Virus record (IMG/VR): IMGVR_UViG_3300043436_005163
Coordinates: 1-44,189 of that record
Reading direction: 5' to 3' (one strand)
DNA: 44,189 nt
Source of the DNA: a virus
In this document: positions 1 to 44,189 of the stretch, in pieces
Layout: each line of letters opens with the position of its first letter
Numbering within the stretch: the stretch's first letter is position 1
Translations under genes and position numbers: made by a program
The notes under the pieces: model-generated
Told to the model about the DNA's origin: nothing
The model's database searches: none
What the model saw: the letters and a program-made list of their open reading frames with translations, nothing else

Positions 1-1
1 C

Positions 2-238
2 AAAGACAAAGTAAGAGAAATTATTTATAGGGATTTCTATGAAACTACTTATAAATATAAAGCAACTAAAAGCCGTCAAAACGCAGGTTTTGACAACTCT
101 GTTGGAGATTTTGATTACAGCGACATAACTCCGTTTGACCCAAGCAGTCAAGCAGTGAAGCCGTTTGTTCCGCCAACAGATTTTAATCCAGACATGCAAA
201 AGCCGTTTGGATCAGTACTAGATGCCCCTTTGGGCTAA
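2..238 (+). CDS. C-terminal end of probable tail assembly chaperone (partial)
   Basis: An open frame runs in from the left edge and stops at TAA 236-238, giving 78 visible residues. The end is rich in Pro, Phe and Asp (for example FDPSSQAVKPFVPPTDF) and low in hydrophobic core, which suits a flexible C-terminal extension. It lies 21 bases before the tape measure gene. In siphoviruses that slot is normally held by the tail assembly chaperones, whose longer form is often made by a programmed -1 frameshift. The slippery site, if any, would lie outside the window. The role is assigned by position only, since no diagnostic motif is visible. Confidence 0.6.
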   Translation, partial: KDKVREIIYRDFYETTYKYKATKSRQNAGFDNSVGDFDYSDITPFDPSSQAVKPFVPPTDFNPDMQKPFGSVLDAPLG

Positions 239-259
239 GAGATTAGGAGGTGATGGCGC

Positions 260-3133
260 ATGGCAATTGTTGGTGATGCATATGTAGTAGTTCGCGCCAT
301 CACTTCTAGTGTTGAAAGAGACATTCAAAAAGCTTTTAATGGTGTTGATAGAGTTGGTGAAAGAGCTGGAAAAGATTTATCTGATGGAGTAAATAGAGGT
401 TTTAGTAAATCTGGTAATAATTTTAATTTTATTACACCCCAATTTTTAGCAGAAGCAGATAGAGCTAGAGAAAGATTTTCTAGTTTAACAAGAGCTGGTT
501 TTTTCTTAGGTCCAATACTTACTTCATTAGGTGGGATTATTGGTCTTCTTGGTACAGGACTTATCTCTCTTACCTCGATAATTGGGGCTGCTGCCACTCC
601 AGCGTTAATTACTTTAGCTGGAGCATTCACAGCCGCGGGTCAAGCAGCAATAACATTAAGATTAGCATTTTCTGGAATTGCTAAAGCAGTACAAGCAGGA
701 AATAAGGCTTCTAAAAAAACGGTCTCTTCTATAAAATCAGAAGAATCTGCTCAAAGAAACTTACTAGCAGCGTATGAAAGATTAGCAGAAGCAAGAGAAA
801 CTGCAATTGAACAAATACAGCAACTAGGTTTTGATTCTGAGAACGCTGCAATATCAGAAAAAAGAGCTGCTTTAGAGTTAGAAAAAGCTCGTGAAACTCT
901 TGCTCGTGTTTCTGATTTACCACCTAACTCTCGTGCTCGTAAAGAAGCAGAACTTGCCTTTGCTGAAGCAGATTTAAATTATCGTAGAGCAATTGATCGT
1001 AATAATGACCTTAAAAAATCAGAAGCAGCAAATGCTAAATTAGGTCCAGATGTAAAGTCTCAGGTAGATGGAAGTAAGATAGTACTTGAGGCTACAAGAA
1101 ATGTAATAGAAGCAACTGAAGCACGAGACGCTGCCTTACAAGGTTCTGGAACAGATGCCTACCAAGATGCTTTATCTGGTTTATCAAAAGAAGCTCAGAA
1201 TTTTGTTAAATACTTGGTTTCTATACAATCAGAGTTTAAAAAACTAAGTTCTGCTGCTGGACAAAGACTTTTTCCTCAACTAGAAATAGCAATAGATAAC
1301 TTAGTAAAGAATCTATTTCCTGCTTTAAGACCTCTTCTTACCGCAACTGGAGATGTTTTAGGTAAAGTAGCAATAAGAATTTCTGAGGTCGTGACAAGCT
1401 CAGAGAACATAAGAAGACTAGAGTCCATATGGAAAACAAACAATAAATTTATCGACAATCTTGGTAGTGCAGTAGGCAATCTCTATGAAGGATTTTTAAT
1501 TCTTCTAAAAGCTGCTAAACCATTAATTGATGCTTTTGGTGAGTTTTTAAAAAATACAACAGAATCTTGGAAAGAAACTCGAAAACTTGACGAGGCAACT
1601 GGGAAACTTACAGAACGTTTTAAGATTGCTCAGGGCATATTAAAAGATTTAGGTACCATTCTTGGAAACGTTTTTGGTGGATTTCAAAATCTTGTACAAG
1701 CAAACGTGGGTCCTGGAAGCGCTGGAGAGATTTTCTTAGAGTACTTTAAGGACATATCTTTAGCCTTTAAAAATCTAGAAACTATTGATGGTAGACCTAT
1801 AAGAGAGTTTTTTGCTGATGCAGCAGAAAATGGAACAAAACTTTTAAGTCTTCTTGGAAATATTCTAGGAGGATTTATAACTCTTGCTGATAACCCAGAA
1901 CTAGGAGTTTTCTTAGGTCAACTAAATGAAGTTACAGATATCTTCCAAGAAATAGGTGAAGATATAAGCAATGCTTTGCCTTCTTTTGGTGAATTTTTAA
2001 TAACATTTGCCGAATTTGTAAAACTAGTTACCGAATCTGGCTCTATAAAAATATTTTTTAATACTTTAACCAGTGTTTTAGAGACTTTAAACAAAATTTT
2101 AGAAAGTCCTGTAGGGCAATTCTTTTTAAAACTTTCAGCTGCTATACTTCCAGTGCTAGGTGCTCTTGGTCTAATAGGTAAAATAAGTGGATTTGCTTTT
2201 AAAGTAGCTGTAAGTGGAATACTTGTACTAACTAGAACATTAGGAGTTTTAACTGGTTCAGCCAAATTAGCTGCTTTAACTACAAGTACTTTACAAGCAA
2301 AAATATTATCTCTTGCAGCTTCAGCTGTCAAAGTTGCTAGAACAGCAATGGTTCAGTTGGTAAAAGCAATAGGTACATCTCTTGTAGCTGCTTTTAGAGG
2401 TTTAGGGGCTGCCATTGCGGCAAACCCTCTTGGACTTTTTCTAACCGTAGTCGGTCTTGTACTTGCAGCTATCGGGATACTTTATACAAAAAGTGAGACG
2501 TTTAGAAATCTTGTTAATGGTATAGGTACAGCAATAAAAAATGCTTTTTCAGGAACAATTGATTTCTTAAAGAACAACTGGCCTATGATACTTTCTATTC
2601 TTACAGGTCCTATTGGTGCTGCAGTTATTGCAATAGCACGAAATTGGGACAGCATTATCTCTACTATTAGAGCTCTTCCTGGTCGCATAAGGGCTGCGGC
2701 AAGTGGTCTCTGGGATGGGATAAAAGACTCATTTAAACTTGCTATAAATTACATTATTGGAAGATGGAATGCTCTTCAATTTAATTTAAGATTTCCAGAT
2801 AAAATTTTTGGGATTCCATTAGGACCTCTTGCTGGAAGAGGCTTTACGTTAGATACTCCAGATATTAAACCTCTTGCAAAAGGCGGAATTGTTATGCCTT
2901 CTGCTGGTGGAACTCTTGCCACAATTGGTGAAGCAGGACGCCCTGAGCGTGTAGAACCACTTGACCCAGATGGTTTATCAAAGCGTGATAAAGCAATGAT
3001 TGAAATGCTATCTGGTGGAAGAGGTTCTGGAATTAACATAACAATTAATCCTTCTGCTGGTATGGATGAAAGAGAGCTTGCATCCATTGTTTCTCGTCAG
3101 ATTGCCTTCCAACTTCGTAAGGGAGCAGCTTAA
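260..3133 (+). CDS. tape measure protein
   Basis: This 957-residue protein should line the tail tube, set tail length and take part in DNA ejection. Evidence is its size, its place between the chaperone slot and tail-tip genes, and its composition: a helical, Ala/Glu/Lys-rich coiled-coil stretch at about residues 155-300, and several hydrophobic segments (about 80-135, and roughly 635-770). The C-terminal KGGIVMPSAGG...TIGEAGRPERVEPL pattern is typical of actinophage tape measures. The start is fixed by a strong AGGAGGTGA ribosome site at 245-253. The stop overlaps the next start (TAATG). With the usual rule of about 1.5 angstrom per residue, the tail would be near 140 nm (inference). Confidence 0.93.
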   Translation: MAIVGDAYVVVRAITSSVERDIQKAFNGVDRVGERAGKDLSDGVNRGFSKSGNNFNFITPQFLAEADRARERFSSLTRAGFFLGPILTSLGGIIGLLGTGLISLTSIIGAAATPALITLAGAFTAAGQAAITLRLAFSGIAKAVQAGNKASKKTVSSIKSEESAQRNLLAAYERLAEARETAIEQIQQLGFDSENAAISEKRAALELEKARETLARVSDLPPNSRARKEAELAFAEADLNYRRAIDRNNDLKKSEAANAKLGPDVKSQVDGSKIVLEATRNVIEATEARDAALQGSGTDAYQDALSGLSKEAQNFVKYLVSIQSEFKKLSSAAGQRLFPQLEIAIDNLVKNLFPALRPLLTATGDVLGKVAIRISEVVTSSENIRRLESIWKTNNKFIDNLGSAVGNLYEGFLILLKAAKPLIDAFGEFLKNTTESWKETRKLDEATGKLTERFKIAQGILKDLGTILGNVFGGFQNLVQANVGPGSAGEIFLEYFKDISLAFKNLETIDGRPIREFFADAAENGTKLLSLLGNILGGFITLADNPELGVFLGQLNEVTDIFQEIGEDISNALPSFGEFLITFAEFVKLVTESGSIKIFFNTLTSVLETLNKILESPVGQFFLKLSAAILPVLGALGLIGKISGFAFKVAVSGILVLTRTLGVLTGSAKLAALTTSTLQAKILSLAASAVKVARTAMVQLVKAIGTSLVAAFRGLGAAIAANPLGLFLTVVGLVLAAIGILYTKSETFRNLVNGIGTAIKNAFSGTIDFLKNNWPMILSILTGPIGAAVIAIARNWDSIISTIRALPGRIRAAASGLWDGIKDSFKLAINYIIGRWNALQFNLRFPDKIFGIPLGPLAGRGFTLDTPDIKPLAKGGIVMPSAGGTLATIGEAGRPERVEPLDPDGLSKRDKAMIEMLSGGRGSGINITINPSAGMDERELASIVSRQIAFQLRKGAA

Positions 3134-5274
3134 TGAGTCGCTCAAATCTGTTTACAAACCCTACCTACCAAACTAACACTACTGGCTGGTCTGCTGCTCA
3201 GAATCTAAACAAAAGAATTATTAACTCTCAGAGAAGTTCTACTACTGCAACAATAACTACCAGCACTGATCATGGATTTTTAGTTGGTGACACTGTAACC
3301 ATTTCTGGGACAAATGGAAACTCCGCCCTTCACGGTACTTACACAATTACAGCAGTGCCAACTTCAGTAACATTTAGATACACAACTTCCACAAGTGGAA
3401 CAATTACATCGGCACCAGATACAGGAACTGCCACTGTTTTTGGGTTAGCACCTTCTACAAATACAAAAAATATTAGTAATTCTGAAAGAACTAGTACAAC
3501 AGCACTTATAACTACTTCAGCAGCCCACGGCTTCGTAGTAGGAGATGTTGTAACTATTGCTGGAACTAATGGCAATACCCCATTGCACGGAACTTACACA
3601 ATTACAGGGGTTCCTAGCGATACTACTTTTACTTACACAACTTCAACTTCTGGCAGTATTACTTCCGCGGCCGACACTGGTACAGCAGTAGTTGCAACAA
3701 CCTCTATTTCAGTAACTTCCTCTGACTATTTTGTCGGTTCCTCGTCTTTAGAAATAACCAAGTCTGCTCAAGCAAACTCTGGAGTAATTACTACAAATAG
3801 AATTGCTACTACAGCGCTATCTAGTTATTCCATTTCTGGGTATATAAAAGTCCCAAGCGGTCAAGAAAGTGGCTCTTTTAGTATTAAAGCAATTTGGTAC
3901 AACGCTTCTACTTCTGGTTCTATAGTTTCTATAAGTAATAACACTGCTACATCTTCAACTAATTCTTCTGGGTGGAAGCGAGTTACAGCAGTATTTACTG
4001 CTCCTGCAACATCTACTCACGCTAACTTTGCTTTTATTCAAACTACTGCTGGAACTACAGCAAAAACTTTTTTACTTGATGCTGTTTTATTAGAAAAATC
4101 TGCTTCAGTAGGAGAGTTTTTTACTAACTCTAATCAATCTAATGAAACTTCAAAGGTAAACCTTGCTTTAACTCCACTTCCACAGCCTCATCTAACTGGA
4201 ATGAAGTTACAGGCAGATATATCGCTCAATGACTTTACATTTAATACAATTGATGAATACGGGGTTGTTTGGGTAGTTACTGACCTTGGTGGTTGGTGGC
4301 AACCTCCTTCAGCTGAAGTTCCTGATATTGCTAGAGGCTGGGGAGACGGCTCTTATGATGTTAAAGGTAGATACAACGCAAGAGATATAACTTTTGAAGG
4401 CGTTATTTTAACTCCAGACCCTTCTTTGCTTGCTGCTGCTAGAGATAGATTAGTTGCTGCTACAAACTTAGTTTATTCTGGAGCATGGCTTAAAACAAAT
4501 GAAGGTTCTTCTGTCAGAGCATCCTATGTAAGACTAAGTGGTGATGTTGAAATTCAAACAGTAAATGCTCGTGGTCGAACTGAGTTTTCTATCGGTCTTA
4601 GGGCAGCGGACCCAATAAAGTACAAGTGGAATACTGCAGACCCAACATACGGGTATAACAACACATTAATTACCTGCAGAGGCAGCTCTACTTCTGAAGA
4701 TGGAACAGAGATTATTGAAAATGAAGGAAACTTTCCAGTTAGCGTATATCTAACAATCACTGGTCCACTTACTGGTCCAGCAATTATTTCTAATGACACT
4801 ACCGAAGAATTTATTACTATAACAGATACACTAAGAGCAGAAACCACTAAAACAATTAATAACAGAGGATTAACTGATAATTTAGTTACAATCTCTACAA
4901 CTACTACTCATGGAATGATTGCTGGTGACGTTGTCACCATCTCTGGTCTTGGTTCGCCATATGATGGAGTTGTCACTGTTCTAAGTACCCCTACAACTAG
5001 CACATTTACATATGAAACAGTTGGTTCTAATGTTGCCTACGGAGCTGCAAGTGGAAGCGTTGTATATGGTCCCGATGTTTTAGAAATTGATACATATGAT
5101 AGGTCTGTATTTTTAAATGGCGCATATTCTGGAGCAAGGTCTAAGTTAGAAGTGTATAACAACTGGATTAATCTATATCCAGGTAATAATACAATTAGTT
5201 TTTTTGACGAAGGCAATACTGTTAACCCCACAGCGACGCTATCTGTAGACTATAGGTCTGGGTGGCTTTCTTAA
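3133..5274 (+). CDS. distal tail (Dit)-like minor tail protein with inserted beta modules
   Basis: This 713-residue tail-tip protein directly follows the tape measure, as Dit proteins do. Residues about 1-25 and 190-330 look like a lectin-type beta-sandwich of the carbohydrate-binding kind found in minor tail proteins. Residues about 355-500 carry the Dit-like core (DEYGVVWVVT, then GRYNARDITFEGVIL, then FSIGLRAADPIKYKW). A second tail domain spans about 535-713 (IDTYDRSVFLNG, LYPGNNTISF). Three copies of a roughly 75-residue module with the signature HGF.VGD.VTI.G...GTYTIT.VP..TTF.Y lie at about 28-103, 112-188 and 573-647. The third interrupts the C-terminal domain. The modules recall the E1-FCCH-like fold often reported in phage structural proteins (from memory). 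Translation is probably coupled to the upstream gene through TAATG. Confidence 0.82.
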   Translation: MSRSNLFTNPTYQTNTTGWSAAQNLNKRIINSQRSSTTATITTSTDHGFLVGDTVTISGTNGNSALHGTYTITAVPTSVTFRYTTSTSGTITSAPDTGTATVFGLAPSTNTKNISNSERTSTTALITTSAAHGFVVGDVVTIAGTNGNTPLHGTYTITGVPSDTTFTYTTSTSGSITSAADTGTAVVATTSISVTSSDYFVGSSSLEITKSAQANSGVITTNRIATTALSSYSISGYIKVPSGQESGSFSIKAIWYNASTSGSIVSISNNTATSSTNSSGWKRVTAVFTAPATSTHANFAFIQTTAGTTAKTFLLDAVLLEKSASVGEFFTNSNQSNETSKVNLALTPLPQPHLTGMKLQADISLNDFTFNTIDEYGVVWVVTDLGGWWQPPSAEVPDIARGWGDGSYDVKGRYNARDITFEGVILTPDPSLLAAARDRLVAATNLVYSGAWLKTNEGSSVRASYVRLSGDVEIQTVNARGRTEFSIGLRAADPIKYKWNTADPTYGYNNTLITCRGSSTSEDGTEIIENEGNFPVSVYLTITGPLTGPAIISNDTTEEFITITDTLRAETTKTINNRGLTDNLVTISTTTTHGMIAGDVVTISGLGSPYDGVVTVLSTPTTSTFTYETVGSNVAYGAASGSVVYGPDVLEIDTYDRSVFLNGAYSGARSKLEVYNNWINLYPGNNTISFFDEGNTVNPTATLSVDYRSGWLS

Positions 5275-5298
5275 GCCCTAAACTTAAGGAACATAAAA

Positions 5299-7929
5299 AT
5301 GACAATTCATGAAATTACACCAGCAGAGTATAGATATTATGCTGTTGACATTATTACAAATAATATATTAGGTGAAATCCCTTTTACAGATGTTACATAC
5401 CAAAGAGCCTTAAGTAAGGCTGGGTCATTTTCTGGCTCTGTACCTGTAATAGAGGCAACTGCAGATTTTAATTTATATGAAAATACAATGCCAGGAAAAA
5501 CAGCGATATACATTCTTAGAAATGGTGTTTGCGTCTGGGGTGGGATTATATGGAGTAGAAGTTATTCTCCTCAAAATAAAACTTTAACTGTAGATGGCGC
5601 TGAGTTTATAAGTTATTTGTACCACAGAGCAGTGTGGCAAACTCTTTATTATGGTAGCGAGCCTTATTACTGCACCGAGTATGAAGCATCGGCTGGAACT
5701 GCAACAATTTATACAAATACAGCCCATGAATTTGCAGTGGGAGACACTGTAGAAGTTTACGCACTAAATTCTGCATTAAACGGTGTTCATACCATCACTG
5801 CAGTTCCATCTTTGGCAAGTTTTTCATTTGCAAGTAGTGCTACTTTATCTCTTAGTAGGTCAGACATAGGTCAGGCTCGTTCTGTAGTTGACTCTTACGA
5901 TGTTGCTAGAGATATTTTAGGATGGTTAAATGATGATTTTAGTGCAAATGAGTTTATCAACGACGAGGTAACCCCTGCAACAGATTTAGAGTACACAGTA
6001 ACTAATAAAGTGTGCGTTTCTGACACTGCTACATTAACTACGTCTGAAGTTCACGATTTAATTGAAGGTCAACTAGTAGAAATAGTTGCAGTTGACGGTG
6101 TTTTAGATGGATTTAGGACAATAACTGCTATTCCAACTACTACTAGCTTTAGTTTTGTTGTTACAGGCGCTGGAAATATATCTTCTGCTGCTGTAACACC
6201 CTATACGTCCTATGATGTTACTTCCAAAACAATATCTACTATTACTTTATCTATCTCTAACAAACAAGTTACAGACAATATTGCTACATTAACAACTTCT
6301 ACTGAGCATGGGCTTGCAGTAGGAGATTATGTAAGCGTTTCTAAGTTAGATAATATAGTTTCTTATAACAAAACTGCCACTGCTTCTTCAGGCTCTACAA
6401 GTATGACAGTTACAGATGCCTCGAACATAAGCCCAGGCATGTTGGTCTCGATTACTGGAAAGTTAAGTGCAAATACTATTGTTCAAAAAGTAGTTGGCAC
6501 AACAGTGACTCTAAACAAACCTACTTTGGCAGCAATCTCATCTGAATCAGTTACTTTTACAGTTCAAGCAGTGCTAAACGGTACTCATATAGTAGTTGAT
6601 GTTCCAACTAACTCTTCTTTTAGTTATCCAGTAGACAACCCTGACACAGCAATCACCGCGGTGGTAGTAGGGGAGGCTTCTTACAAAACAGTGACATTAA
6701 CTACTAGTTCTGTTCACAATTTAACTGCTGGAAAAAGCATTGTTGTTGAAAATGTTGGGTCTGATTATGATGGAGTAAGCATAGTTACAGTAGTTCCAGA
6801 TACACGAACACTTAGATATAATAAATATTCCGTTTTAAATTATGCGACTTCAGCAGTATACGGTGGAACTGTTTCTTGGGGAGCAAGAGCAGTTGCTGGA
6901 ACCTACGGGTCATACTCCTCAAACTCTGATATTGCTATTACTTCTACAGCGGACTTGAGTGGTAAGTATTTAGGCTCTACTCAAAGTGTTTTTAGAGGGT
7001 CTGACTTAAGAATGTTTGGAGAAATCTTAGAAGATTTTGCTAAAGAATTAGATGGTTTCGAGTACAGAATAGATTGTGATTTTCAGAATAATCAATTTAC
7101 AAGAAGTTTTGCTTTTGTTCCCTTTAAGACTCCTCCAGAAAAAATAGCAGTAACTAATAAACAATTAACATCTAATATTGCTACAGTAACTACAGAGACT
7201 ATCCATAATCTATCTGTCGGGGATGAAGTAGTTCTTACGGATGTAGGACTATCTTTCGATGGGACTGTTGTAGTGGTCAGTGTGCCCACAACTACTACTT
7301 TTACTTTCTATTCATACAATAATAATGTACCTTCCACCGCTTGCGAAGGATATATTGGCATAGTTCTACCGCTAAGTGCTCTCGGTGCTGACCAAAACGT
7401 TTTTGAGTATCCAGGTAATGTATTTGAATTTACTTTAAATGAAAATGCAGAAAACTCCGCTACCCGCATGTGGGTAGGAGGAAATGCAGATAGTTTAGAT
7501 GGAACAGCAAGTCAACCATATGCAGCAGCTACTGATACATCCTTGCTAAAACAAGGGTGGCCTATTTTAGACCAAATAGAAGAAAAAAATGATGTCAATA
7601 CTGTTGCTGCTGGTAAAGAAGCTTTGTATTCATATGCTCAGGACTTTCTTGGGGAATCTAGACCGCCAGAGGCTATCTTTACTATTTCTGTAAATGGTTC
7701 TATAGATCCTGTAGTTGGAAGTTATCTGCCAGGAGACTGGTGTTCAATAATAATTGATGACGAGTTTGTTAGAATGCGTTTAGCAAATGATTTAGAGCCT
7801 AGAGGCGATGTTATTGTTAGAAAAATTATTAGTTACAGCGTCAGCGTCCCAGAGACACCAGCATTTCCAGAGACAGTAACATTAGAACTTATAGACGAAT
7901 GGAAGGAGGACAGAAAAAATGACAAGTAG
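5299..7929 (+). CDS. baseplate hub / tail-associated protein (ReqiPepy6 Gp37-like) with five inserted modules
   Basis: This 876-residue protein occupies the hub (Tal/gp27-like) slot after Dit. The N-terminus (YRYYAVDIITNNILGEIPF...RALSKAGSFSGSVPV...GKTAIYILRNGVCVWGGIIW) matches the actinophage hub family from memory. Core segments recur at about 540-610 (RGSDLRMFGEILEDFAKELDG) and 690-876 (LENVFEFTL-like strands, LELIDEW). The core is interrupted by five copies of the HGL.VGD.V module seen in the preceding gene, at about 122-190, 234-300, 318-458, 460-525 and 617-688. The third copy is itself split by a different small beta module at about 353-424. Without the inserts the hub would be near 450 residues. 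The ribosome site AAGGA at 5286-5290 sets the start. The last 11 bases overlap the next gene. Confidence 0.82.
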   Translation: MTIHEITPAEYRYYAVDIITNNILGEIPFTDVTYQRALSKAGSFSGSVPVIEATADFNLYENTMPGKTAIYILRNGVCVWGGIIWSRSYSPQNKTLTVDGAEFISYLYHRAVWQTLYYGSEPYYCTEYEASAGTATIYTNTAHEFAVGDTVEVYALNSALNGVHTITAVPSLASFSFASSATLSLSRSDIGQARSVVDSYDVARDILGWLNDDFSANEFINDEVTPATDLEYTVTNKVCVSDTATLTTSEVHDLIEGQLVEIVAVDGVLDGFRTITAIPTTTSFSFVVTGAGNISSAAVTPYTSYDVTSKTISTITLSISNKQVTDNIATLTTSTEHGLAVGDYVSVSKLDNIVSYNKTATASSGSTSMTVTDASNISPGMLVSITGKLSANTIVQKVVGTTVTLNKPTLAAISSESVTFTVQAVLNGTHIVVDVPTNSSFSYPVDNPDTAITAVVVGEASYKTVTLTTSSVHNLTAGKSIVVENVGSDYDGVSIVTVVPDTRTLRYNKYSVLNYATSAVYGGTVSWGARAVAGTYGSYSSNSDIAITSTADLSGKYLGSTQSVFRGSDLRMFGEILEDFAKELDGFEYRIDCDFQNNQFTRSFAFVPFKTPPEKIAVTNKQLTSNIATVTTETIHNLSVGDEVVLTDVGLSFDGTVVVVSVPTTTTFTFYSYNNNVPSTACEGYIGIVLPLSALGADQNVFEYPGNVFEFTLNENAENSATRMWVGGNADSLDGTASQPYAAATDTSLLKQGWPILDQIEEKNDVNTVAAGKEALYSYAQDFLGESRPPEAIFTISVNGSIDPVVGSYLPGDWCSIIIDDEFVRMRLANDLEPRGDVIVRKIISYSVSVPETPAFPETVTLELIDEWKEDRKNDK

Positions 7930-9154
7930 AAGAAGAAACAGTAATAAAAATTTAGGTAATAGTATCTCTGATGTTAGACGTAGACTTAAGTACTTAGAAC
8001 GCAAGCCTATTAGAACAAAACTGCAAAAAAGAGTTATTAATGCTGCTGCTATAGCCCCTAGTAGTATTACCGCAGATGAAGTTGATTTTGGTACTACTGT
8101 AATAACTACAGAAAATCCTGCAGATGTAATTGATAATCCAAAAGACGGATTATTAGTTGTAGACCCTGATACAGGCGGAGGTCAACTGTATAGTGAAGAA
8201 GAGGGAGATTATGTAGAGATAACAGATGCCACTGCTCGGGCAACAGCAGATGGAAAAAACACCATCTACTCGCAAACAACTGCACCTTCTTCTGGTTCTT
8301 TAAAGATAAACGATATCTGGTATGACACAGATGATGGAAACAAACTTTATGTATGGAATGGCACTGCTTGGGTAAATATTCAGGATACAGCAATTGCTGC
8401 CGCCGCCGCCGCTGCAAGCGCTGCACAAACCACGGCAGATGGAAAAAATAAGGTATATCGTCAAAATTCAACCCCAACGGGGACATTTGCAACAGGTGAT
8501 TTGTGGTTTGATACTGCAAACGGAGATCGTATCTCTAGGTGGTCAGGAAGTGCTTGGGTTCAGTACGGTCTTGGTTATCAAGCAATATCTAGCATTGATG
8601 CTGGAACAATTTCGGTTGGCACTCTTAATGCCGCACGTATTGCAGCAAATAGTCTTGATGTAAGTGTTTTACAGGCTGGAACACTTAGAGCAGGAACAAT
8701 TTATACAGGAGATATTGTTGCATCACAGATAACATCAGGGACTATAAGTGGAAACTTTATTAGTGGCGGAACAATTTCAGGCTCTACTATTCAACTTGCT
8801 GCTGGAAGTGCAGGCGGTCAGTTTACACTTACAAATACCTTGCTATACAACAGCCCTAGCCTAACTTGGGGTCCAACAGCCTCCCCATATTTTGAGATTT
8901 ATCAGTTCGGTGGAGGCACTGCAACAGTAATTAACGCCGATGGCCAGTCAGGCGATGGATATTTGTTTATTAACGCAGGAGTGCGAATCGAGCTTCAAGC
9001 TTCTGAAGTGCATTCTCTTTATACAATTAAGATGCCATCTGCCTCATCGTCTGCTTCATACGGAACAGCAGGTCTTAGAAATATATACCCAACTGCAACT
9101 GCAGGAACTCCTTCAGGTGGATCTGACGGAGATATAGTAGTGGTGTACACATAA
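7919..9154 (+). CDS. minor tail protein with GDxWFD modules and beta-helix-like stalk
   Basis: This 411-residue structural protein is probably part of the tail tip or central fibre. The first 45 residues are very basic (MTSRRRNSNKN...RRRLKYLERK). Two copies of a small module, T.P..G....DIWYDT..GNKLYVWNGTAWV (about 120-150 and 180-210), are separated by an Ala-rich linker (AAAAAAASAAQTTADGK). Residues about 225-300 form a regular pattern (GTISVGTLNAARI, GTLRAGTIYTGDI, SGTISGNFISGGTISGS) that suggests a beta-helical shaft. The C-terminus is Gly/Ser/Ala-rich. The start is supported by GGAAGGAGGA at 7901-7910, which lies inside the end of the hub gene, so the two are co-translated. Confidence 0.78.
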   Translation: MTSRRRNSNKNLGNSISDVRRRLKYLERKPIRTKLQKRVINAAAIAPSSITADEVDFGTTVITTENPADVIDNPKDGLLVVDPDTGGGQLYSEEEGDYVEITDATARATADGKNTIYSQTTAPSSGSLKINDIWYDTDDGNKLYVWNGTAWVNIQDTAIAAAAAAASAAQTTADGKNKVYRQNSTPTGTFATGDLWFDTANGDRISRWSGSAWVQYGLGYQAISSIDAGTISVGTLNAARIAANSLDVSVLQAGTLRAGTIYTGDIVASQITSGTISGNFISGGTISGSTIQLAAGSAGGQFTLTNTLLYNSPSLTWGPTASPYFEIYQFGGGTATVINADGQSGDGYLFINAGVRIELQASEVHSLYTIKMPSASSSASYGTAGLRNIYPTATAGTPSGGSDGDIVVVYT

Positions 9155-9158
9155 TCCC

Positions 9159-11165
9159 ATGCCTGCATATATAAAAACAAGTTCTACCTGGAGGTCCGCG
9201 TCTCAGATCTGGATAAAAGTTTCATCTACTTGGAGAAGCGTTTCGCAAGGATGGATAAACGTATCTGGGACTTGGCGCCAATTTTTTTCAACTTCACGTA
9301 CTTATACTTTTTCTTTCGGAAACACAGTGCACATCGGAACAAACGGCTACATTTCTTTTGACGGAGGACAGTCTGCTATAAACATATCCAGTACCGTCGA
9401 TAGAGTGTTAGGCATACTTCCAGCAGACCTCGAAATGAGCTCGGTACGTTGGGCCGCAGACAGTTCTAAATTTTATATTTTTTGGCGTGGAAAAAGATTT
9501 GGTGGAACTAATTTTGAAATAGAGTATGAGGTGCACTTTACTAACGGTCAGGACTACGCACTTATTAAACTTGTTGCATTCCCTACATCCACTTATTCCA
9601 ACACTGCGTACTACGTTGATGGGTCACGCACAGGTTATAGTGCCATTACTTCTGGTAGAACCGTAGGAGGAGAGTACAGAGTTTACTTCGGAACAACTTC
9701 AGCCTTTGCCACTTCATTTACAGAGTTTGGCTCTTCAACACACCCTGTATGGCTTGCTTCGTCCTCTGTAACCTCTGGGTCAAATGATGATGGGTATTTC
9801 ACCATAGTTGCAAATCAAGGTTCATCTTCACAGGCGCCAACTTCAGTAACGGAGTCTAACGTTAGAAAAACCTCTGCCACTATATCTTGGACAGCCCCAC
9901 TTAGAGAAAGTAAAGGCATGTCAGACATTCAAAGTTATGATTACTCTTTAAATGGCGGAGGAAGTTGGACATCGACGTCAACAAACACGTCGGTAAATCT
10001 TACCGGGCTTACAGCAAGTACTTCATATACGGTTTTAGTTAGAGCAAACAACTACTACTTTACTGGAACAAACTACGGAAGTGTTACATTTACTACTACA
10101 GCAGGTCCAGTAAACACAGTGGTACCAACTTTATCAACAGACACTAATAATTTTAGCAGTGGTTCAGTTATTACGGTCTCTGAAGGAACTTGGACAGGGG
10201 CAAGTTCGTATAAATATGAAATTCTTTACTCATCCAATCCAGCAGTGCCTACAGATAGTCCAGCATATACTGCAAACGCAAGCAAACAGTACACAATTAC
10301 GCTTAGTGATGCTACAGCTCCATCCTACTATTTTAGAGCTAAAGTAACTGGATATGACGGAGCAAGTCAGACAGGGGATAGTGCTATAGCATACGGCGTT
10401 GTTTCTAGTAGGGCATACATAGTTCCTACTACCTCCATATCAGTTGGAACAGCTACTTCAACAGGTTTTACTATCTCGGGCACTGCTGGACCCGTTACAT
10501 CAGGAGCACGCTATGTAGTAATAAGCGAAATCTACATATACAACTCTTCTCAAACTTTAATCTCTACTATAAGTACTGGTCTACCAACTCCCGCTCTTAC
10601 CACTGGTGACTGGTCTTATGTTTGGACTGGAGGAGCTGCAAGTACGACGTACTATGCAAAGGTTAAGGTTTCGTCAACAAGTTCTGATGTGCAGGAATTT
10701 ACGACTGCGTTTTCAAGTTCTATCGCTACCACTGCGGCACCACTTAACCCTGTCGTCTGGGGAACAATGACAGCTCCAGCATTTAACAGATTAAATTCAT
10801 CTTCTAGATTAAGATGGGGTTGGAACAATCAGCTTCCAACATCTGGAGATTACACTGCCTCAAATATTACTTGGGAGTGGCAGTACTCTACAGCAAACAC
10901 AGCCACTGGTCAAGGAAGTAACCCGGCTGGACTTATTACATCGGGAACAAGACCGAGAAGAACTGGTGGAGGCTTAGTTGTTGGAAATTCTTCATTTGAT
11001 AACAGAGTTAGTACCTTATCTGGTGACTATAGTAGCCCTGGTAACATAGCTAGCGCAACTGAGCCAGTTACATTTAATACCAATCCTAGATACCTAAGAT
11101 ATAGAGCTGTTGTTGTTGGAACAGACGGAACAACTTATAGAAGTGACTTTTCAGTATGGGTTTAA
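9159..11165 (+). CDS. minor tail / receptor-binding protein with fibronectin III-like domains
   Basis: This 668-residue protein begins with three tandem copies of a short Trp motif (IKTSSTWRS, IKVSSTWRS, INVSGTWRQ; residues 5-41). These are probably tail-tip attachment strands. Residues about 50-210 form a beta-rich domain (FSFGNTVHIGTNGYISFDGG...) that resembles NIDO-type surface domains. A fibronectin type III-like domain follows at about 225-325 (APTSVT...ATISWTAP...TSYTVLVRANN...). Two further Ig/FN3-like repeats come next (GTWTGASSYKYEI; ATSTGFTISG...). No enzyme motif was seen. It starts 4 bases after the previous stop and has no clear ribosome site, so translational coupling is likely. 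It is the last large gene of the plus-strand tail operon and a candidate for host contact. Confidence 0.76.
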   Translation: MPAYIKTSSTWRSASQIWIKVSSTWRSVSQGWINVSGTWRQFFSTSRTYTFSFGNTVHIGTNGYISFDGGQSAINISSTVDRVLGILPADLEMSSVRWAADSSKFYIFWRGKRFGGTNFEIEYEVHFTNGQDYALIKLVAFPTSTYSNTAYYVDGSRTGYSAITSGRTVGGEYRVYFGTTSAFATSFTEFGSSTHPVWLASSSVTSGSNDDGYFTIVANQGSSSQAPTSVTESNVRKTSATISWTAPLRESKGMSDIQSYDYSLNGGGSWTSTSTNTSVNLTGLTASTSYTVLVRANNYYFTGTNYGSVTFTTTAGPVNTVVPTLSTDTNNFSSGSVITVSEGTWTGASSYKYEILYSSNPAVPTDSPAYTANASKQYTITLSDATAPSYYFRAKVTGYDGASQTGDSAIAYGVVSSRAYIVPTTSISVGTATSTGFTISGTAGPVTSGARYVVISEIYIYNSSQTLISTISTGLPTPALTTGDWSYVWTGGAASTTYYAKVKVSSTSSDVQEFTTAFSSSIATTAAPLNPVVWGTMTAPAFNRLNSSSRLRWGWNNQLPTSGDYTASNITWEWQYSTANTATGQGSNPAGLITSGTRPRRTGGGLVVGNSSFDNRVSTLSGDYSSPGNIASATEPVTFNTNPRYLRYRAVVVGTDGTTYRSDFSVWV

Positions 11166-11166
11166 T

Positions 11167-11370
11167 ATGGACATAAACGATAAAATGCTAATACTTAACT
11201 CTAGAATAGACCTTCATAATATTAACCTAGAAGAGCATAATAGAATATTAAATGAAGAACTTCACCTTCTTCAGCCTGGAGATGAGGAAGTTTTGGTATC
11301 TGCAATTAACAATATAGAAAATATTTTAAGAGCTTTAAATAATGTTAAAGTACAATTAAATATTGAATAA
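11167..11370 (+). CDS. small helical protein, unknown function
   Basis: This is a 67-residue acidic, leucine-rich protein (MDINDKMLIL...NNIENILRALNNVKVQLNIE) that is likely a single coiled-coil. The start at 11167 lies one base after the stop of the preceding tail gene. An in-frame ATG at 11110 would add 19 residues but would lie inside the tail gene, so 11167 is preferred. No family is recognised. Its place after the tail fibres suggests a small structural or assembly factor, but the sequence does not prove this. Confidence 0.6.
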   Translation: MDINDKMLILNSRIDLHNINLEEHNRILNEELHLLQPGDEEVLVSAINNIENILRALNNVKVQLNIE

Positions 11371-11419
11371 AGATTTCTTGGAAAACCAAGAATAAAAAGA
11401 TAAAAGAAAAGGAAAAATA

Positions 11420-11644
11420 ATGTCAAGTACAGATATCACAAAGGAAGAGAAGCTAAACCTCATTGCCTCTCGCATACGCGGTGTAAAAATTAACAAGTAC
11501 AGCGCCGAACTCAACATCATTGAGCAAAACGCGACTGACGCTCCAGAGGCAAGTATTATTGCTTCATCAAACAAGATGATCGACACAGCCGAAGCACAAA
11601 TCGCCGCACTTCAGGCTCAGTACGATGCTGTAAATGTAGAGTAA
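11420..11644 (+). CDS. small hypothetical protein (74 aa)
   Basis: This 74-residue protein begins MSSTDITKEEKLNLIASRIRG and ends in an Ala/Gln-rich helix (AEAQIAALQAQYDAV). It looks all-helical and soluble. A purine-rich ribosome site (AAAAGGAAAAATA, 11407-11419) precedes the ATG. Codon use is more GC-rich than in the gene before it. Together with the next two genes it forms a tight cluster between the tail and replication modules. Function is unknown. Confidence 0.62.
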   Translation: MSSTDITKEEKLNLIASRIRGVKINKYSAELNIIEQNATDAPEASIIASSNKMIDTAEAQIAALQAQYDAVNVE

Positions 11645-11653
11645 TATAAACCT

Positions 11654-11812
11654 ATGGAGACACCAAAGACAAAAAACGAACTAATGATTATTGCTCTACA
11701 GCAACGTATTGGCGAAATTACTGCAAATTATGAAGGTCAGATAGCCTCTCTTCGTGCCGATCTAACCCAATTAATGGATGTAACAAAAATTGTTGAAGAT
11801 CAAGATAAGTAG
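11654..11812 (+). CDS. very small coiled-coil protein (52 aa)
   Basis: The frame from ATG 11654 to TAG 11810-11812 encodes 52 residues beginning METPKTKNELMIIALQQRIG and ending KIVEDQDK. It is predicted to be one amphipathic helix. The gene fills the space between 11644 and 11818, where no other frame is better, and codon use matches its neighbours. No ribosome site is visible. A TAATAT element lies exactly 6 bases upstream of the ATG, raising the possibility of a leaderless transcript. Function is unknown. Small helical proteins of this kind are common just after actinophage tail genes. Confidence 0.6.
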   Translation: METPKTKNELMIIALQQRIGEITANYEGQIASLRADLTQLMDVTKIVEDQDK

Positions 11813-11817
11813 AGATT

Positions 11818-12288
11818 ATGTTTGAAGTAAAAGATAGTTCTAGAACCCTACAGTTTAACGGGAAACTATTGAGTAAATCTTCTTCTTGGCGTAAAGGCTC
11901 TGTGCGCTGGATTGAGTTTGCTCTTTATAAAACTGAAAATGGTTCTTACGTGCTTTCTCGCATCGGGGTATCTTTAATTTATCACGGAGCAACCTGTGAA
12001 AAAGTAGAGAGATATAACCTAATCGACGAGTTTACTGACAAACTTGAAAAAGACGCTATTCCTTGTGAAGAGTGCTACCCTAATAGGTCATTGCCTATTG
12101 TTTTCCCAGAAAGATATCGCTACTGGGCTCAGGTGAGCGATAATCCTCAGCCTGTACTAGATGCACTTTACAAATATAACGAAAGTGGGGCAAGATACCT
12201 TACCTACGTTGCTAGAGAACTTTTAGAGGTTGCTGCCAAGAATGATGAAAATATAGATACTATCTATAGGATAGAGACAATTCCTTAA
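11818..12288 (+). CDS. hypothetical protein (156 aa)
   Basis: This is a 156-residue protein of mixed composition. The N-terminal half looks like beta-strands (FEVKDSSRTLQFNGKLLSKSSSWRKGSVRWIEFALYK). The middle carries C57, C78 and C81, of which the last two form CEEC (residues 78-81). The C-terminal half is helical (DNPQPVLDALYKYNESGARYLTYVARELLEVAAK). The start lies 5 bases after the previous stop. The cysteines could bind metal, but no known family is recognised. It is the last small gene before DNA polymerase and may belong to the replication transcript. Confidence 0.62.
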   Translation: MFEVKDSSRTLQFNGKLLSKSSSWRKGSVRWIEFALYKTENGSYVLSRIGVSLIYHGATCEKVERYNLIDEFTDKLEKDAIPCEECYPNRSLPIVFPERYRYWAQVSDNPQPVLDALYKYNESGARYLTYVARELLEVAAKNDENIDTIYRIETIP

Positions 12289-12325
12289 AAAAGAACTAAA
12301 CTAGAACAAAACGACAGAAGGATAA

Positions 12326-14146
12326 ATGACAAACGGACTAGATGGAATTCAAGTAAGCCTTGTTGACTCTGTAGAAAAAGCAAATGAATTTATCTCTTGG
12401 CTGGGGCAACGACGTCCTCACGATGCAATCGCTGTAGATATCGAAACTGGAGAAAAACTAGGTTCTCCTAGAGACCATGCTCTATCTCCTTGGCATGGAG
12501 ATATTCGTTTAGTTCAAGTTGGTGACGGTATGCATGGCTGGGCTATCCCTTGGGCAGAGTGGTCTGGTGTTTTTTATGAAGCAATGAGTAAATTTGATGG
12601 ACCTATTGTTTGTCACAATATTGCATTTGAAGCAAGATGGTTTGCAGTTAAATCTAATTGGGAAATACCTTGGCATCGTGCACATGACACAATGATTATG
12701 GCTCACCTTATCGACCCACTAGGTCCTGGTGGACTAAAACCTTTATCAGCAAGACTTGTAGATGGTCATGCTGCGCACCTTCAAGATAAGTTAGATATTG
12801 ATTTATCAAAAAATGGATGGACATGGGGGACTGTCCCGACAAACTTTGAACCTTATTGGTCTTATGGCGCACTCGATACTATTTTAACGATGCGTTTATG
12901 GGAAAAGTTTTACGAAAAATGCGGTCCTAACAAGCCTTACCACAAAGCCTATGAAATCGAGATGGCTGCTAGAAAAATAGTTACTCGTATGGAGATAAAT
13001 GGTGCAAGAGTTGATTTAGAGTACTCGAAACGTAAGTATGAAGAACTTATTAATTACACCGAGTCTGTAAAAGAGTGGGCTGAAAAAACCTATGCTGGAA
13101 CTAGTATCACCAGCAATATTCAACTAGTGAGATTATTTGAAAAACTTGGTGCAGAGATAACTGAAACTACCCCTTCTGGTCAAAAATCTGCAAGTAAAGA
13201 CCAACTTCACCTGCTGACTATCCAAGGCAATGATGAGGTTAAAAATCTTGCCGAGACAATTTTAAAACAACGTAAAGCAGATAAACTGGCAAATACCTAC
13301 TTCCTAAACTTTTTAAACAAGTCAATTGACGGAATTGTTCACCCTTCCGTAAAAACACTAGGTGCTCGTACTTCTCGTATGTCTATTACTGACCCAGCGC
13401 TACAAACCCTTCCAAAGGGAGATGACACTGTTCGTAGAGCTTTTATACCTAAAGACAAAGACCACGTAATTATTACCTCCGACTTAGACCAAGTTGAGTT
13501 CCGTATGTTTGCATCTTTATCTAAAGATCCTAATTTAATTAATCTTTTTAATCGCGCTGACGCAACTGGCTCAGACCCCTTTACTGAAATTGGTCGAGAG
13601 GTGTATCAAGAACCAGATATGACTCGTTCAGATAAAAGACGTACTTTGATTAAGGGAATGGTTTATGGTCGTCTCTATGGTGCTGGAGTTGCTAAACAAG
13701 CAATTACTGCTGGAGTTCTAGAGTCTCAGATGAAATCTGTGTCGGATGCTTTTGATAAGCGTTACCCAGGAATGATTAAGTTTCAAAAAGATATTGAAAA
13801 TCTTGGTGTTCGTAGGGAGAGGGATGAAGGTCAAGGTTACATTTACACTTGGACTGGTCGTAAGATTCCTTGCGACGAAGGACGTGTTTACACGCTGATT
13901 AACTACTTAATTCAAGGCGGAGCTGCTGAAATATTTAAAAGTAATCTAATAAAACTTGACCAAGCAGATTTGACCGAATATCTTATTGTCCCTGTTCACG
14001 ATGAAATTGTTTTACAGGCACCAAGAGAGCAAGCAGAAGAGTTTAAGAAAATAGTTCAAGAATGTATGACAACTACTGAAGGCTGGGATGTTCCACTAAC
14101 TGCTGGAATAGATGGTCCACTTGAAAACTGGGGAGAGAAGTATTAA
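12326..14146 (+). CDS. polA: DNA polymerase I, family A (3'-5' exonuclease and polymerase domains)
   Basis: This 606-residue replicative polymerase has no 5'-3' exonuclease domain. The proofreading domain (about 1-200) has Exo I VDIETG (D38, E40), Exo II CHNIAFE (N98, with E102 where Asp is usual) and Exo III YGALDT (Y180, D184). The polymerase domain has motif A SDLDQVEFR (D386, E391), motif B RRTLIKGMVYG (R439, K443, Y447) and motif C VHDE (H558, D559, E560). Tyr447 occupies the position of E. coli Phe762, as in T7 polymerase. The start is set by a GAAGGA ribosome site at 12315-12320. The next gene begins directly after the stop. It probably copies the phage genome together with the downstream recombination proteins. 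Confidence 0.96.
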   Translation: MTNGLDGIQVSLVDSVEKANEFISWLGQRRPHDAIAVDIETGEKLGSPRDHALSPWHGDIRLVQVGDGMHGWAIPWAEWSGVFYEAMSKFDGPIVCHNIAFEARWFAVKSNWEIPWHRAHDTMIMAHLIDPLGPGGLKPLSARLVDGHAAHLQDKLDIDLSKNGWTWGTVPTNFEPYWSYGALDTILTMRLWEKFYEKCGPNKPYHKAYEIEMAARKIVTRMEINGARVDLEYSKRKYEELINYTESVKEWAEKTYAGTSITSNIQLVRLFEKLGAEITETTPSGQKSASKDQLHLLTIQGNDEVKNLAETILKQRKADKLANTYFLNFLNKSIDGIVHPSVKTLGARTSRMSITDPALQTLPKGDDTVRRAFIPKDKDHVIITSDLDQVEFRMFASLSKDPNLINLFNRADATGSDPFTEIGREVYQEPDMTRSDKRRTLIKGMVYGRLYGAGVAKQAITAGVLESQMKSVSDAFDKRYPGMIKFQKDIENLGVRRERDEGQGYIYTWTGRKIPCDEGRVYTLINYLIQGGAAEIFKSNLIKLDQADLTEYLIVPVHDEIVLQAPREQAEEFKKIVQECMTTTEGWDVPLTAGIDGPLENWGEKY

Positions 14147-14626
14147 ATGAAGTACATAGTGTCTGTAGACCCTGGTAAAGCAACAGGGGTGTGTTTAGTT
14201 GAGTGGTCTGGTGTGCCAGAAGAGACTCCAGTAGTTAAAATGTCAGCAGAGGTTGACCCAGAGACATTTGCTTCTTGGATGGACACGGCTATGTCTATTG
14301 CTTCTTCTTCCACTCAGTCCTACGATAATGTTTTGGTGGTTTGTGAGCGATTTGTTATTACTGCTCAGACGGTGAGAAATTCACAGGCACCATTTAGCCT
14401 TGAGCAGATAGGGGTTCTAAAGCATATGTGTCGAGTGAAGGAATATGACCCTGAAAAAATCGTTTTTCAATCTCCTGTTGATGCTAAGACTATGTTCCCT
14501 AACGAGGCTTTAAAAAAGTTGGGTACGTGGCATAAAGGCGGGGAAGGGCATGCAAACGATGCCATACGACACGCCCTTTTAAAGTTGGTTAAAAGCGGTT
14601 GGAAGCCAGTAGTTCTGCTAAAATAG
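14147..14626 (+). CDS. RuvC-like Holliday junction resolvase
   Basis: This 159-residue RNase H-fold nuclease is expected to cut four-way junctions and branched replication intermediates before packaging. The acidic residues fit the RuvC pattern: D8 in VDPGKATG, E67 in VVCERF, and H135/D138 in GHANDAIRHALL. It starts on the base after the polymerase stop codon, so the two are surely co-translated. Related proteins next to DNA polymerase are common in actinophages. No unusual feature was seen. Confidence 0.88.
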   Translation: MKYIVSVDPGKATGVCLVEWSGVPEETPVVKMSAEVDPETFASWMDTAMSIASSSTQSYDNVLVVCERFVITAQTVRNSQAPFSLEQIGVLKHMCRVKEYDPEKIVFQSPVDAKTMFPNEALKKLGTWHKGGEGHANDAIRHALLKLVKSGWKPVVLLK

Positions 14627-14670
14627 ATATGGACAGAAAAAAATAAACTAAAAAATATTTCAGTCCATAT
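14627..14670. repeat. 8-bp inverted repeat upstream of the SNF2 helicase gene
   Basis: ATATGGAC at 14627-14634 and its exact reverse complement GTCCATAT at 14663-14670 flank a 28-base A-rich spacer in the 61-base gap between resolvase and helicase. The loop is long for a terminator and no T-tract follows, so an operator-type binding site or a chance repeat are the alternatives. Confidence 0.35.
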
Positions 14671-14687
14671 ATAGGTAAGGAGTCAGG

Positions 14688-16487
14688 GTGGCAGTATCTG
14701 TAGATATAGATGCTCAAGGGGAGCATATCCTTATAAGTGCTGATTGGCGCTATAAAGAACTCTGTAAAAGCCTCCCAGGAGCCTCCTGGAGCGCTTCTGA
14801 GCAGGTTTGGAGGGTTCCCCTAAGTTGGACAACCTGTCTAGCCTTACGCTCAACATTCCGCAATGATTTAGAGATAAAGCCTACTTTAGGCGCTTGGGCA
14901 GCCAATCAATTAGCAACAAGAATCACCCCAGCCAATAATTTAAGAGAGTTAGAGACCTACGAAGGCGATGAAGTCCTATTTCCTCATCAAAGAGCAGGGG
15001 TTGCCTTCCTAGCAACTGCCAAAAGAGCTCTTCTAGCCGACGAGCCTGGCTTAGGTAAGACTGCTCAGGCAATTAGAGCCTTAAAAGAGTTACACGATAG
15101 AGGAGAAGATGTTTTCCCTATTTTAATTGTCTGCCCTAATACTTTAAAAAATAACTGGGCAAGAGAGTTTGTTACATGGTGGCCAGATGTAAGTACGCAG
15201 GTTATTAAAGGCTCTGCTCTTCAACGCAAAAAACAATTTGACCAACCAGCGCAAGTATTTATTATTAACTGGGAGTCCTTACGCTCTCACTCAAGACTCT
15301 CTCCTTACGGCTCTATCTCTTTAACAAGGTGCAAGGCTTGCGGAGGTCAAGATGAAAAGATTAGCGAGAACCGTTGCGAAGTCCACTTAAGAGAACTAAA
15401 CAATTTTAAATTTAAAGCAGTGATTGCAGATGAGATTCACAGAAGTAAAGATCCTAAATCAAAACAATCCCGTGCTCTCTGGTCTGCCTCTGGTACCGCT
15501 GAGATTCGCTTTGCACTAACTGGAACACCTATTGCTAACAATGTTGTAGACCTTTGGTCAATACTTCACTGGATTTCCCCAAAAGATTGGCCTAGCAAAA
15601 CAAAGTGGATTGACCGAATGGTTGATGTGATGCTTAACGCTTTTGGTGGAATGATGGTTCTAGGGGTCAAACCTCAGATGCAAGAGGAGTTTTACAGCAG
15701 CGTAAACCCTTACATGAGACGCATGCTTAAAAAAGTTGTACTACCTAACCTGCCTCCAGTTCTAAAAGAGCGTAGAGATGTAGAGATGTCTACTAAGCAG
15801 AAAAAGGCTTACGAACAGATGAGAGATTTGATGATATCTGAACTCGAATCTGGGGACACCCTTGCAGCACCTAGCGTTCTGACTCAGACGATACGACTTC
15901 TTCAGTTTGCTAGTTCTTACGCAACTATTGTTGTCAATGAAGAGACTGGTGAGCCTAAAGCAGTATTAGACTCTCCTTCTTGCAAAATTGATGCTCTGAT
16001 GGATGACATTGGCAACGGGGACTTTGGGGATGACTCTGTAGCAGTAAGCGCTGTCTCTAAACAACTTATTAATCTTCTCAGCGCAGAGTTGACAAAGAAA
16101 AAAATTGCTCACGGTCTAATCACAGGCGACCAAGATGAAGATGAGCGTCAGAAGGCTATTGACGATTTCCAATCTGGAGCAATAAAATGGATTCTCTTTA
16201 CAGCCCAAGCGGGAGGAGTTGGAATTACACTCACTGCTGCTCGTCGCTTGATAATGCTTCAAAGACCTTGGTCTTTAGTTGATTACAAGCAGGTTCTAGA
16301 CCGCGTACATAGAATCGGAAGCGAAATACACGACTCTATAGTAATTACCGACTATGTTACAGAGGGAACTATAGAAGAAAGAGTTATTCAAGTTTTAGAA
16401 ACTAAAGCCGATAACTTTGAACAAATTGTTAAAGATAAAGACCAGCTTCTCAAACTACTACAAGATGATAAGACAGGAAACCTATGA
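14688..16487 (+). CDS. SNF2-family DEAD/H helicase with HARP-like N-terminus and inserted zinc finger
   Basis: This 599-residue superfamily 2 ATPase is likely to act in fork remodelling or annealing of phage DNA. Residues about 1-65 look HARP-like (FSASEQVWRVPLSW type). The helicase motifs are Walker A DEPGLGKT (118-125), motif II DEIH (248-251), LTGTPIANN (about 277), and C-terminal TAQAGGVGITL and DRVHRIGS. A Cys2-Cys-His cluster (C215, C218, C230, H233) lies between motif Ia and motif II, which is an unusual zinc-binding insert. Translation begins at GTG 14688, with TAAGGAG at 14676-14682 as the ribosome site. The end overlaps the nuclease gene by ATGA. In a phage without an evident DnaB-type helicase in this window, it may carry more of the unwinding load (inference). 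Confidence 0.93.
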   Translation: MAVSVDIDAQGEHILISADWRYKELCKSLPGASWSASEQVWRVPLSWTTCLALRSTFRNDLEIKPTLGAWAANQLATRITPANNLRELETYEGDEVLFPHQRAGVAFLATAKRALLADEPGLGKTAQAIRALKELHDRGEDVFPILIVCPNTLKNNWAREFVTWWPDVSTQVIKGSALQRKKQFDQPAQVFIINWESLRSHSRLSPYGSISLTRCKACGGQDEKISENRCEVHLRELNNFKFKAVIADEIHRSKDPKSKQSRALWSASGTAEIRFALTGTPIANNVVDLWSILHWISPKDWPSKTKWIDRMVDVMLNAFGGMMVLGVKPQMQEEFYSSVNPYMRRMLKKVVLPNLPPVLKERRDVEMSTKQKKAYEQMRDLMISELESGDTLAAPSVLTQTIRLLQFASSYATIVVNEETGEPKAVLDSPSCKIDALMDDIGNGDFGDDSVAVSAVSKQLINLLSAELTKKKIAHGLITGDQDEDERQKAIDDFQSGAIKWILFTAQAGGVGITLTAARRLIMLQRPWSLVDYKQVLDRVHRIGSEIHDSIVITDYVTEGTIEERVIQVLETKADNFEQIVKDKDQLLKLLQDDKTGNL

Positions 16488-17410
16488 GTGGAGTTGTTAG
16501 ATTATCTAACTCAGAAATACAGACATTTAAAGATTGTCGCCGTAGATGGTGGCTAACTTATTACCGTGGATTAAAACCTAAACACCAAGACATGACTGGT
16601 CCATTGGCTATGGGAAGTAGAATTCACGCCGCTTTAGATGCTCACTATACGCAAGGCGTTCCTTTGCTTACTGCACACGCAGAATTAATTGAACAAGACA
16701 AACAACTTTTACTCCAAGATTTTAGAGATGTATCTAACCTTGAAACAGAAGGTGAGTTAGGTCGCATTATGCTTGAGGGGTACGAGCAATGGGTAGAAGA
16801 AAACGGTATTGACGCCGAGTTAGAGATGATATCTACCGAAGAAACAATTATTGCACCCTTGTTTAATGGTGAAGTAGAACTTCAAGGAAAACTTGATATG
16901 CGTGTTCGTCGTAAAGGCGATGGCGTAAGAATGTTTAGAGACTTTAAAACTGTAGGAGGTTCTTTATCTGAGTTTGCAAATATGGCTCATATGAATGAAC
17001 AGGTTATGACATACATGCTTTTAGAGTCTACAAAAAGAGATGAATCGGAAAGAAGTGAAGGCGGAATATTTACTCTTCTTAAAAAAGTTCGCAGAACTGC
17101 GGCCGCTAAACCTCCTTTCTACGACCAAATAGAAATTCGTCATAACATCTTTACTATGCGTTCTTTCTGGAATAGAATTCACGGAACAATCACAGACTTG
17201 ATGAGAGTAAGACATGCTTTAGATTCTGGTGAAAGCCACGCATTTAATGCTTATCCAAAAGCAAGTCGTGACTGCAAATGGAAATGCCAATTTTTTACTA
17301 TCTGCCCAATGTTTGACGACGGAAGCGCCGCTGAACAAGCACTTAGTGAAATGTATGAGGAGACTAATCCTTATGCATACTATGAAACAGAGAAAAAAGG
17401 AGGCGAGTGA
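16484..17410 (+). CDS. PD-(D/E)XK exonuclease, Cas4/RecB-like, probable iron-sulfur protein
   Basis: This 308-residue nuclease of the RecB/Cas4 type probably resects DNA ends for recombination. Visible motifs are LSNSEIQTFKDCRRRWW at the N-terminus, GSRIHAALDAHY (active-site His), GEVELQGKLDMR (Asp), FRDFKT (D-x-K) and QVMTYML (QxxxY type). One Cys near the N-terminus (FKDC) and three near the C-terminus (CKWKCQFFTIC) fit the 4Fe-4S arrangement of Cas4 and AddB. The ATG overlaps the helicase stop by four bases, so the proteins are made in step. No cas1, cas2 or CRISPR array is present, so a CRISPR role is unlikely. Confidence 0.9.
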   Translation: MSGVVRLSNSEIQTFKDCRRRWWLTYYRGLKPKHQDMTGPLAMGSRIHAALDAHYTQGVPLLTAHAELIEQDKQLLLQDFRDVSNLETEGELGRIMLEGYEQWVEENGIDAELEMISTEETIIAPLFNGEVELQGKLDMRVRRKGDGVRMFRDFKTVGGSLSEFANMAHMNEQVMTYMLLESTKRDESERSEGGIFTLLKKVRRTAAAKPPFYDQIEIRHNIFTMRSFWNRIHGTITDLMRVRHALDSGESHAFNAYPKASRDCKWKCQFFTICPMFDDGSAAEQALSEMYEETNPYAYYETEKKGGE

Positions 17411-17413
17411 CGT

Positions 17414-18193
17414 ATGAGTGAGATTCAACGCTCTCTTACGGTTATGGTGTACGGAGAAAGCAAGGTAGGTAAATCTACTTTTGCTGTAACTGCTCCATAC
17501 CCACGACTCATGCTTGACGTCGAGGGTGGGCACCGATTCCTACCTATCGTTGTTAAGTATTGGGATCCTCTTCGCGAGGAACCACCAATCGCTGATGGAA
17601 CTTGGGACACTGTTGTAGTTACAGTTCGTGACTATGACACTGTTATTAAGGTTTATCAGTGGTTACAACTTGGAAAGCATCACTTCAAGAGTTTGATTAT
17701 TGATTCAATCTCTGAACTACAAGTTAAATGTATGGACAGCATCGCAGGTACAGAACAAATGAAGATGCAACAGTGGGGCGAACTTCTTCGTCACATGGGT
17801 GGGCTTCTTCGTGATCTTCGCGATCTAACTATGCATGCTACAAATCCTCTTGAAGCAGTTGTACTAACTGCTATGTCAAGAACAAGTCAGGATGGAAGAC
17901 ACCGTCCATATCTACAAGGTCAACTAGCAATTCAAGCACCATATTTTTACGACATTCTTGGTGCGTTGACAGTGGAGCAAATGGCAAACCCAGATCCGCT
18001 GCAGCCTCCCTACAAAGTAAGGCGTATGTATGTGGAAAGAACAAATGATTATGAGGCTGGCGAGCGAGTACAAGGTCGCCTAGGTTCTATAGTCGAACAA
18101 GATAAGTTATCAATCGAAGTAATGCTTAATACTATTTTTGGAGTTAAGCAAACTGCTCAAGAAAAAACCACTAAAGAAAAGAAAGAGGTATAA
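17414..18193 (+). CDS. Sak4-like RecA-fold ATPase (single-strand annealing/recombination)
   Basis: This 259-residue P-loop ATPase has a Walker A at the N-terminus (YGESKVGKST) and a Walker B-type strand (SLIIDSISEL). The size and the position between a Cas4-like nuclease and an ssDNA-binding protein match the Sak4 group of phage recombinases, which are short RecA/Rad51-like proteins. Expected role: loading on resected single strands and promoting annealing or strand exchange. A GGAGG-like site at 17398-17402 precedes the ATG with long spacing. The C-terminus is Lys/Glu-rich. It could also be a generic AAA NTP-binding protein, but the neighbours favour recombination. Confidence 0.85.
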   Translation: MSEIQRSLTVMVYGESKVGKSTFAVTAPYPRLMLDVEGGHRFLPIVVKYWDPLREEPPIADGTWDTVVVTVRDYDTVIKVYQWLQLGKHHFKSLIIDSISELQVKCMDSIAGTEQMKMQQWGELLRHMGGLLRDLRDLTMHATNPLEAVVLTAMSRTSQDGRHRPYLQGQLAIQAPYFYDILGALTVEQMANPDPLQPPYKVRRMYVERTNDYEAGERVQGRLGSIVEQDKLSIEVMLNTIFGVKQTAQEKTTKEKKEV

Positions 18194-18196
18194 CAA

Positions 18197-18709
18197 ATGA
18201 GTACTCTAAACTGGGGTGACCTCATCAAAGAAGCAGGCGAATCAGGAAACTATGATCCGCTTCCAGATGGCGATTATGATGTTGTAGTTGTAGAAGCTAC
18301 ACACAAAATGACACAGAGTGGCAAAACAATGTTCTCTGTAAAAGCGCAGGTTGAGGGTGGCGCTCATAACAAGCGTCTTGTCTGGGACAACTTAGTTGTT
18401 TCTCCAGATAGCCCTGCTGCTCTTGGTATCTTTTTCAAAAAGATGCATGCTCTTGGTGTTCCTCGTGATTACTTCCTACAGCAACCAGCGCCAACCAATG
18501 CTCAAATCGAGCAAATAATTAATGGTAAGCGTTTCCGTGCTCAGGTTGGCACACGTACTTGGAATGGTTCTAAGAAGAATGAAATCAAGAACTACTACCC
18601 AATCGCCGCACAAACTTCTGCAGCACCTACAACTGCAGCAGCACCAGCACCTGCACCAGCACCTGCTCCAGCGCCAGCACCTGCTGCCGCTCCTGCTGCC
18701 CCGTTCTAA
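18197..18709 (+). CDS. DUF669-like single-stranded DNA-binding protein with Pro-Ala tail
   Basis: This 170-residue protein has a beta-rich domain at about 1-130 (LPDGDYDVVVVEATHKMTQSGKTMFSVKAQV...KRLVWDNLVVSPDSPAALGIFFKKMHALG), which resembles the DUF669 family found beside Sak-type recombinases. The last 40 residues are a Pro-Ala repeat (APAPAPA) ending in Pro-Phe. Cellular SSB tails also end in Pro-Phe, so partner recruitment through the tip is possible, although the acidic residues usual in SSB tails are missing. A GAGGT ribosome site at 18185-18189 sets the start. It is the last gene of the replication cluster. Confidence 0.82.
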   Translation: MSTLNWGDLIKEAGESGNYDPLPDGDYDVVVVEATHKMTQSGKTMFSVKAQVEGGAHNKRLVWDNLVVSPDSPAALGIFFKKMHALGVPRDYFLQQPAPTNAQIEQIINGKRFRAQVGTRTWNGSKKNEIKNYYPIAAQTSAAPTTAAAPAPAPAPAPAPAPAAAPAAPF

Positions 18710-18723
18710 ATAAAAGATAGAGT

Positions 18724-18772
18724 TTACTAGGTGTTGTTGTTGTTCAGGGGAATTAACAACAACATCTAGTAA
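18724..18772 (+). terminator. long stem-loop after the replication module
   Basis: Bases 18724-18741 pair with 18755-18772 in an 18-bp stem containing one G-U pair, around a 13-base loop (18742-18754). The arms are built from TGTTGTTGTT and AACAACAACA. No T-tract follows on the plus strand, so it is not a classical intrinsic terminator. It may be an mRNA end-stabilising structure, an attenuator or a protein-binding site. It lies in the 87-base gap between the ssDNA-binding protein gene and the next gene. Confidence 0.6.
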
Positions 18773-18796
18773 TCATCTTAGATATAAGAGGTTTCT

Positions 18797-19807
18797 ATGA
18801 AGGTATTAATTACAGGATGCACTGCTTCCCACGCGTCCAAAAATACAAACGAAAAGAATCCTTCATTTGCTGGAATTATTAATATTGCTTTAACTGAATT
18901 AGGTTTTGATGTTACTTGGGAAGATCCTTCAGTAACTATGAGTAAAGATTATTTATCTCAATATGATTCTGTCTTGGTAGGTATCTCTAAACCAACAGGT
19001 ATTGCATCTCATAGGGCATACGGGGCGCTGTCTGTAATTAATCACGCTAGTGATTTAGGGACTCTATCCCTATTTATGGACACCATTGACCCCCACAAAC
19101 TTTACTTTAGTTTAGGAGATATATACAGAAAACCTGAATCCTTCTTTGGAAGTTTTTACTCTAAAAAGCGAGAGTATAAGTTGGCTCAGGAGCCTAAAAA
19201 CTATGAAAATGTTATAGAGGGCGCTAAGAAACTTTATGGAAATGCTTGGCCTAAAACAATTATTCCATCATATCCTTGGTCGAAAGAAGAAGTAGTTACT
19301 AAATACATACCTAATGTAGATAGAACAAAATTATTTTTAGTGTCCCCAGACGCCGCTCTTTTAGAAATTAATAACCCGATTCAAAACTATGCCGATGGAA
19401 ATTATTGGTGTATCGATAACCCTAAGACTGATTGGTATCGTAAAGTGTCTGTATCCCTGTCTAATCCTCAGGTCAACTACAGAGCGACTAAGTGGGAAGG
19501 CAATAAAGACATACTCACTAGATTAACTAACTCTATGGGTGCACTAGTTTCAGTCTATAAGTCTGGAAACCCTTGGTGGTTCCCCACTCTGTCTCAGGCA
19601 CTATATGTTGGGGTACCAGCAATTACCGACTGGAGACTGACCACAAGTATGGGTCCAGAGTGGTCGATGCTTCCAAACTCTATAGAGGAGATGAGCCCTA
19701 TAGAAAGAGTTGAACTATCTAAAAAGCAAAAAGAGTCTTATATTCAAAATATACCCTCGTGGGAGAGTGTAAAAGAGAATATCGGAAACATACTGTTACA
19801 AAAGTAA
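18797..19807 (+). CDS. probable GT-B-type glycosyltransferase
   Basis: This 336-residue protein begins with a Rossmann-like strand (MKVLITGCTAS) and ends with a segment typical of GT-B donor domains (SGNPWWFPTLSQALYVGVPAITDWR, then a helical tail). The middle contains ITSYPW-like and LFLVSPDAALLE strands. The N-terminal glycine motif differs from the SDR GxxGxxG. Assignment rests on overall pattern; substrate is unknown, and DNA, a virion protein or a host glycan are all possible. An AGAGG ribosome site lies just upstream. It stands apart from the other sugar genes, directly downstream of the replication genes, which would suit a DNA-directed role (inference). Confidence 0.5.
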   Translation: MKVLITGCTASHASKNTNEKNPSFAGIINIALTELGFDVTWEDPSVTMSKDYLSQYDSVLVGISKPTGIASHRAYGALSVINHASDLGTLSLFMDTIDPHKLYFSLGDIYRKPESFFGSFYSKKREYKLAQEPKNYENVIEGAKKLYGNAWPKTIIPSYPWSKEEVVTKYIPNVDRTKLFLVSPDAALLEINNPIQNYADGNYWCIDNPKTDWYRKVSVSLSNPQVNYRATKWEGNKDILTRLTNSMGALVSVYKSGNPWWFPTLSQALYVGVPAITDWRLTTSMGPEWSMLPNSIEEMSPIERVELSKKQKESYIQNIPSWESVKENIGNILLQK

Positions 19808-19837
19808 TAAACAAACTAACTAAGAAAGGAACAAAAA

Positions 19838-20269
19838 ATGGCTGATGTAGATATCGCTTGGGTGAAAGAGCAACTGACAAAAAATAAGACCAGAAGAATT
19901 GTTGGTGACTCTGTTTTAACTCTTCTCAAGTCATGGGAAGATGTAAAAGAAAAAAATAAAGAAGAAAAAGTTGACTACTCTAAAGATATTATTGCTATCT
20001 TTGCTAAGTTGTCATTAGGTCACGCTCTTGTAAAAGAAGAAAAGGGCGAAACTTGGGTTCAAGTAACTCCTGGCTCAATTGTCTTGGCAGATTACGTTCG
20101 AATAAAGTTTGATGCTTTTGATAATAAGAGCGGTAAAGACTTTAATGGAAGAAGAGGTCGCGTTGTAGGCATTCGCTATGGAGATATTATTGTTAAAAGT
20201 GATGACAATAAAACTCCTCTTCTAGACGGAGTCCATTTGAGAGCAGAACAATTAGAAAAGCGCTTGTAA
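19838..20269 (+). CDS. hypothetical protein with SH3/KOW-like C-terminus
   Basis: This 143-residue protein has a helical, charged N-terminal half (DIAWVKEQLTKNKTRR...LLKSWEDVKEKNKEEK) and a beta-rich C-terminal half (PGSIVLADYVRIKFDAF...NGRRGRVVGIRYGDIIVK) that resembles small SH3-like or KOW barrels. No family name can be given. A good AAGAAAGGA ribosome site precedes the start. Barrels of this kind often bind nucleic acid or act as assembly adaptors, so a nucleic-acid role is possible but not shown. Confidence 0.6.
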   Translation: MADVDIAWVKEQLTKNKTRRIVGDSVLTLLKSWEDVKEKNKEEKVDYSKDIIAIFAKLSLGHALVKEEKGETWVQVTPGSIVLADYVRIKFDAFDNKSGKDFNGRRGRVVGIRYGDIIVKSDDNKTPLLDGVHLRAEQLEKRL

Positions 20270-20270
20270 C

Positions 20271-20489
20271 TTGAAAACAGTTACATATAAGTTTTGCGTA
20301 CCTGGGGATAACCACCAAGAAATTATTGACAACATTAAAGAAGAGATATCTTCTTACCTTGCAATAAACTCTGATGACCCACTAAAATACGTTAATTATG
20401 AAGTAAGTGTTGAAAGCACCGCTGATAAAAATCTTCCCAAAAAATACAATGCTCTAGTTATAGCGAGGATAAAAGATGACATCAGGTAA
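20271..20489 (+). CDS. small hypothetical protein (72 aa), TTG start
   Basis: This 72-residue protein begins at TTG 20271, one base after the previous stop; no ATG or GTG start exists nearby in this frame. The sequence (MKTVTYKFCVPGDNHQEIIDNIKEEI...) alternates strand, helix and strand, and ends 14 bases inside the next gene. The close packing supports translation by coupling to the gene before it. Function is unknown. Confidence 0.5.
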   Translation: MKTVTYKFCVPGDNHQEIIDNIKEEISSYLAINSDDPLKYVNYEVSVESTADKNLPKKYNALVIARIKDDIR

Positions 20490-20805
20490 TGAAGAAGAAA
20501 CAACGACAACTAGTGAAACTACTACCTTACGTGTTGAAGCGTTGCGAGAGGCTGCCAGAATTATTTCGGGGGAAAGAAACAAACAGTACGGAGACCCTGA
20601 AGATAATTTTGAACGAACAGCAAAAATTTGGTCTGTAACTCTAGGTATTAATATTACCAATGAAGATGTTGCAATGATGATGGTTGGGCTTAAAGTGGCT
20701 AGGTACGCTTCTAAGTCTGGATTCCAACCTGACACTTGGGTTGATATTGCTGGTTATGCTGCATGTGGTTATGAAGTAGGAAGTTTGGAGAGCAAGAAAA
20801 ATTAG
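20476..20805 (+). CDS. DUF6378-like protein
   Basis: This 109-residue protein carries the pattern GERNKQYGDPEDNFERTAKIWSV followed by DVAMMMVGLKVAR and WVDIAGYAACG. The ER..YGDP..NF...A..W signature is that of the DUF6378 family, widespread in phages and of unknown biochemical role. A Thr/Glu-rich tail of about 17 residues precedes the domain. GAGGA at 20465-20469 gives the ribosome site, inside the preceding gene. It may act in nucleotide metabolism, as nearby all-alpha phage proteins sometimes do, but nothing here proves it. Confidence 0.7.
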   Translation: MTSGNEEETTTTSETTTLRVEALREAARIISGERNKQYGDPEDNFERTAKIWSVTLGINITNEDVAMMMVGLKVARYASKSGFQPDTWVDIAGYAACGYEVGSLESKKN

Positions 20806-20851
20806 TTAGTAAGTTAATAACCATATAACCAAACTTTAAAAGGAGAGCCAA

Positions 20852-21124
20852 GTGTCTCGTGGACCATGGGAATTTGAAGAACCGTTATGCGCAGAAGTGG
20901 GTGTAGAGATATTTTACACTGAAGATAAAGATGAAAAGAAAGTGGACTCAATGAGTACATATGTTATGGCAAACTCCATATGTAAAAGATGTACTCATAA
21001 AGCCGAGTGCGCTGACTGGGCCATTAAAAATGAATTATTTGGTTTTTGGGGAGGGCTAAGCCCCAAGGACAGAACTAATATAAGGAAGCATCAAAAAATT
21101 TCTGTAAATATAGATTTAAAATAA
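20852..21124 (+). CDS. whiB: WhiB-family iron-sulfur transcriptional regulator
   Basis: This 90-residue WhiB protein would hold a 4Fe-4S cluster through C13, C44, C47 and C53 (spacing C-x30-C-x2-C-x5-C) and has the Gly-Trp turn GFWGG at 64-68, followed by a short basic stretch (RTNIRKHQK). WhiB proteins bind the host primary sigma factor and tune promoter choice. Phage copies such as TM4 WhiB are known to repress host whiB genes and affect superinfection. Translation begins at GTG 20852 with AAAGGAGAG at 20838-20846. The long spacing between the first two cysteines is at the upper end for the family. Confidence 0.88.
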   Translation: MSRGPWEFEEPLCAEVGVEIFYTEDKDEKKVDSMSTYVMANSICKRCTHKAECADWAIKNELFGFWGGLSPKDRTNIRKHQKISVNIDLK

Positions 21125-21131
21125 ATCTAGA

Positions 21132-21479
21132 ATGGGAAATACAACTAGAATTGTCCTACTAGATATGCCTAGAGAGAGGCTATATATGGAAGACGGTTCA
21201 ATGCTTAGCCCTATGGCTCTTTGCGAACTGTGCTGGATGGAAGAGCACTCCAAATGGGAGCCTCAGAGTGTGAATGAGGATGGCAACATCCTTGTAAAAC
21301 TTGTTGGTGTAGATATCCCAGAGATAATAAACACTGGCTCTGTAGATGTCTGCTGTATGTGTGGGTCGGTAACTATCGCTGGGATATACGAGTTAAAAAA
21401 GCAAGAAGAGGTGTATTTTACTAACGATGAGTTTTCCAAAGACTTTGAGTTTAATTTCTACTCTACAGAAGAGGAATAG
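21132..21479 (+). CDS. hypothetical protein with two CxxC pairs
   Basis: This 115-residue acidic protein has CELC at 31-34 and CCMC at 74-77, a pattern that could bind one zinc or iron-sulfur site. The C-terminal 30 residues are rich in Glu, Asp and Phe. It lies between two WhiB genes and 7 bases after the first of them, so it may be a partner or a small regulator. No family is recognised and the ribosome site is weak. Confidence 0.6.
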   Translation: MGNTTRIVLLDMPRERLYMEDGSMLSPMALCELCWMEEHSKWEPQSVNEDGNILVKLVGVDIPEIINTGSVDVCCMCGSVTIAGIYELKKQEEVYFTNDEFSKDFEFNFYSTEEE

Positions 21480-21494
21480 AGCCTAGAAAAACTA

Positions 21495-21833
21495 ATGAAA
21501 AAAGACACAAGACCTGGGGAAGAGCTTTGGTGTGAGTGGAATGGTTCTGGCTATGATAAAAAAAACTCAGAAGCCACCGTTTACTACACACTAGATCACG
21601 TAGATATGGATAACGATCTTGTTTCTAGAGCACTAGCATCTGCTATTCAAAGAGATGGAGTTGCTGATTCTTTAGGAGATAGTTTTAAGTTAATTGAAAA
21701 TTGTCAAATTACTAGGGGCTGGTGTGGCATTCTAGAGGAAGAGTTTGAGTACGTTGTCTGCGACGAAAATTCTGAGACTGAGTATGGTGATATAGTCGAA
21801 AATATTGAATTAACTACTTGGATAGAAATATAG
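21495..21833 (+). CDS. hypothetical acidic protein (112 aa)
   Basis: This 112-residue, strongly acidic protein (MKKDTRPGEELWCEWNG...YYTLDHVDMDND...) has a predicted mix of strands and one helix (DLVSRALASAIQRDGVADSLGD). Scattered cysteines (residues 13, 70, 77, 89) do not form a clear metal site. It is 15 bases downstream of the preceding gene and shares its direction. Function unknown; some phage anti-host factors are small and acidic like this, but there is no direct support. Confidence 0.58.
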   Translation: MKKDTRPGEELWCEWNGSGYDKKNSEATVYYTLDHVDMDNDLVSRALASAIQRDGVADSLGDSFKLIENCQITRGWCGILEEEFEYVVCDENSETEYGDIVENIELTTWIEI

Positions 21834-21875
21834 TAAATATAGTGTTTTAGTCAGTAGATTTATAGTACTTTAGTT

Positions 21876-21881
21876 TAAAAT
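21876..21881 (+). promoter_or_regulatory. possible -10 element of a leaderless promoter
   Basis: TAAAAT sits 7 bases before the ATG at 21889. With the usual -10 to start-site distance, transcription would begin at or next to the ATG, and no ribosome site is visible. No good -35 hexamer was seen. In A+T-rich DNA such a match can arise by chance. Confidence 0.35.
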
Positions 21882-21888
21882 AGAGTAT

Positions 21889-22413
21889 ATGTGGAAACCA
21901 GCAGAAAGCCTTAAATGGCAAAGCGAGTCTTTATGCGCTAAACCAGCCAATAAAAAATATTTAGATTGGTTCTTCTCTAAAGATTTCTCTGAAAAATATG
22001 ACGCTAAAAATTTATGTTTTTCTTGTCCTGTAAGAAAAGATTGTTTACAGTGGGCTTTAGAACACAGACAAATCTGGGGAATATGGGGAGGCAAAGATGA
22101 AATTGAAATTCGCAGAACTCTTTCCGTCTCATATCTTGGGGAAGAGACTCGACGTCGTAGATACCCTAATTGTCCATTTTGTACTGCAAGACCTAGCAAA
22201 CTAGAAACATCTGTAGAAAAACTATCAACAACTGGAAGATGGACTACAGCAAAAATTGTTACCTGTACCGAGTGTGGCTTTGCTTGGAGAAGTAGAACTA
22301 GCGCCAACGCGGTAGAGGCGTACAAGGCTGAAAAAATCGATAAAGCAGCCAAATTAGAGAAGAAAAAAGAGAAACTAAAGAAGAAAAACAAGCGTAAAAA
22401 AGCAGTTTCATAG
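21889..22413 (+). CDS. WhiB-like regulator fused to a C-terminal zinc ribbon
   Basis: This 174-residue protein has a WhiB domain at about 1-75 (C16, C43, C46, C52; turn GIWGG 64-68) followed by RRTLSVSY. It then continues with a second cysteine set, CPFC (95-98) and CTECGF (126-129), typical of a zinc ribbon, and a very Lys-rich tail (150-174). Ordinary WhiB proteins end soon after the GVWGG turn. The added ribbon and basic tail suggest DNA binding or RNA polymerase contact. The gene appears to have its own promoter (TAAAAT at 21876) and no ribosome site, so a leaderless message is possible. Confidence 0.82.
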   Translation: MWKPAESLKWQSESLCAKPANKKYLDWFFSKDFSEKYDAKNLCFSCPVRKDCLQWALEHRQIWGIWGGKDEIEIRRTLSVSYLGEETRRRRYPNCPFCTARPSKLETSVEKLSTTGRWTTAKIVTCTECGFAWRSRTSANAVEAYKAEKIDKAAKLEKKKEKLKKKNKRKKAVS

Positions 22414-22430
22414 CCCACTTGCTATTTTTT
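22410..22430 (+). terminator. weak terminator-like hairpin
   Basis: ATAGC at 22410-22414 pairs with GCTAT at 22421-22425 around a 6-base loop, and six T residues (22425-22430) follow. The stem is only 5 bp and overlaps the stop codon of the WhiB-ribbon gene, so function is uncertain. Confidence 0.3.
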
Positions 22431-22481
22431 GACACACCTACTAGTATTGCCTCTCAAGAGACAAAATGACTAGGAGATAGT

Positions 22482-23624
22482 GTGTTAAAGAATAAAGTAC
22501 GTATATTAGGTTTAGCGGTAGCGCTAACACTTATTGGTAGTCCAGCATTTGCTGGCTGGGTAGCAGATACAGATGCGCAAAGCACAGTATCTCGAATGAA
22601 CTCAGAAGATTTGCTTCAGACAAGAGCAGATGGTTACTTTGCAATTACTTTAGATGCAATCACATCAACACCGCAGATGTCTGGTCTTACAGATGGTCCA
22701 ACTCCTAAGGCAAAGTATGCAGTTATTGTCGATGGCGTTGTTGACCGCATTGTGACATGGGATGGCTACTCACCAAATAGAGTTATCGACTCATACGGAA
22801 TTATTGTAAAACTTCCTGCTAGTGCTGGCGTTAAGTATGTTGATTCAAATGGTGTGACCAGACTTAAGCCAATTACTCAGGGGTCGATTGTTTCTGTTTA
22901 TGTTGCACCTGATGTAAAGGTTACCCCTACATATGGAATTACCCAACTATCTCCTGTAACACTGCCTACGGAGCCAACTGGTCCTGCTGTAGCGCAAGCA
23001 AACTCACCTGTAGTTACAACTCAGGTACTTAATGCGGACAACTCGGTCTCAATGACTGTTGATGTTGCTGGTATCCAAGACTTGCCATCTACATCAGTTG
23101 TTTCTGTTTACACAGTTACAGATGGTCGCTCAACTACCTCTGTTGGTCTAATGCAGGGGCAAAACACCGTAACTATTAATGACCTGCCTCAAGACCAAAA
23201 TGTCACAGTAAAAACTGTAATCCGAGATACTTTGACAAATACTGAAACTGTAATATCAAACCCTGTAGTTGCAACTGTTGCTTCAACTGCTCCAGCACCA
23301 ACTCCAGCCAGAAGTGACACCACAGATAGAGCAACCATTACTGCTCCATCTATCTCTTCTCGAGTTGTAGATTCTTCAGGTGCTTTATCTGTGGCTATTG
23401 CAATGCCTGCAGTTCCAAACTTTGATGCAAGTAAATCTTGGGCAACTCTTATTGTTCGTGATAATAAATCTGGCTCAACTACTGCAATTGGAACAGATGG
23501 CTCTGCTCAGACTCTAAATGTTGGATCTCTTGGAGAAGGTCGTGATTACACCGTTTCGCTTGTAGTCCGTGATCTTGCTACAGGACAAGAAACAGTCATT
23601 AAGGGTGAGGGCATATCTAAGTAA
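22482..23624 (+). CDS. secreted protein with signal peptide and two repeated beta domains
   Basis: This 380-residue protein starts at GTG 22482 (ribosome site TAGGAG 22471-22476). The first 24 residues form a classical Sec signal peptide: MLKNKVRI, a hydrophobic core LGLAVALTLIG, and cleavage site SPAFA before Gly25. Residues about 30-150 form one domain (KAKYAVIVDGVVDRIVTWDG...). Two homologous beta-sandwich repeats follow at about 180-265 and 285-380, each ending in a similar strand (VIRDTLTNTETVIS; VVRDLATGQETVIK). There is no lipobox, cell-wall sorting signal or transmembrane anchor, so it is probably released or held at the envelope by binding. Exported proteins of non-lytic type are rare in phages. 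Superinfection exclusion or envelope alteration are possible roles (inference). Confidence 0.82.
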   Translation: MLKNKVRILGLAVALTLIGSPAFAGWVADTDAQSTVSRMNSEDLLQTRADGYFAITLDAITSTPQMSGLTDGPTPKAKYAVIVDGVVDRIVTWDGYSPNRVIDSYGIIVKLPASAGVKYVDSNGVTRLKPITQGSIVSVYVAPDVKVTPTYGITQLSPVTLPTEPTGPAVAQANSPVVTTQVLNADNSVSMTVDVAGIQDLPSTSVVSVYTVTDGRSTTSVGLMQGQNTVTINDLPQDQNVTVKTVIRDTLTNTETVISNPVVATVASTAPAPTPARSDTTDRATITAPSISSRVVDSSGALSVAIAMPAVPNFDASKSWATLIVRDNKSGSTTAIGTDGSAQTLNVGSLGEGRDYTVSLVVRDLATGQETVIKGEGISK

Positions 23625-23632
23625 TTTACTCT

Positions 23633-23671
23633 AAAGATAGGGACTACTTATAGAGAGTAGTCCCTATTTTT
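23633..23671 (+). terminator. strong intrinsic terminator
   Basis: A perfect 12-bp stem (23637-23648 with 23656-23667) has a 7-base loop and is followed by a T run (23667-23671). It lies 12 bases after the stop codon of the secreted-protein gene. An A run on the left side may let it work weakly in the other direction too. Confidence 0.9.
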
Positions 23672-23684
23672 ATGTATTCCGTGT

Positions 23685-23690
23685 TAAAAT
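23685..23690 (+). promoter_or_regulatory. possible -10 element of a leaderless promoter
   Basis: TAAAAT lies 6 bases before the ATG at 23697 and just after a strong terminator, so a new promoter is needed here. No ribosome site is present. This is the same arrangement as at 21876-21881. No clear -35 was seen. Confidence 0.45.
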
Positions 23691-23696
23691 TTATAC

Positions 23697-24377
23697 ATGA
23701 CTCGCTCGGTGATACTAGTTCCATCTAGAACTCGCCCTAAAAGGTTTGTTAGAGCAGTGGAGTCTTTAAGACAGCACTCAACGGTCTCGGACATAATTGC
23801 TTGTTTAGATGAAGACGATCATGCTTTATACCCAAGAATGAGTGGTGTTCAGTACGAGATAGGACCTAAACCAGAGCAATTAGGTGTAAACGAAAAACTA
23901 AATCGTATGGCAAATAAATATATGAATGATTATGACTACATTCTCTGGGCAGCCGATGACACAACTGTGATGACACCTAAGTGGGATGAAAACCTTATTA
24001 ATGCAATAAAAGATGTGCCTATGGGTATTTCGTACCCAGATGATTTGGCTCAGAGTGCTCGTTTGCCTAGCAATGGAACTTGTTTTGATTCAAATATTGT
24101 AAAAACTCTTGGATATTTAGCCCCTCCCGAGTTACTACACTTATATATAGATAATTTTTGGAAACTATTAGGTGATTTTATGGGAACATTAAGGTATTGC
24201 CCTGAAGTTATTTTAGAGCATCACCACTACGCTGTTCGTAAAGCACCTGTTGATGATTTATATGATGCAATAAACTCTCCTTGGATGTATGAGCGAGATA
24301 GAAACGCTTTGGCTAGATATAAAATGACAAATTTTCAAAGTGATATTACAAAATTAAAAGAGGCGATTAATAAATGA
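23697..24377 (+). CDS. GT-A-type glycosyltransferase
   Basis: This 226-residue protein has an N-terminal nucleotide-sugar fold (MTRSVILVPSRTRPKRFVRAVESLRQHS...DIIACLDEDD) and an acidic metal site AADDTTVMTPKWDENL (D87, D88) in the place of the usual DxD. The C-terminal half has EHHHY, which may complete the active site. The fold is GT2-like. It begins a short plus-strand cassette: it overlaps the SDR gene by four bases (ATGA) and follows its own probable promoter. Acceptor unknown; the sugar genes on the opposite strand suggest that a virion or envelope glycan is the target (inference). Confidence 0.75.
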   Translation: MTRSVILVPSRTRPKRFVRAVESLRQHSTVSDIIACLDEDDHALYPRMSGVQYEIGPKPEQLGVNEKLNRMANKYMNDYDYILWAADDTTVMTPKWDENLINAIKDVPMGISYPDDLAQSARLPSNGTCFDSNIVKTLGYLAPPELLHLYIDNFWKLLGDFMGTLRYCPEVILEHHHYAVRKAPVDDLYDAINSPWMYERDRNALARYKMTNFQSDITKLKEAINK

Positions 24378-25378
24378 AGGTTCTAATAACTGGTGTAGCA
24401 GGATTTATGGGAAGTCACTTAGCAGATTCTTTTCTTGCTAAAGGCTACGAGGTTGTAGGAATAGATAATTTATTAGGTGGCTATAAAGAAAACGTTCCAT
24501 CAGGTGTTGACTTTAATAATTTAGATTTAGATAATTTAGAACTGATTCAGCCACTTTTTAAAGATGTAGATTTGGTAGTGCACAGTGCGTGTACTGCCTA
24601 TGAAGGACTTTCCGTATTTTCCCCCTCTCTAGTTGTCAGAAACACTATGCAGATAACTACAAACATAATGAGTGCTTGTGTAAAGGCAAATGTTAAAAAA
24701 ATTGTTCACCTATCTTCTATGGCAAGATATGGGACTCAAGATGTAGTTCCATTCGTTGAGTCAATGACTCCTAAGCCTCAGGATCCGTATGGGATTGCAA
24801 AATATGCGGCTGAACTTATGATAAAAAATATTGCAGATACTCACGGGCTTAATTACGTAATACTGGTTCCACACAACATTATTGGCCCTAGGCAAAAATT
24901 TGATGACCCTTACAGAAACGTAGCCTCGATTATGATAAATAGAATGCTTCAAGGCAAGCAACCTATTATCTATGGAAATGGCGAGCAAAAAAGATGCTTT
25001 TCATTTATGCAAGATGTCATTGACCCTCTAATGATTGCATGTGAGACCGATGTTGCTCATGGGAGAACTATTAATATAGGTCCAGATGAAGAGTTTATTA
25101 CTATAAATGAGTTGGCCTATAAACTATCAATAATTCTTGATTTTAAGTTAGAGTCAATTTATATGCCAGGAAGGCCTCAAGAAGTCTTTCACGCTAATTG
25201 TTCAGCCAATCTTGCAAGAGAGCTTTTAAATTACAAAACTACTACTTCGTTAGACTCTGGGTTAGTAGAATTAGTAAATTGGATTAAGTCTAAAGGCGCT
25301 AGGGAGTTTAATTATCACCTGCCTCTAGAGTTTGTTACCGACAAAACCCCGAAAACATGGACAGATAGGCTTATGTAA
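24374..25378 (+). CDS. NAD-dependent nucleotide-sugar epimerase/dehydratase (extended SDR)
   Basis: This 334-residue enzyme of the extended short-chain dehydrogenase family has the Rossmann signature GVAGFMGS (G7, G10, G13), SS at 114-115 and the catalytic Y139xxxK143 (PYGIAKYAAE). These are hallmarks of UDP- or GDP-sugar 4-epimerases and 4,6-dehydratases. It would supply a modified nucleotide sugar for the glycosyltransferases in this window. The start overlaps the preceding stop by ATGA and the methyltransferase gene follows after one base. Exact substrate cannot be read from sequence alone. The C-terminal 25 residues (NYHLPLEFVTDKTPKTW) resemble those of bacterial sugar epimerases. Confidence 0.9.
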   Translation: MKVLITGVAGFMGSHLADSFLAKGYEVVGIDNLLGGYKENVPSGVDFNNLDLDNLELIQPLFKDVDLVVHSACTAYEGLSVFSPSLVVRNTMQITTNIMSACVKANVKKIVHLSSMARYGTQDVVPFVESMTPKPQDPYGIAKYAAELMIKNIADTHGLNYVILVPHNIIGPRQKFDDPYRNVASIMINRMLQGKQPIIYGNGEQKRCFSFMQDVIDPLMIACETDVAHGRTINIGPDEEFITINELAYKLSIILDFKLESIYMPGRPQEVFHANCSANLARELLNYKTTTSLDSGLVELVNWIKSKGAREFNYHLPLEFVTDKTPKTWTDRLM

Positions 25379-25379
25379 A

Positions 25380-25958
25380 ATGAATAACAAAGAGGTATTT
25401 TCTAAAATTTACAAAGAAGACCTCTGGCATGGGGGCTCTGGAGCTGGCTCTAAGATAGAAAATGTAAAAGAGTATGTAGATGTTTTACAAAAATATATTA
25501 ATAAACCTGAAATAAAAACTGTGCTTGACCTTGGATGTGGGGACTGGCAGTTCTCTAAGTTTCTTGATTTATCATCTGTTTCATACCTAGGTGTAGATGT
25601 TGTAGAGTCTGTCATAGAGTCTAACAATAATTCTTACTCTGCTTCTAACGTAGAGTTTATTAGTCATGACATAACTACTTATGAAATACCAAAAGTAGAT
25701 TTAATAATATGCAAAGATGTTCTGCAGCATTTATGTAATAAAGATGTGATTGACATACTTGTAAAAATTATTAAGTCTTCAAAATTTTCTTTAGTAACTA
25801 ATGATTTTGCCTCGGCAGATTTAGTTAATAGAGATATTAATAATGGTGACTATAGATGCCTAGATTTGTCGCTGAGCCCATTTAATTTAGATGTAACTAC
25901 TCTTTTAGAGTTTGAAAGGGTTGGTTGGAAACCAAAACGTACTGTAACTCTTAACTAA
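25380..25958 (+). CDS. class I SAM-dependent methyltransferase
   Basis: This 192-residue protein has the SAM-binding motif I TVLDLGCGDWQFSKFL (about 47-62), an acidic end of strand 2 (YLGVDVVES) and motif IV DLIICKDVLQHL. The size fits small sugar- or protein-methyltransferases. The start at 25380 is one base after the SDR stop; a longer frame from 25332 would overlap that gene. The last 8 bases overlap, tail to tail, the end of the minus-strand glycosyltransferase gene. In this context it most likely methylates a sugar or a glycan end, by inference from its neighbours. Confidence 0.82.
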   Translation: MNNKEVFSKIYKEDLWHGGSGAGSKIENVKEYVDVLQKYINKPEIKTVLDLGCGDWQFSKFLDLSSVSYLGVDVVESVIESNNNSYSASNVEFISHDITTYEIPKVDLIICKDVLQHLCNKDVIDILVKIIKSSKFSLVTNDFASADLVNRDINNGDYRCLDLSLSPFNLDVTTLLEFERVGWKPKRTVTLN

Positions 25959-26817
25959 AATTAATAATAGATTTATATTTTTCTGTTCTATTTTTTTCAT
26001 CTTTTAGATAGTTAAACCACCATCTAGAGGCCCCAAGATTTTCACTTAATGTGAGTACGCCATATATAGTTCTATTGTCTATGTACTGAGGTATCCCTTT
26101 GTCTCTGGCAGAGTTAGAAAAAACCATGTACTCCCAGCGGTCTGACTCCTCTAGGTAAGTAAGTTCAGAGAGATGCTCTCTTTTAATTAGGTAGGTGCAG
26201 TGAACGCACATGCACTCAATTAGTCCTTTTACCTCTTGATTTAAAATTTTGTAGTAAACATCTTCTGCAATAATTGAACCAAAGTCATCTACCTTGTCAT
26301 GATAGTTTGAGTAATACATACTCATGTGACCTTCTCGCTTAGCAGCCTCTACAGGAGTATCAGCATTTTCACCGAAAGCAACCGCGTATCTTAAAAATGG
26401 GGCAACTATAGGTAGGTCTAGTTTGACTAATTCTTTGAGTGTTTCTGGGAACAAAAAGTTATCTATATCTACTACAAAGTAGTATTCACAATCTGTGAGT
26501 AAGGCTTGGTTCATACTCTCTTGACGAATTTTTCCTAAGACTCTAAACCTTTCACCATTCCAGAAATGAACATCGTACTGCTCTACTTTTTGTGGAACAT
26601 CTTCGCTGTTGTAGATTAGCCCTTTATATTTATCACCGTACTCTTCTATCCACTCTTCTAAAAGCCCTTTTGTGTTATCTGTGTTGTTATTAGTTCTGAT
26701 GTAGATAAATATGTTTTCTTTAGGGTAGTCCCAGTTGTTGAGACTTTCTAGAAATAATGGAAGAACGGCTTCTTTTTGTTTTACAAGAAGGGCTAAAAAT
26801 ACATTTGGCTGAGTCAT
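25951..26817 (-). CDS. GT-A glycosyltransferase resembling procollagen galactosyltransferase N-domain
   Basis: This 288-residue protein begins NVFLALLVKQKEAVLPLFLESL and has YIRTNNNTDNT (39-49), an Arg-rich acceptor region (ERFRVLGKIRQES) and FVVDIDNFLFPETL with a DxD at D117-D119. From memory, this order (short N-terminal strand, R/A-T-x-x-N-x-DNT, KIRQ, D-x-DN, VAP-L) is that of the first glycosyltransferase domain of COLGALT/GLT25D procollagen galactosyltransferases. Those animal enzymes have a second GT25 domain that is absent here. The gene is the last of the minus-strand sugar cluster, whose upstream genes include two collagen-like fibre proteins. The stop-start overlap with the preceding gene (TAATG) shows coupling. 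Confidence 0.72.
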   Translation of the reverse strand: MTQPNVFLALLVKQKEAVLPLFLESLNNWDYPKENIFIYIRTNNNTDNTKGLLEEWIEEYGDKYKGLIYNSEDVPQKVEQYDVHFWNGERFRVLGKIRQESMNQALLTDCEYYFVVDIDNFLFPETLKELVKLDLPIVAPFLRYAVAFGENADTPVEAAKREGHMSMYYSNYHDKVDDFGSIIAEDVYYKILNQEVKGLIECMCVHCTYLIKREHLSELTYLEESDRWEYMVFSNSARDKGIPQYIDNRTIYGVLTLSENLGASRWWFNYLKDEKNRTEKYKSIINFS

Positions 26818-27857
26818 TAGATACCTTGCTTATAAAAAACCATATTATTTATTAATCTGGCATCCGTTGGATTTCCTATAAGTGCTTTTTCTCCATACTC
26901 TACTGCCTTTGCTTTATCACCTAGGTAATGAGCAGATAGCGCTCTCATATCATCTAGCATCCAATTCCATAGAGCTTCAGATGATAGGTAGTGATTAGTT
27001 GGTTGGCATGTAGCAACTAGTTTGCAAGTTTCCCACACCCCACCCCAATCACTTTGTTCATAGTAGCAACGTACTTTTTCATAATACGCCTCACCGCATG
27101 GGTCGATAGAAATTGCTTTATCTGCCCACGTGTGTGCTTCTTCAAGTCTTCCTAAATTTCTGCATGCTTCAGATGCAAATCTACATACTGCTGCACGTTC
27201 CACGAACCAGTCTTTACTAAAATCACTAACTTTTTGAGCGCTACTAATTACTAAATCCCACATCTTGTAATAGTAATATTCACGACACAGATATACCCAA
27301 ATTCGATGGTCTTCACCAAACTCTTTACTTGCAGCAATTAACATTGTCATATATTGCCCGCGAGATTTTGTATTATCTGGTTTGTGGTACATCTTGGTAG
27401 GAATAGTGCAACTCATCAAAGGTGTATCAAGGGAAGGAACAAATACTTCATGAATAGGATATTTCCAATACACACCATCTCTAGCGTGCAAGCGAGCACC
27501 TAGCCAAGTATGACCAGTGTCAAAATCACACCAACCTTTGTTAGCCCCTGGCGCCCAGTGCTCTTTTACTTTTTTAAAAAAGTCTTTATCTACTGTTTCA
27601 TCTAAATCTAAACTTAGACACACATCTATATCTGCTGGTAATAAACTCTGAGCAGTATTTCTTGCAACATCAAATCTCCAAGGCTTTACACTTATTTCAT
27701 AGACAATAATCCCATTGCTTCTTAATATCTCTACTGTTTTATCTGTAGAGCCTGTGTCACAGACTAATCTAAAGTCTGCATCTTTAGTGGTGTCTGCCCA
27801 ACGCTGAGCGTGCTTCTCCTCGTTCAGGGCAATAGCGTATGCGGCAACTTTAATCAT
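26817..27857 (-). CDS. GT2 glycosyltransferase with C-terminal TPR-like repeats
   Basis: This 346-residue protein starts with a GT2 fold (YAIALNEEKHAQRWADTT, then CDTGSTDKTVEIL) and has the metal site SLDLDE (D84, D86). A hallmark histidine region (WKYPIHEVFVP) follows at about 130. Residues about 190-340 are helical TPR-like repeats (EEAHTWADKAISIDPCGEAYYEKV; AKAVEYGEKALIGNPTDARLINN) that may grip a protein acceptor. Glycosyltransferases with TPRs often modify Ser/Thr-rich proteins. The ATG is preceded at 6 bases by TAAATT and has no ribosome site. It heads a two-gene unit with the preceding collagen-type enzyme. Confidence 0.85.
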   Translation of the reverse strand: MIKVAAYAIALNEEKHAQRWADTTKDADFRLVCDTGSTDKTVEILRSNGIIVYEISVKPWRFDVARNTAQSLLPADIDVCLSLDLDETVDKDFFKKVKEHWAPGANKGWCDFDTGHTWLGARLHARDGVYWKYPIHEVFVPSLDTPLMSCTIPTKMYHKPDNTKSRGQYMTMLIAASKEFGEDHRIWVYLCREYYYYKMWDLVISSAQKVSDFSKDWFVERAAVCRFASEACRNLGRLEEAHTWADKAISIDPCGEAYYEKVRCYYEQSDWGGVWETCKLVATCQPTNHYLSSEALWNWMLDDMRALSAHYLGDKAKAVEYGEKALIGNPTDARLINNMVFYKQGI

Positions 27858-27863
27858 AAGCCT

Positions 27864-27869
27864 AATTTA
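27864..27869 (-). promoter_or_regulatory. possible -10 element of a leaderless promoter
   Basis: Read on the minus strand, TAAATT lies 6 bases before the ATG at 27857, with no ribosome site between. It sits in the 33-base gap between two glycosyltransferase genes. Weak alone; noted because the geometry matches 21876, 23685 and 31547. Confidence 0.3.
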
Positions 27870-27890
27870 TCATGATAAATTTATAAATGT

Positions 27891-28574
27891 CTATAATTCT
27901 GGATTGCGTATAAGATCTTTTGGGAATATCATTACTTTCTTATGATGAGCAACTTGAACTCTAGGATCTAAAAATATTTTATATCCAGCTTCTTGAGCCT
28001 TTCTGCACCAAGAAAAATCTTCAGCAAGTGGGACTAAAAACTCTTCTCCGTTACTACCATGTATTTTTGAAAAATGAGTCTCAAACCAAGGTCTTTTTAT
28101 ATTTTCAAAAACACCTTGTTTTACACAAATAAACCCAAATCCAGCAGATGATATCTCACGATATTCTTGTTCTGTAATAATTTTATAAGCAGAAATTTCT
28201 TGTCCTGCAGGAGTGTCTATTGCAAACATAGGAGTACCAAATTGATCTATATATATTCCTGAAACTATATCTTTATCTGAACTATACATATTCATAAAAT
28301 CAGCTATAGTCCAAGATATATCAGAATCTATCCAAAAGAATTTATCATATGTAACTTCTCCTCTAACTGGAGATTGATTAAATGCGTCTAAAAATTTAGA
28401 ACCCATTGCTGTAGCTTCTCTAGCAGTACTTACAGCAGAAGAGTACTCATTTAAAAATAAATAGCTAATTCCAACGTCTTTAAGATAAGTTATTGTTGAA
28501 ATTAAACTTTTTACATACTCTGCCTCCATTGATCTTCCTGGAGTTGCAATAAGAACATTAATGTGTTTTTTCAT
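27891..28574 (-). CDS. GT-A glycosyltransferase, member 1 of a three-gene paralogous family
   Basis: This 227-residue protein begins HINVLIATPGRSMEAEYVKSL and has the metal site WIDSDISW (D83, D85), followed by a conserved C-terminal block, EDFSWCRKAQEAGYKIFLDPRV.VAHHK. The block is shared with the genes at 30103-30780 and 30785-31540, so the three are paralogs. The catalytic base may be the Asp/Glu of the EDFSWC element. All three are short, single-domain enzymes without membrane segments. The start has a short AGG site with a nearby TAAAAT. Donor and acceptor are unknown. Confidence 0.8.
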   Translation of the reverse strand: MKKHINVLIATPGRSMEAEYVKSLISTITYLKDVGISYLFLNEYSSAVSTAREATAMGSKFLDAFNQSPVRGEVTYDKFFWIDSDISWTIADFMNMYSSDKDIVSGIYIDQFGTPMFAIDTPAGQEISAYKIITEQEYREISSAGFGFICVKQGVFENIKRPWFETHFSKIHGSNGEEFLVPLAEDFSWCRKAQEAGYKIFLDPRVQVAHHKKVMIFPKDLIRNPEL

Positions 28575-28609
28575 GTATTTTACCTAAACTATTAGTTAAT
28601 AACATAGAA

Positions 28610-29128
28610 CTAATTACCAGTAAACTTTGCGATAAATGCTCCTGTAAATTGAAAAAGTTTATAGTCAATAATACTATGAAACTTTTCTAAGACTAGCTCA
28701 GAGTTCCAGTCTTCTTCCACATGAATCTCATATGGATTATTATTGAAAGCCCCTTGTGGCATATGAGTTATAGGTATAGATATTATCGCGTACTTTGCTT
28801 GTTTAGAACATCTATTCCAAAGTTGAATAGCATCATTTGCTGACATGTGCTCTAAAACATCACCAAAAATTACTATATCATAATCAAAATTATCGTATAC
28901 TCTTACGTCTTTTTGATAAACATTATCATATATTGATTTTAAATTAAAATGATCTATATATGGTTGCCAAACTTCTATTGCATCAATAACAATGTTAGAA
29001 TTTATAAATGATTTTATAAATTCTCCATAAGTTCCTTCTCCAGCACCAACGTCTAAAATATTTTTAGGTTTAATCTGCTTAATTTTCTTAAGCAGCCAAC
29101 TTTTATTTTCTGGGTGTGAAGAAGGCAT
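28610..29128 (-). CDS. class I SAM-dependent methyltransferase
   Basis: This 172-residue protein has motif I NILDVGAGEGTYGEF (about 23-37), an acidic strand-2 end (IDAIEVWQPY) and motif IV YDIVIFGDVLEHM. It is related in fold, not closely in sequence, to the plus-strand methyltransferase at 25380-25958. It starts one base inside the stop of the GT4 gene (TAATG), so both are made together. It probably caps or decorates a glycan (inference), since all its neighbours transfer sugars. Confidence 0.82.
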   Translation of the reverse strand: MPSSHPENKSWLLKKIKQIKPKNILDVGAGEGTYGEFIKSFINSNIVIDAIEVWQPYIDHFNLKSIYDNVYQKDVRVYDNFDYDIVIFGDVLEHMSANDAIQLWNRCSKQAKYAIISIPITHMPQGAFNNNPYEIHVEEDWNSELVLEKFHSIIDYKLFQFTGAFIAKFTGN

Positions 29129-30048
29129 TATTTAACCTGATCTGGAAGAGATTCTAATATCTTAATCCACTCATATTTTCTAGTTTCCCAGCTATAGTGT
29201 TTATTAAAAAAATCAGATTGCTCTTTAATAAATTCTTGATTTTCAAGTGACCAATAATTATTTATAGTCTCTTCTAGTGCCTTGGCGTAATTTGCAATAA
29301 GAATTTTGGCATCTGCTTGAATTGGAACTAGCTTTGCATATATAGAACCTGTTTCTGGTAATCCTCCAATGTTTGTTGTAACTAAGTTACATCCAGCTGC
29401 GCCTGCTTCTATCATGGAAAGACAGGCTGTCTCTTCAAAAATACAAGGATAAGCAAAGATATGAGCTTTTTGAAGAGCTAAGATAACATCTTTATGTGGA
29501 GCATATCCGATATAGTTAACATTTTTCATACTGCGAGCGCGATCAAAAAGTTGCTCATATTTATTACCTTCATACTCTACATATTCTTGGCCATATATCT
29601 GAGTAGAAGAATAAATATCTAATTCTATATCATCTCTGTTTAAAAGCTCAAAAGAGTCAAGTAAAACATCTAAACCACGATATGGCATAGAAGTATATAT
29701 AAGTTTTATTTTTTCTTTTGGCTTTTCTACATAACTAATTGATTCTATTGCATTTCTAACTACATACGCATTTTCTAGATGAATTTGATGAATATAACGA
29801 AATTTTTCATGCTGCCAGTGTGAGACATACACATATGCATCTATTAATCTATTAAAATATTTATCTTTAATTCCTTGAACAACACTTTGATTCGCGGGGA
29901 TATGCTGCCATAAGATATTGCGCTTATCCATATCAACTAAATCTCTATAACACTTAGAATTAATGATGTTTACATTATACTTATCAAGATCAACATATTT
30001 TGCTAGGTTTTCTAGCATAATATCTTCTCCACCTTTAGGGTCAATCAT
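29128..30048 (-). CDS. GT-B glycosyltransferase, family 4-like
   Basis: This 306-residue protein has a group 1 (GT4) donor domain: IKLIYTSMPYRGLDVLLDSF, then NVNYIGYAPHKDVILALQKAHIFAYPCIFEETACLSMIEAGAAGCNLVTTNIGGLPE, the classic E-x7-E region around residues 205-230. The N-terminal acceptor domain is short (begins MIDPKGGEDIMLENLAKYVD), which may mean that the start is late or the domain reduced. A good AGAGAGGA ribosome site upstream of the ATG argues for the given start. It lies amid the paralogous GT-A genes. Acceptor unknown. Confidence 0.85.
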   Translation of the reverse strand: MIDPKGGEDIMLENLAKYVDLDKYNVNIINSKCYRDLVDMDKRNILWQHIPANQSVVQGIKDKYFNRLIDAYVYVSHWQHEKFRYIHQIHLENAYVVRNAIESISYVEKPKEKIKLIYTSMPYRGLDVLLDSFELLNRDDIELDIYSSTQIYGQEYVEYEGNKYEQLFDRARSMKNVNYIGYAPHKDVILALQKAHIFAYPCIFEETACLSMIEAGAAGCNLVTTNIGGLPETGSIYAKLVPIQADAKILIANYAKALEETINNYWSLENQEFIKEQSDFFNKHYSWETRKYEWIKILESLPDQVK

Positions 30049-30102
30049 CTAGTTTCCTCTCTAAACTTTAGTATTTATTATTTACTTAAAATAACTTTAG
30101 TG

Positions 30103-30780
30103 CTACTTTGGCCACTCAATTTTAACTTGCTTGTGATGATTTACTCTAACAAGTGGATCTACCCATATAGTAACTCCCATCCTGTGAACTTTTTCACACC
30201 AGGAAAGATCTTCTCCCATTAAAGGAAATTTATACTCTACAGCACCAGTTTCTTCATTTATTACTTCTACTTCCGTTTGTGAAAACCAAGGACGCTTTAT
30301 TTTTTCAAATATACCTTGTTTTACAGCTAAAAATCCAAAACCAACTCCTCTTACAGCAAAAGGTTTTTTTCTTGACATTATTTCTTCTTTTGTCATCCCT
30401 CCACGTAAAACCTTTGGGTACACTGTCACTTCTTCATTTGCAAGCATGTAACAGCCAGAAACAACTTCAACGTCATTACTAAGTAACTTATGTACGTCCT
30501 CTGGTTCCCACTCGATGTCGGAGTCGATCCAAAGTATTCGATCGTAACTATATAATCCATGGCCTGGACGAGAGTCATTAGGATCTTGATACCCTAGTCC
30601 TCCGATAGTTTTCTCTCTTGCGTCAGCAACTAAAGATGAGTACTCAGTTAAAAAATTCCAAGTAATTTGGTTTTGATCAAAAAAGTAAATAGTTTTTGCA
30701 AGACTACGCACATAAGCTTGTTGCATTGAGTGCCCAGGTGTGGCTATAAGTACATTAAAATGAGGTATTTGTGTGTCCAT
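30103..30780 (-). CDS. GT-A glycosyltransferase, member 2 of the paralogous family
   Basis: This is a 225-residue protein (start ATG 30780, 11 bases after GGAGGA at 30792-30797). A GTG at 30810 would add 10 residues and overlap the previous gene, and the paralog alignment favours the shorter form. FNVLIATPGHSMQQAYVRSL aligns with the gene at 27891-28574, as do WIDSDIEW (D86, D88), GVGFGFLAVKQGIFEKIKRPWF and EDLSWCEKVHRMGVTIWVDPLVRVNHHK. It appears closer to 27891-28574 than to 30785-31540. Probable role is sugar transfer to a phage structural protein or envelope glycan. Confidence 0.8.
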   Translation of the reverse strand: MDTQIPHFNVLIATPGHSMQQAYVRSLAKTIYFFDQNQITWNFLTEYSSLVADAREKTIGGLGYQDPNDSRPGHGLYSYDRILWIDSDIEWEPEDVHKLLSNDVEVVSGCYMLANEEVTVYPKVLRGGMTKEEIMSRKKPFAVRGVGFGFLAVKQGIFEKIKRPWFSQTEVEVINEETGAVEYKFPLMGEDLSWCEKVHRMGVTIWVDPLVRVNHHKQVKIEWPK

Positions 30781-30784
30781 AAAT

Positions 30785-31540
30785 TTAGTTATCCTCCGAT
30801 ATATTTCCACCTTTAAAAGTGTAAGTTCCTACATGGTCTAAGACTATTGTTGGGTCAACGTATACTTTTCCACCAATATTTTGCCAACGACGACAAAACG
30901 TGTAGTCCTCGCTGAGATACCTTCCATTATCAATCATGGTATCAAAAATAGCGTATTTTGACATTCCTTTCTGAGACTCTTCATCATAAACCTCTGGAAT
31001 ATAGCGTGTTTCAGGATAACTTTTTATAAGTTTTTCTATAACTGGTCTTTTAATAAGCATAAAACCAGTAGCACCATCATATATTTCTAATAATCCATTT
31101 TCAGTTGTGCTAGAAGTACTAGTTAACTTATTTACACCTGAAGAATAGCGAATTGCATTAGACTGTAGCGTTTTAACATCATTTGACGCAGAGCTAGCCA
31201 TTTTTTGCCAATCTATCATTTTTGTAGGATACGCTCCAGTAATAACGTCTTTATTCATGCTAATCATCTTAAATACATCGTCTGGATTAAAGTTTATATC
31301 AGCATCAATAAACATTAGGTGGGTTGCTGGAGTTTGTAGAAAAGTAAAAACAAGATCATTTCTTGCTCTTGTGATTAAACTTTCATTAGAGCGTGTAAAG
31401 TATCCTAACTTCATTCCATACTGTGCTGACTTAGAAACTAGTTGAAGTAAGGACTGTACGTATTTTTCATTTACTAGTCCACCGTAGCACGGTGTCGCGA
31501 CAAACAAAGTTGTACTACGTATAGTGTCCAATTTTAGCAT
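30785..31540 (-). CDS. GT-A glycosyltransferase, member 3 of the paralogous family
   Basis: This 251-residue protein has TLFVATPCYGG at the N-terminus, FIDADINFNPDDV (D79, D81) and the C-terminal block EDYTFCRRWQNIGGKVYVDPTIVLDH shared with the two paralogs. It has an extra Ser/Thr-rich loop at about 130-155 (NKLTSTSSTTENG). There is no ribosome site; TACTAT lies 6 bases upstream of the ATG. It is the first gene of the glycosyltransferase cluster, immediately after the propeller genes on the minus strand, so fibres and enzymes may be transcribed in order. Confidence 0.78.
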   Translation of the reverse strand: MLKLDTIRSTTLFVATPCYGGLVNEKYVQSLLQLVSKSAQYGMKLGYFTRSNESLITRARNDLVFTFLQTPATHLMFIDADINFNPDDVFKMISMNKDVITGAYPTKMIDWQKMASSASNDVKTLQSNAIRYSSGVNKLTSTSSTTENGLLEIYDGATGFMLIKRPVIEKLIKSYPETRYIPEVYDEESQKGMSKYAIFDTMIDNGRYLSEDYTFCRRWQNIGGKVYVDPTIVLDHVGTYTFKGGNISEDN

Positions 31541-31546
31541 GTAGAT

Positions 31547-31552
31547 ATAGTA
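31547..31552 (-). promoter_or_regulatory. possible -10 element of a leaderless promoter
   Basis: On the minus strand TACTAT lies 6 bases upstream of the ATG at 31540. An 8-base direct repeat (TTATGATA) with a 19-base period lies just upstream and could be a binding site. No -35 match is obvious. Confidence 0.35.
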
Positions 31553-31579
31553 TCATAAACTATGCTAAATATCATAATA

Positions 31580-34381
31580 TTAGGTTTTAATCCAAGGAGT
31601 GTATCCTACTGGAGCCTCTATAGGAGTAAGTACATGGTAAGTTTTAGGGATAGATTTGCTGTTTTTAGCCATGTAAAGTGACTGGTTTGATCCTCCTGCG
31701 ATAATCCAAGAGTTATTCCCATACGCTACCCTAGAAACAGGCTCAAGTGTGTCCGCGCCTGCGTACGAGTATACCTGTGTTGTCCAGTTTATTCCATCTA
31801 AAGACGTTCTTACTCCTCCATTTAAGCTTACCAAAATAAATATTCCATCTCCGTAGGCTATTGAAGAAATACCTAACGTTATAGGAATGTTAGAGTTTTG
31901 CGTGTTCCACGTCACACCGTTATCCGTTGAGGTCCTTAGCGCTCCTCCTGCACCTCCTGCGGCCCACACACCATTTCCATATGCAACCGAGCTAATCGCA
32001 CTGGTTCCAAACTGTGAAGTTTGCGTATTCCAGTTAAGCGCGTCAGTTGAAGTTCTTAACGTTCCACTAGCACCCACCGCAATGAAAGTTCCATTTCCAT
32101 AAGCAACTGCACATATAGTACTTGAACCAAATTGTGACGTCTGCGTATTCCAGTTAAGCGCGTCAGTCGAGGAGTGCAGCATACCTTGTATTCCTACAGC
32201 AACCCATACTCCATTTCCATACGCGACTGACTGGACAGCTGATGTGCCAAAGTTAGGTCCATAAGATCTCCAGTTTATAGTGTCAGTTGAGGAGCGCAGT
32301 TTTCCACTCGCACCTGCCGCAACAAAAATTCCATTTCCATATGCAACCGAGTTAATCCCACTTGTTCCAAACTCTGAAGTTTGTGTATTCCAGTTTATAG
32401 TGTCAGTTGAGGTCCGCAGCGTTCCCCCCGCGCCTCCCAAGACCCACGTTCCGTTTGCATACGCAACGGCTACGATCGAACTTGTTCCAAACTGTGACGT
32501 TTGCGTGTTCCAGGTCACACCGCCGTTTGTTGAAGTTCTTAACGTTCCTGCGCTTCCTCCCGCAACCCACGTGCCGTTACCATACGCAACAGCACTAATT
32601 CCACTTGAACCGCCAAACTCTGAAGTTTGCGTATTCCAGTTAAGCGTGTCAGTTGAGGTCCGCAGTGTTCCTGCAAATCCTGTCGCTACCCACACACCAC
32701 CTCCATACCCAACTGCATCGATAGTAAGAGTACTTCCAAAATTAGTACCGTATCCTATCCAAGTTATAGCATTGTTAGTTGATGTTCTTGTAGTTCCACC
32801 ACTTCCTCCAAGTAACCAAGTTCCATTTCCGTACGCAACACCAAGAATATCACTTGTACCAAAGTTAGGAGTCTGAGTATTCCATGTTACACCGTTATCA
32901 GTTGAGGTCCGTAGTCCTCCAGAAAAAGACGCTGCAGTCCACACACCATTACCATAAGAAACGGCGTTTAAACTACTTGTAGTATTAGAAGTACGCGTGG
33001 TCCACGTAACACCATCAGGTGAAGTTCTTATCGCTCCTCCTGCTCCTGTCGCTATAAAGACACCATTACCATAAGAAACGGCGTTTAAACTACTTGTAGT
33101 ATTAGAAGTACGCGTGGTCCACGTAACACCGTTATTCGTTGAAGTTCTTATCGCTCCTCCTGCTCCTCCCACTACAAAGACACCATTACCATATGCAACA
33201 GAGCGAATATCACTGGTTCCAAACGTTGACGTCTGCGTATTCCACGTCACACCGTTATTCGTTGAATTTCTTAACGCTCCACCCGCACCCACCGCTACCC
33301 ACGTGCCGTTGCCATACGCAATTGCACTAATTATACTAGTTCCAAACTGTGAAGTTTGCGTATTCCAGTTAAGCGTGTCAGTTGAGGTCCGCAGCGTTCC
33401 CCCTGCGCCTCCTACAACCCATACTCCATTTCCATACGCGACTGCATAAATAATACTTGAACCAAATTGTGACGTCTGCGTATTCCAGTTAAGCGCGTCA
33501 GTTGAAGTTCTTAACGTTCCACTCGCACCTCCAGCTACCCAGACACCGTTGCCGTACGCAACCGCAGATATGGCAGTTGCACCAAACTGATTTCCATGAG
33601 CGTTCCAAACAGTTATGTTTGTTGAAGTTCTTAACGTTCCTGCTTGTCCTCCAGCTACCCACGTGCCGTTTCCATACGTGATAGCACGAATTCCAGTTGT
33701 TCCAAACTGTGACGTTTGCGTGTTCCAGTTTATTGCATCAGTAGACGTTCTTAATACCGCCGAGTCTCCTCCCACTACAAAAACTCCATTACCATAGGCA
33801 ACTGAAGAAATTGAAGTTCCACCGAACTGTGAAGTTTGCGTATTCCACGTCACACCGTTATCCGTTGAGGTCCTTAGCGCTCCTCCTGCGCCTACCGCAA
33901 CATAAATTCCATTACCATAGGCAGTTGAAAAAATAGTACTTGAACCAAAATTAACTCCGTAATTAATCCAGTTTACCGCATTATCTAGTGATGTTTTTGC
34001 ATTTCCTCCGTCTCCCACCAAAAGCCAAGCTCCATTACCATATGCAGCAGAACAAATTCCATTTGCACCGAACTGTGAAGTTTGCGTATTCCACGTCACA
34101 CCGTTATCCGTTGAGGTCCTTAGCGCTCCTCCTGCACCTGCTGCTATATATGTCCCATTACCATAAGCAACAGAATTAATAATACTTAAGCCAATAGTAT
34201 GATTAACTGAAGACCAAGTAGAGTAATAAGGAATTATTTTACCAAGTCTAGAATTTGAGTTAATAGTTTGAGTAGTACTTAAATTTAACCAGCCTGGTCC
34301 TGGTGAACCTAATGAACTTTTTCTATATATAACACTACCAGTCTTGTACACTACTTCTTTTTTAGAATCTTGATTATTCAT
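31580..34381 (-). CDS. giant Asp-box beta-propeller protein with 21 blades (probable tail fibre)
   Basis: This protein is 933 residues from ATG 34381, which forms an ATGA overlap with the preceding stop. An ATG at 34396 would add five residues. A head of about 65 residues (YKTGSVIYRKSSLGSPGPGWLNL) is followed by 21 copies of a 40-residue unit of the type YGNG.WVAGG..GTLRTSTDNGVTWNTQTSQFG. The S-T-D-x-G-x-T-W element is the Asp-box (BNR) of sialidase-like propellers. Twenty-one blades equal three seven-bladed propellers. The last unit differs (YGNNSWIIAGG). The C-terminus ends in GYTPWIKT. No sialidase catalytic residues can be identified. It probably binds a surface glycan or receptor. Confidence 0.82.
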   Translation of the reverse strand: MNNQDSKKEVVYKTGSVIYRKSSLGSPGPGWLNLSTTQTINSNSRLGKIIPYYSTWSSVNHTIGLSIINSVAYGNGTYIAAGAGGALRTSTDNGVTWNTQTSQFGANGICSAAYGNGAWLLVGDGGNAKTSLDNAVNWINYGVNFGSSTIFSTAYGNGIYVAVGAGGALRTSTDNGVTWNTQTSQFGGTSISSVAYGNGVFVVGGDSAVLRTSTDAINWNTQTSQFGTTGIRAITYGNGTWVAGGQAGTLRTSTNITVWNAHGNQFGATAISAVAYGNGVWVAGGASGTLRTSTDALNWNTQTSQFGSSIIYAVAYGNGVWVVGGAGGTLRTSTDTLNWNTQTSQFGTSIISAIAYGNGTWVAVGAGGALRNSTNNGVTWNTQTSTFGTSDIRSVAYGNGVFVVGGAGGAIRTSTNNGVTWTTRTSNTTSSLNAVSYGNGVFIATGAGGAIRTSPDGVTWTTRTSNTTSSLNAVSYGNGVWTAASFSGGLRTSTDNGVTWNTQTPNFGTSDILGVAYGNGTWLLGGSGGTTRTSTNNAITWIGYGTNFGSTLTIDAVGYGGGVWVATGFAGTLRTSTDTLNWNTQTSEFGGSSGISAVAYGNGTWVAGGSAGTLRTSTNGGVTWNTQTSQFGTSSIVAVAYANGTWVLGGAGGTLRTSTDTINWNTQTSEFGTSGINSVAYGNGIFVAAGASGKLRSSTDTINWRSYGPNFGTSAVQSVAYGNGVWVAVGIQGMLHSSTDALNWNTQTSQFGSSTICAVAYGNGTFIAVGASGTLRTSTDALNWNTQTSQFGTSAISSVAYGNGVWAAGGAGGALRTSTDNGVTWNTQNSNIPITLGISSIAYGDGIFILVSLNGGVRTSLDGINWTTQVYSYAGADTLEPVSRVAYGNNSWIIAGGSNQSLYMAKNSKSIPKTYHVLTPIEAPVGYTPWIKT
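31680..34175 (-). repeat. array of 21 units of about 120 bp
   Basis: Tandem, imperfect 120-bp units encode the blades of the 933-residue protein. The coding phase is kept throughout. Several units are nearly identical at DNA level with units in the neighbouring genes: for example, 32220-32263 is identical to 37144-37187 and 33200-33265 to 35814-35879. Limits are approximate. Confidence 0.85.
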
Positions 34382-35442
34382 TTTATTTTCATCCATCCAT
34401 ATACACCATTACCGAGATATGTATTAGGTGTTTTAAAAGTAGTTAATATTTTTGTTGTTGCAATTACGCCCAGTCCAACTACAACCCATGCATTATTACC
34501 ATAAGCTGCATCGTAAACTATCGAATTTATATTATTTAATGATATCTGCGTATTCCAGTTAAGTGCATCCGTAGAAATCATAATTCCTTGACTGTTTATT
34601 CCTCCTAATAACCACTTATTATCTGCGTATGTTAAAGCATAACTGGCTATTTGTCCTGATGTATACGTTTTTGGGATAGACCAGTTTATAAGGTTAGTAG
34701 AAGTTTGTATAGTATCATCTGCGTTAATTGAAGCTACTGCCCAAATTCCATTTCCATACGCTATTTTAGAAATTCCTGTTACTAAATAGTTTAAAGTTGT
34801 TTGCGTGTTCCACGTCACACCGTTATCAGTTGAGGTACGTAATCCTCCACCTACACCTCCAAAAACCCACGTGCCGTTTCCGTAGGCAACAGAGCATATA
34901 GTTGCGCTGTAATTAGATGTCTGTGTTGTCCACGTCACACCGTTATCCGTTGATGTTCTTACACTTGCTGAACTACCGACAGCAATCCACGCGCCATTAC
35001 CATACGCAACAGCACATATGGCTGTAAAAAATGTAGAAGTTCGCGTAGTCCATGTAATACCATTTTCTGATGTTCTTAAAGCTGTACCCGCGCCTACAGC
35101 AACGAAAGTTCCATTTCCATAAGCAATTGAAAAAATAGTACTTGAACCAAACTGTGAAGTTTGCGTATTCCAGTTAAGTTCATCTGTTGACGTACGCAGT
35201 ACTCCTGATGCACCTCCAGCTACCCAGACACCGTTGCCGTACGCAACCGCACATATATTTAGTCCACTTCCATCATTTAAAAATTTTAAATTTGCTAAAG
35301 AAGAATTAGAAAGTTTATTAGAAAAATTACTATCAACTTTAACTACGCTTCCATCAAGTTTTACCCATGAACTTCCTGGTGAGTCAATACCAAATACTAT
35401 TTCACCTGTATCATAGTAGTTTTTTCTTATATTTTTATTCAT
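34378..35442 (-). CDS. Asp-box beta-propeller protein with 7 blades (probable tail fibre)
   Basis: This 354-residue protein starts at ATG 35442, which overlaps the previous stop as ATGA; an alternative ATG at 35451 adds three residues. A head of about 60 residues (YYDTGEIVFGIDSPGSSWVKLDG) resembles that of the 21-blade protein. Seven 40-residue units follow, each with Y(G/A)(N/D)(G/N).W and usually an Asp-box (STDNGVTW, STDELNW). Seven units make exactly one propeller. The seventh has YGNNAW in place of YGNG.W. The C-terminus ends in YGWMKIK. This is the simplest member of the family and a natural choice for structural work. Confidence 0.82.
   Translation of the reverse strand: MNKNIRKNYYDTGEIVFGIDSPGSSWVKLDGSVVKVDSNFSNKLSNSSLANLKFLNDGSGLNICAVAYGNGVWVAGGASGVLRTSTDELNWNTQTSQFGSSTIFSIAYGNGTFVAVGAGTALRTSENGITWTTRTSTFFTAICAVAYGNGAWIAVGSSASVRTSTDNGVTWTTQTSNYSATICSVAYGNGTWVFGGVGGGLRTSTDNGVTWNTQTTLNYLVTGISKIAYGNGIWAVASINADDTIQTSTNLINWSIPKTYTSGQIASYALTYADNKWLLGGINSQGIMISTDALNWNTQISLNNINSIVYDAAYGNNAWVVVGLGVIATTKILTTFKTPNTYLGNGVYGWMKIK
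34430..35255 (-). repeat. array of 7 units of about 120 bp
   Basis: Seven imperfect 120-bp units encode the single propeller of the 354-residue protein. This array is the least homogeneous of the three at DNA level, though the first two units share long runs with the other genes. Limits are approximate. Confidence 0.8.
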
Positions 35443-38400
35443 TGTGTCCATCCAACAATAGATAGATTTGGGTCTATAGGTTGATTATAGCCCACTAATA
35501 AGTCAGATCTGTACAAGTGCCCTTGAGTAAGTGCTACCCATGTATTATTTCCATAGGCAACTGCGTTAAAGCTGCTTGAGCCAGTATAATGTTGTGTATT
35601 CCATGTCACACCGTTATCCGTTGATGTTCTTATCTTATTGACAGGCTCAGCACTACTTACAATTGTCCATAAGCCATCTCCATAGGCAACTGATTGAACT
35701 TTACCATTTTTAAATCCTGATTCTCTAGTTGTCCAATTAACTGCATCACTTGAAATACTAATTGTACCAAATGTATCTCCTCCTGCTATCCACACGCCAT
35801 TTCCATATGCAATAGAGCGAATATCACTGGTTCCAAACGTTGACGTCTGCGTATTCCACGTCACACCGTTATTCGTTGAGGTCCGCAGTGTTCCACCTGC
35901 GCCTACCGCTGTCCACGTGCCGTTACCATATGCAACAGAGCGAATTATACTAGATCCAAACTGTGATGTTTGTTGCGTCCAGACTATTAGATCAGTTGAA
36001 GTTTTTAAAGTTCCACCATCACCAGCTGCTACGTACACTCCATTGCCGTAGGCAGAAGACTGAATAGTAGAAGATCCAAATTGAATTCCATAAGCATACC
36101 AATTGAGTGCATCAGTAGATGTTCTTAACGCTCCACCCGCACCTGCTGCAGCAAAAATTCCATTTCCATATGCAACCGAGCTAATCGCACTGGTTCCAAA
36201 CTGTGAAGTTTGCGTATTCCAGTTAAGCGCGTCAGTTGAAGTTCTTAACGTTCCACTCGCACCTCCAGCAACCCAAATTCCATTACTATAAGTAATTGAC
36301 TGGATTACAGCTCCACCAAACTGTGAAGTTTGCGTATTCCATGTTATCGCATTATCAGTTGAGGTCCGCAGCGTTCCCCCCGCGCCTCCCAAGACCCACG
36401 TTCCGTTTGCATACGCAACAGCACTAATTCCACTTGATCCAAAGTTAGAAGTTCGTGTGGTCCAAAAAATTGAGTCAGTAGAAGAAAAAAGTTGACCAGA
36501 GCTGTTACCAGCTAAAAATATTCCATTACCATAAGATACAACGCATGTACTAGGAGAAGAAGAAAAATTTGAACCATGAGTGTACCAGTCTATAGCGTTA
36601 CTTGAAATTCGCGTTGCAAAGTTAGCAGAAATTATAAATATACCATTTCCATAAGCAGATGCTGTTATGGTGCTACTACCTAATGGAGATGTTCTGGTAA
36701 CCCATGTTAGTCCATCAGTAGAAGTTCTATAATTTCCACTAGACGCAGCAAGAAAAAATATTCCATTACCATAAAGTAAAGAGTTAATATTGTTAGCACC
36801 GTAGTTAGATGCCTGCGTAGTCCACGTAACACCGTTATCCGTTGATGTTCTTATGCTGTTAGTTCCACCACTGGTAAATCCTCCTGCTACCCATGTGTTA
36901 TTACCATAGGCAACTTTATCCAAACTACTTGTAGTATTAGAAGTACGCGTGGTCCACGTAACACCATCAGGTGAAGTTCTTATCGCTCCACCTATACCCA
37001 CCGCAACAAAAATTCCATTTCCATATGCAACCGAGCTAATCCCACTTGAACCAAATTGTGACGTTTGCGTATTCCAGTTAAGCGCGTCAGTTGAAGTTCT
37101 TAACGTTCCACTCGCACCTCCAGCTACCCAGACACCGTTGCCGTACGCGACTGACTGGACAGCTGATGTGCCAAAGTTAGGTCCATATTGATACCACGTC
37201 ACACCGTTATCCGTTGACGTTCTCATCATACCACTAGGTCCAGCAGCTACGAATAAACCGTTACCATATCCGATAGAGCTAATCACACTTGTACCAAAAC
37301 CAGTCTGTGTTGTCCACGTCACACCGTTATCCGTTGATGTTCTTATCATTCCTCCATTTCCTCCAGCTGCCCACGTGCCGTTGCCGTACGCGACTGACTG
37401 GATTGCAGTTGTAGTATTAGAAGTACGCGTGGTCCACGTAACACCATCAGGTGAAGTTCTTATCGCTCCTCCTGCTCCTCCTGCTATAAAGACACCATTT
37501 CCATATGCAACCGAGCTAATCGCACTGGTTCCAAACGTTGACGTCTGCGTGTTCCAGGTCACACCGCCGTTTGTTGAAGTTCTTAACGTTCCTGCTTGTC
37601 CTCCAGCTACCCAAGTGCCGTTTCCATATGCAATAGCGTTGATTCCAGTTGTTCCAAACTGTGAAGTTTGTGTATTCCAGATCACACCGTTATCCGTTGA
37701 GGTCCGCAGTGTTCCACCTGCGCCTACCGCTGTCCACGTGCCATTCCCATACGCAACCGCACATATAGTACTTGAACCAAAGTTAGAGGTCTGCAGTGTC
37801 CATGAAATTCCATCAACAGAGGTTCTTATTGAAGTTCCTGAAGTTGCCACCCAGACGCTGTTTCCAAAGGCAGAATATGTTACTCCACTTGGATTATGTC
37901 TTCTTTGCCAGTAAATTGAATCACTTGACGATATTAAGGCACTTGAAGTTCCAGCTACCCACGTGCCGCTACCGTATGCAACAGCGGATAAAGCTGCAGA
38001 CGAGCCTAAGTCTATGGTTCCGTTATTTCTCCAAGTAGTACCATCATCAGTTGACGCTTGTATCACTCCACCCGTAATTGCAGCAACAAAAGTTCCATTA
38101 CCAAAACTTAATTGAATAGCTTGCTGCCCATTTAATCCAGCACTTTGCGTATCAGTCCAAGTAGCACCGTTGTCTGTTGATATAACGTATTGTCTATCAC
38201 CTGTGCCTGCATGTGAAACTAGCCAAACTCCATTTCCATATGCAATACTACATATACCTGTTCTATCTACTCCAACTAAATTCCAGTTTTGTGCACTATC
38301 TGTTGAGGTCCGCAGAGCTCCGGCACTGTACCCTGCTATCCACACGCCATTTCCATACGCAACTGAATGAATAGTAGATGAGCCAGAACCAAGTTCTTTC

Positions 38401-39947
38401 CATTTTACAAGATTTCCAGTTGATATAGCCATAACACCTGAAGTTCCACCTACAACCCACAGTCCATTTCCATATGCAATTGATTGTAAACCACTTGAAC
38501 CTGAAAGTTTTATCGGAGGCATCGTTGAAACCCAGGTAACAGCGTTTGTAGATGTGCGCATAGATGGAGCGGAGCCTCCTAGCACAGCAAAAGTTCCATT
38601 TCCATACGTAATAGATGTAAAAGTAGTTGTAGAAAAAGAGTTAGATGAAACCCACACTACGCCTGGGTTAGTTGATGATGAAATTGTACCTCCGTCTCCC
38701 GCCGCAACAAAAATTCCATTACCATACGCAATTGAAATGATACCGCTTGAACCAAACTGTGACGTTTGCGTGTTCCAGTTTATTGCATCAGTAGACGTTC
38801 TTAACGTTCCTGCGCTTCCTCCTGCAACCCAGACACCGTTGCCGTACGCAACGGCTGCAATAGCAGTTGCACCAAACTGTGAAGTTTGCGTGTTCCATGT
38901 TAGTGCATCAGTAGACGTTCTTAACGTTCCTGCGCTTCCTACCGCAGCAAAAATTCCATTTCCATATGCAATGGATTGAATTAAAGTTGAACCAAACTGT
39001 GACGTTTGCGTGTTCCAGTTTATTGCATCAGTAGACGTTCTTAACGTTCCTGCGCTTCCTACCGCAGCAAAAATTCCATTTCCATATGCAACCGAGAAAA
39101 TAGTAGTTGAACCAAACTGTGAAGTTTGCGTGTTCCATGTTAGTGCATCAGTAGACGTTCTTAACGTTCCACTTGCACCCACCGCGACCCACGTGCCGTT
39201 TCCGTATGCAATTGAAGTTATGGCAGTTGTGCCAAAGTTAGATCCGTATCCTCTCCACGTCACACCACTATCAGTAGATGTTCTTACTGCTCCACTATTA
39301 CCTCCTGCAACCCAGATACCATTACCGTAAAAAATAGAGTTTAAAGTACTTGTATTTGAAGTAGTTGGTTGACTCCATGTGTATAAATTATCTGAGCGTA
39401 ACAGTATTCCAAGTACACCTGTCGCTACCCACACACCATTTCCATACGCGACTGCATGAATACCTGAAGAAGTATTAGTTCCAATTGCACTCCATGTAGT
39501 CTCTACAGTTGATACTCTAAAGAATCCAGAAGCACCTGCCGCTACAAAAACGCCATTTCCATATGAAAGTGTATTAATGTTATTAGCGGTAGAAGTATAA
39601 GATGATGGAACATTCCATACTGTCCCACCGTTAGTTGATATGAATAAACTTCCTTGTCCCCCACCAGCTACCCACACTCCGTTTCCATATGTAACAGAAG
39701 ATAGTACTTGAGTCTTACTTATTGTTTCTCTAGCCCAAAGCTGGCCTGTTGCTACAGAAGACTTACTTGATCTTTTACTAAAAGTATATGACTCATCAAC
39801 AGAAGACAATGAAAAATCCTCGGGTTCAAATCCTTTAAGAAAAAAGCGTAAATAACCTTGTCTTTCATTCTGTAAAGTTGTAGGGTTATACTCACCGTTA
39901 ACTATTTCGGTGTTATTATTAAATCCATCTTCCCTACCATAATTCAT
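35439..39947 (-). CDS. giant Asp-box beta-propeller protein with 35 blades (probable tail fibre)
   Basis: This 1502-residue protein has a head of about 80 residues (including YLRFFLKGFEPEDFSLSS), which differs from the other two heads. It is followed by 35 units of about 40 residues with YGNG.(W/F)VA.G and Asp-box S-T-D-x-G-x-T-W. Thirty-five equals five propellers of seven blades. Units 5-8, 17-23 and 28-32 are especially alike, and a central part (units 9-16, 24-27) is more diverged. The last unit has YGNNTWVAL, and the protein ends in IVGWTQ. The ribosome site AAGGAGT precedes ATG 39947 by about 6 bases. Internal near-identity at DNA level suggests growth by recombination. Confidence 0.84.
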   Translation of the reverse strand: MNYGREDGFNNNTEIVNGEYNPTTLQNERQGYLRFFLKGFEPEDFSLSSVDESYTFSKRSSKSSVATGQLWARETISKTQVLSSVTYGNGVWVAGGGQGSLFISTNGGTVWNVPSSYTSTANNINTLSYGNGVFVAAGASGFFRVSTVETTWSAIGTNTSSGIHAVAYGNGVWVATGVLGILLRSDNLYTWSQPTTSNTSTLNSIFYGNGIWVAGGNSGAVRTSTDSGVTWRGYGSNFGTTAITSIAYGNGTWVAVGASGTLRTSTDALTWNTQTSQFGSTTIFSVAYGNGIFAAVGSAGTLRTSTDAINWNTQTSQFGSTLIQSIAYGNGIFAAVGSAGTLRTSTDALTWNTQTSQFGATAIAAVAYGNGVWVAGGSAGTLRTSTDAINWNTQTSQFGSSGIISIAYGNGIFVAAGDGGTISSSTNPGVVWVSSNSFSTTTFTSITYGNGTFAVLGGSAPSMRTSTNAVTWVSTMPPIKLSGSSGLQSIAYGNGLWVVGGTSGVMAISTGNLVKWKELGSGSSTIHSVAYGNGVWIAGYSAGALRTSTDSAQNWNLVGVDRTGICSIAYGNGVWLVSHAGTGDRQYVISTDNGATWTDTQSAGLNGQQAIQLSFGNGTFVAAITGGVIQASTDDGTTWRNNGTIDLGSSAALSAVAYGSGTWVAGTSSALISSSDSIYWQRRHNPSGVTYSAFGNSVWVATSGTSIRTSVDGISWTLQTSNFGSSTICAVAYGNGTWTAVGAGGTLRTSTDNGVIWNTQTSQFGTTGINAIAYGNGTWVAGGQAGTLRTSTNGGVTWNTQTSTFGTSAISSVAYGNGVFIAGGAGGAIRTSPDGVTWTTRTSNTTTAIQSVAYGNGTWAAGGNGGMIRTSTDNGVTWTTQTGFGTSVISSIGYGNGLFVAAGPSGMMRTSTDNGVTWYQYGPNFGTSAVQSVAYGNGVWVAGGASGTLRTSTDALNWNTQTSQFGSSGISSVAYGNGIFVAVGIGGAIRTSPDGVTWTTRTSNTTSSLDKVAYGNNTWVAGGFTSGGTNSIRTSTDNGVTWTTQASNYGANNINSLLYGNGIFFLAASSGNYRTSTDGLTWVTRTSPLGSSTITASAYGNGIFIISANFATRISSNAIDWYTHGSNFSSSPSTCVVSYGNGIFLAGNSSGQLFSSTDSIFWTTRTSNFGSSGISAVAYANGTWVLGGAGGTLRTSTDNAITWNTQTSQFGGAVIQSITYSNGIWVAGGASGTLRTSTDALNWNTQTSQFGTSAISSVAYGNGIFAAAGAGGALRTSTDALNWYAYGIQFGSSTIQSSAYGNGVYVAAGDGGTLKTSTDLIVWTQQTSQFGSSIIRSVAYGNGTWTAVGAGGTLRTSTNNGVTWNTQTSTFGTSDIRSIAYGNGVWIAGGDTFGTISISSDAVNWTTRESGFKNGKVQSVAYGDGLWTIVSSAEPVNKIRTSTDNGVTWNTQHYTGSSSFNAVAYGNNTWVALTQGHLYRSDLLVGYNQPIDPNLSIVGWTQ
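35510..39700 (-). repeat. array of 35 units of about 120 bp, with a 240-bp higher-order repeat
   Basis: Thirty-five imperfect 120-bp units are present. Within them a two-unit block at 38760-38999 recurs at 39000-39239: bases 38761-38820 and 39001-39060 are identical over 60 bases, and 38881-38930 equals 39121-39170. This pattern shows a recent tandem duplication. Limits are approximate. Confidence 0.85.
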
Positions 39948-39966
39948 TAAAAGACTCCTTTATAGA

Positions 39967-40347
39967 TTAAAAGTCTCCACCAAAAGCTATAACGTTAAAA
40001 GATTCTGAATTATTAGTTGTTGCTCTAAGTGAATGCCCAGAAGGTAACATAAAATTATTATAGGTAGATGTGGATGAAAACACAGCTTGAGTAGTAGATG
40101 GAGTAACAGCAGTCACCATAACTTCTTGAAGTAAATAGTATGTTGAACCAGTGTATACCCATAGACGTACTACTCCCGCGGTTGTAGTTCCCGTCGAGAC
40201 GATGTTGATCTCGTCGATGCGTGAGCCGCTTGCTCCTGCGGTGAACACGGTACCTACGTTGGTAGGTGAGGTACGCGAAGTGTCGGCTGTTGCAATATTA
40301 GCTGCCGAGACGCGAACAGTCGCGGCAAAATTTGGTGCTGCTGCCAT
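39967..40347 (-). CDS. small conserved phage structural protein (126 aa)
   Basis: This 126-residue protein is rich in Thr, Ala and Ser and looks all-beta (MAAAPNFAATVRVSAANI...FTAGASGSRIDEINIVSTGTTTAGVVRLWVYTGSTYYLLQEV...FNVIAFGGDF). From memory, the pattern FTAGASGSRI...TTTAG.VRL...FNVIAFGGDF occurs in many phages and prophages next to tail-fibre genes, with no fixed function. The ribosome site AAGGAAAAAT lies directly upstream. Codon use is more GC-rich than in its neighbours. It could be a fibre accessory or decoration protein. Confidence 0.7.
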   Translation of the reverse strand: MAAAPNFAATVRVSAANIATADTSRTSPTNVGTVFTAGASGSRIDEINIVSTGTTTAGVVRLWVYTGSTYYLLQEVMVTAVTPSTTQAVFSSTSTYNNFMLPSGHSLRATTNNSESFNVIAFGGDF

Positions 40348-40372
40348 TTTTTATTTTTCCTTTTCTGTTAGT

Positions 40373-41665
<1,293 letters not shown>

Positions 41666-41724
41666 ATTACTCTCTTACTTCAGCAAAAGGATGGCACTAC
41701 TATACTACAAATTTGAACTTTCTA

Positions 41725-41765
41725 TATAAAAAAACTGCCCACCTTCGTGAAAAGATGGGCAGTTT
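41725..41765 (-). terminator. intrinsic terminator after the 712-residue fibre gene
   Basis: On the minus strand a 14-bp stem (41752-41765 with 41732-41745, one G-U pair) around a 6-base loop is followed by seven T residues. It lies 16 bases after the stop of the 712-residue collagen-like gene, so it limits read-through into the second fibre gene. Confidence 0.9.
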
Positions 41766-41781
41766 CTACCTAATATTTAGG

Positions 41782-43929
<2,148 letters not shown>

Positions 43930-43963
43930 TCATTTCACTCGAGTGGGATGATTCCCAAAGCCA

Positions 43964-43969
43964 ATTTTA
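43964..43969 (-). promoter_or_regulatory. possible -10 promoter element of the fibre operon
   Basis: On the minus strand TAAAAT would start transcription about 36 bases before the ATG at 43920. A TTAATC hexamer 17 bases upstream is a poor -35 match. The placement between the two structural genes is reasonable. Confidence 0.35.
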
Positions 43970-44022
43970 CCCTAAATAAAAAAGGTGATTAAAATAAAAT
44001 TAAACTCTAAATTCTTATTAAA

Positions 44023-44189
44023 TTAGACTGCTTCGTAGCTTCCTGAAATTGTGATGTTATCTGCAGTTCCCCACTCAAACGGACCACCGTTACCGACTAC
44101 TGCCCACGTTGTGACAGCAGCATTTGTGCCAGGGATAATTACTGCAAAGCTTGTGGTTGAACCTGTGTAGTTACCATTTCCTATGCCAC
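44023..44189 (-). CDS. C-terminal end of a structural protein (partial)
   Basis: A minus-strand frame runs in from the right edge and stops at TAA (44023-44025). The 54 visible residues are rich in Gly, Thr and Val (SFAVIIPGTNAAVTTWAVVGNGG, then ITISGSYEAV) and look beta-structured. They lie upstream of the fibre genes in the same direction. It may be another fibre or tail protein; the fragment is too short to name. The 102-base gap to 43920 holds only the possible promoter. Confidence 0.55.
   Translation of the reverse strand, partial: GIGNGNYTGSTTSFAVIIPGTNAAVTTWAVVGNGGPFEWGTADNITISGSYEAV

Follow-up and report, generated by a model that had tools for sequence, protein, structure and literature searches.

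Seven-unit blocks in three Asp-box beta-propeller proteins of a phage: putative adhesins that may grow by insertion of whole propellers

Several systems described in the available parts of the sources cited here provide a frame for long arrays of beta-propeller blades. In WRAP (Npun_R6612 of Nostoc; PDB 2YMU), an unbroken run of 14 near-identical blades folds into two 7-bladed propellers, with a velcro blade (PMC6805158), and in the DDB1/Rik1 family 21 WD40 repeats make up three seven-bladed propellers (PMC3271066). Since these precedents (14 = 2 x 7 and 21 = 3 x 7) exist, the fold itself is already known. Among phages, propellers with 7 blades (phiKZ gp131C) and with 5 blades (phi11 Gp45 and PRD1 P2) have been described (PMC4901313). 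Pereira and Lupas (2022) considered recently amplified blades, including an Asp-box group, in arrays of up to 47 blades (PMC9218822).

Here we consider a window of 44,189 nucleotides (the whole of the stretch analysed, from IMG/VR virus record IMGVR_UViG_3300043436_005163, an uncultured phage) that contains a cassette of three propeller genes, all on the minus strand, which the first-pass annotation had left unstated:

35439-39947, minus strand: P0003, 35-unit Asp-box propeller protein of 1502 aa, slot 1 of the three-gene cassette
34378-35451, minus strand: P0001, 7-unit propeller protein of 357 aa, slot 2
31580-34396, minus strand: P0002, 21-unit propeller protein of 938 aa, slot 3

The loci are those of the first-pass annotation, the starts of which were slightly shorter, at the next in-frame ATG (MNK.../MNN...); many relatives begin at that ATG, so that the shorter starts may be the better ones. 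Its unit counts of 7, 21 and 35 stand: a loose regular expression finds exactly 7, 21 and 35 anchors per protein, spaced by 36-45 residues, a unit HMM built on units from the window proteins and their relatives yields the same 35, 21 and 7, and repeat finding leaves the counts unchanged, with 35, 21 and 7 obtained again by wrap-around Viterbi. The 8,368 bp cassette recurs without a single mismatch in three further contigs that carry different IMG/VR identifiers and, therefore, is not the assembly accident of one contig.

The window proteins consist of repeated four-strand units with an Asp-box turn, as Asp-box propellers do, and strands A-D are found in most units of the P0001 and P0002 models. 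Pfam DUF6242 scores above the cut-off in P0002 and P0003, and Pfam BNR below it in P0001, P0002 and P0003 (in P0002, E 9.1e-6 and 25.4 bits, the cut-off being 27). The blades carry Asp-boxes and are not of the WD40 type; the sole WD40-named Pfam match is WD40_like in P0002 (E 0.025, 14.4 bits, cut-off 40). The hallmark of sialidase-type glycoside hydrolases is a catalytic Arg triad together with Tyr and Glu; a sequence search against solved structures gave a single sialidase match, with an E value of 0.64. The blades are rich in Ser and Thr.

Structure prediction, as proposed in the first-pass annotation, gives for P0001 a closed seven-bladed propeller (AF2 model, pLDDT 82.3, pTM 0.78). The full-length model of P0002 is of low confidence (pLDDT 63.0, against 36-41 for the other models; pTM 0.43) and contains a seven-bladed closure, formed, in this weak model, by units 3-9 and not by units 1-7:

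34444-35298, minus strand: residues 52-336 of P0001, seven units predicted to form a closed propeller domain (VIA-align)
33131-33973, minus strand: residues 142-422 of P0002, the part closed into a seven-bladed propeller in the full-length model of low confidence

The P0001 domain aligns with 2z2p_A at a VIA-align Z of 31.0 (rmsd 2.4 over 277 residues), and the P0001 model, a closed toroid in this prediction, aligns with 7big_A, a designer protein that is 7-bladed by its title, at Z 30.6. The first Foldseek match of P0001 is YCF48, with eight-bladed designer proteins at ranks 2, 3 and 8 of the list; 2ymu_A (WRAP) is among the structural matches of both the P0001 and P0002 models. The closed part of P0002, which begins with strand D in unit 2 and ends with strand C in unit 9, matches 7big_A with Z 32.2 (rmsd 2.3 over 272 residues). 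As regards a WRAP-like tandem array, in which uninterrupted near-identical blades make up whole propellers, the unit counts are multiples of seven, but the model for the fold of the 21-unit protein is of low confidence. It is very likely that seven units represent a closed building block.

How such a block closes can be approached from its ends. The YGNN of the final unit, taken in the first-pass annotation as the mark of a closing blade or cap, is indeed present in all three window proteins. However, it is found also in unit 24 of the 35-unit P0003, many relatives commonly show it in their ordinary units, and the final units of the two 7-unit proteins of one relative (G008) read YANS and YGDG; therefore, YGNN does not mark a cap. 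The feature common to the final units of the window proteins is that they have lost the Asp-box together with its Trp. Unit 1 of relatives is preceded by a strand of this last-unit type (e.g. WTTQTSNF), as in a velcro closure. D strands of the W.YG.NFG type, which occur in units 2, 5, 12 and 16 of P0002 and in units 4, 21, 26 and 30 of P0003, were considered as propeller boundaries and rejected, their spacing matching no single scheme.

The relatives (IMG/VR contigs and three named phage records) carry unit blocks of 7, 14, 21 and 28. Of the 78 uncut blocks read by hand in 56 non-redundant proteins, 75 hold a multiple of seven units, the exceptions being blocks of five (G039, G019) and one of eight (G014); an automatic, uncorrected count gives 50 of 81, the gap being due to the assignment by hand of degenerate and linker units, made with knowledge of the hypothesis. 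Thus, the comparison of relatives envisaged in the first-pass annotation reveals a strong preference for sevens but no absolute rule. The tallied relatives were chosen because their units looked close, with a few remote loci added, and proteins with at least 4 unit anchors were entered. Collapsing proteins that share over half of their 8-mers reduced 71 to 60, of which four with cut blocks only were dropped, as were cut blocks in other proteins; two blocks that the script had marked as cut, in proteins of L199 (1771 aa) and L187 (443 aa), were retained, their leading strand being present. A 1016-aa protein (G050) was uncountable and left out, S-CBWM1 gp119, with only weak unit matches, was not counted, two contigs (G047, G048) yielded only cut fragments, and many first-scan loci were assessed by HMM alone. 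Among 16 remote proteins inspected outside the tally (except that of L041, counted as G014), those of L027, L102, L039, L046 and L105 and both of L080 read as seven, those of L044 and L041 as eight, and 7 were not countable with confidence. A scan of genome contigs produced one match only, a Deltaproteobacteria MAG.

All 12 uninterrupted arrays of more than 7 units are multiples of seven in the hand tally: 35 and 21 units in the window; 28 units in G008 and G015; 21 units in G003, G033 and G010; and 14 units in G027, G045, G046, Limnohabitans phage DC31 and Vibrio phage vB_VmeM-32. A 1736-aa relative comprises five seven-unit blocks with linkers between them, each of the form D+(ABCD)x6+ABC.

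Homologues in the same slot of the cassette also differ by sevens (35/28/21/7 and 21/28/7). Specifically, slot 1 holds 35 units in P0003, 28 in G008, 21 in G003 and 7 in G005, G015, G028 and G032, and slot 3 holds 21 in P0002, 28 in G015 and 7 in G001, G005, G006, G008, G028 and G032. At fixed sites, relatives either carry or lack a whole seven-unit module, as in the occupied/empty pairs of G045 (700 aa) vs G046 (402 aa), of G046 (1362 aa) vs G045 (1075 aa), and of G017 vs G029. That the blade number is unconstrained, with 7, 21 and 35 arising by coincidence or as an assembly artefact of near-identical repeats, appears highly improbable: blocks of five and eight do exist, automatic counts are noisy, and other propeller lineages include 15-blade (7+8) and 47-blade arrays (available part of PMC9218822), but the identity of the cassette in three other contigs, the 12 of 12 uninterrupted arrays and the modules that come and go as a whole strongly disfavour it.

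Tests for a period of seven in unit similarity show no seven-periodicity in P0003 (p 0.34 for nucleotides, 0.21 for amino acids) or in P0002 (p 0.83 and 0.51, respectively), so that recent copying of whole seven-unit blocks (p 0.21-0.83) does not explain the multiples of seven in the window and was discarded as their cause. One of 36 periodicity tests reached p 0.01 (period 10, P0002, nucleotides) and is given no weight.

In linker-bearing and irregular relatives, a host propeller seems to accommodate the extra propellers within its blades or loops. The distance from anchor to Trp in G008 is short in units 1, 10 and 19 and longest in units 8, 17 and 26; in G033, it is short in units 1 and 10 and long in units 8 and 17. 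Removal of three inserts from G008 leaves seven host units, six of which score 23-57 bits, and the whole sequence scores 181 bits as compared to at most 11.4 for shuffles; in the host of G017, no more than five of the seven blades can be detected, and two of these score below 4 bits. By-eye marker readings that also used the anchor-to-Trp distances, namely host units 1, 2, 3, 11, 19, 20 and 21 in G003 (taken from the near-identical L118 and L127) and 1, 2, 10, 11, 19, 27 and 28 in G015, agree with seven host blades without being independent evidence. A complementary-indel scan of 11 arrays discriminates weakly, since every short unit can be matched to every long one: offset seven is not singled out in G008 (best pair at offset 8), G003, G015, vB_VmeM-32 or the window arrays, nothing is found in G027, G045/G046 alone have their sole pair at offset 7, and the top pair of G033 lies at 7. 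In the window, unit geometry leaves P0002 without insertion marks and P0003 with ambiguous ones; the units are homogenised, topology is not readable from sequence alone, and we infer nesting here.

The first-pass annotation had envisaged a bead-string fibre of closed seven-bladed propellers, with one, three and five of them in line in the respective proteins. Its seven-blade building block is upheld by the P0001 model and by the sevens in relatives, whereas the in-line arrangement, with units 1-7, 8-14 etc. closing without linkers, now looks rather unlikely. Such an arrangement would accommodate the counts of 7, 21 and 35, finds a parallel in WRAP with its 14 contiguous blades in two 7-bladed propellers (available part of PMC6805158), and resembles the two in-series 7+7 blocks with a short linker in G020, G021 and G036. 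However, the weak P0002 model closes units 3-9, the 28 units of the same-slot relative G008 read as three inserts in a host, and consistent boundary marks at units 7, 14, 21 and 28 are absent from the window arrays. In its fullest form, the insertion reading has the adhesins as recursive, tree-like structures decorated by phage glycosyltransferases, with blades carrying whole inserted seven-bladed propellers and size changing mainly in quanta of seven; we hold this form tentatively, at not quite an even chance. Within it, G045/G046 would be, perhaps, two levels deep, and arrays might, perhaps, reach 49 blades, as an unverified reading of a 2058-aa G033 protein has it.

The neighbouring genes bear on the function of the arrays:

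39967-40347, minus strand: conserved 126-aa protein, directly upstream of the cassette
40373-41665, minus strand: collagen-repeat tail-fibre gene upstream of the cassette (PHROG tail fiber)
41782-43920, minus strand: collagen-repeat tail-fibre gene upstream of the cassette (Pfam Collagen)
30785-31540, minus strand: glycosyltransferase-like gene directly downstream of the cassette (sub-threshold Anp1 match)
30103-30810, minus strand: second such glycosyltransferase-like gene (no Pfam match of its own)
29128-30048, minus strand: glycosyltransferase group 1 (Pfam Glycos_transf_1, E 2.7e-14)

Collagen matches are found in both tail-fibre genes. The 126-aa protein has homologues with 63-77% identity in 6 of the 11 relative loci searched, the product of 30103-30810 in 10 of 11 (46-88% identity), and that of 29128-30048 in 9 of 11. 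In vB_VmeM-32, one small gene separates the array from an upstream gene whose record notes a similarity to a long tail fibre distal subunit, and related propellers occur in annotated cyanophage baseplate wedge proteins. Judging from gene position, the arrays may well be receptor-binding proteins on the tail, perhaps glycosylated by the co-occurring glycosyltransferases. With the same fold, they could instead form a glycosylated spacer or decoration on the surface of the tail or capsid, serving to mask the virion or to keep it attached to particles and biofilm. The glycosyltransferase-like homologues that accompany the arrays in 10 of 11 and 9 of 11 loci, and are kept also where the N-terminal domains differ, would fit such a role, as would the Ser/Thr-rich blades and the noted similarity of the vB_VmeM-32 propeller protein itself to an outer capsid protein; but the collagen fibre, long-tail-fibre-like and baseplate neighbours favour an adhesive role on the tail. 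We consider the decoration role, which does not exclude the adhesive one, to be the less plausible by a wide measure.

Taken together, these data make it probable that the three genes encode seven-bladed Asp-box propeller adhesins that grow by whole inserted propellers. Under this scenario, the window proteins would be structural adhesins of the phage; each block would begin with a lone outer strand and end with a three-stranded unit, and it would close properly at seven units because these two parts complete one blade in a velcro manner. Larger proteins would gain whole propellers, in relatives seemingly inserted at a loop of an existing propeller, and totals would rise in sevens (14, 21, 28, 35) because each insert adds 7 to the 7 host blades. 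On this view, the 21 units in the window would comprise a host plus two inserted propellers, and the 35 units a host plus four. Such arrays would present one binding surface many times over on the tail fibres, so that host glycans could be bound avidly, and the products of the neighbouring glycosyltransferase genes may decorate them.

If true, this would be a natural system in which the stoichiometry of domain closure is readable from repeat counts across genomes, and a phage route to the multiplication of binding sites via insertion of complete domains; propellers inserted into other propellers would be an unusual construction for a virus attachment protein. A defined structural question is thereby raised, namely, whether an extra propeller is in line or nested. 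The scenario may also account for the large Ser/Thr-rich repeat proteins that are labelled "hypothetical" in phages from the environment, and for their link to glycosyltransferases. In a limited literature search, no title dealt with phage arrays counted in sevens or with a propeller inserted in a propeller.

Compared with the known systems, the sevens contrast with the long arrays of Pereira and Lupas (2022), which have counts such as 15 and 47, not multiples of seven, in the available part of a text where the word "phage" is absent (PMC9218822). WRAP differs in being of the WD40 type, bacterial and 14-bladed, with no propeller-in-propeller insertion described in the available part of its report (PMC6805158), and the DDB1/Rik1 family is a non-phage, eukaryotic E3-ligase adaptor of the WD40 type. 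Like the putative adhesins of the window, phiKZ gp131C, phi11 Gp45 and PRD1 P2 place propellers in known or suspected phage receptor-binding or baseplate proteins, although with one propeller per chain and no multi-propeller arrays in what is available of that source (PMC4901313). YCF48-like Asp-box (BNR) propellers (PDB 5ojr, 2xbg) share with the window units the S-x-D-x-G-x-T-W turn; unlike them, the phage proteins combine many near-identical blades with, apparently, several propellers per chain.

The minus strand of the window (44,189 bases of an IMG/VR virus record) carries three overlapping genes of Asp-box repeats, which encode proteins of 1502, 357 and 938 amino acids. The unit, about 40 residues long, occurs 35, 7 and 21 times in them, respectively. 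The first-pass annotation had given the same numbers, and the regular expression, the unit HMM and the wrap-around Viterbi alignment all return them. Because the cassette (8,368 bases) is matched by three further contigs carrying different identifiers with 0 mismatches, the unit counts are independent of any one assembly.

Do relatives also count in sevens? IMG/VR scans and follow-up regions yielded many of them, and the tally covers 71 proteins (60 after collapsing redundancy). When the sequences and HMM hits are read by hand, with the hypothesis known and the relatives selected by the author, 56 proteins yield 78 blocks, of which 75 are multiples of seven. By a fixed automatic rule, the figure is 50 of 81 uncut blocks; in the author's reading, most of its misses arise where a degenerate unit breaks a block in two or a linker unit is included in the count. 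The three exceptions to the hand count are blocks of five units in the relative contigs G039 and G019 and of eight in G014; both five-unit blocks consist of very similar units in metagenomic assemblies, where repeats may have collapsed. A five-unit block in relative locus L186 (2677-4161, minus strand), in a protein whose long C-terminal part is free of repeats, is possibly a five-bladed propeller or a collapsed repeat.

All 12 uninterrupted arrays of more than seven units are multiples of seven (35, 21, 28, 28, 21, 21, 14, 14, 14, 21, 14 and 14), with a varying dependence on hand work. The numbers come directly as HMM hits in G033, G027, G045 and G046; G003 gives 21 HMM hits and 20 units by Viterbi, and G008 27 and 28, respectively. 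With the threshold set to 0 bits, 14 hits are obtained in the Vibrio phage vB_VmeM-32. Hand correction brings G015 from 25 and 27 to 28, G010 from 18 to 21, and the Limnohabitans phage DC31 from 11 hits to 14. The order of the 126-aa gene upstream of the cassette and slots 1, 2 and 3 is found again in relatives, with the following counts.

Units per slot (window coordinates, minus strand)
Slot 1, 35439-39947: 35 in the window; 28 in G008; 21 in G003; 7 in G005, G015, G028 and G032
Slot 2, 34378-35451: 7 in all seven loci with a complete slot (window, G005, G006, G008, G015, G028, G032)
Slot 3, 31580-34396: 21 in the window; 28 in G015; 7 in G001, G005, G006, G008, G028 and G032

An N-terminus similar to that of the window protein (E < 1e-3) backs the assignment to slot 2 in seven loci and to slot 3 in five; for slot 1 it is found in G008 only, the remaining loci being placed by gene order.

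The 7-unit protein, modelled from an alignment of 22 sequences (pLDDT 82.3, pTM 0.78), superimposes with residues 52-336 on virginiamycin B lyase (2z2p_A; Z 31.0, rmsd 2.4, 277 residues). In agreement with the closed seven-bladed propeller that had been proposed for this protein, the similarity of the model to a 7-bladed designer protein reaches Z 30.6. In Foldseek, YCF48 ranks first, and eight-bladed designer proteins take ranks 2, 3 and 8. The model of the 21-unit protein is weak (pLDDT 63.0, pTM 0.43; remaining models 36-41); its best part, residues 142-422, is a closed seven-bladed propeller (Z 32.2, rmsd 2.3, 272 residues) that, by the strand list of the model, begins with strand D of unit 2 and ends with strand C of unit 9 instead of spanning units 1-7.

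Whole modules of seven appear to be gained as such. A 1736-aa relative contains five blocks of exactly seven units; a lone outer strand stands before each block, and a three-stranded unit closes it. In three comparisons between phages a seven-unit module is present or absent at the same site between similar flanks.

Present/absent module pairs
G045, 700 aa, versus G046, 402 aa
G046, 1362 aa, versus G045, 1075 aa
G017 versus G029

The window arrays lack a seven-unit period in unit similarity (p 0.21-0.83); it therefore seems to be closure, not the recent copying of blocks, that fixes the number of units.

Closed propellers could follow one another in line, as initially suggested for the window, or be inserted whole into a host propeller. 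In the 28-unit protein of G008 (1239 aa), ordinary units have an anchor-to-Trp distance of 23-24 (Trp of the Asp-box). It falls to 18-20 in units 1, 10 and 19 and rises to 32-34 in units 8, 17 and 26, with intermediate values in units 11 (27) and 18 (29); in the last array of G033, units 1 and 10 are short and units 8 and 17 are long, as is unit 21, which lacks a short partner. For all five short units of these arrays, the next unit of at least 30 sits exactly seven further on, the cut of 30 having been chosen once the values were seen (27 in the script). Removal of three inserts from G008, at cut points picked by eye, leaves seven host units, six scoring 23-57 bits and the last below 0; the whole host scores 181.4 bits, as compared to at most 11.4 in 200 shuffles. 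The same removal in G017 gives a host of 318 residues and 17.0 bits (at most 8.3 in shuffles); five of its blades are detectable, two of these at less than 4 bits. G003 and G015 show seven host blades each by eye. In a scan for complementary indels, an offset of seven is the sole pair in G045/G046 and the top pair in G033, and is unsupported in G008, G003, G015, G027, vB_VmeM-32 and the window. Hence, the in-line arrangement is in doubt: nesting is likely in the relatives and possible in the window proteins, and the weak 21-unit model closes elsewhere than at units 1-7.

In G045/G046 (loci L226, 3101-8417, and L227, 3116-8399), an apparent single host propeller is spread over two overlapping genes, the first ending in FVGGD and the second beginning with a strand C-D pair; two chains may thus combine into one propeller, or frameshifting may produce it. 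In loci L188, L199 and L185, single or double propellers lie between N- and C-terminal stretches (KVKNGL... and ISGSDVRLRATITDA...) that recur across proteins, as if inserted into another domain.

Two collagen-type fibre genes lie upstream of the cassette. In vB_VmeM-32, a gene annotated as resembling the long tail fibre distal subunit is followed downstream, after one small gene, by that of the 14-unit protein, which is itself annotated as similar to an outer capsid protein. Weaker propeller relatives occur within cyanophage proteins annotated as baseplate wedge and, in S-CBWM1, close to genes for a tail fibre and a glycosyltransferase. Downstream of the cassette, a group 1 glycosyltransferase has homologues in 9 of 11 relative loci, and a second gene, related to an Anp1-like neighbour and itself without a Pfam match, in 10 of 11. 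From this neighbourhood we infer that the propeller proteins are tail-borne adhesive arrays with a putative binding role, perhaps glycosylated.

A block of glycosyltransferase-like genes follows the cassette (25951-31540, minus strand); several of its genes have homologues alongside propeller arrays in most relative loci, including those with unrelated N-terminal domains, and its 172-aa gene (28610-29128) presumably encodes a methyltransferase. Elsewhere in the window, a helicase-like gene (PHROG DNA helicase; 14688-16487, plus strand) lies downstream of the tape-measure and tail genes.

The 14 near-identical blades of WRAP form two 7-bladed propellers (PMC6805158), the 21 repeats of DDB1 form three propellers (PMC3271066), and single propellers are known in phage receptor-binding proteins (PMC4901313). 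Multiples of seven are not automatic, since surveyed propeller arrays include ones of 15 and 47 blades (PMC9218822). Relative to the limited literature searched, what is new here is a phage family that steps by sevens, up to 35 blades per uninterrupted array, and, apparently, the insertion of propellers into propellers.
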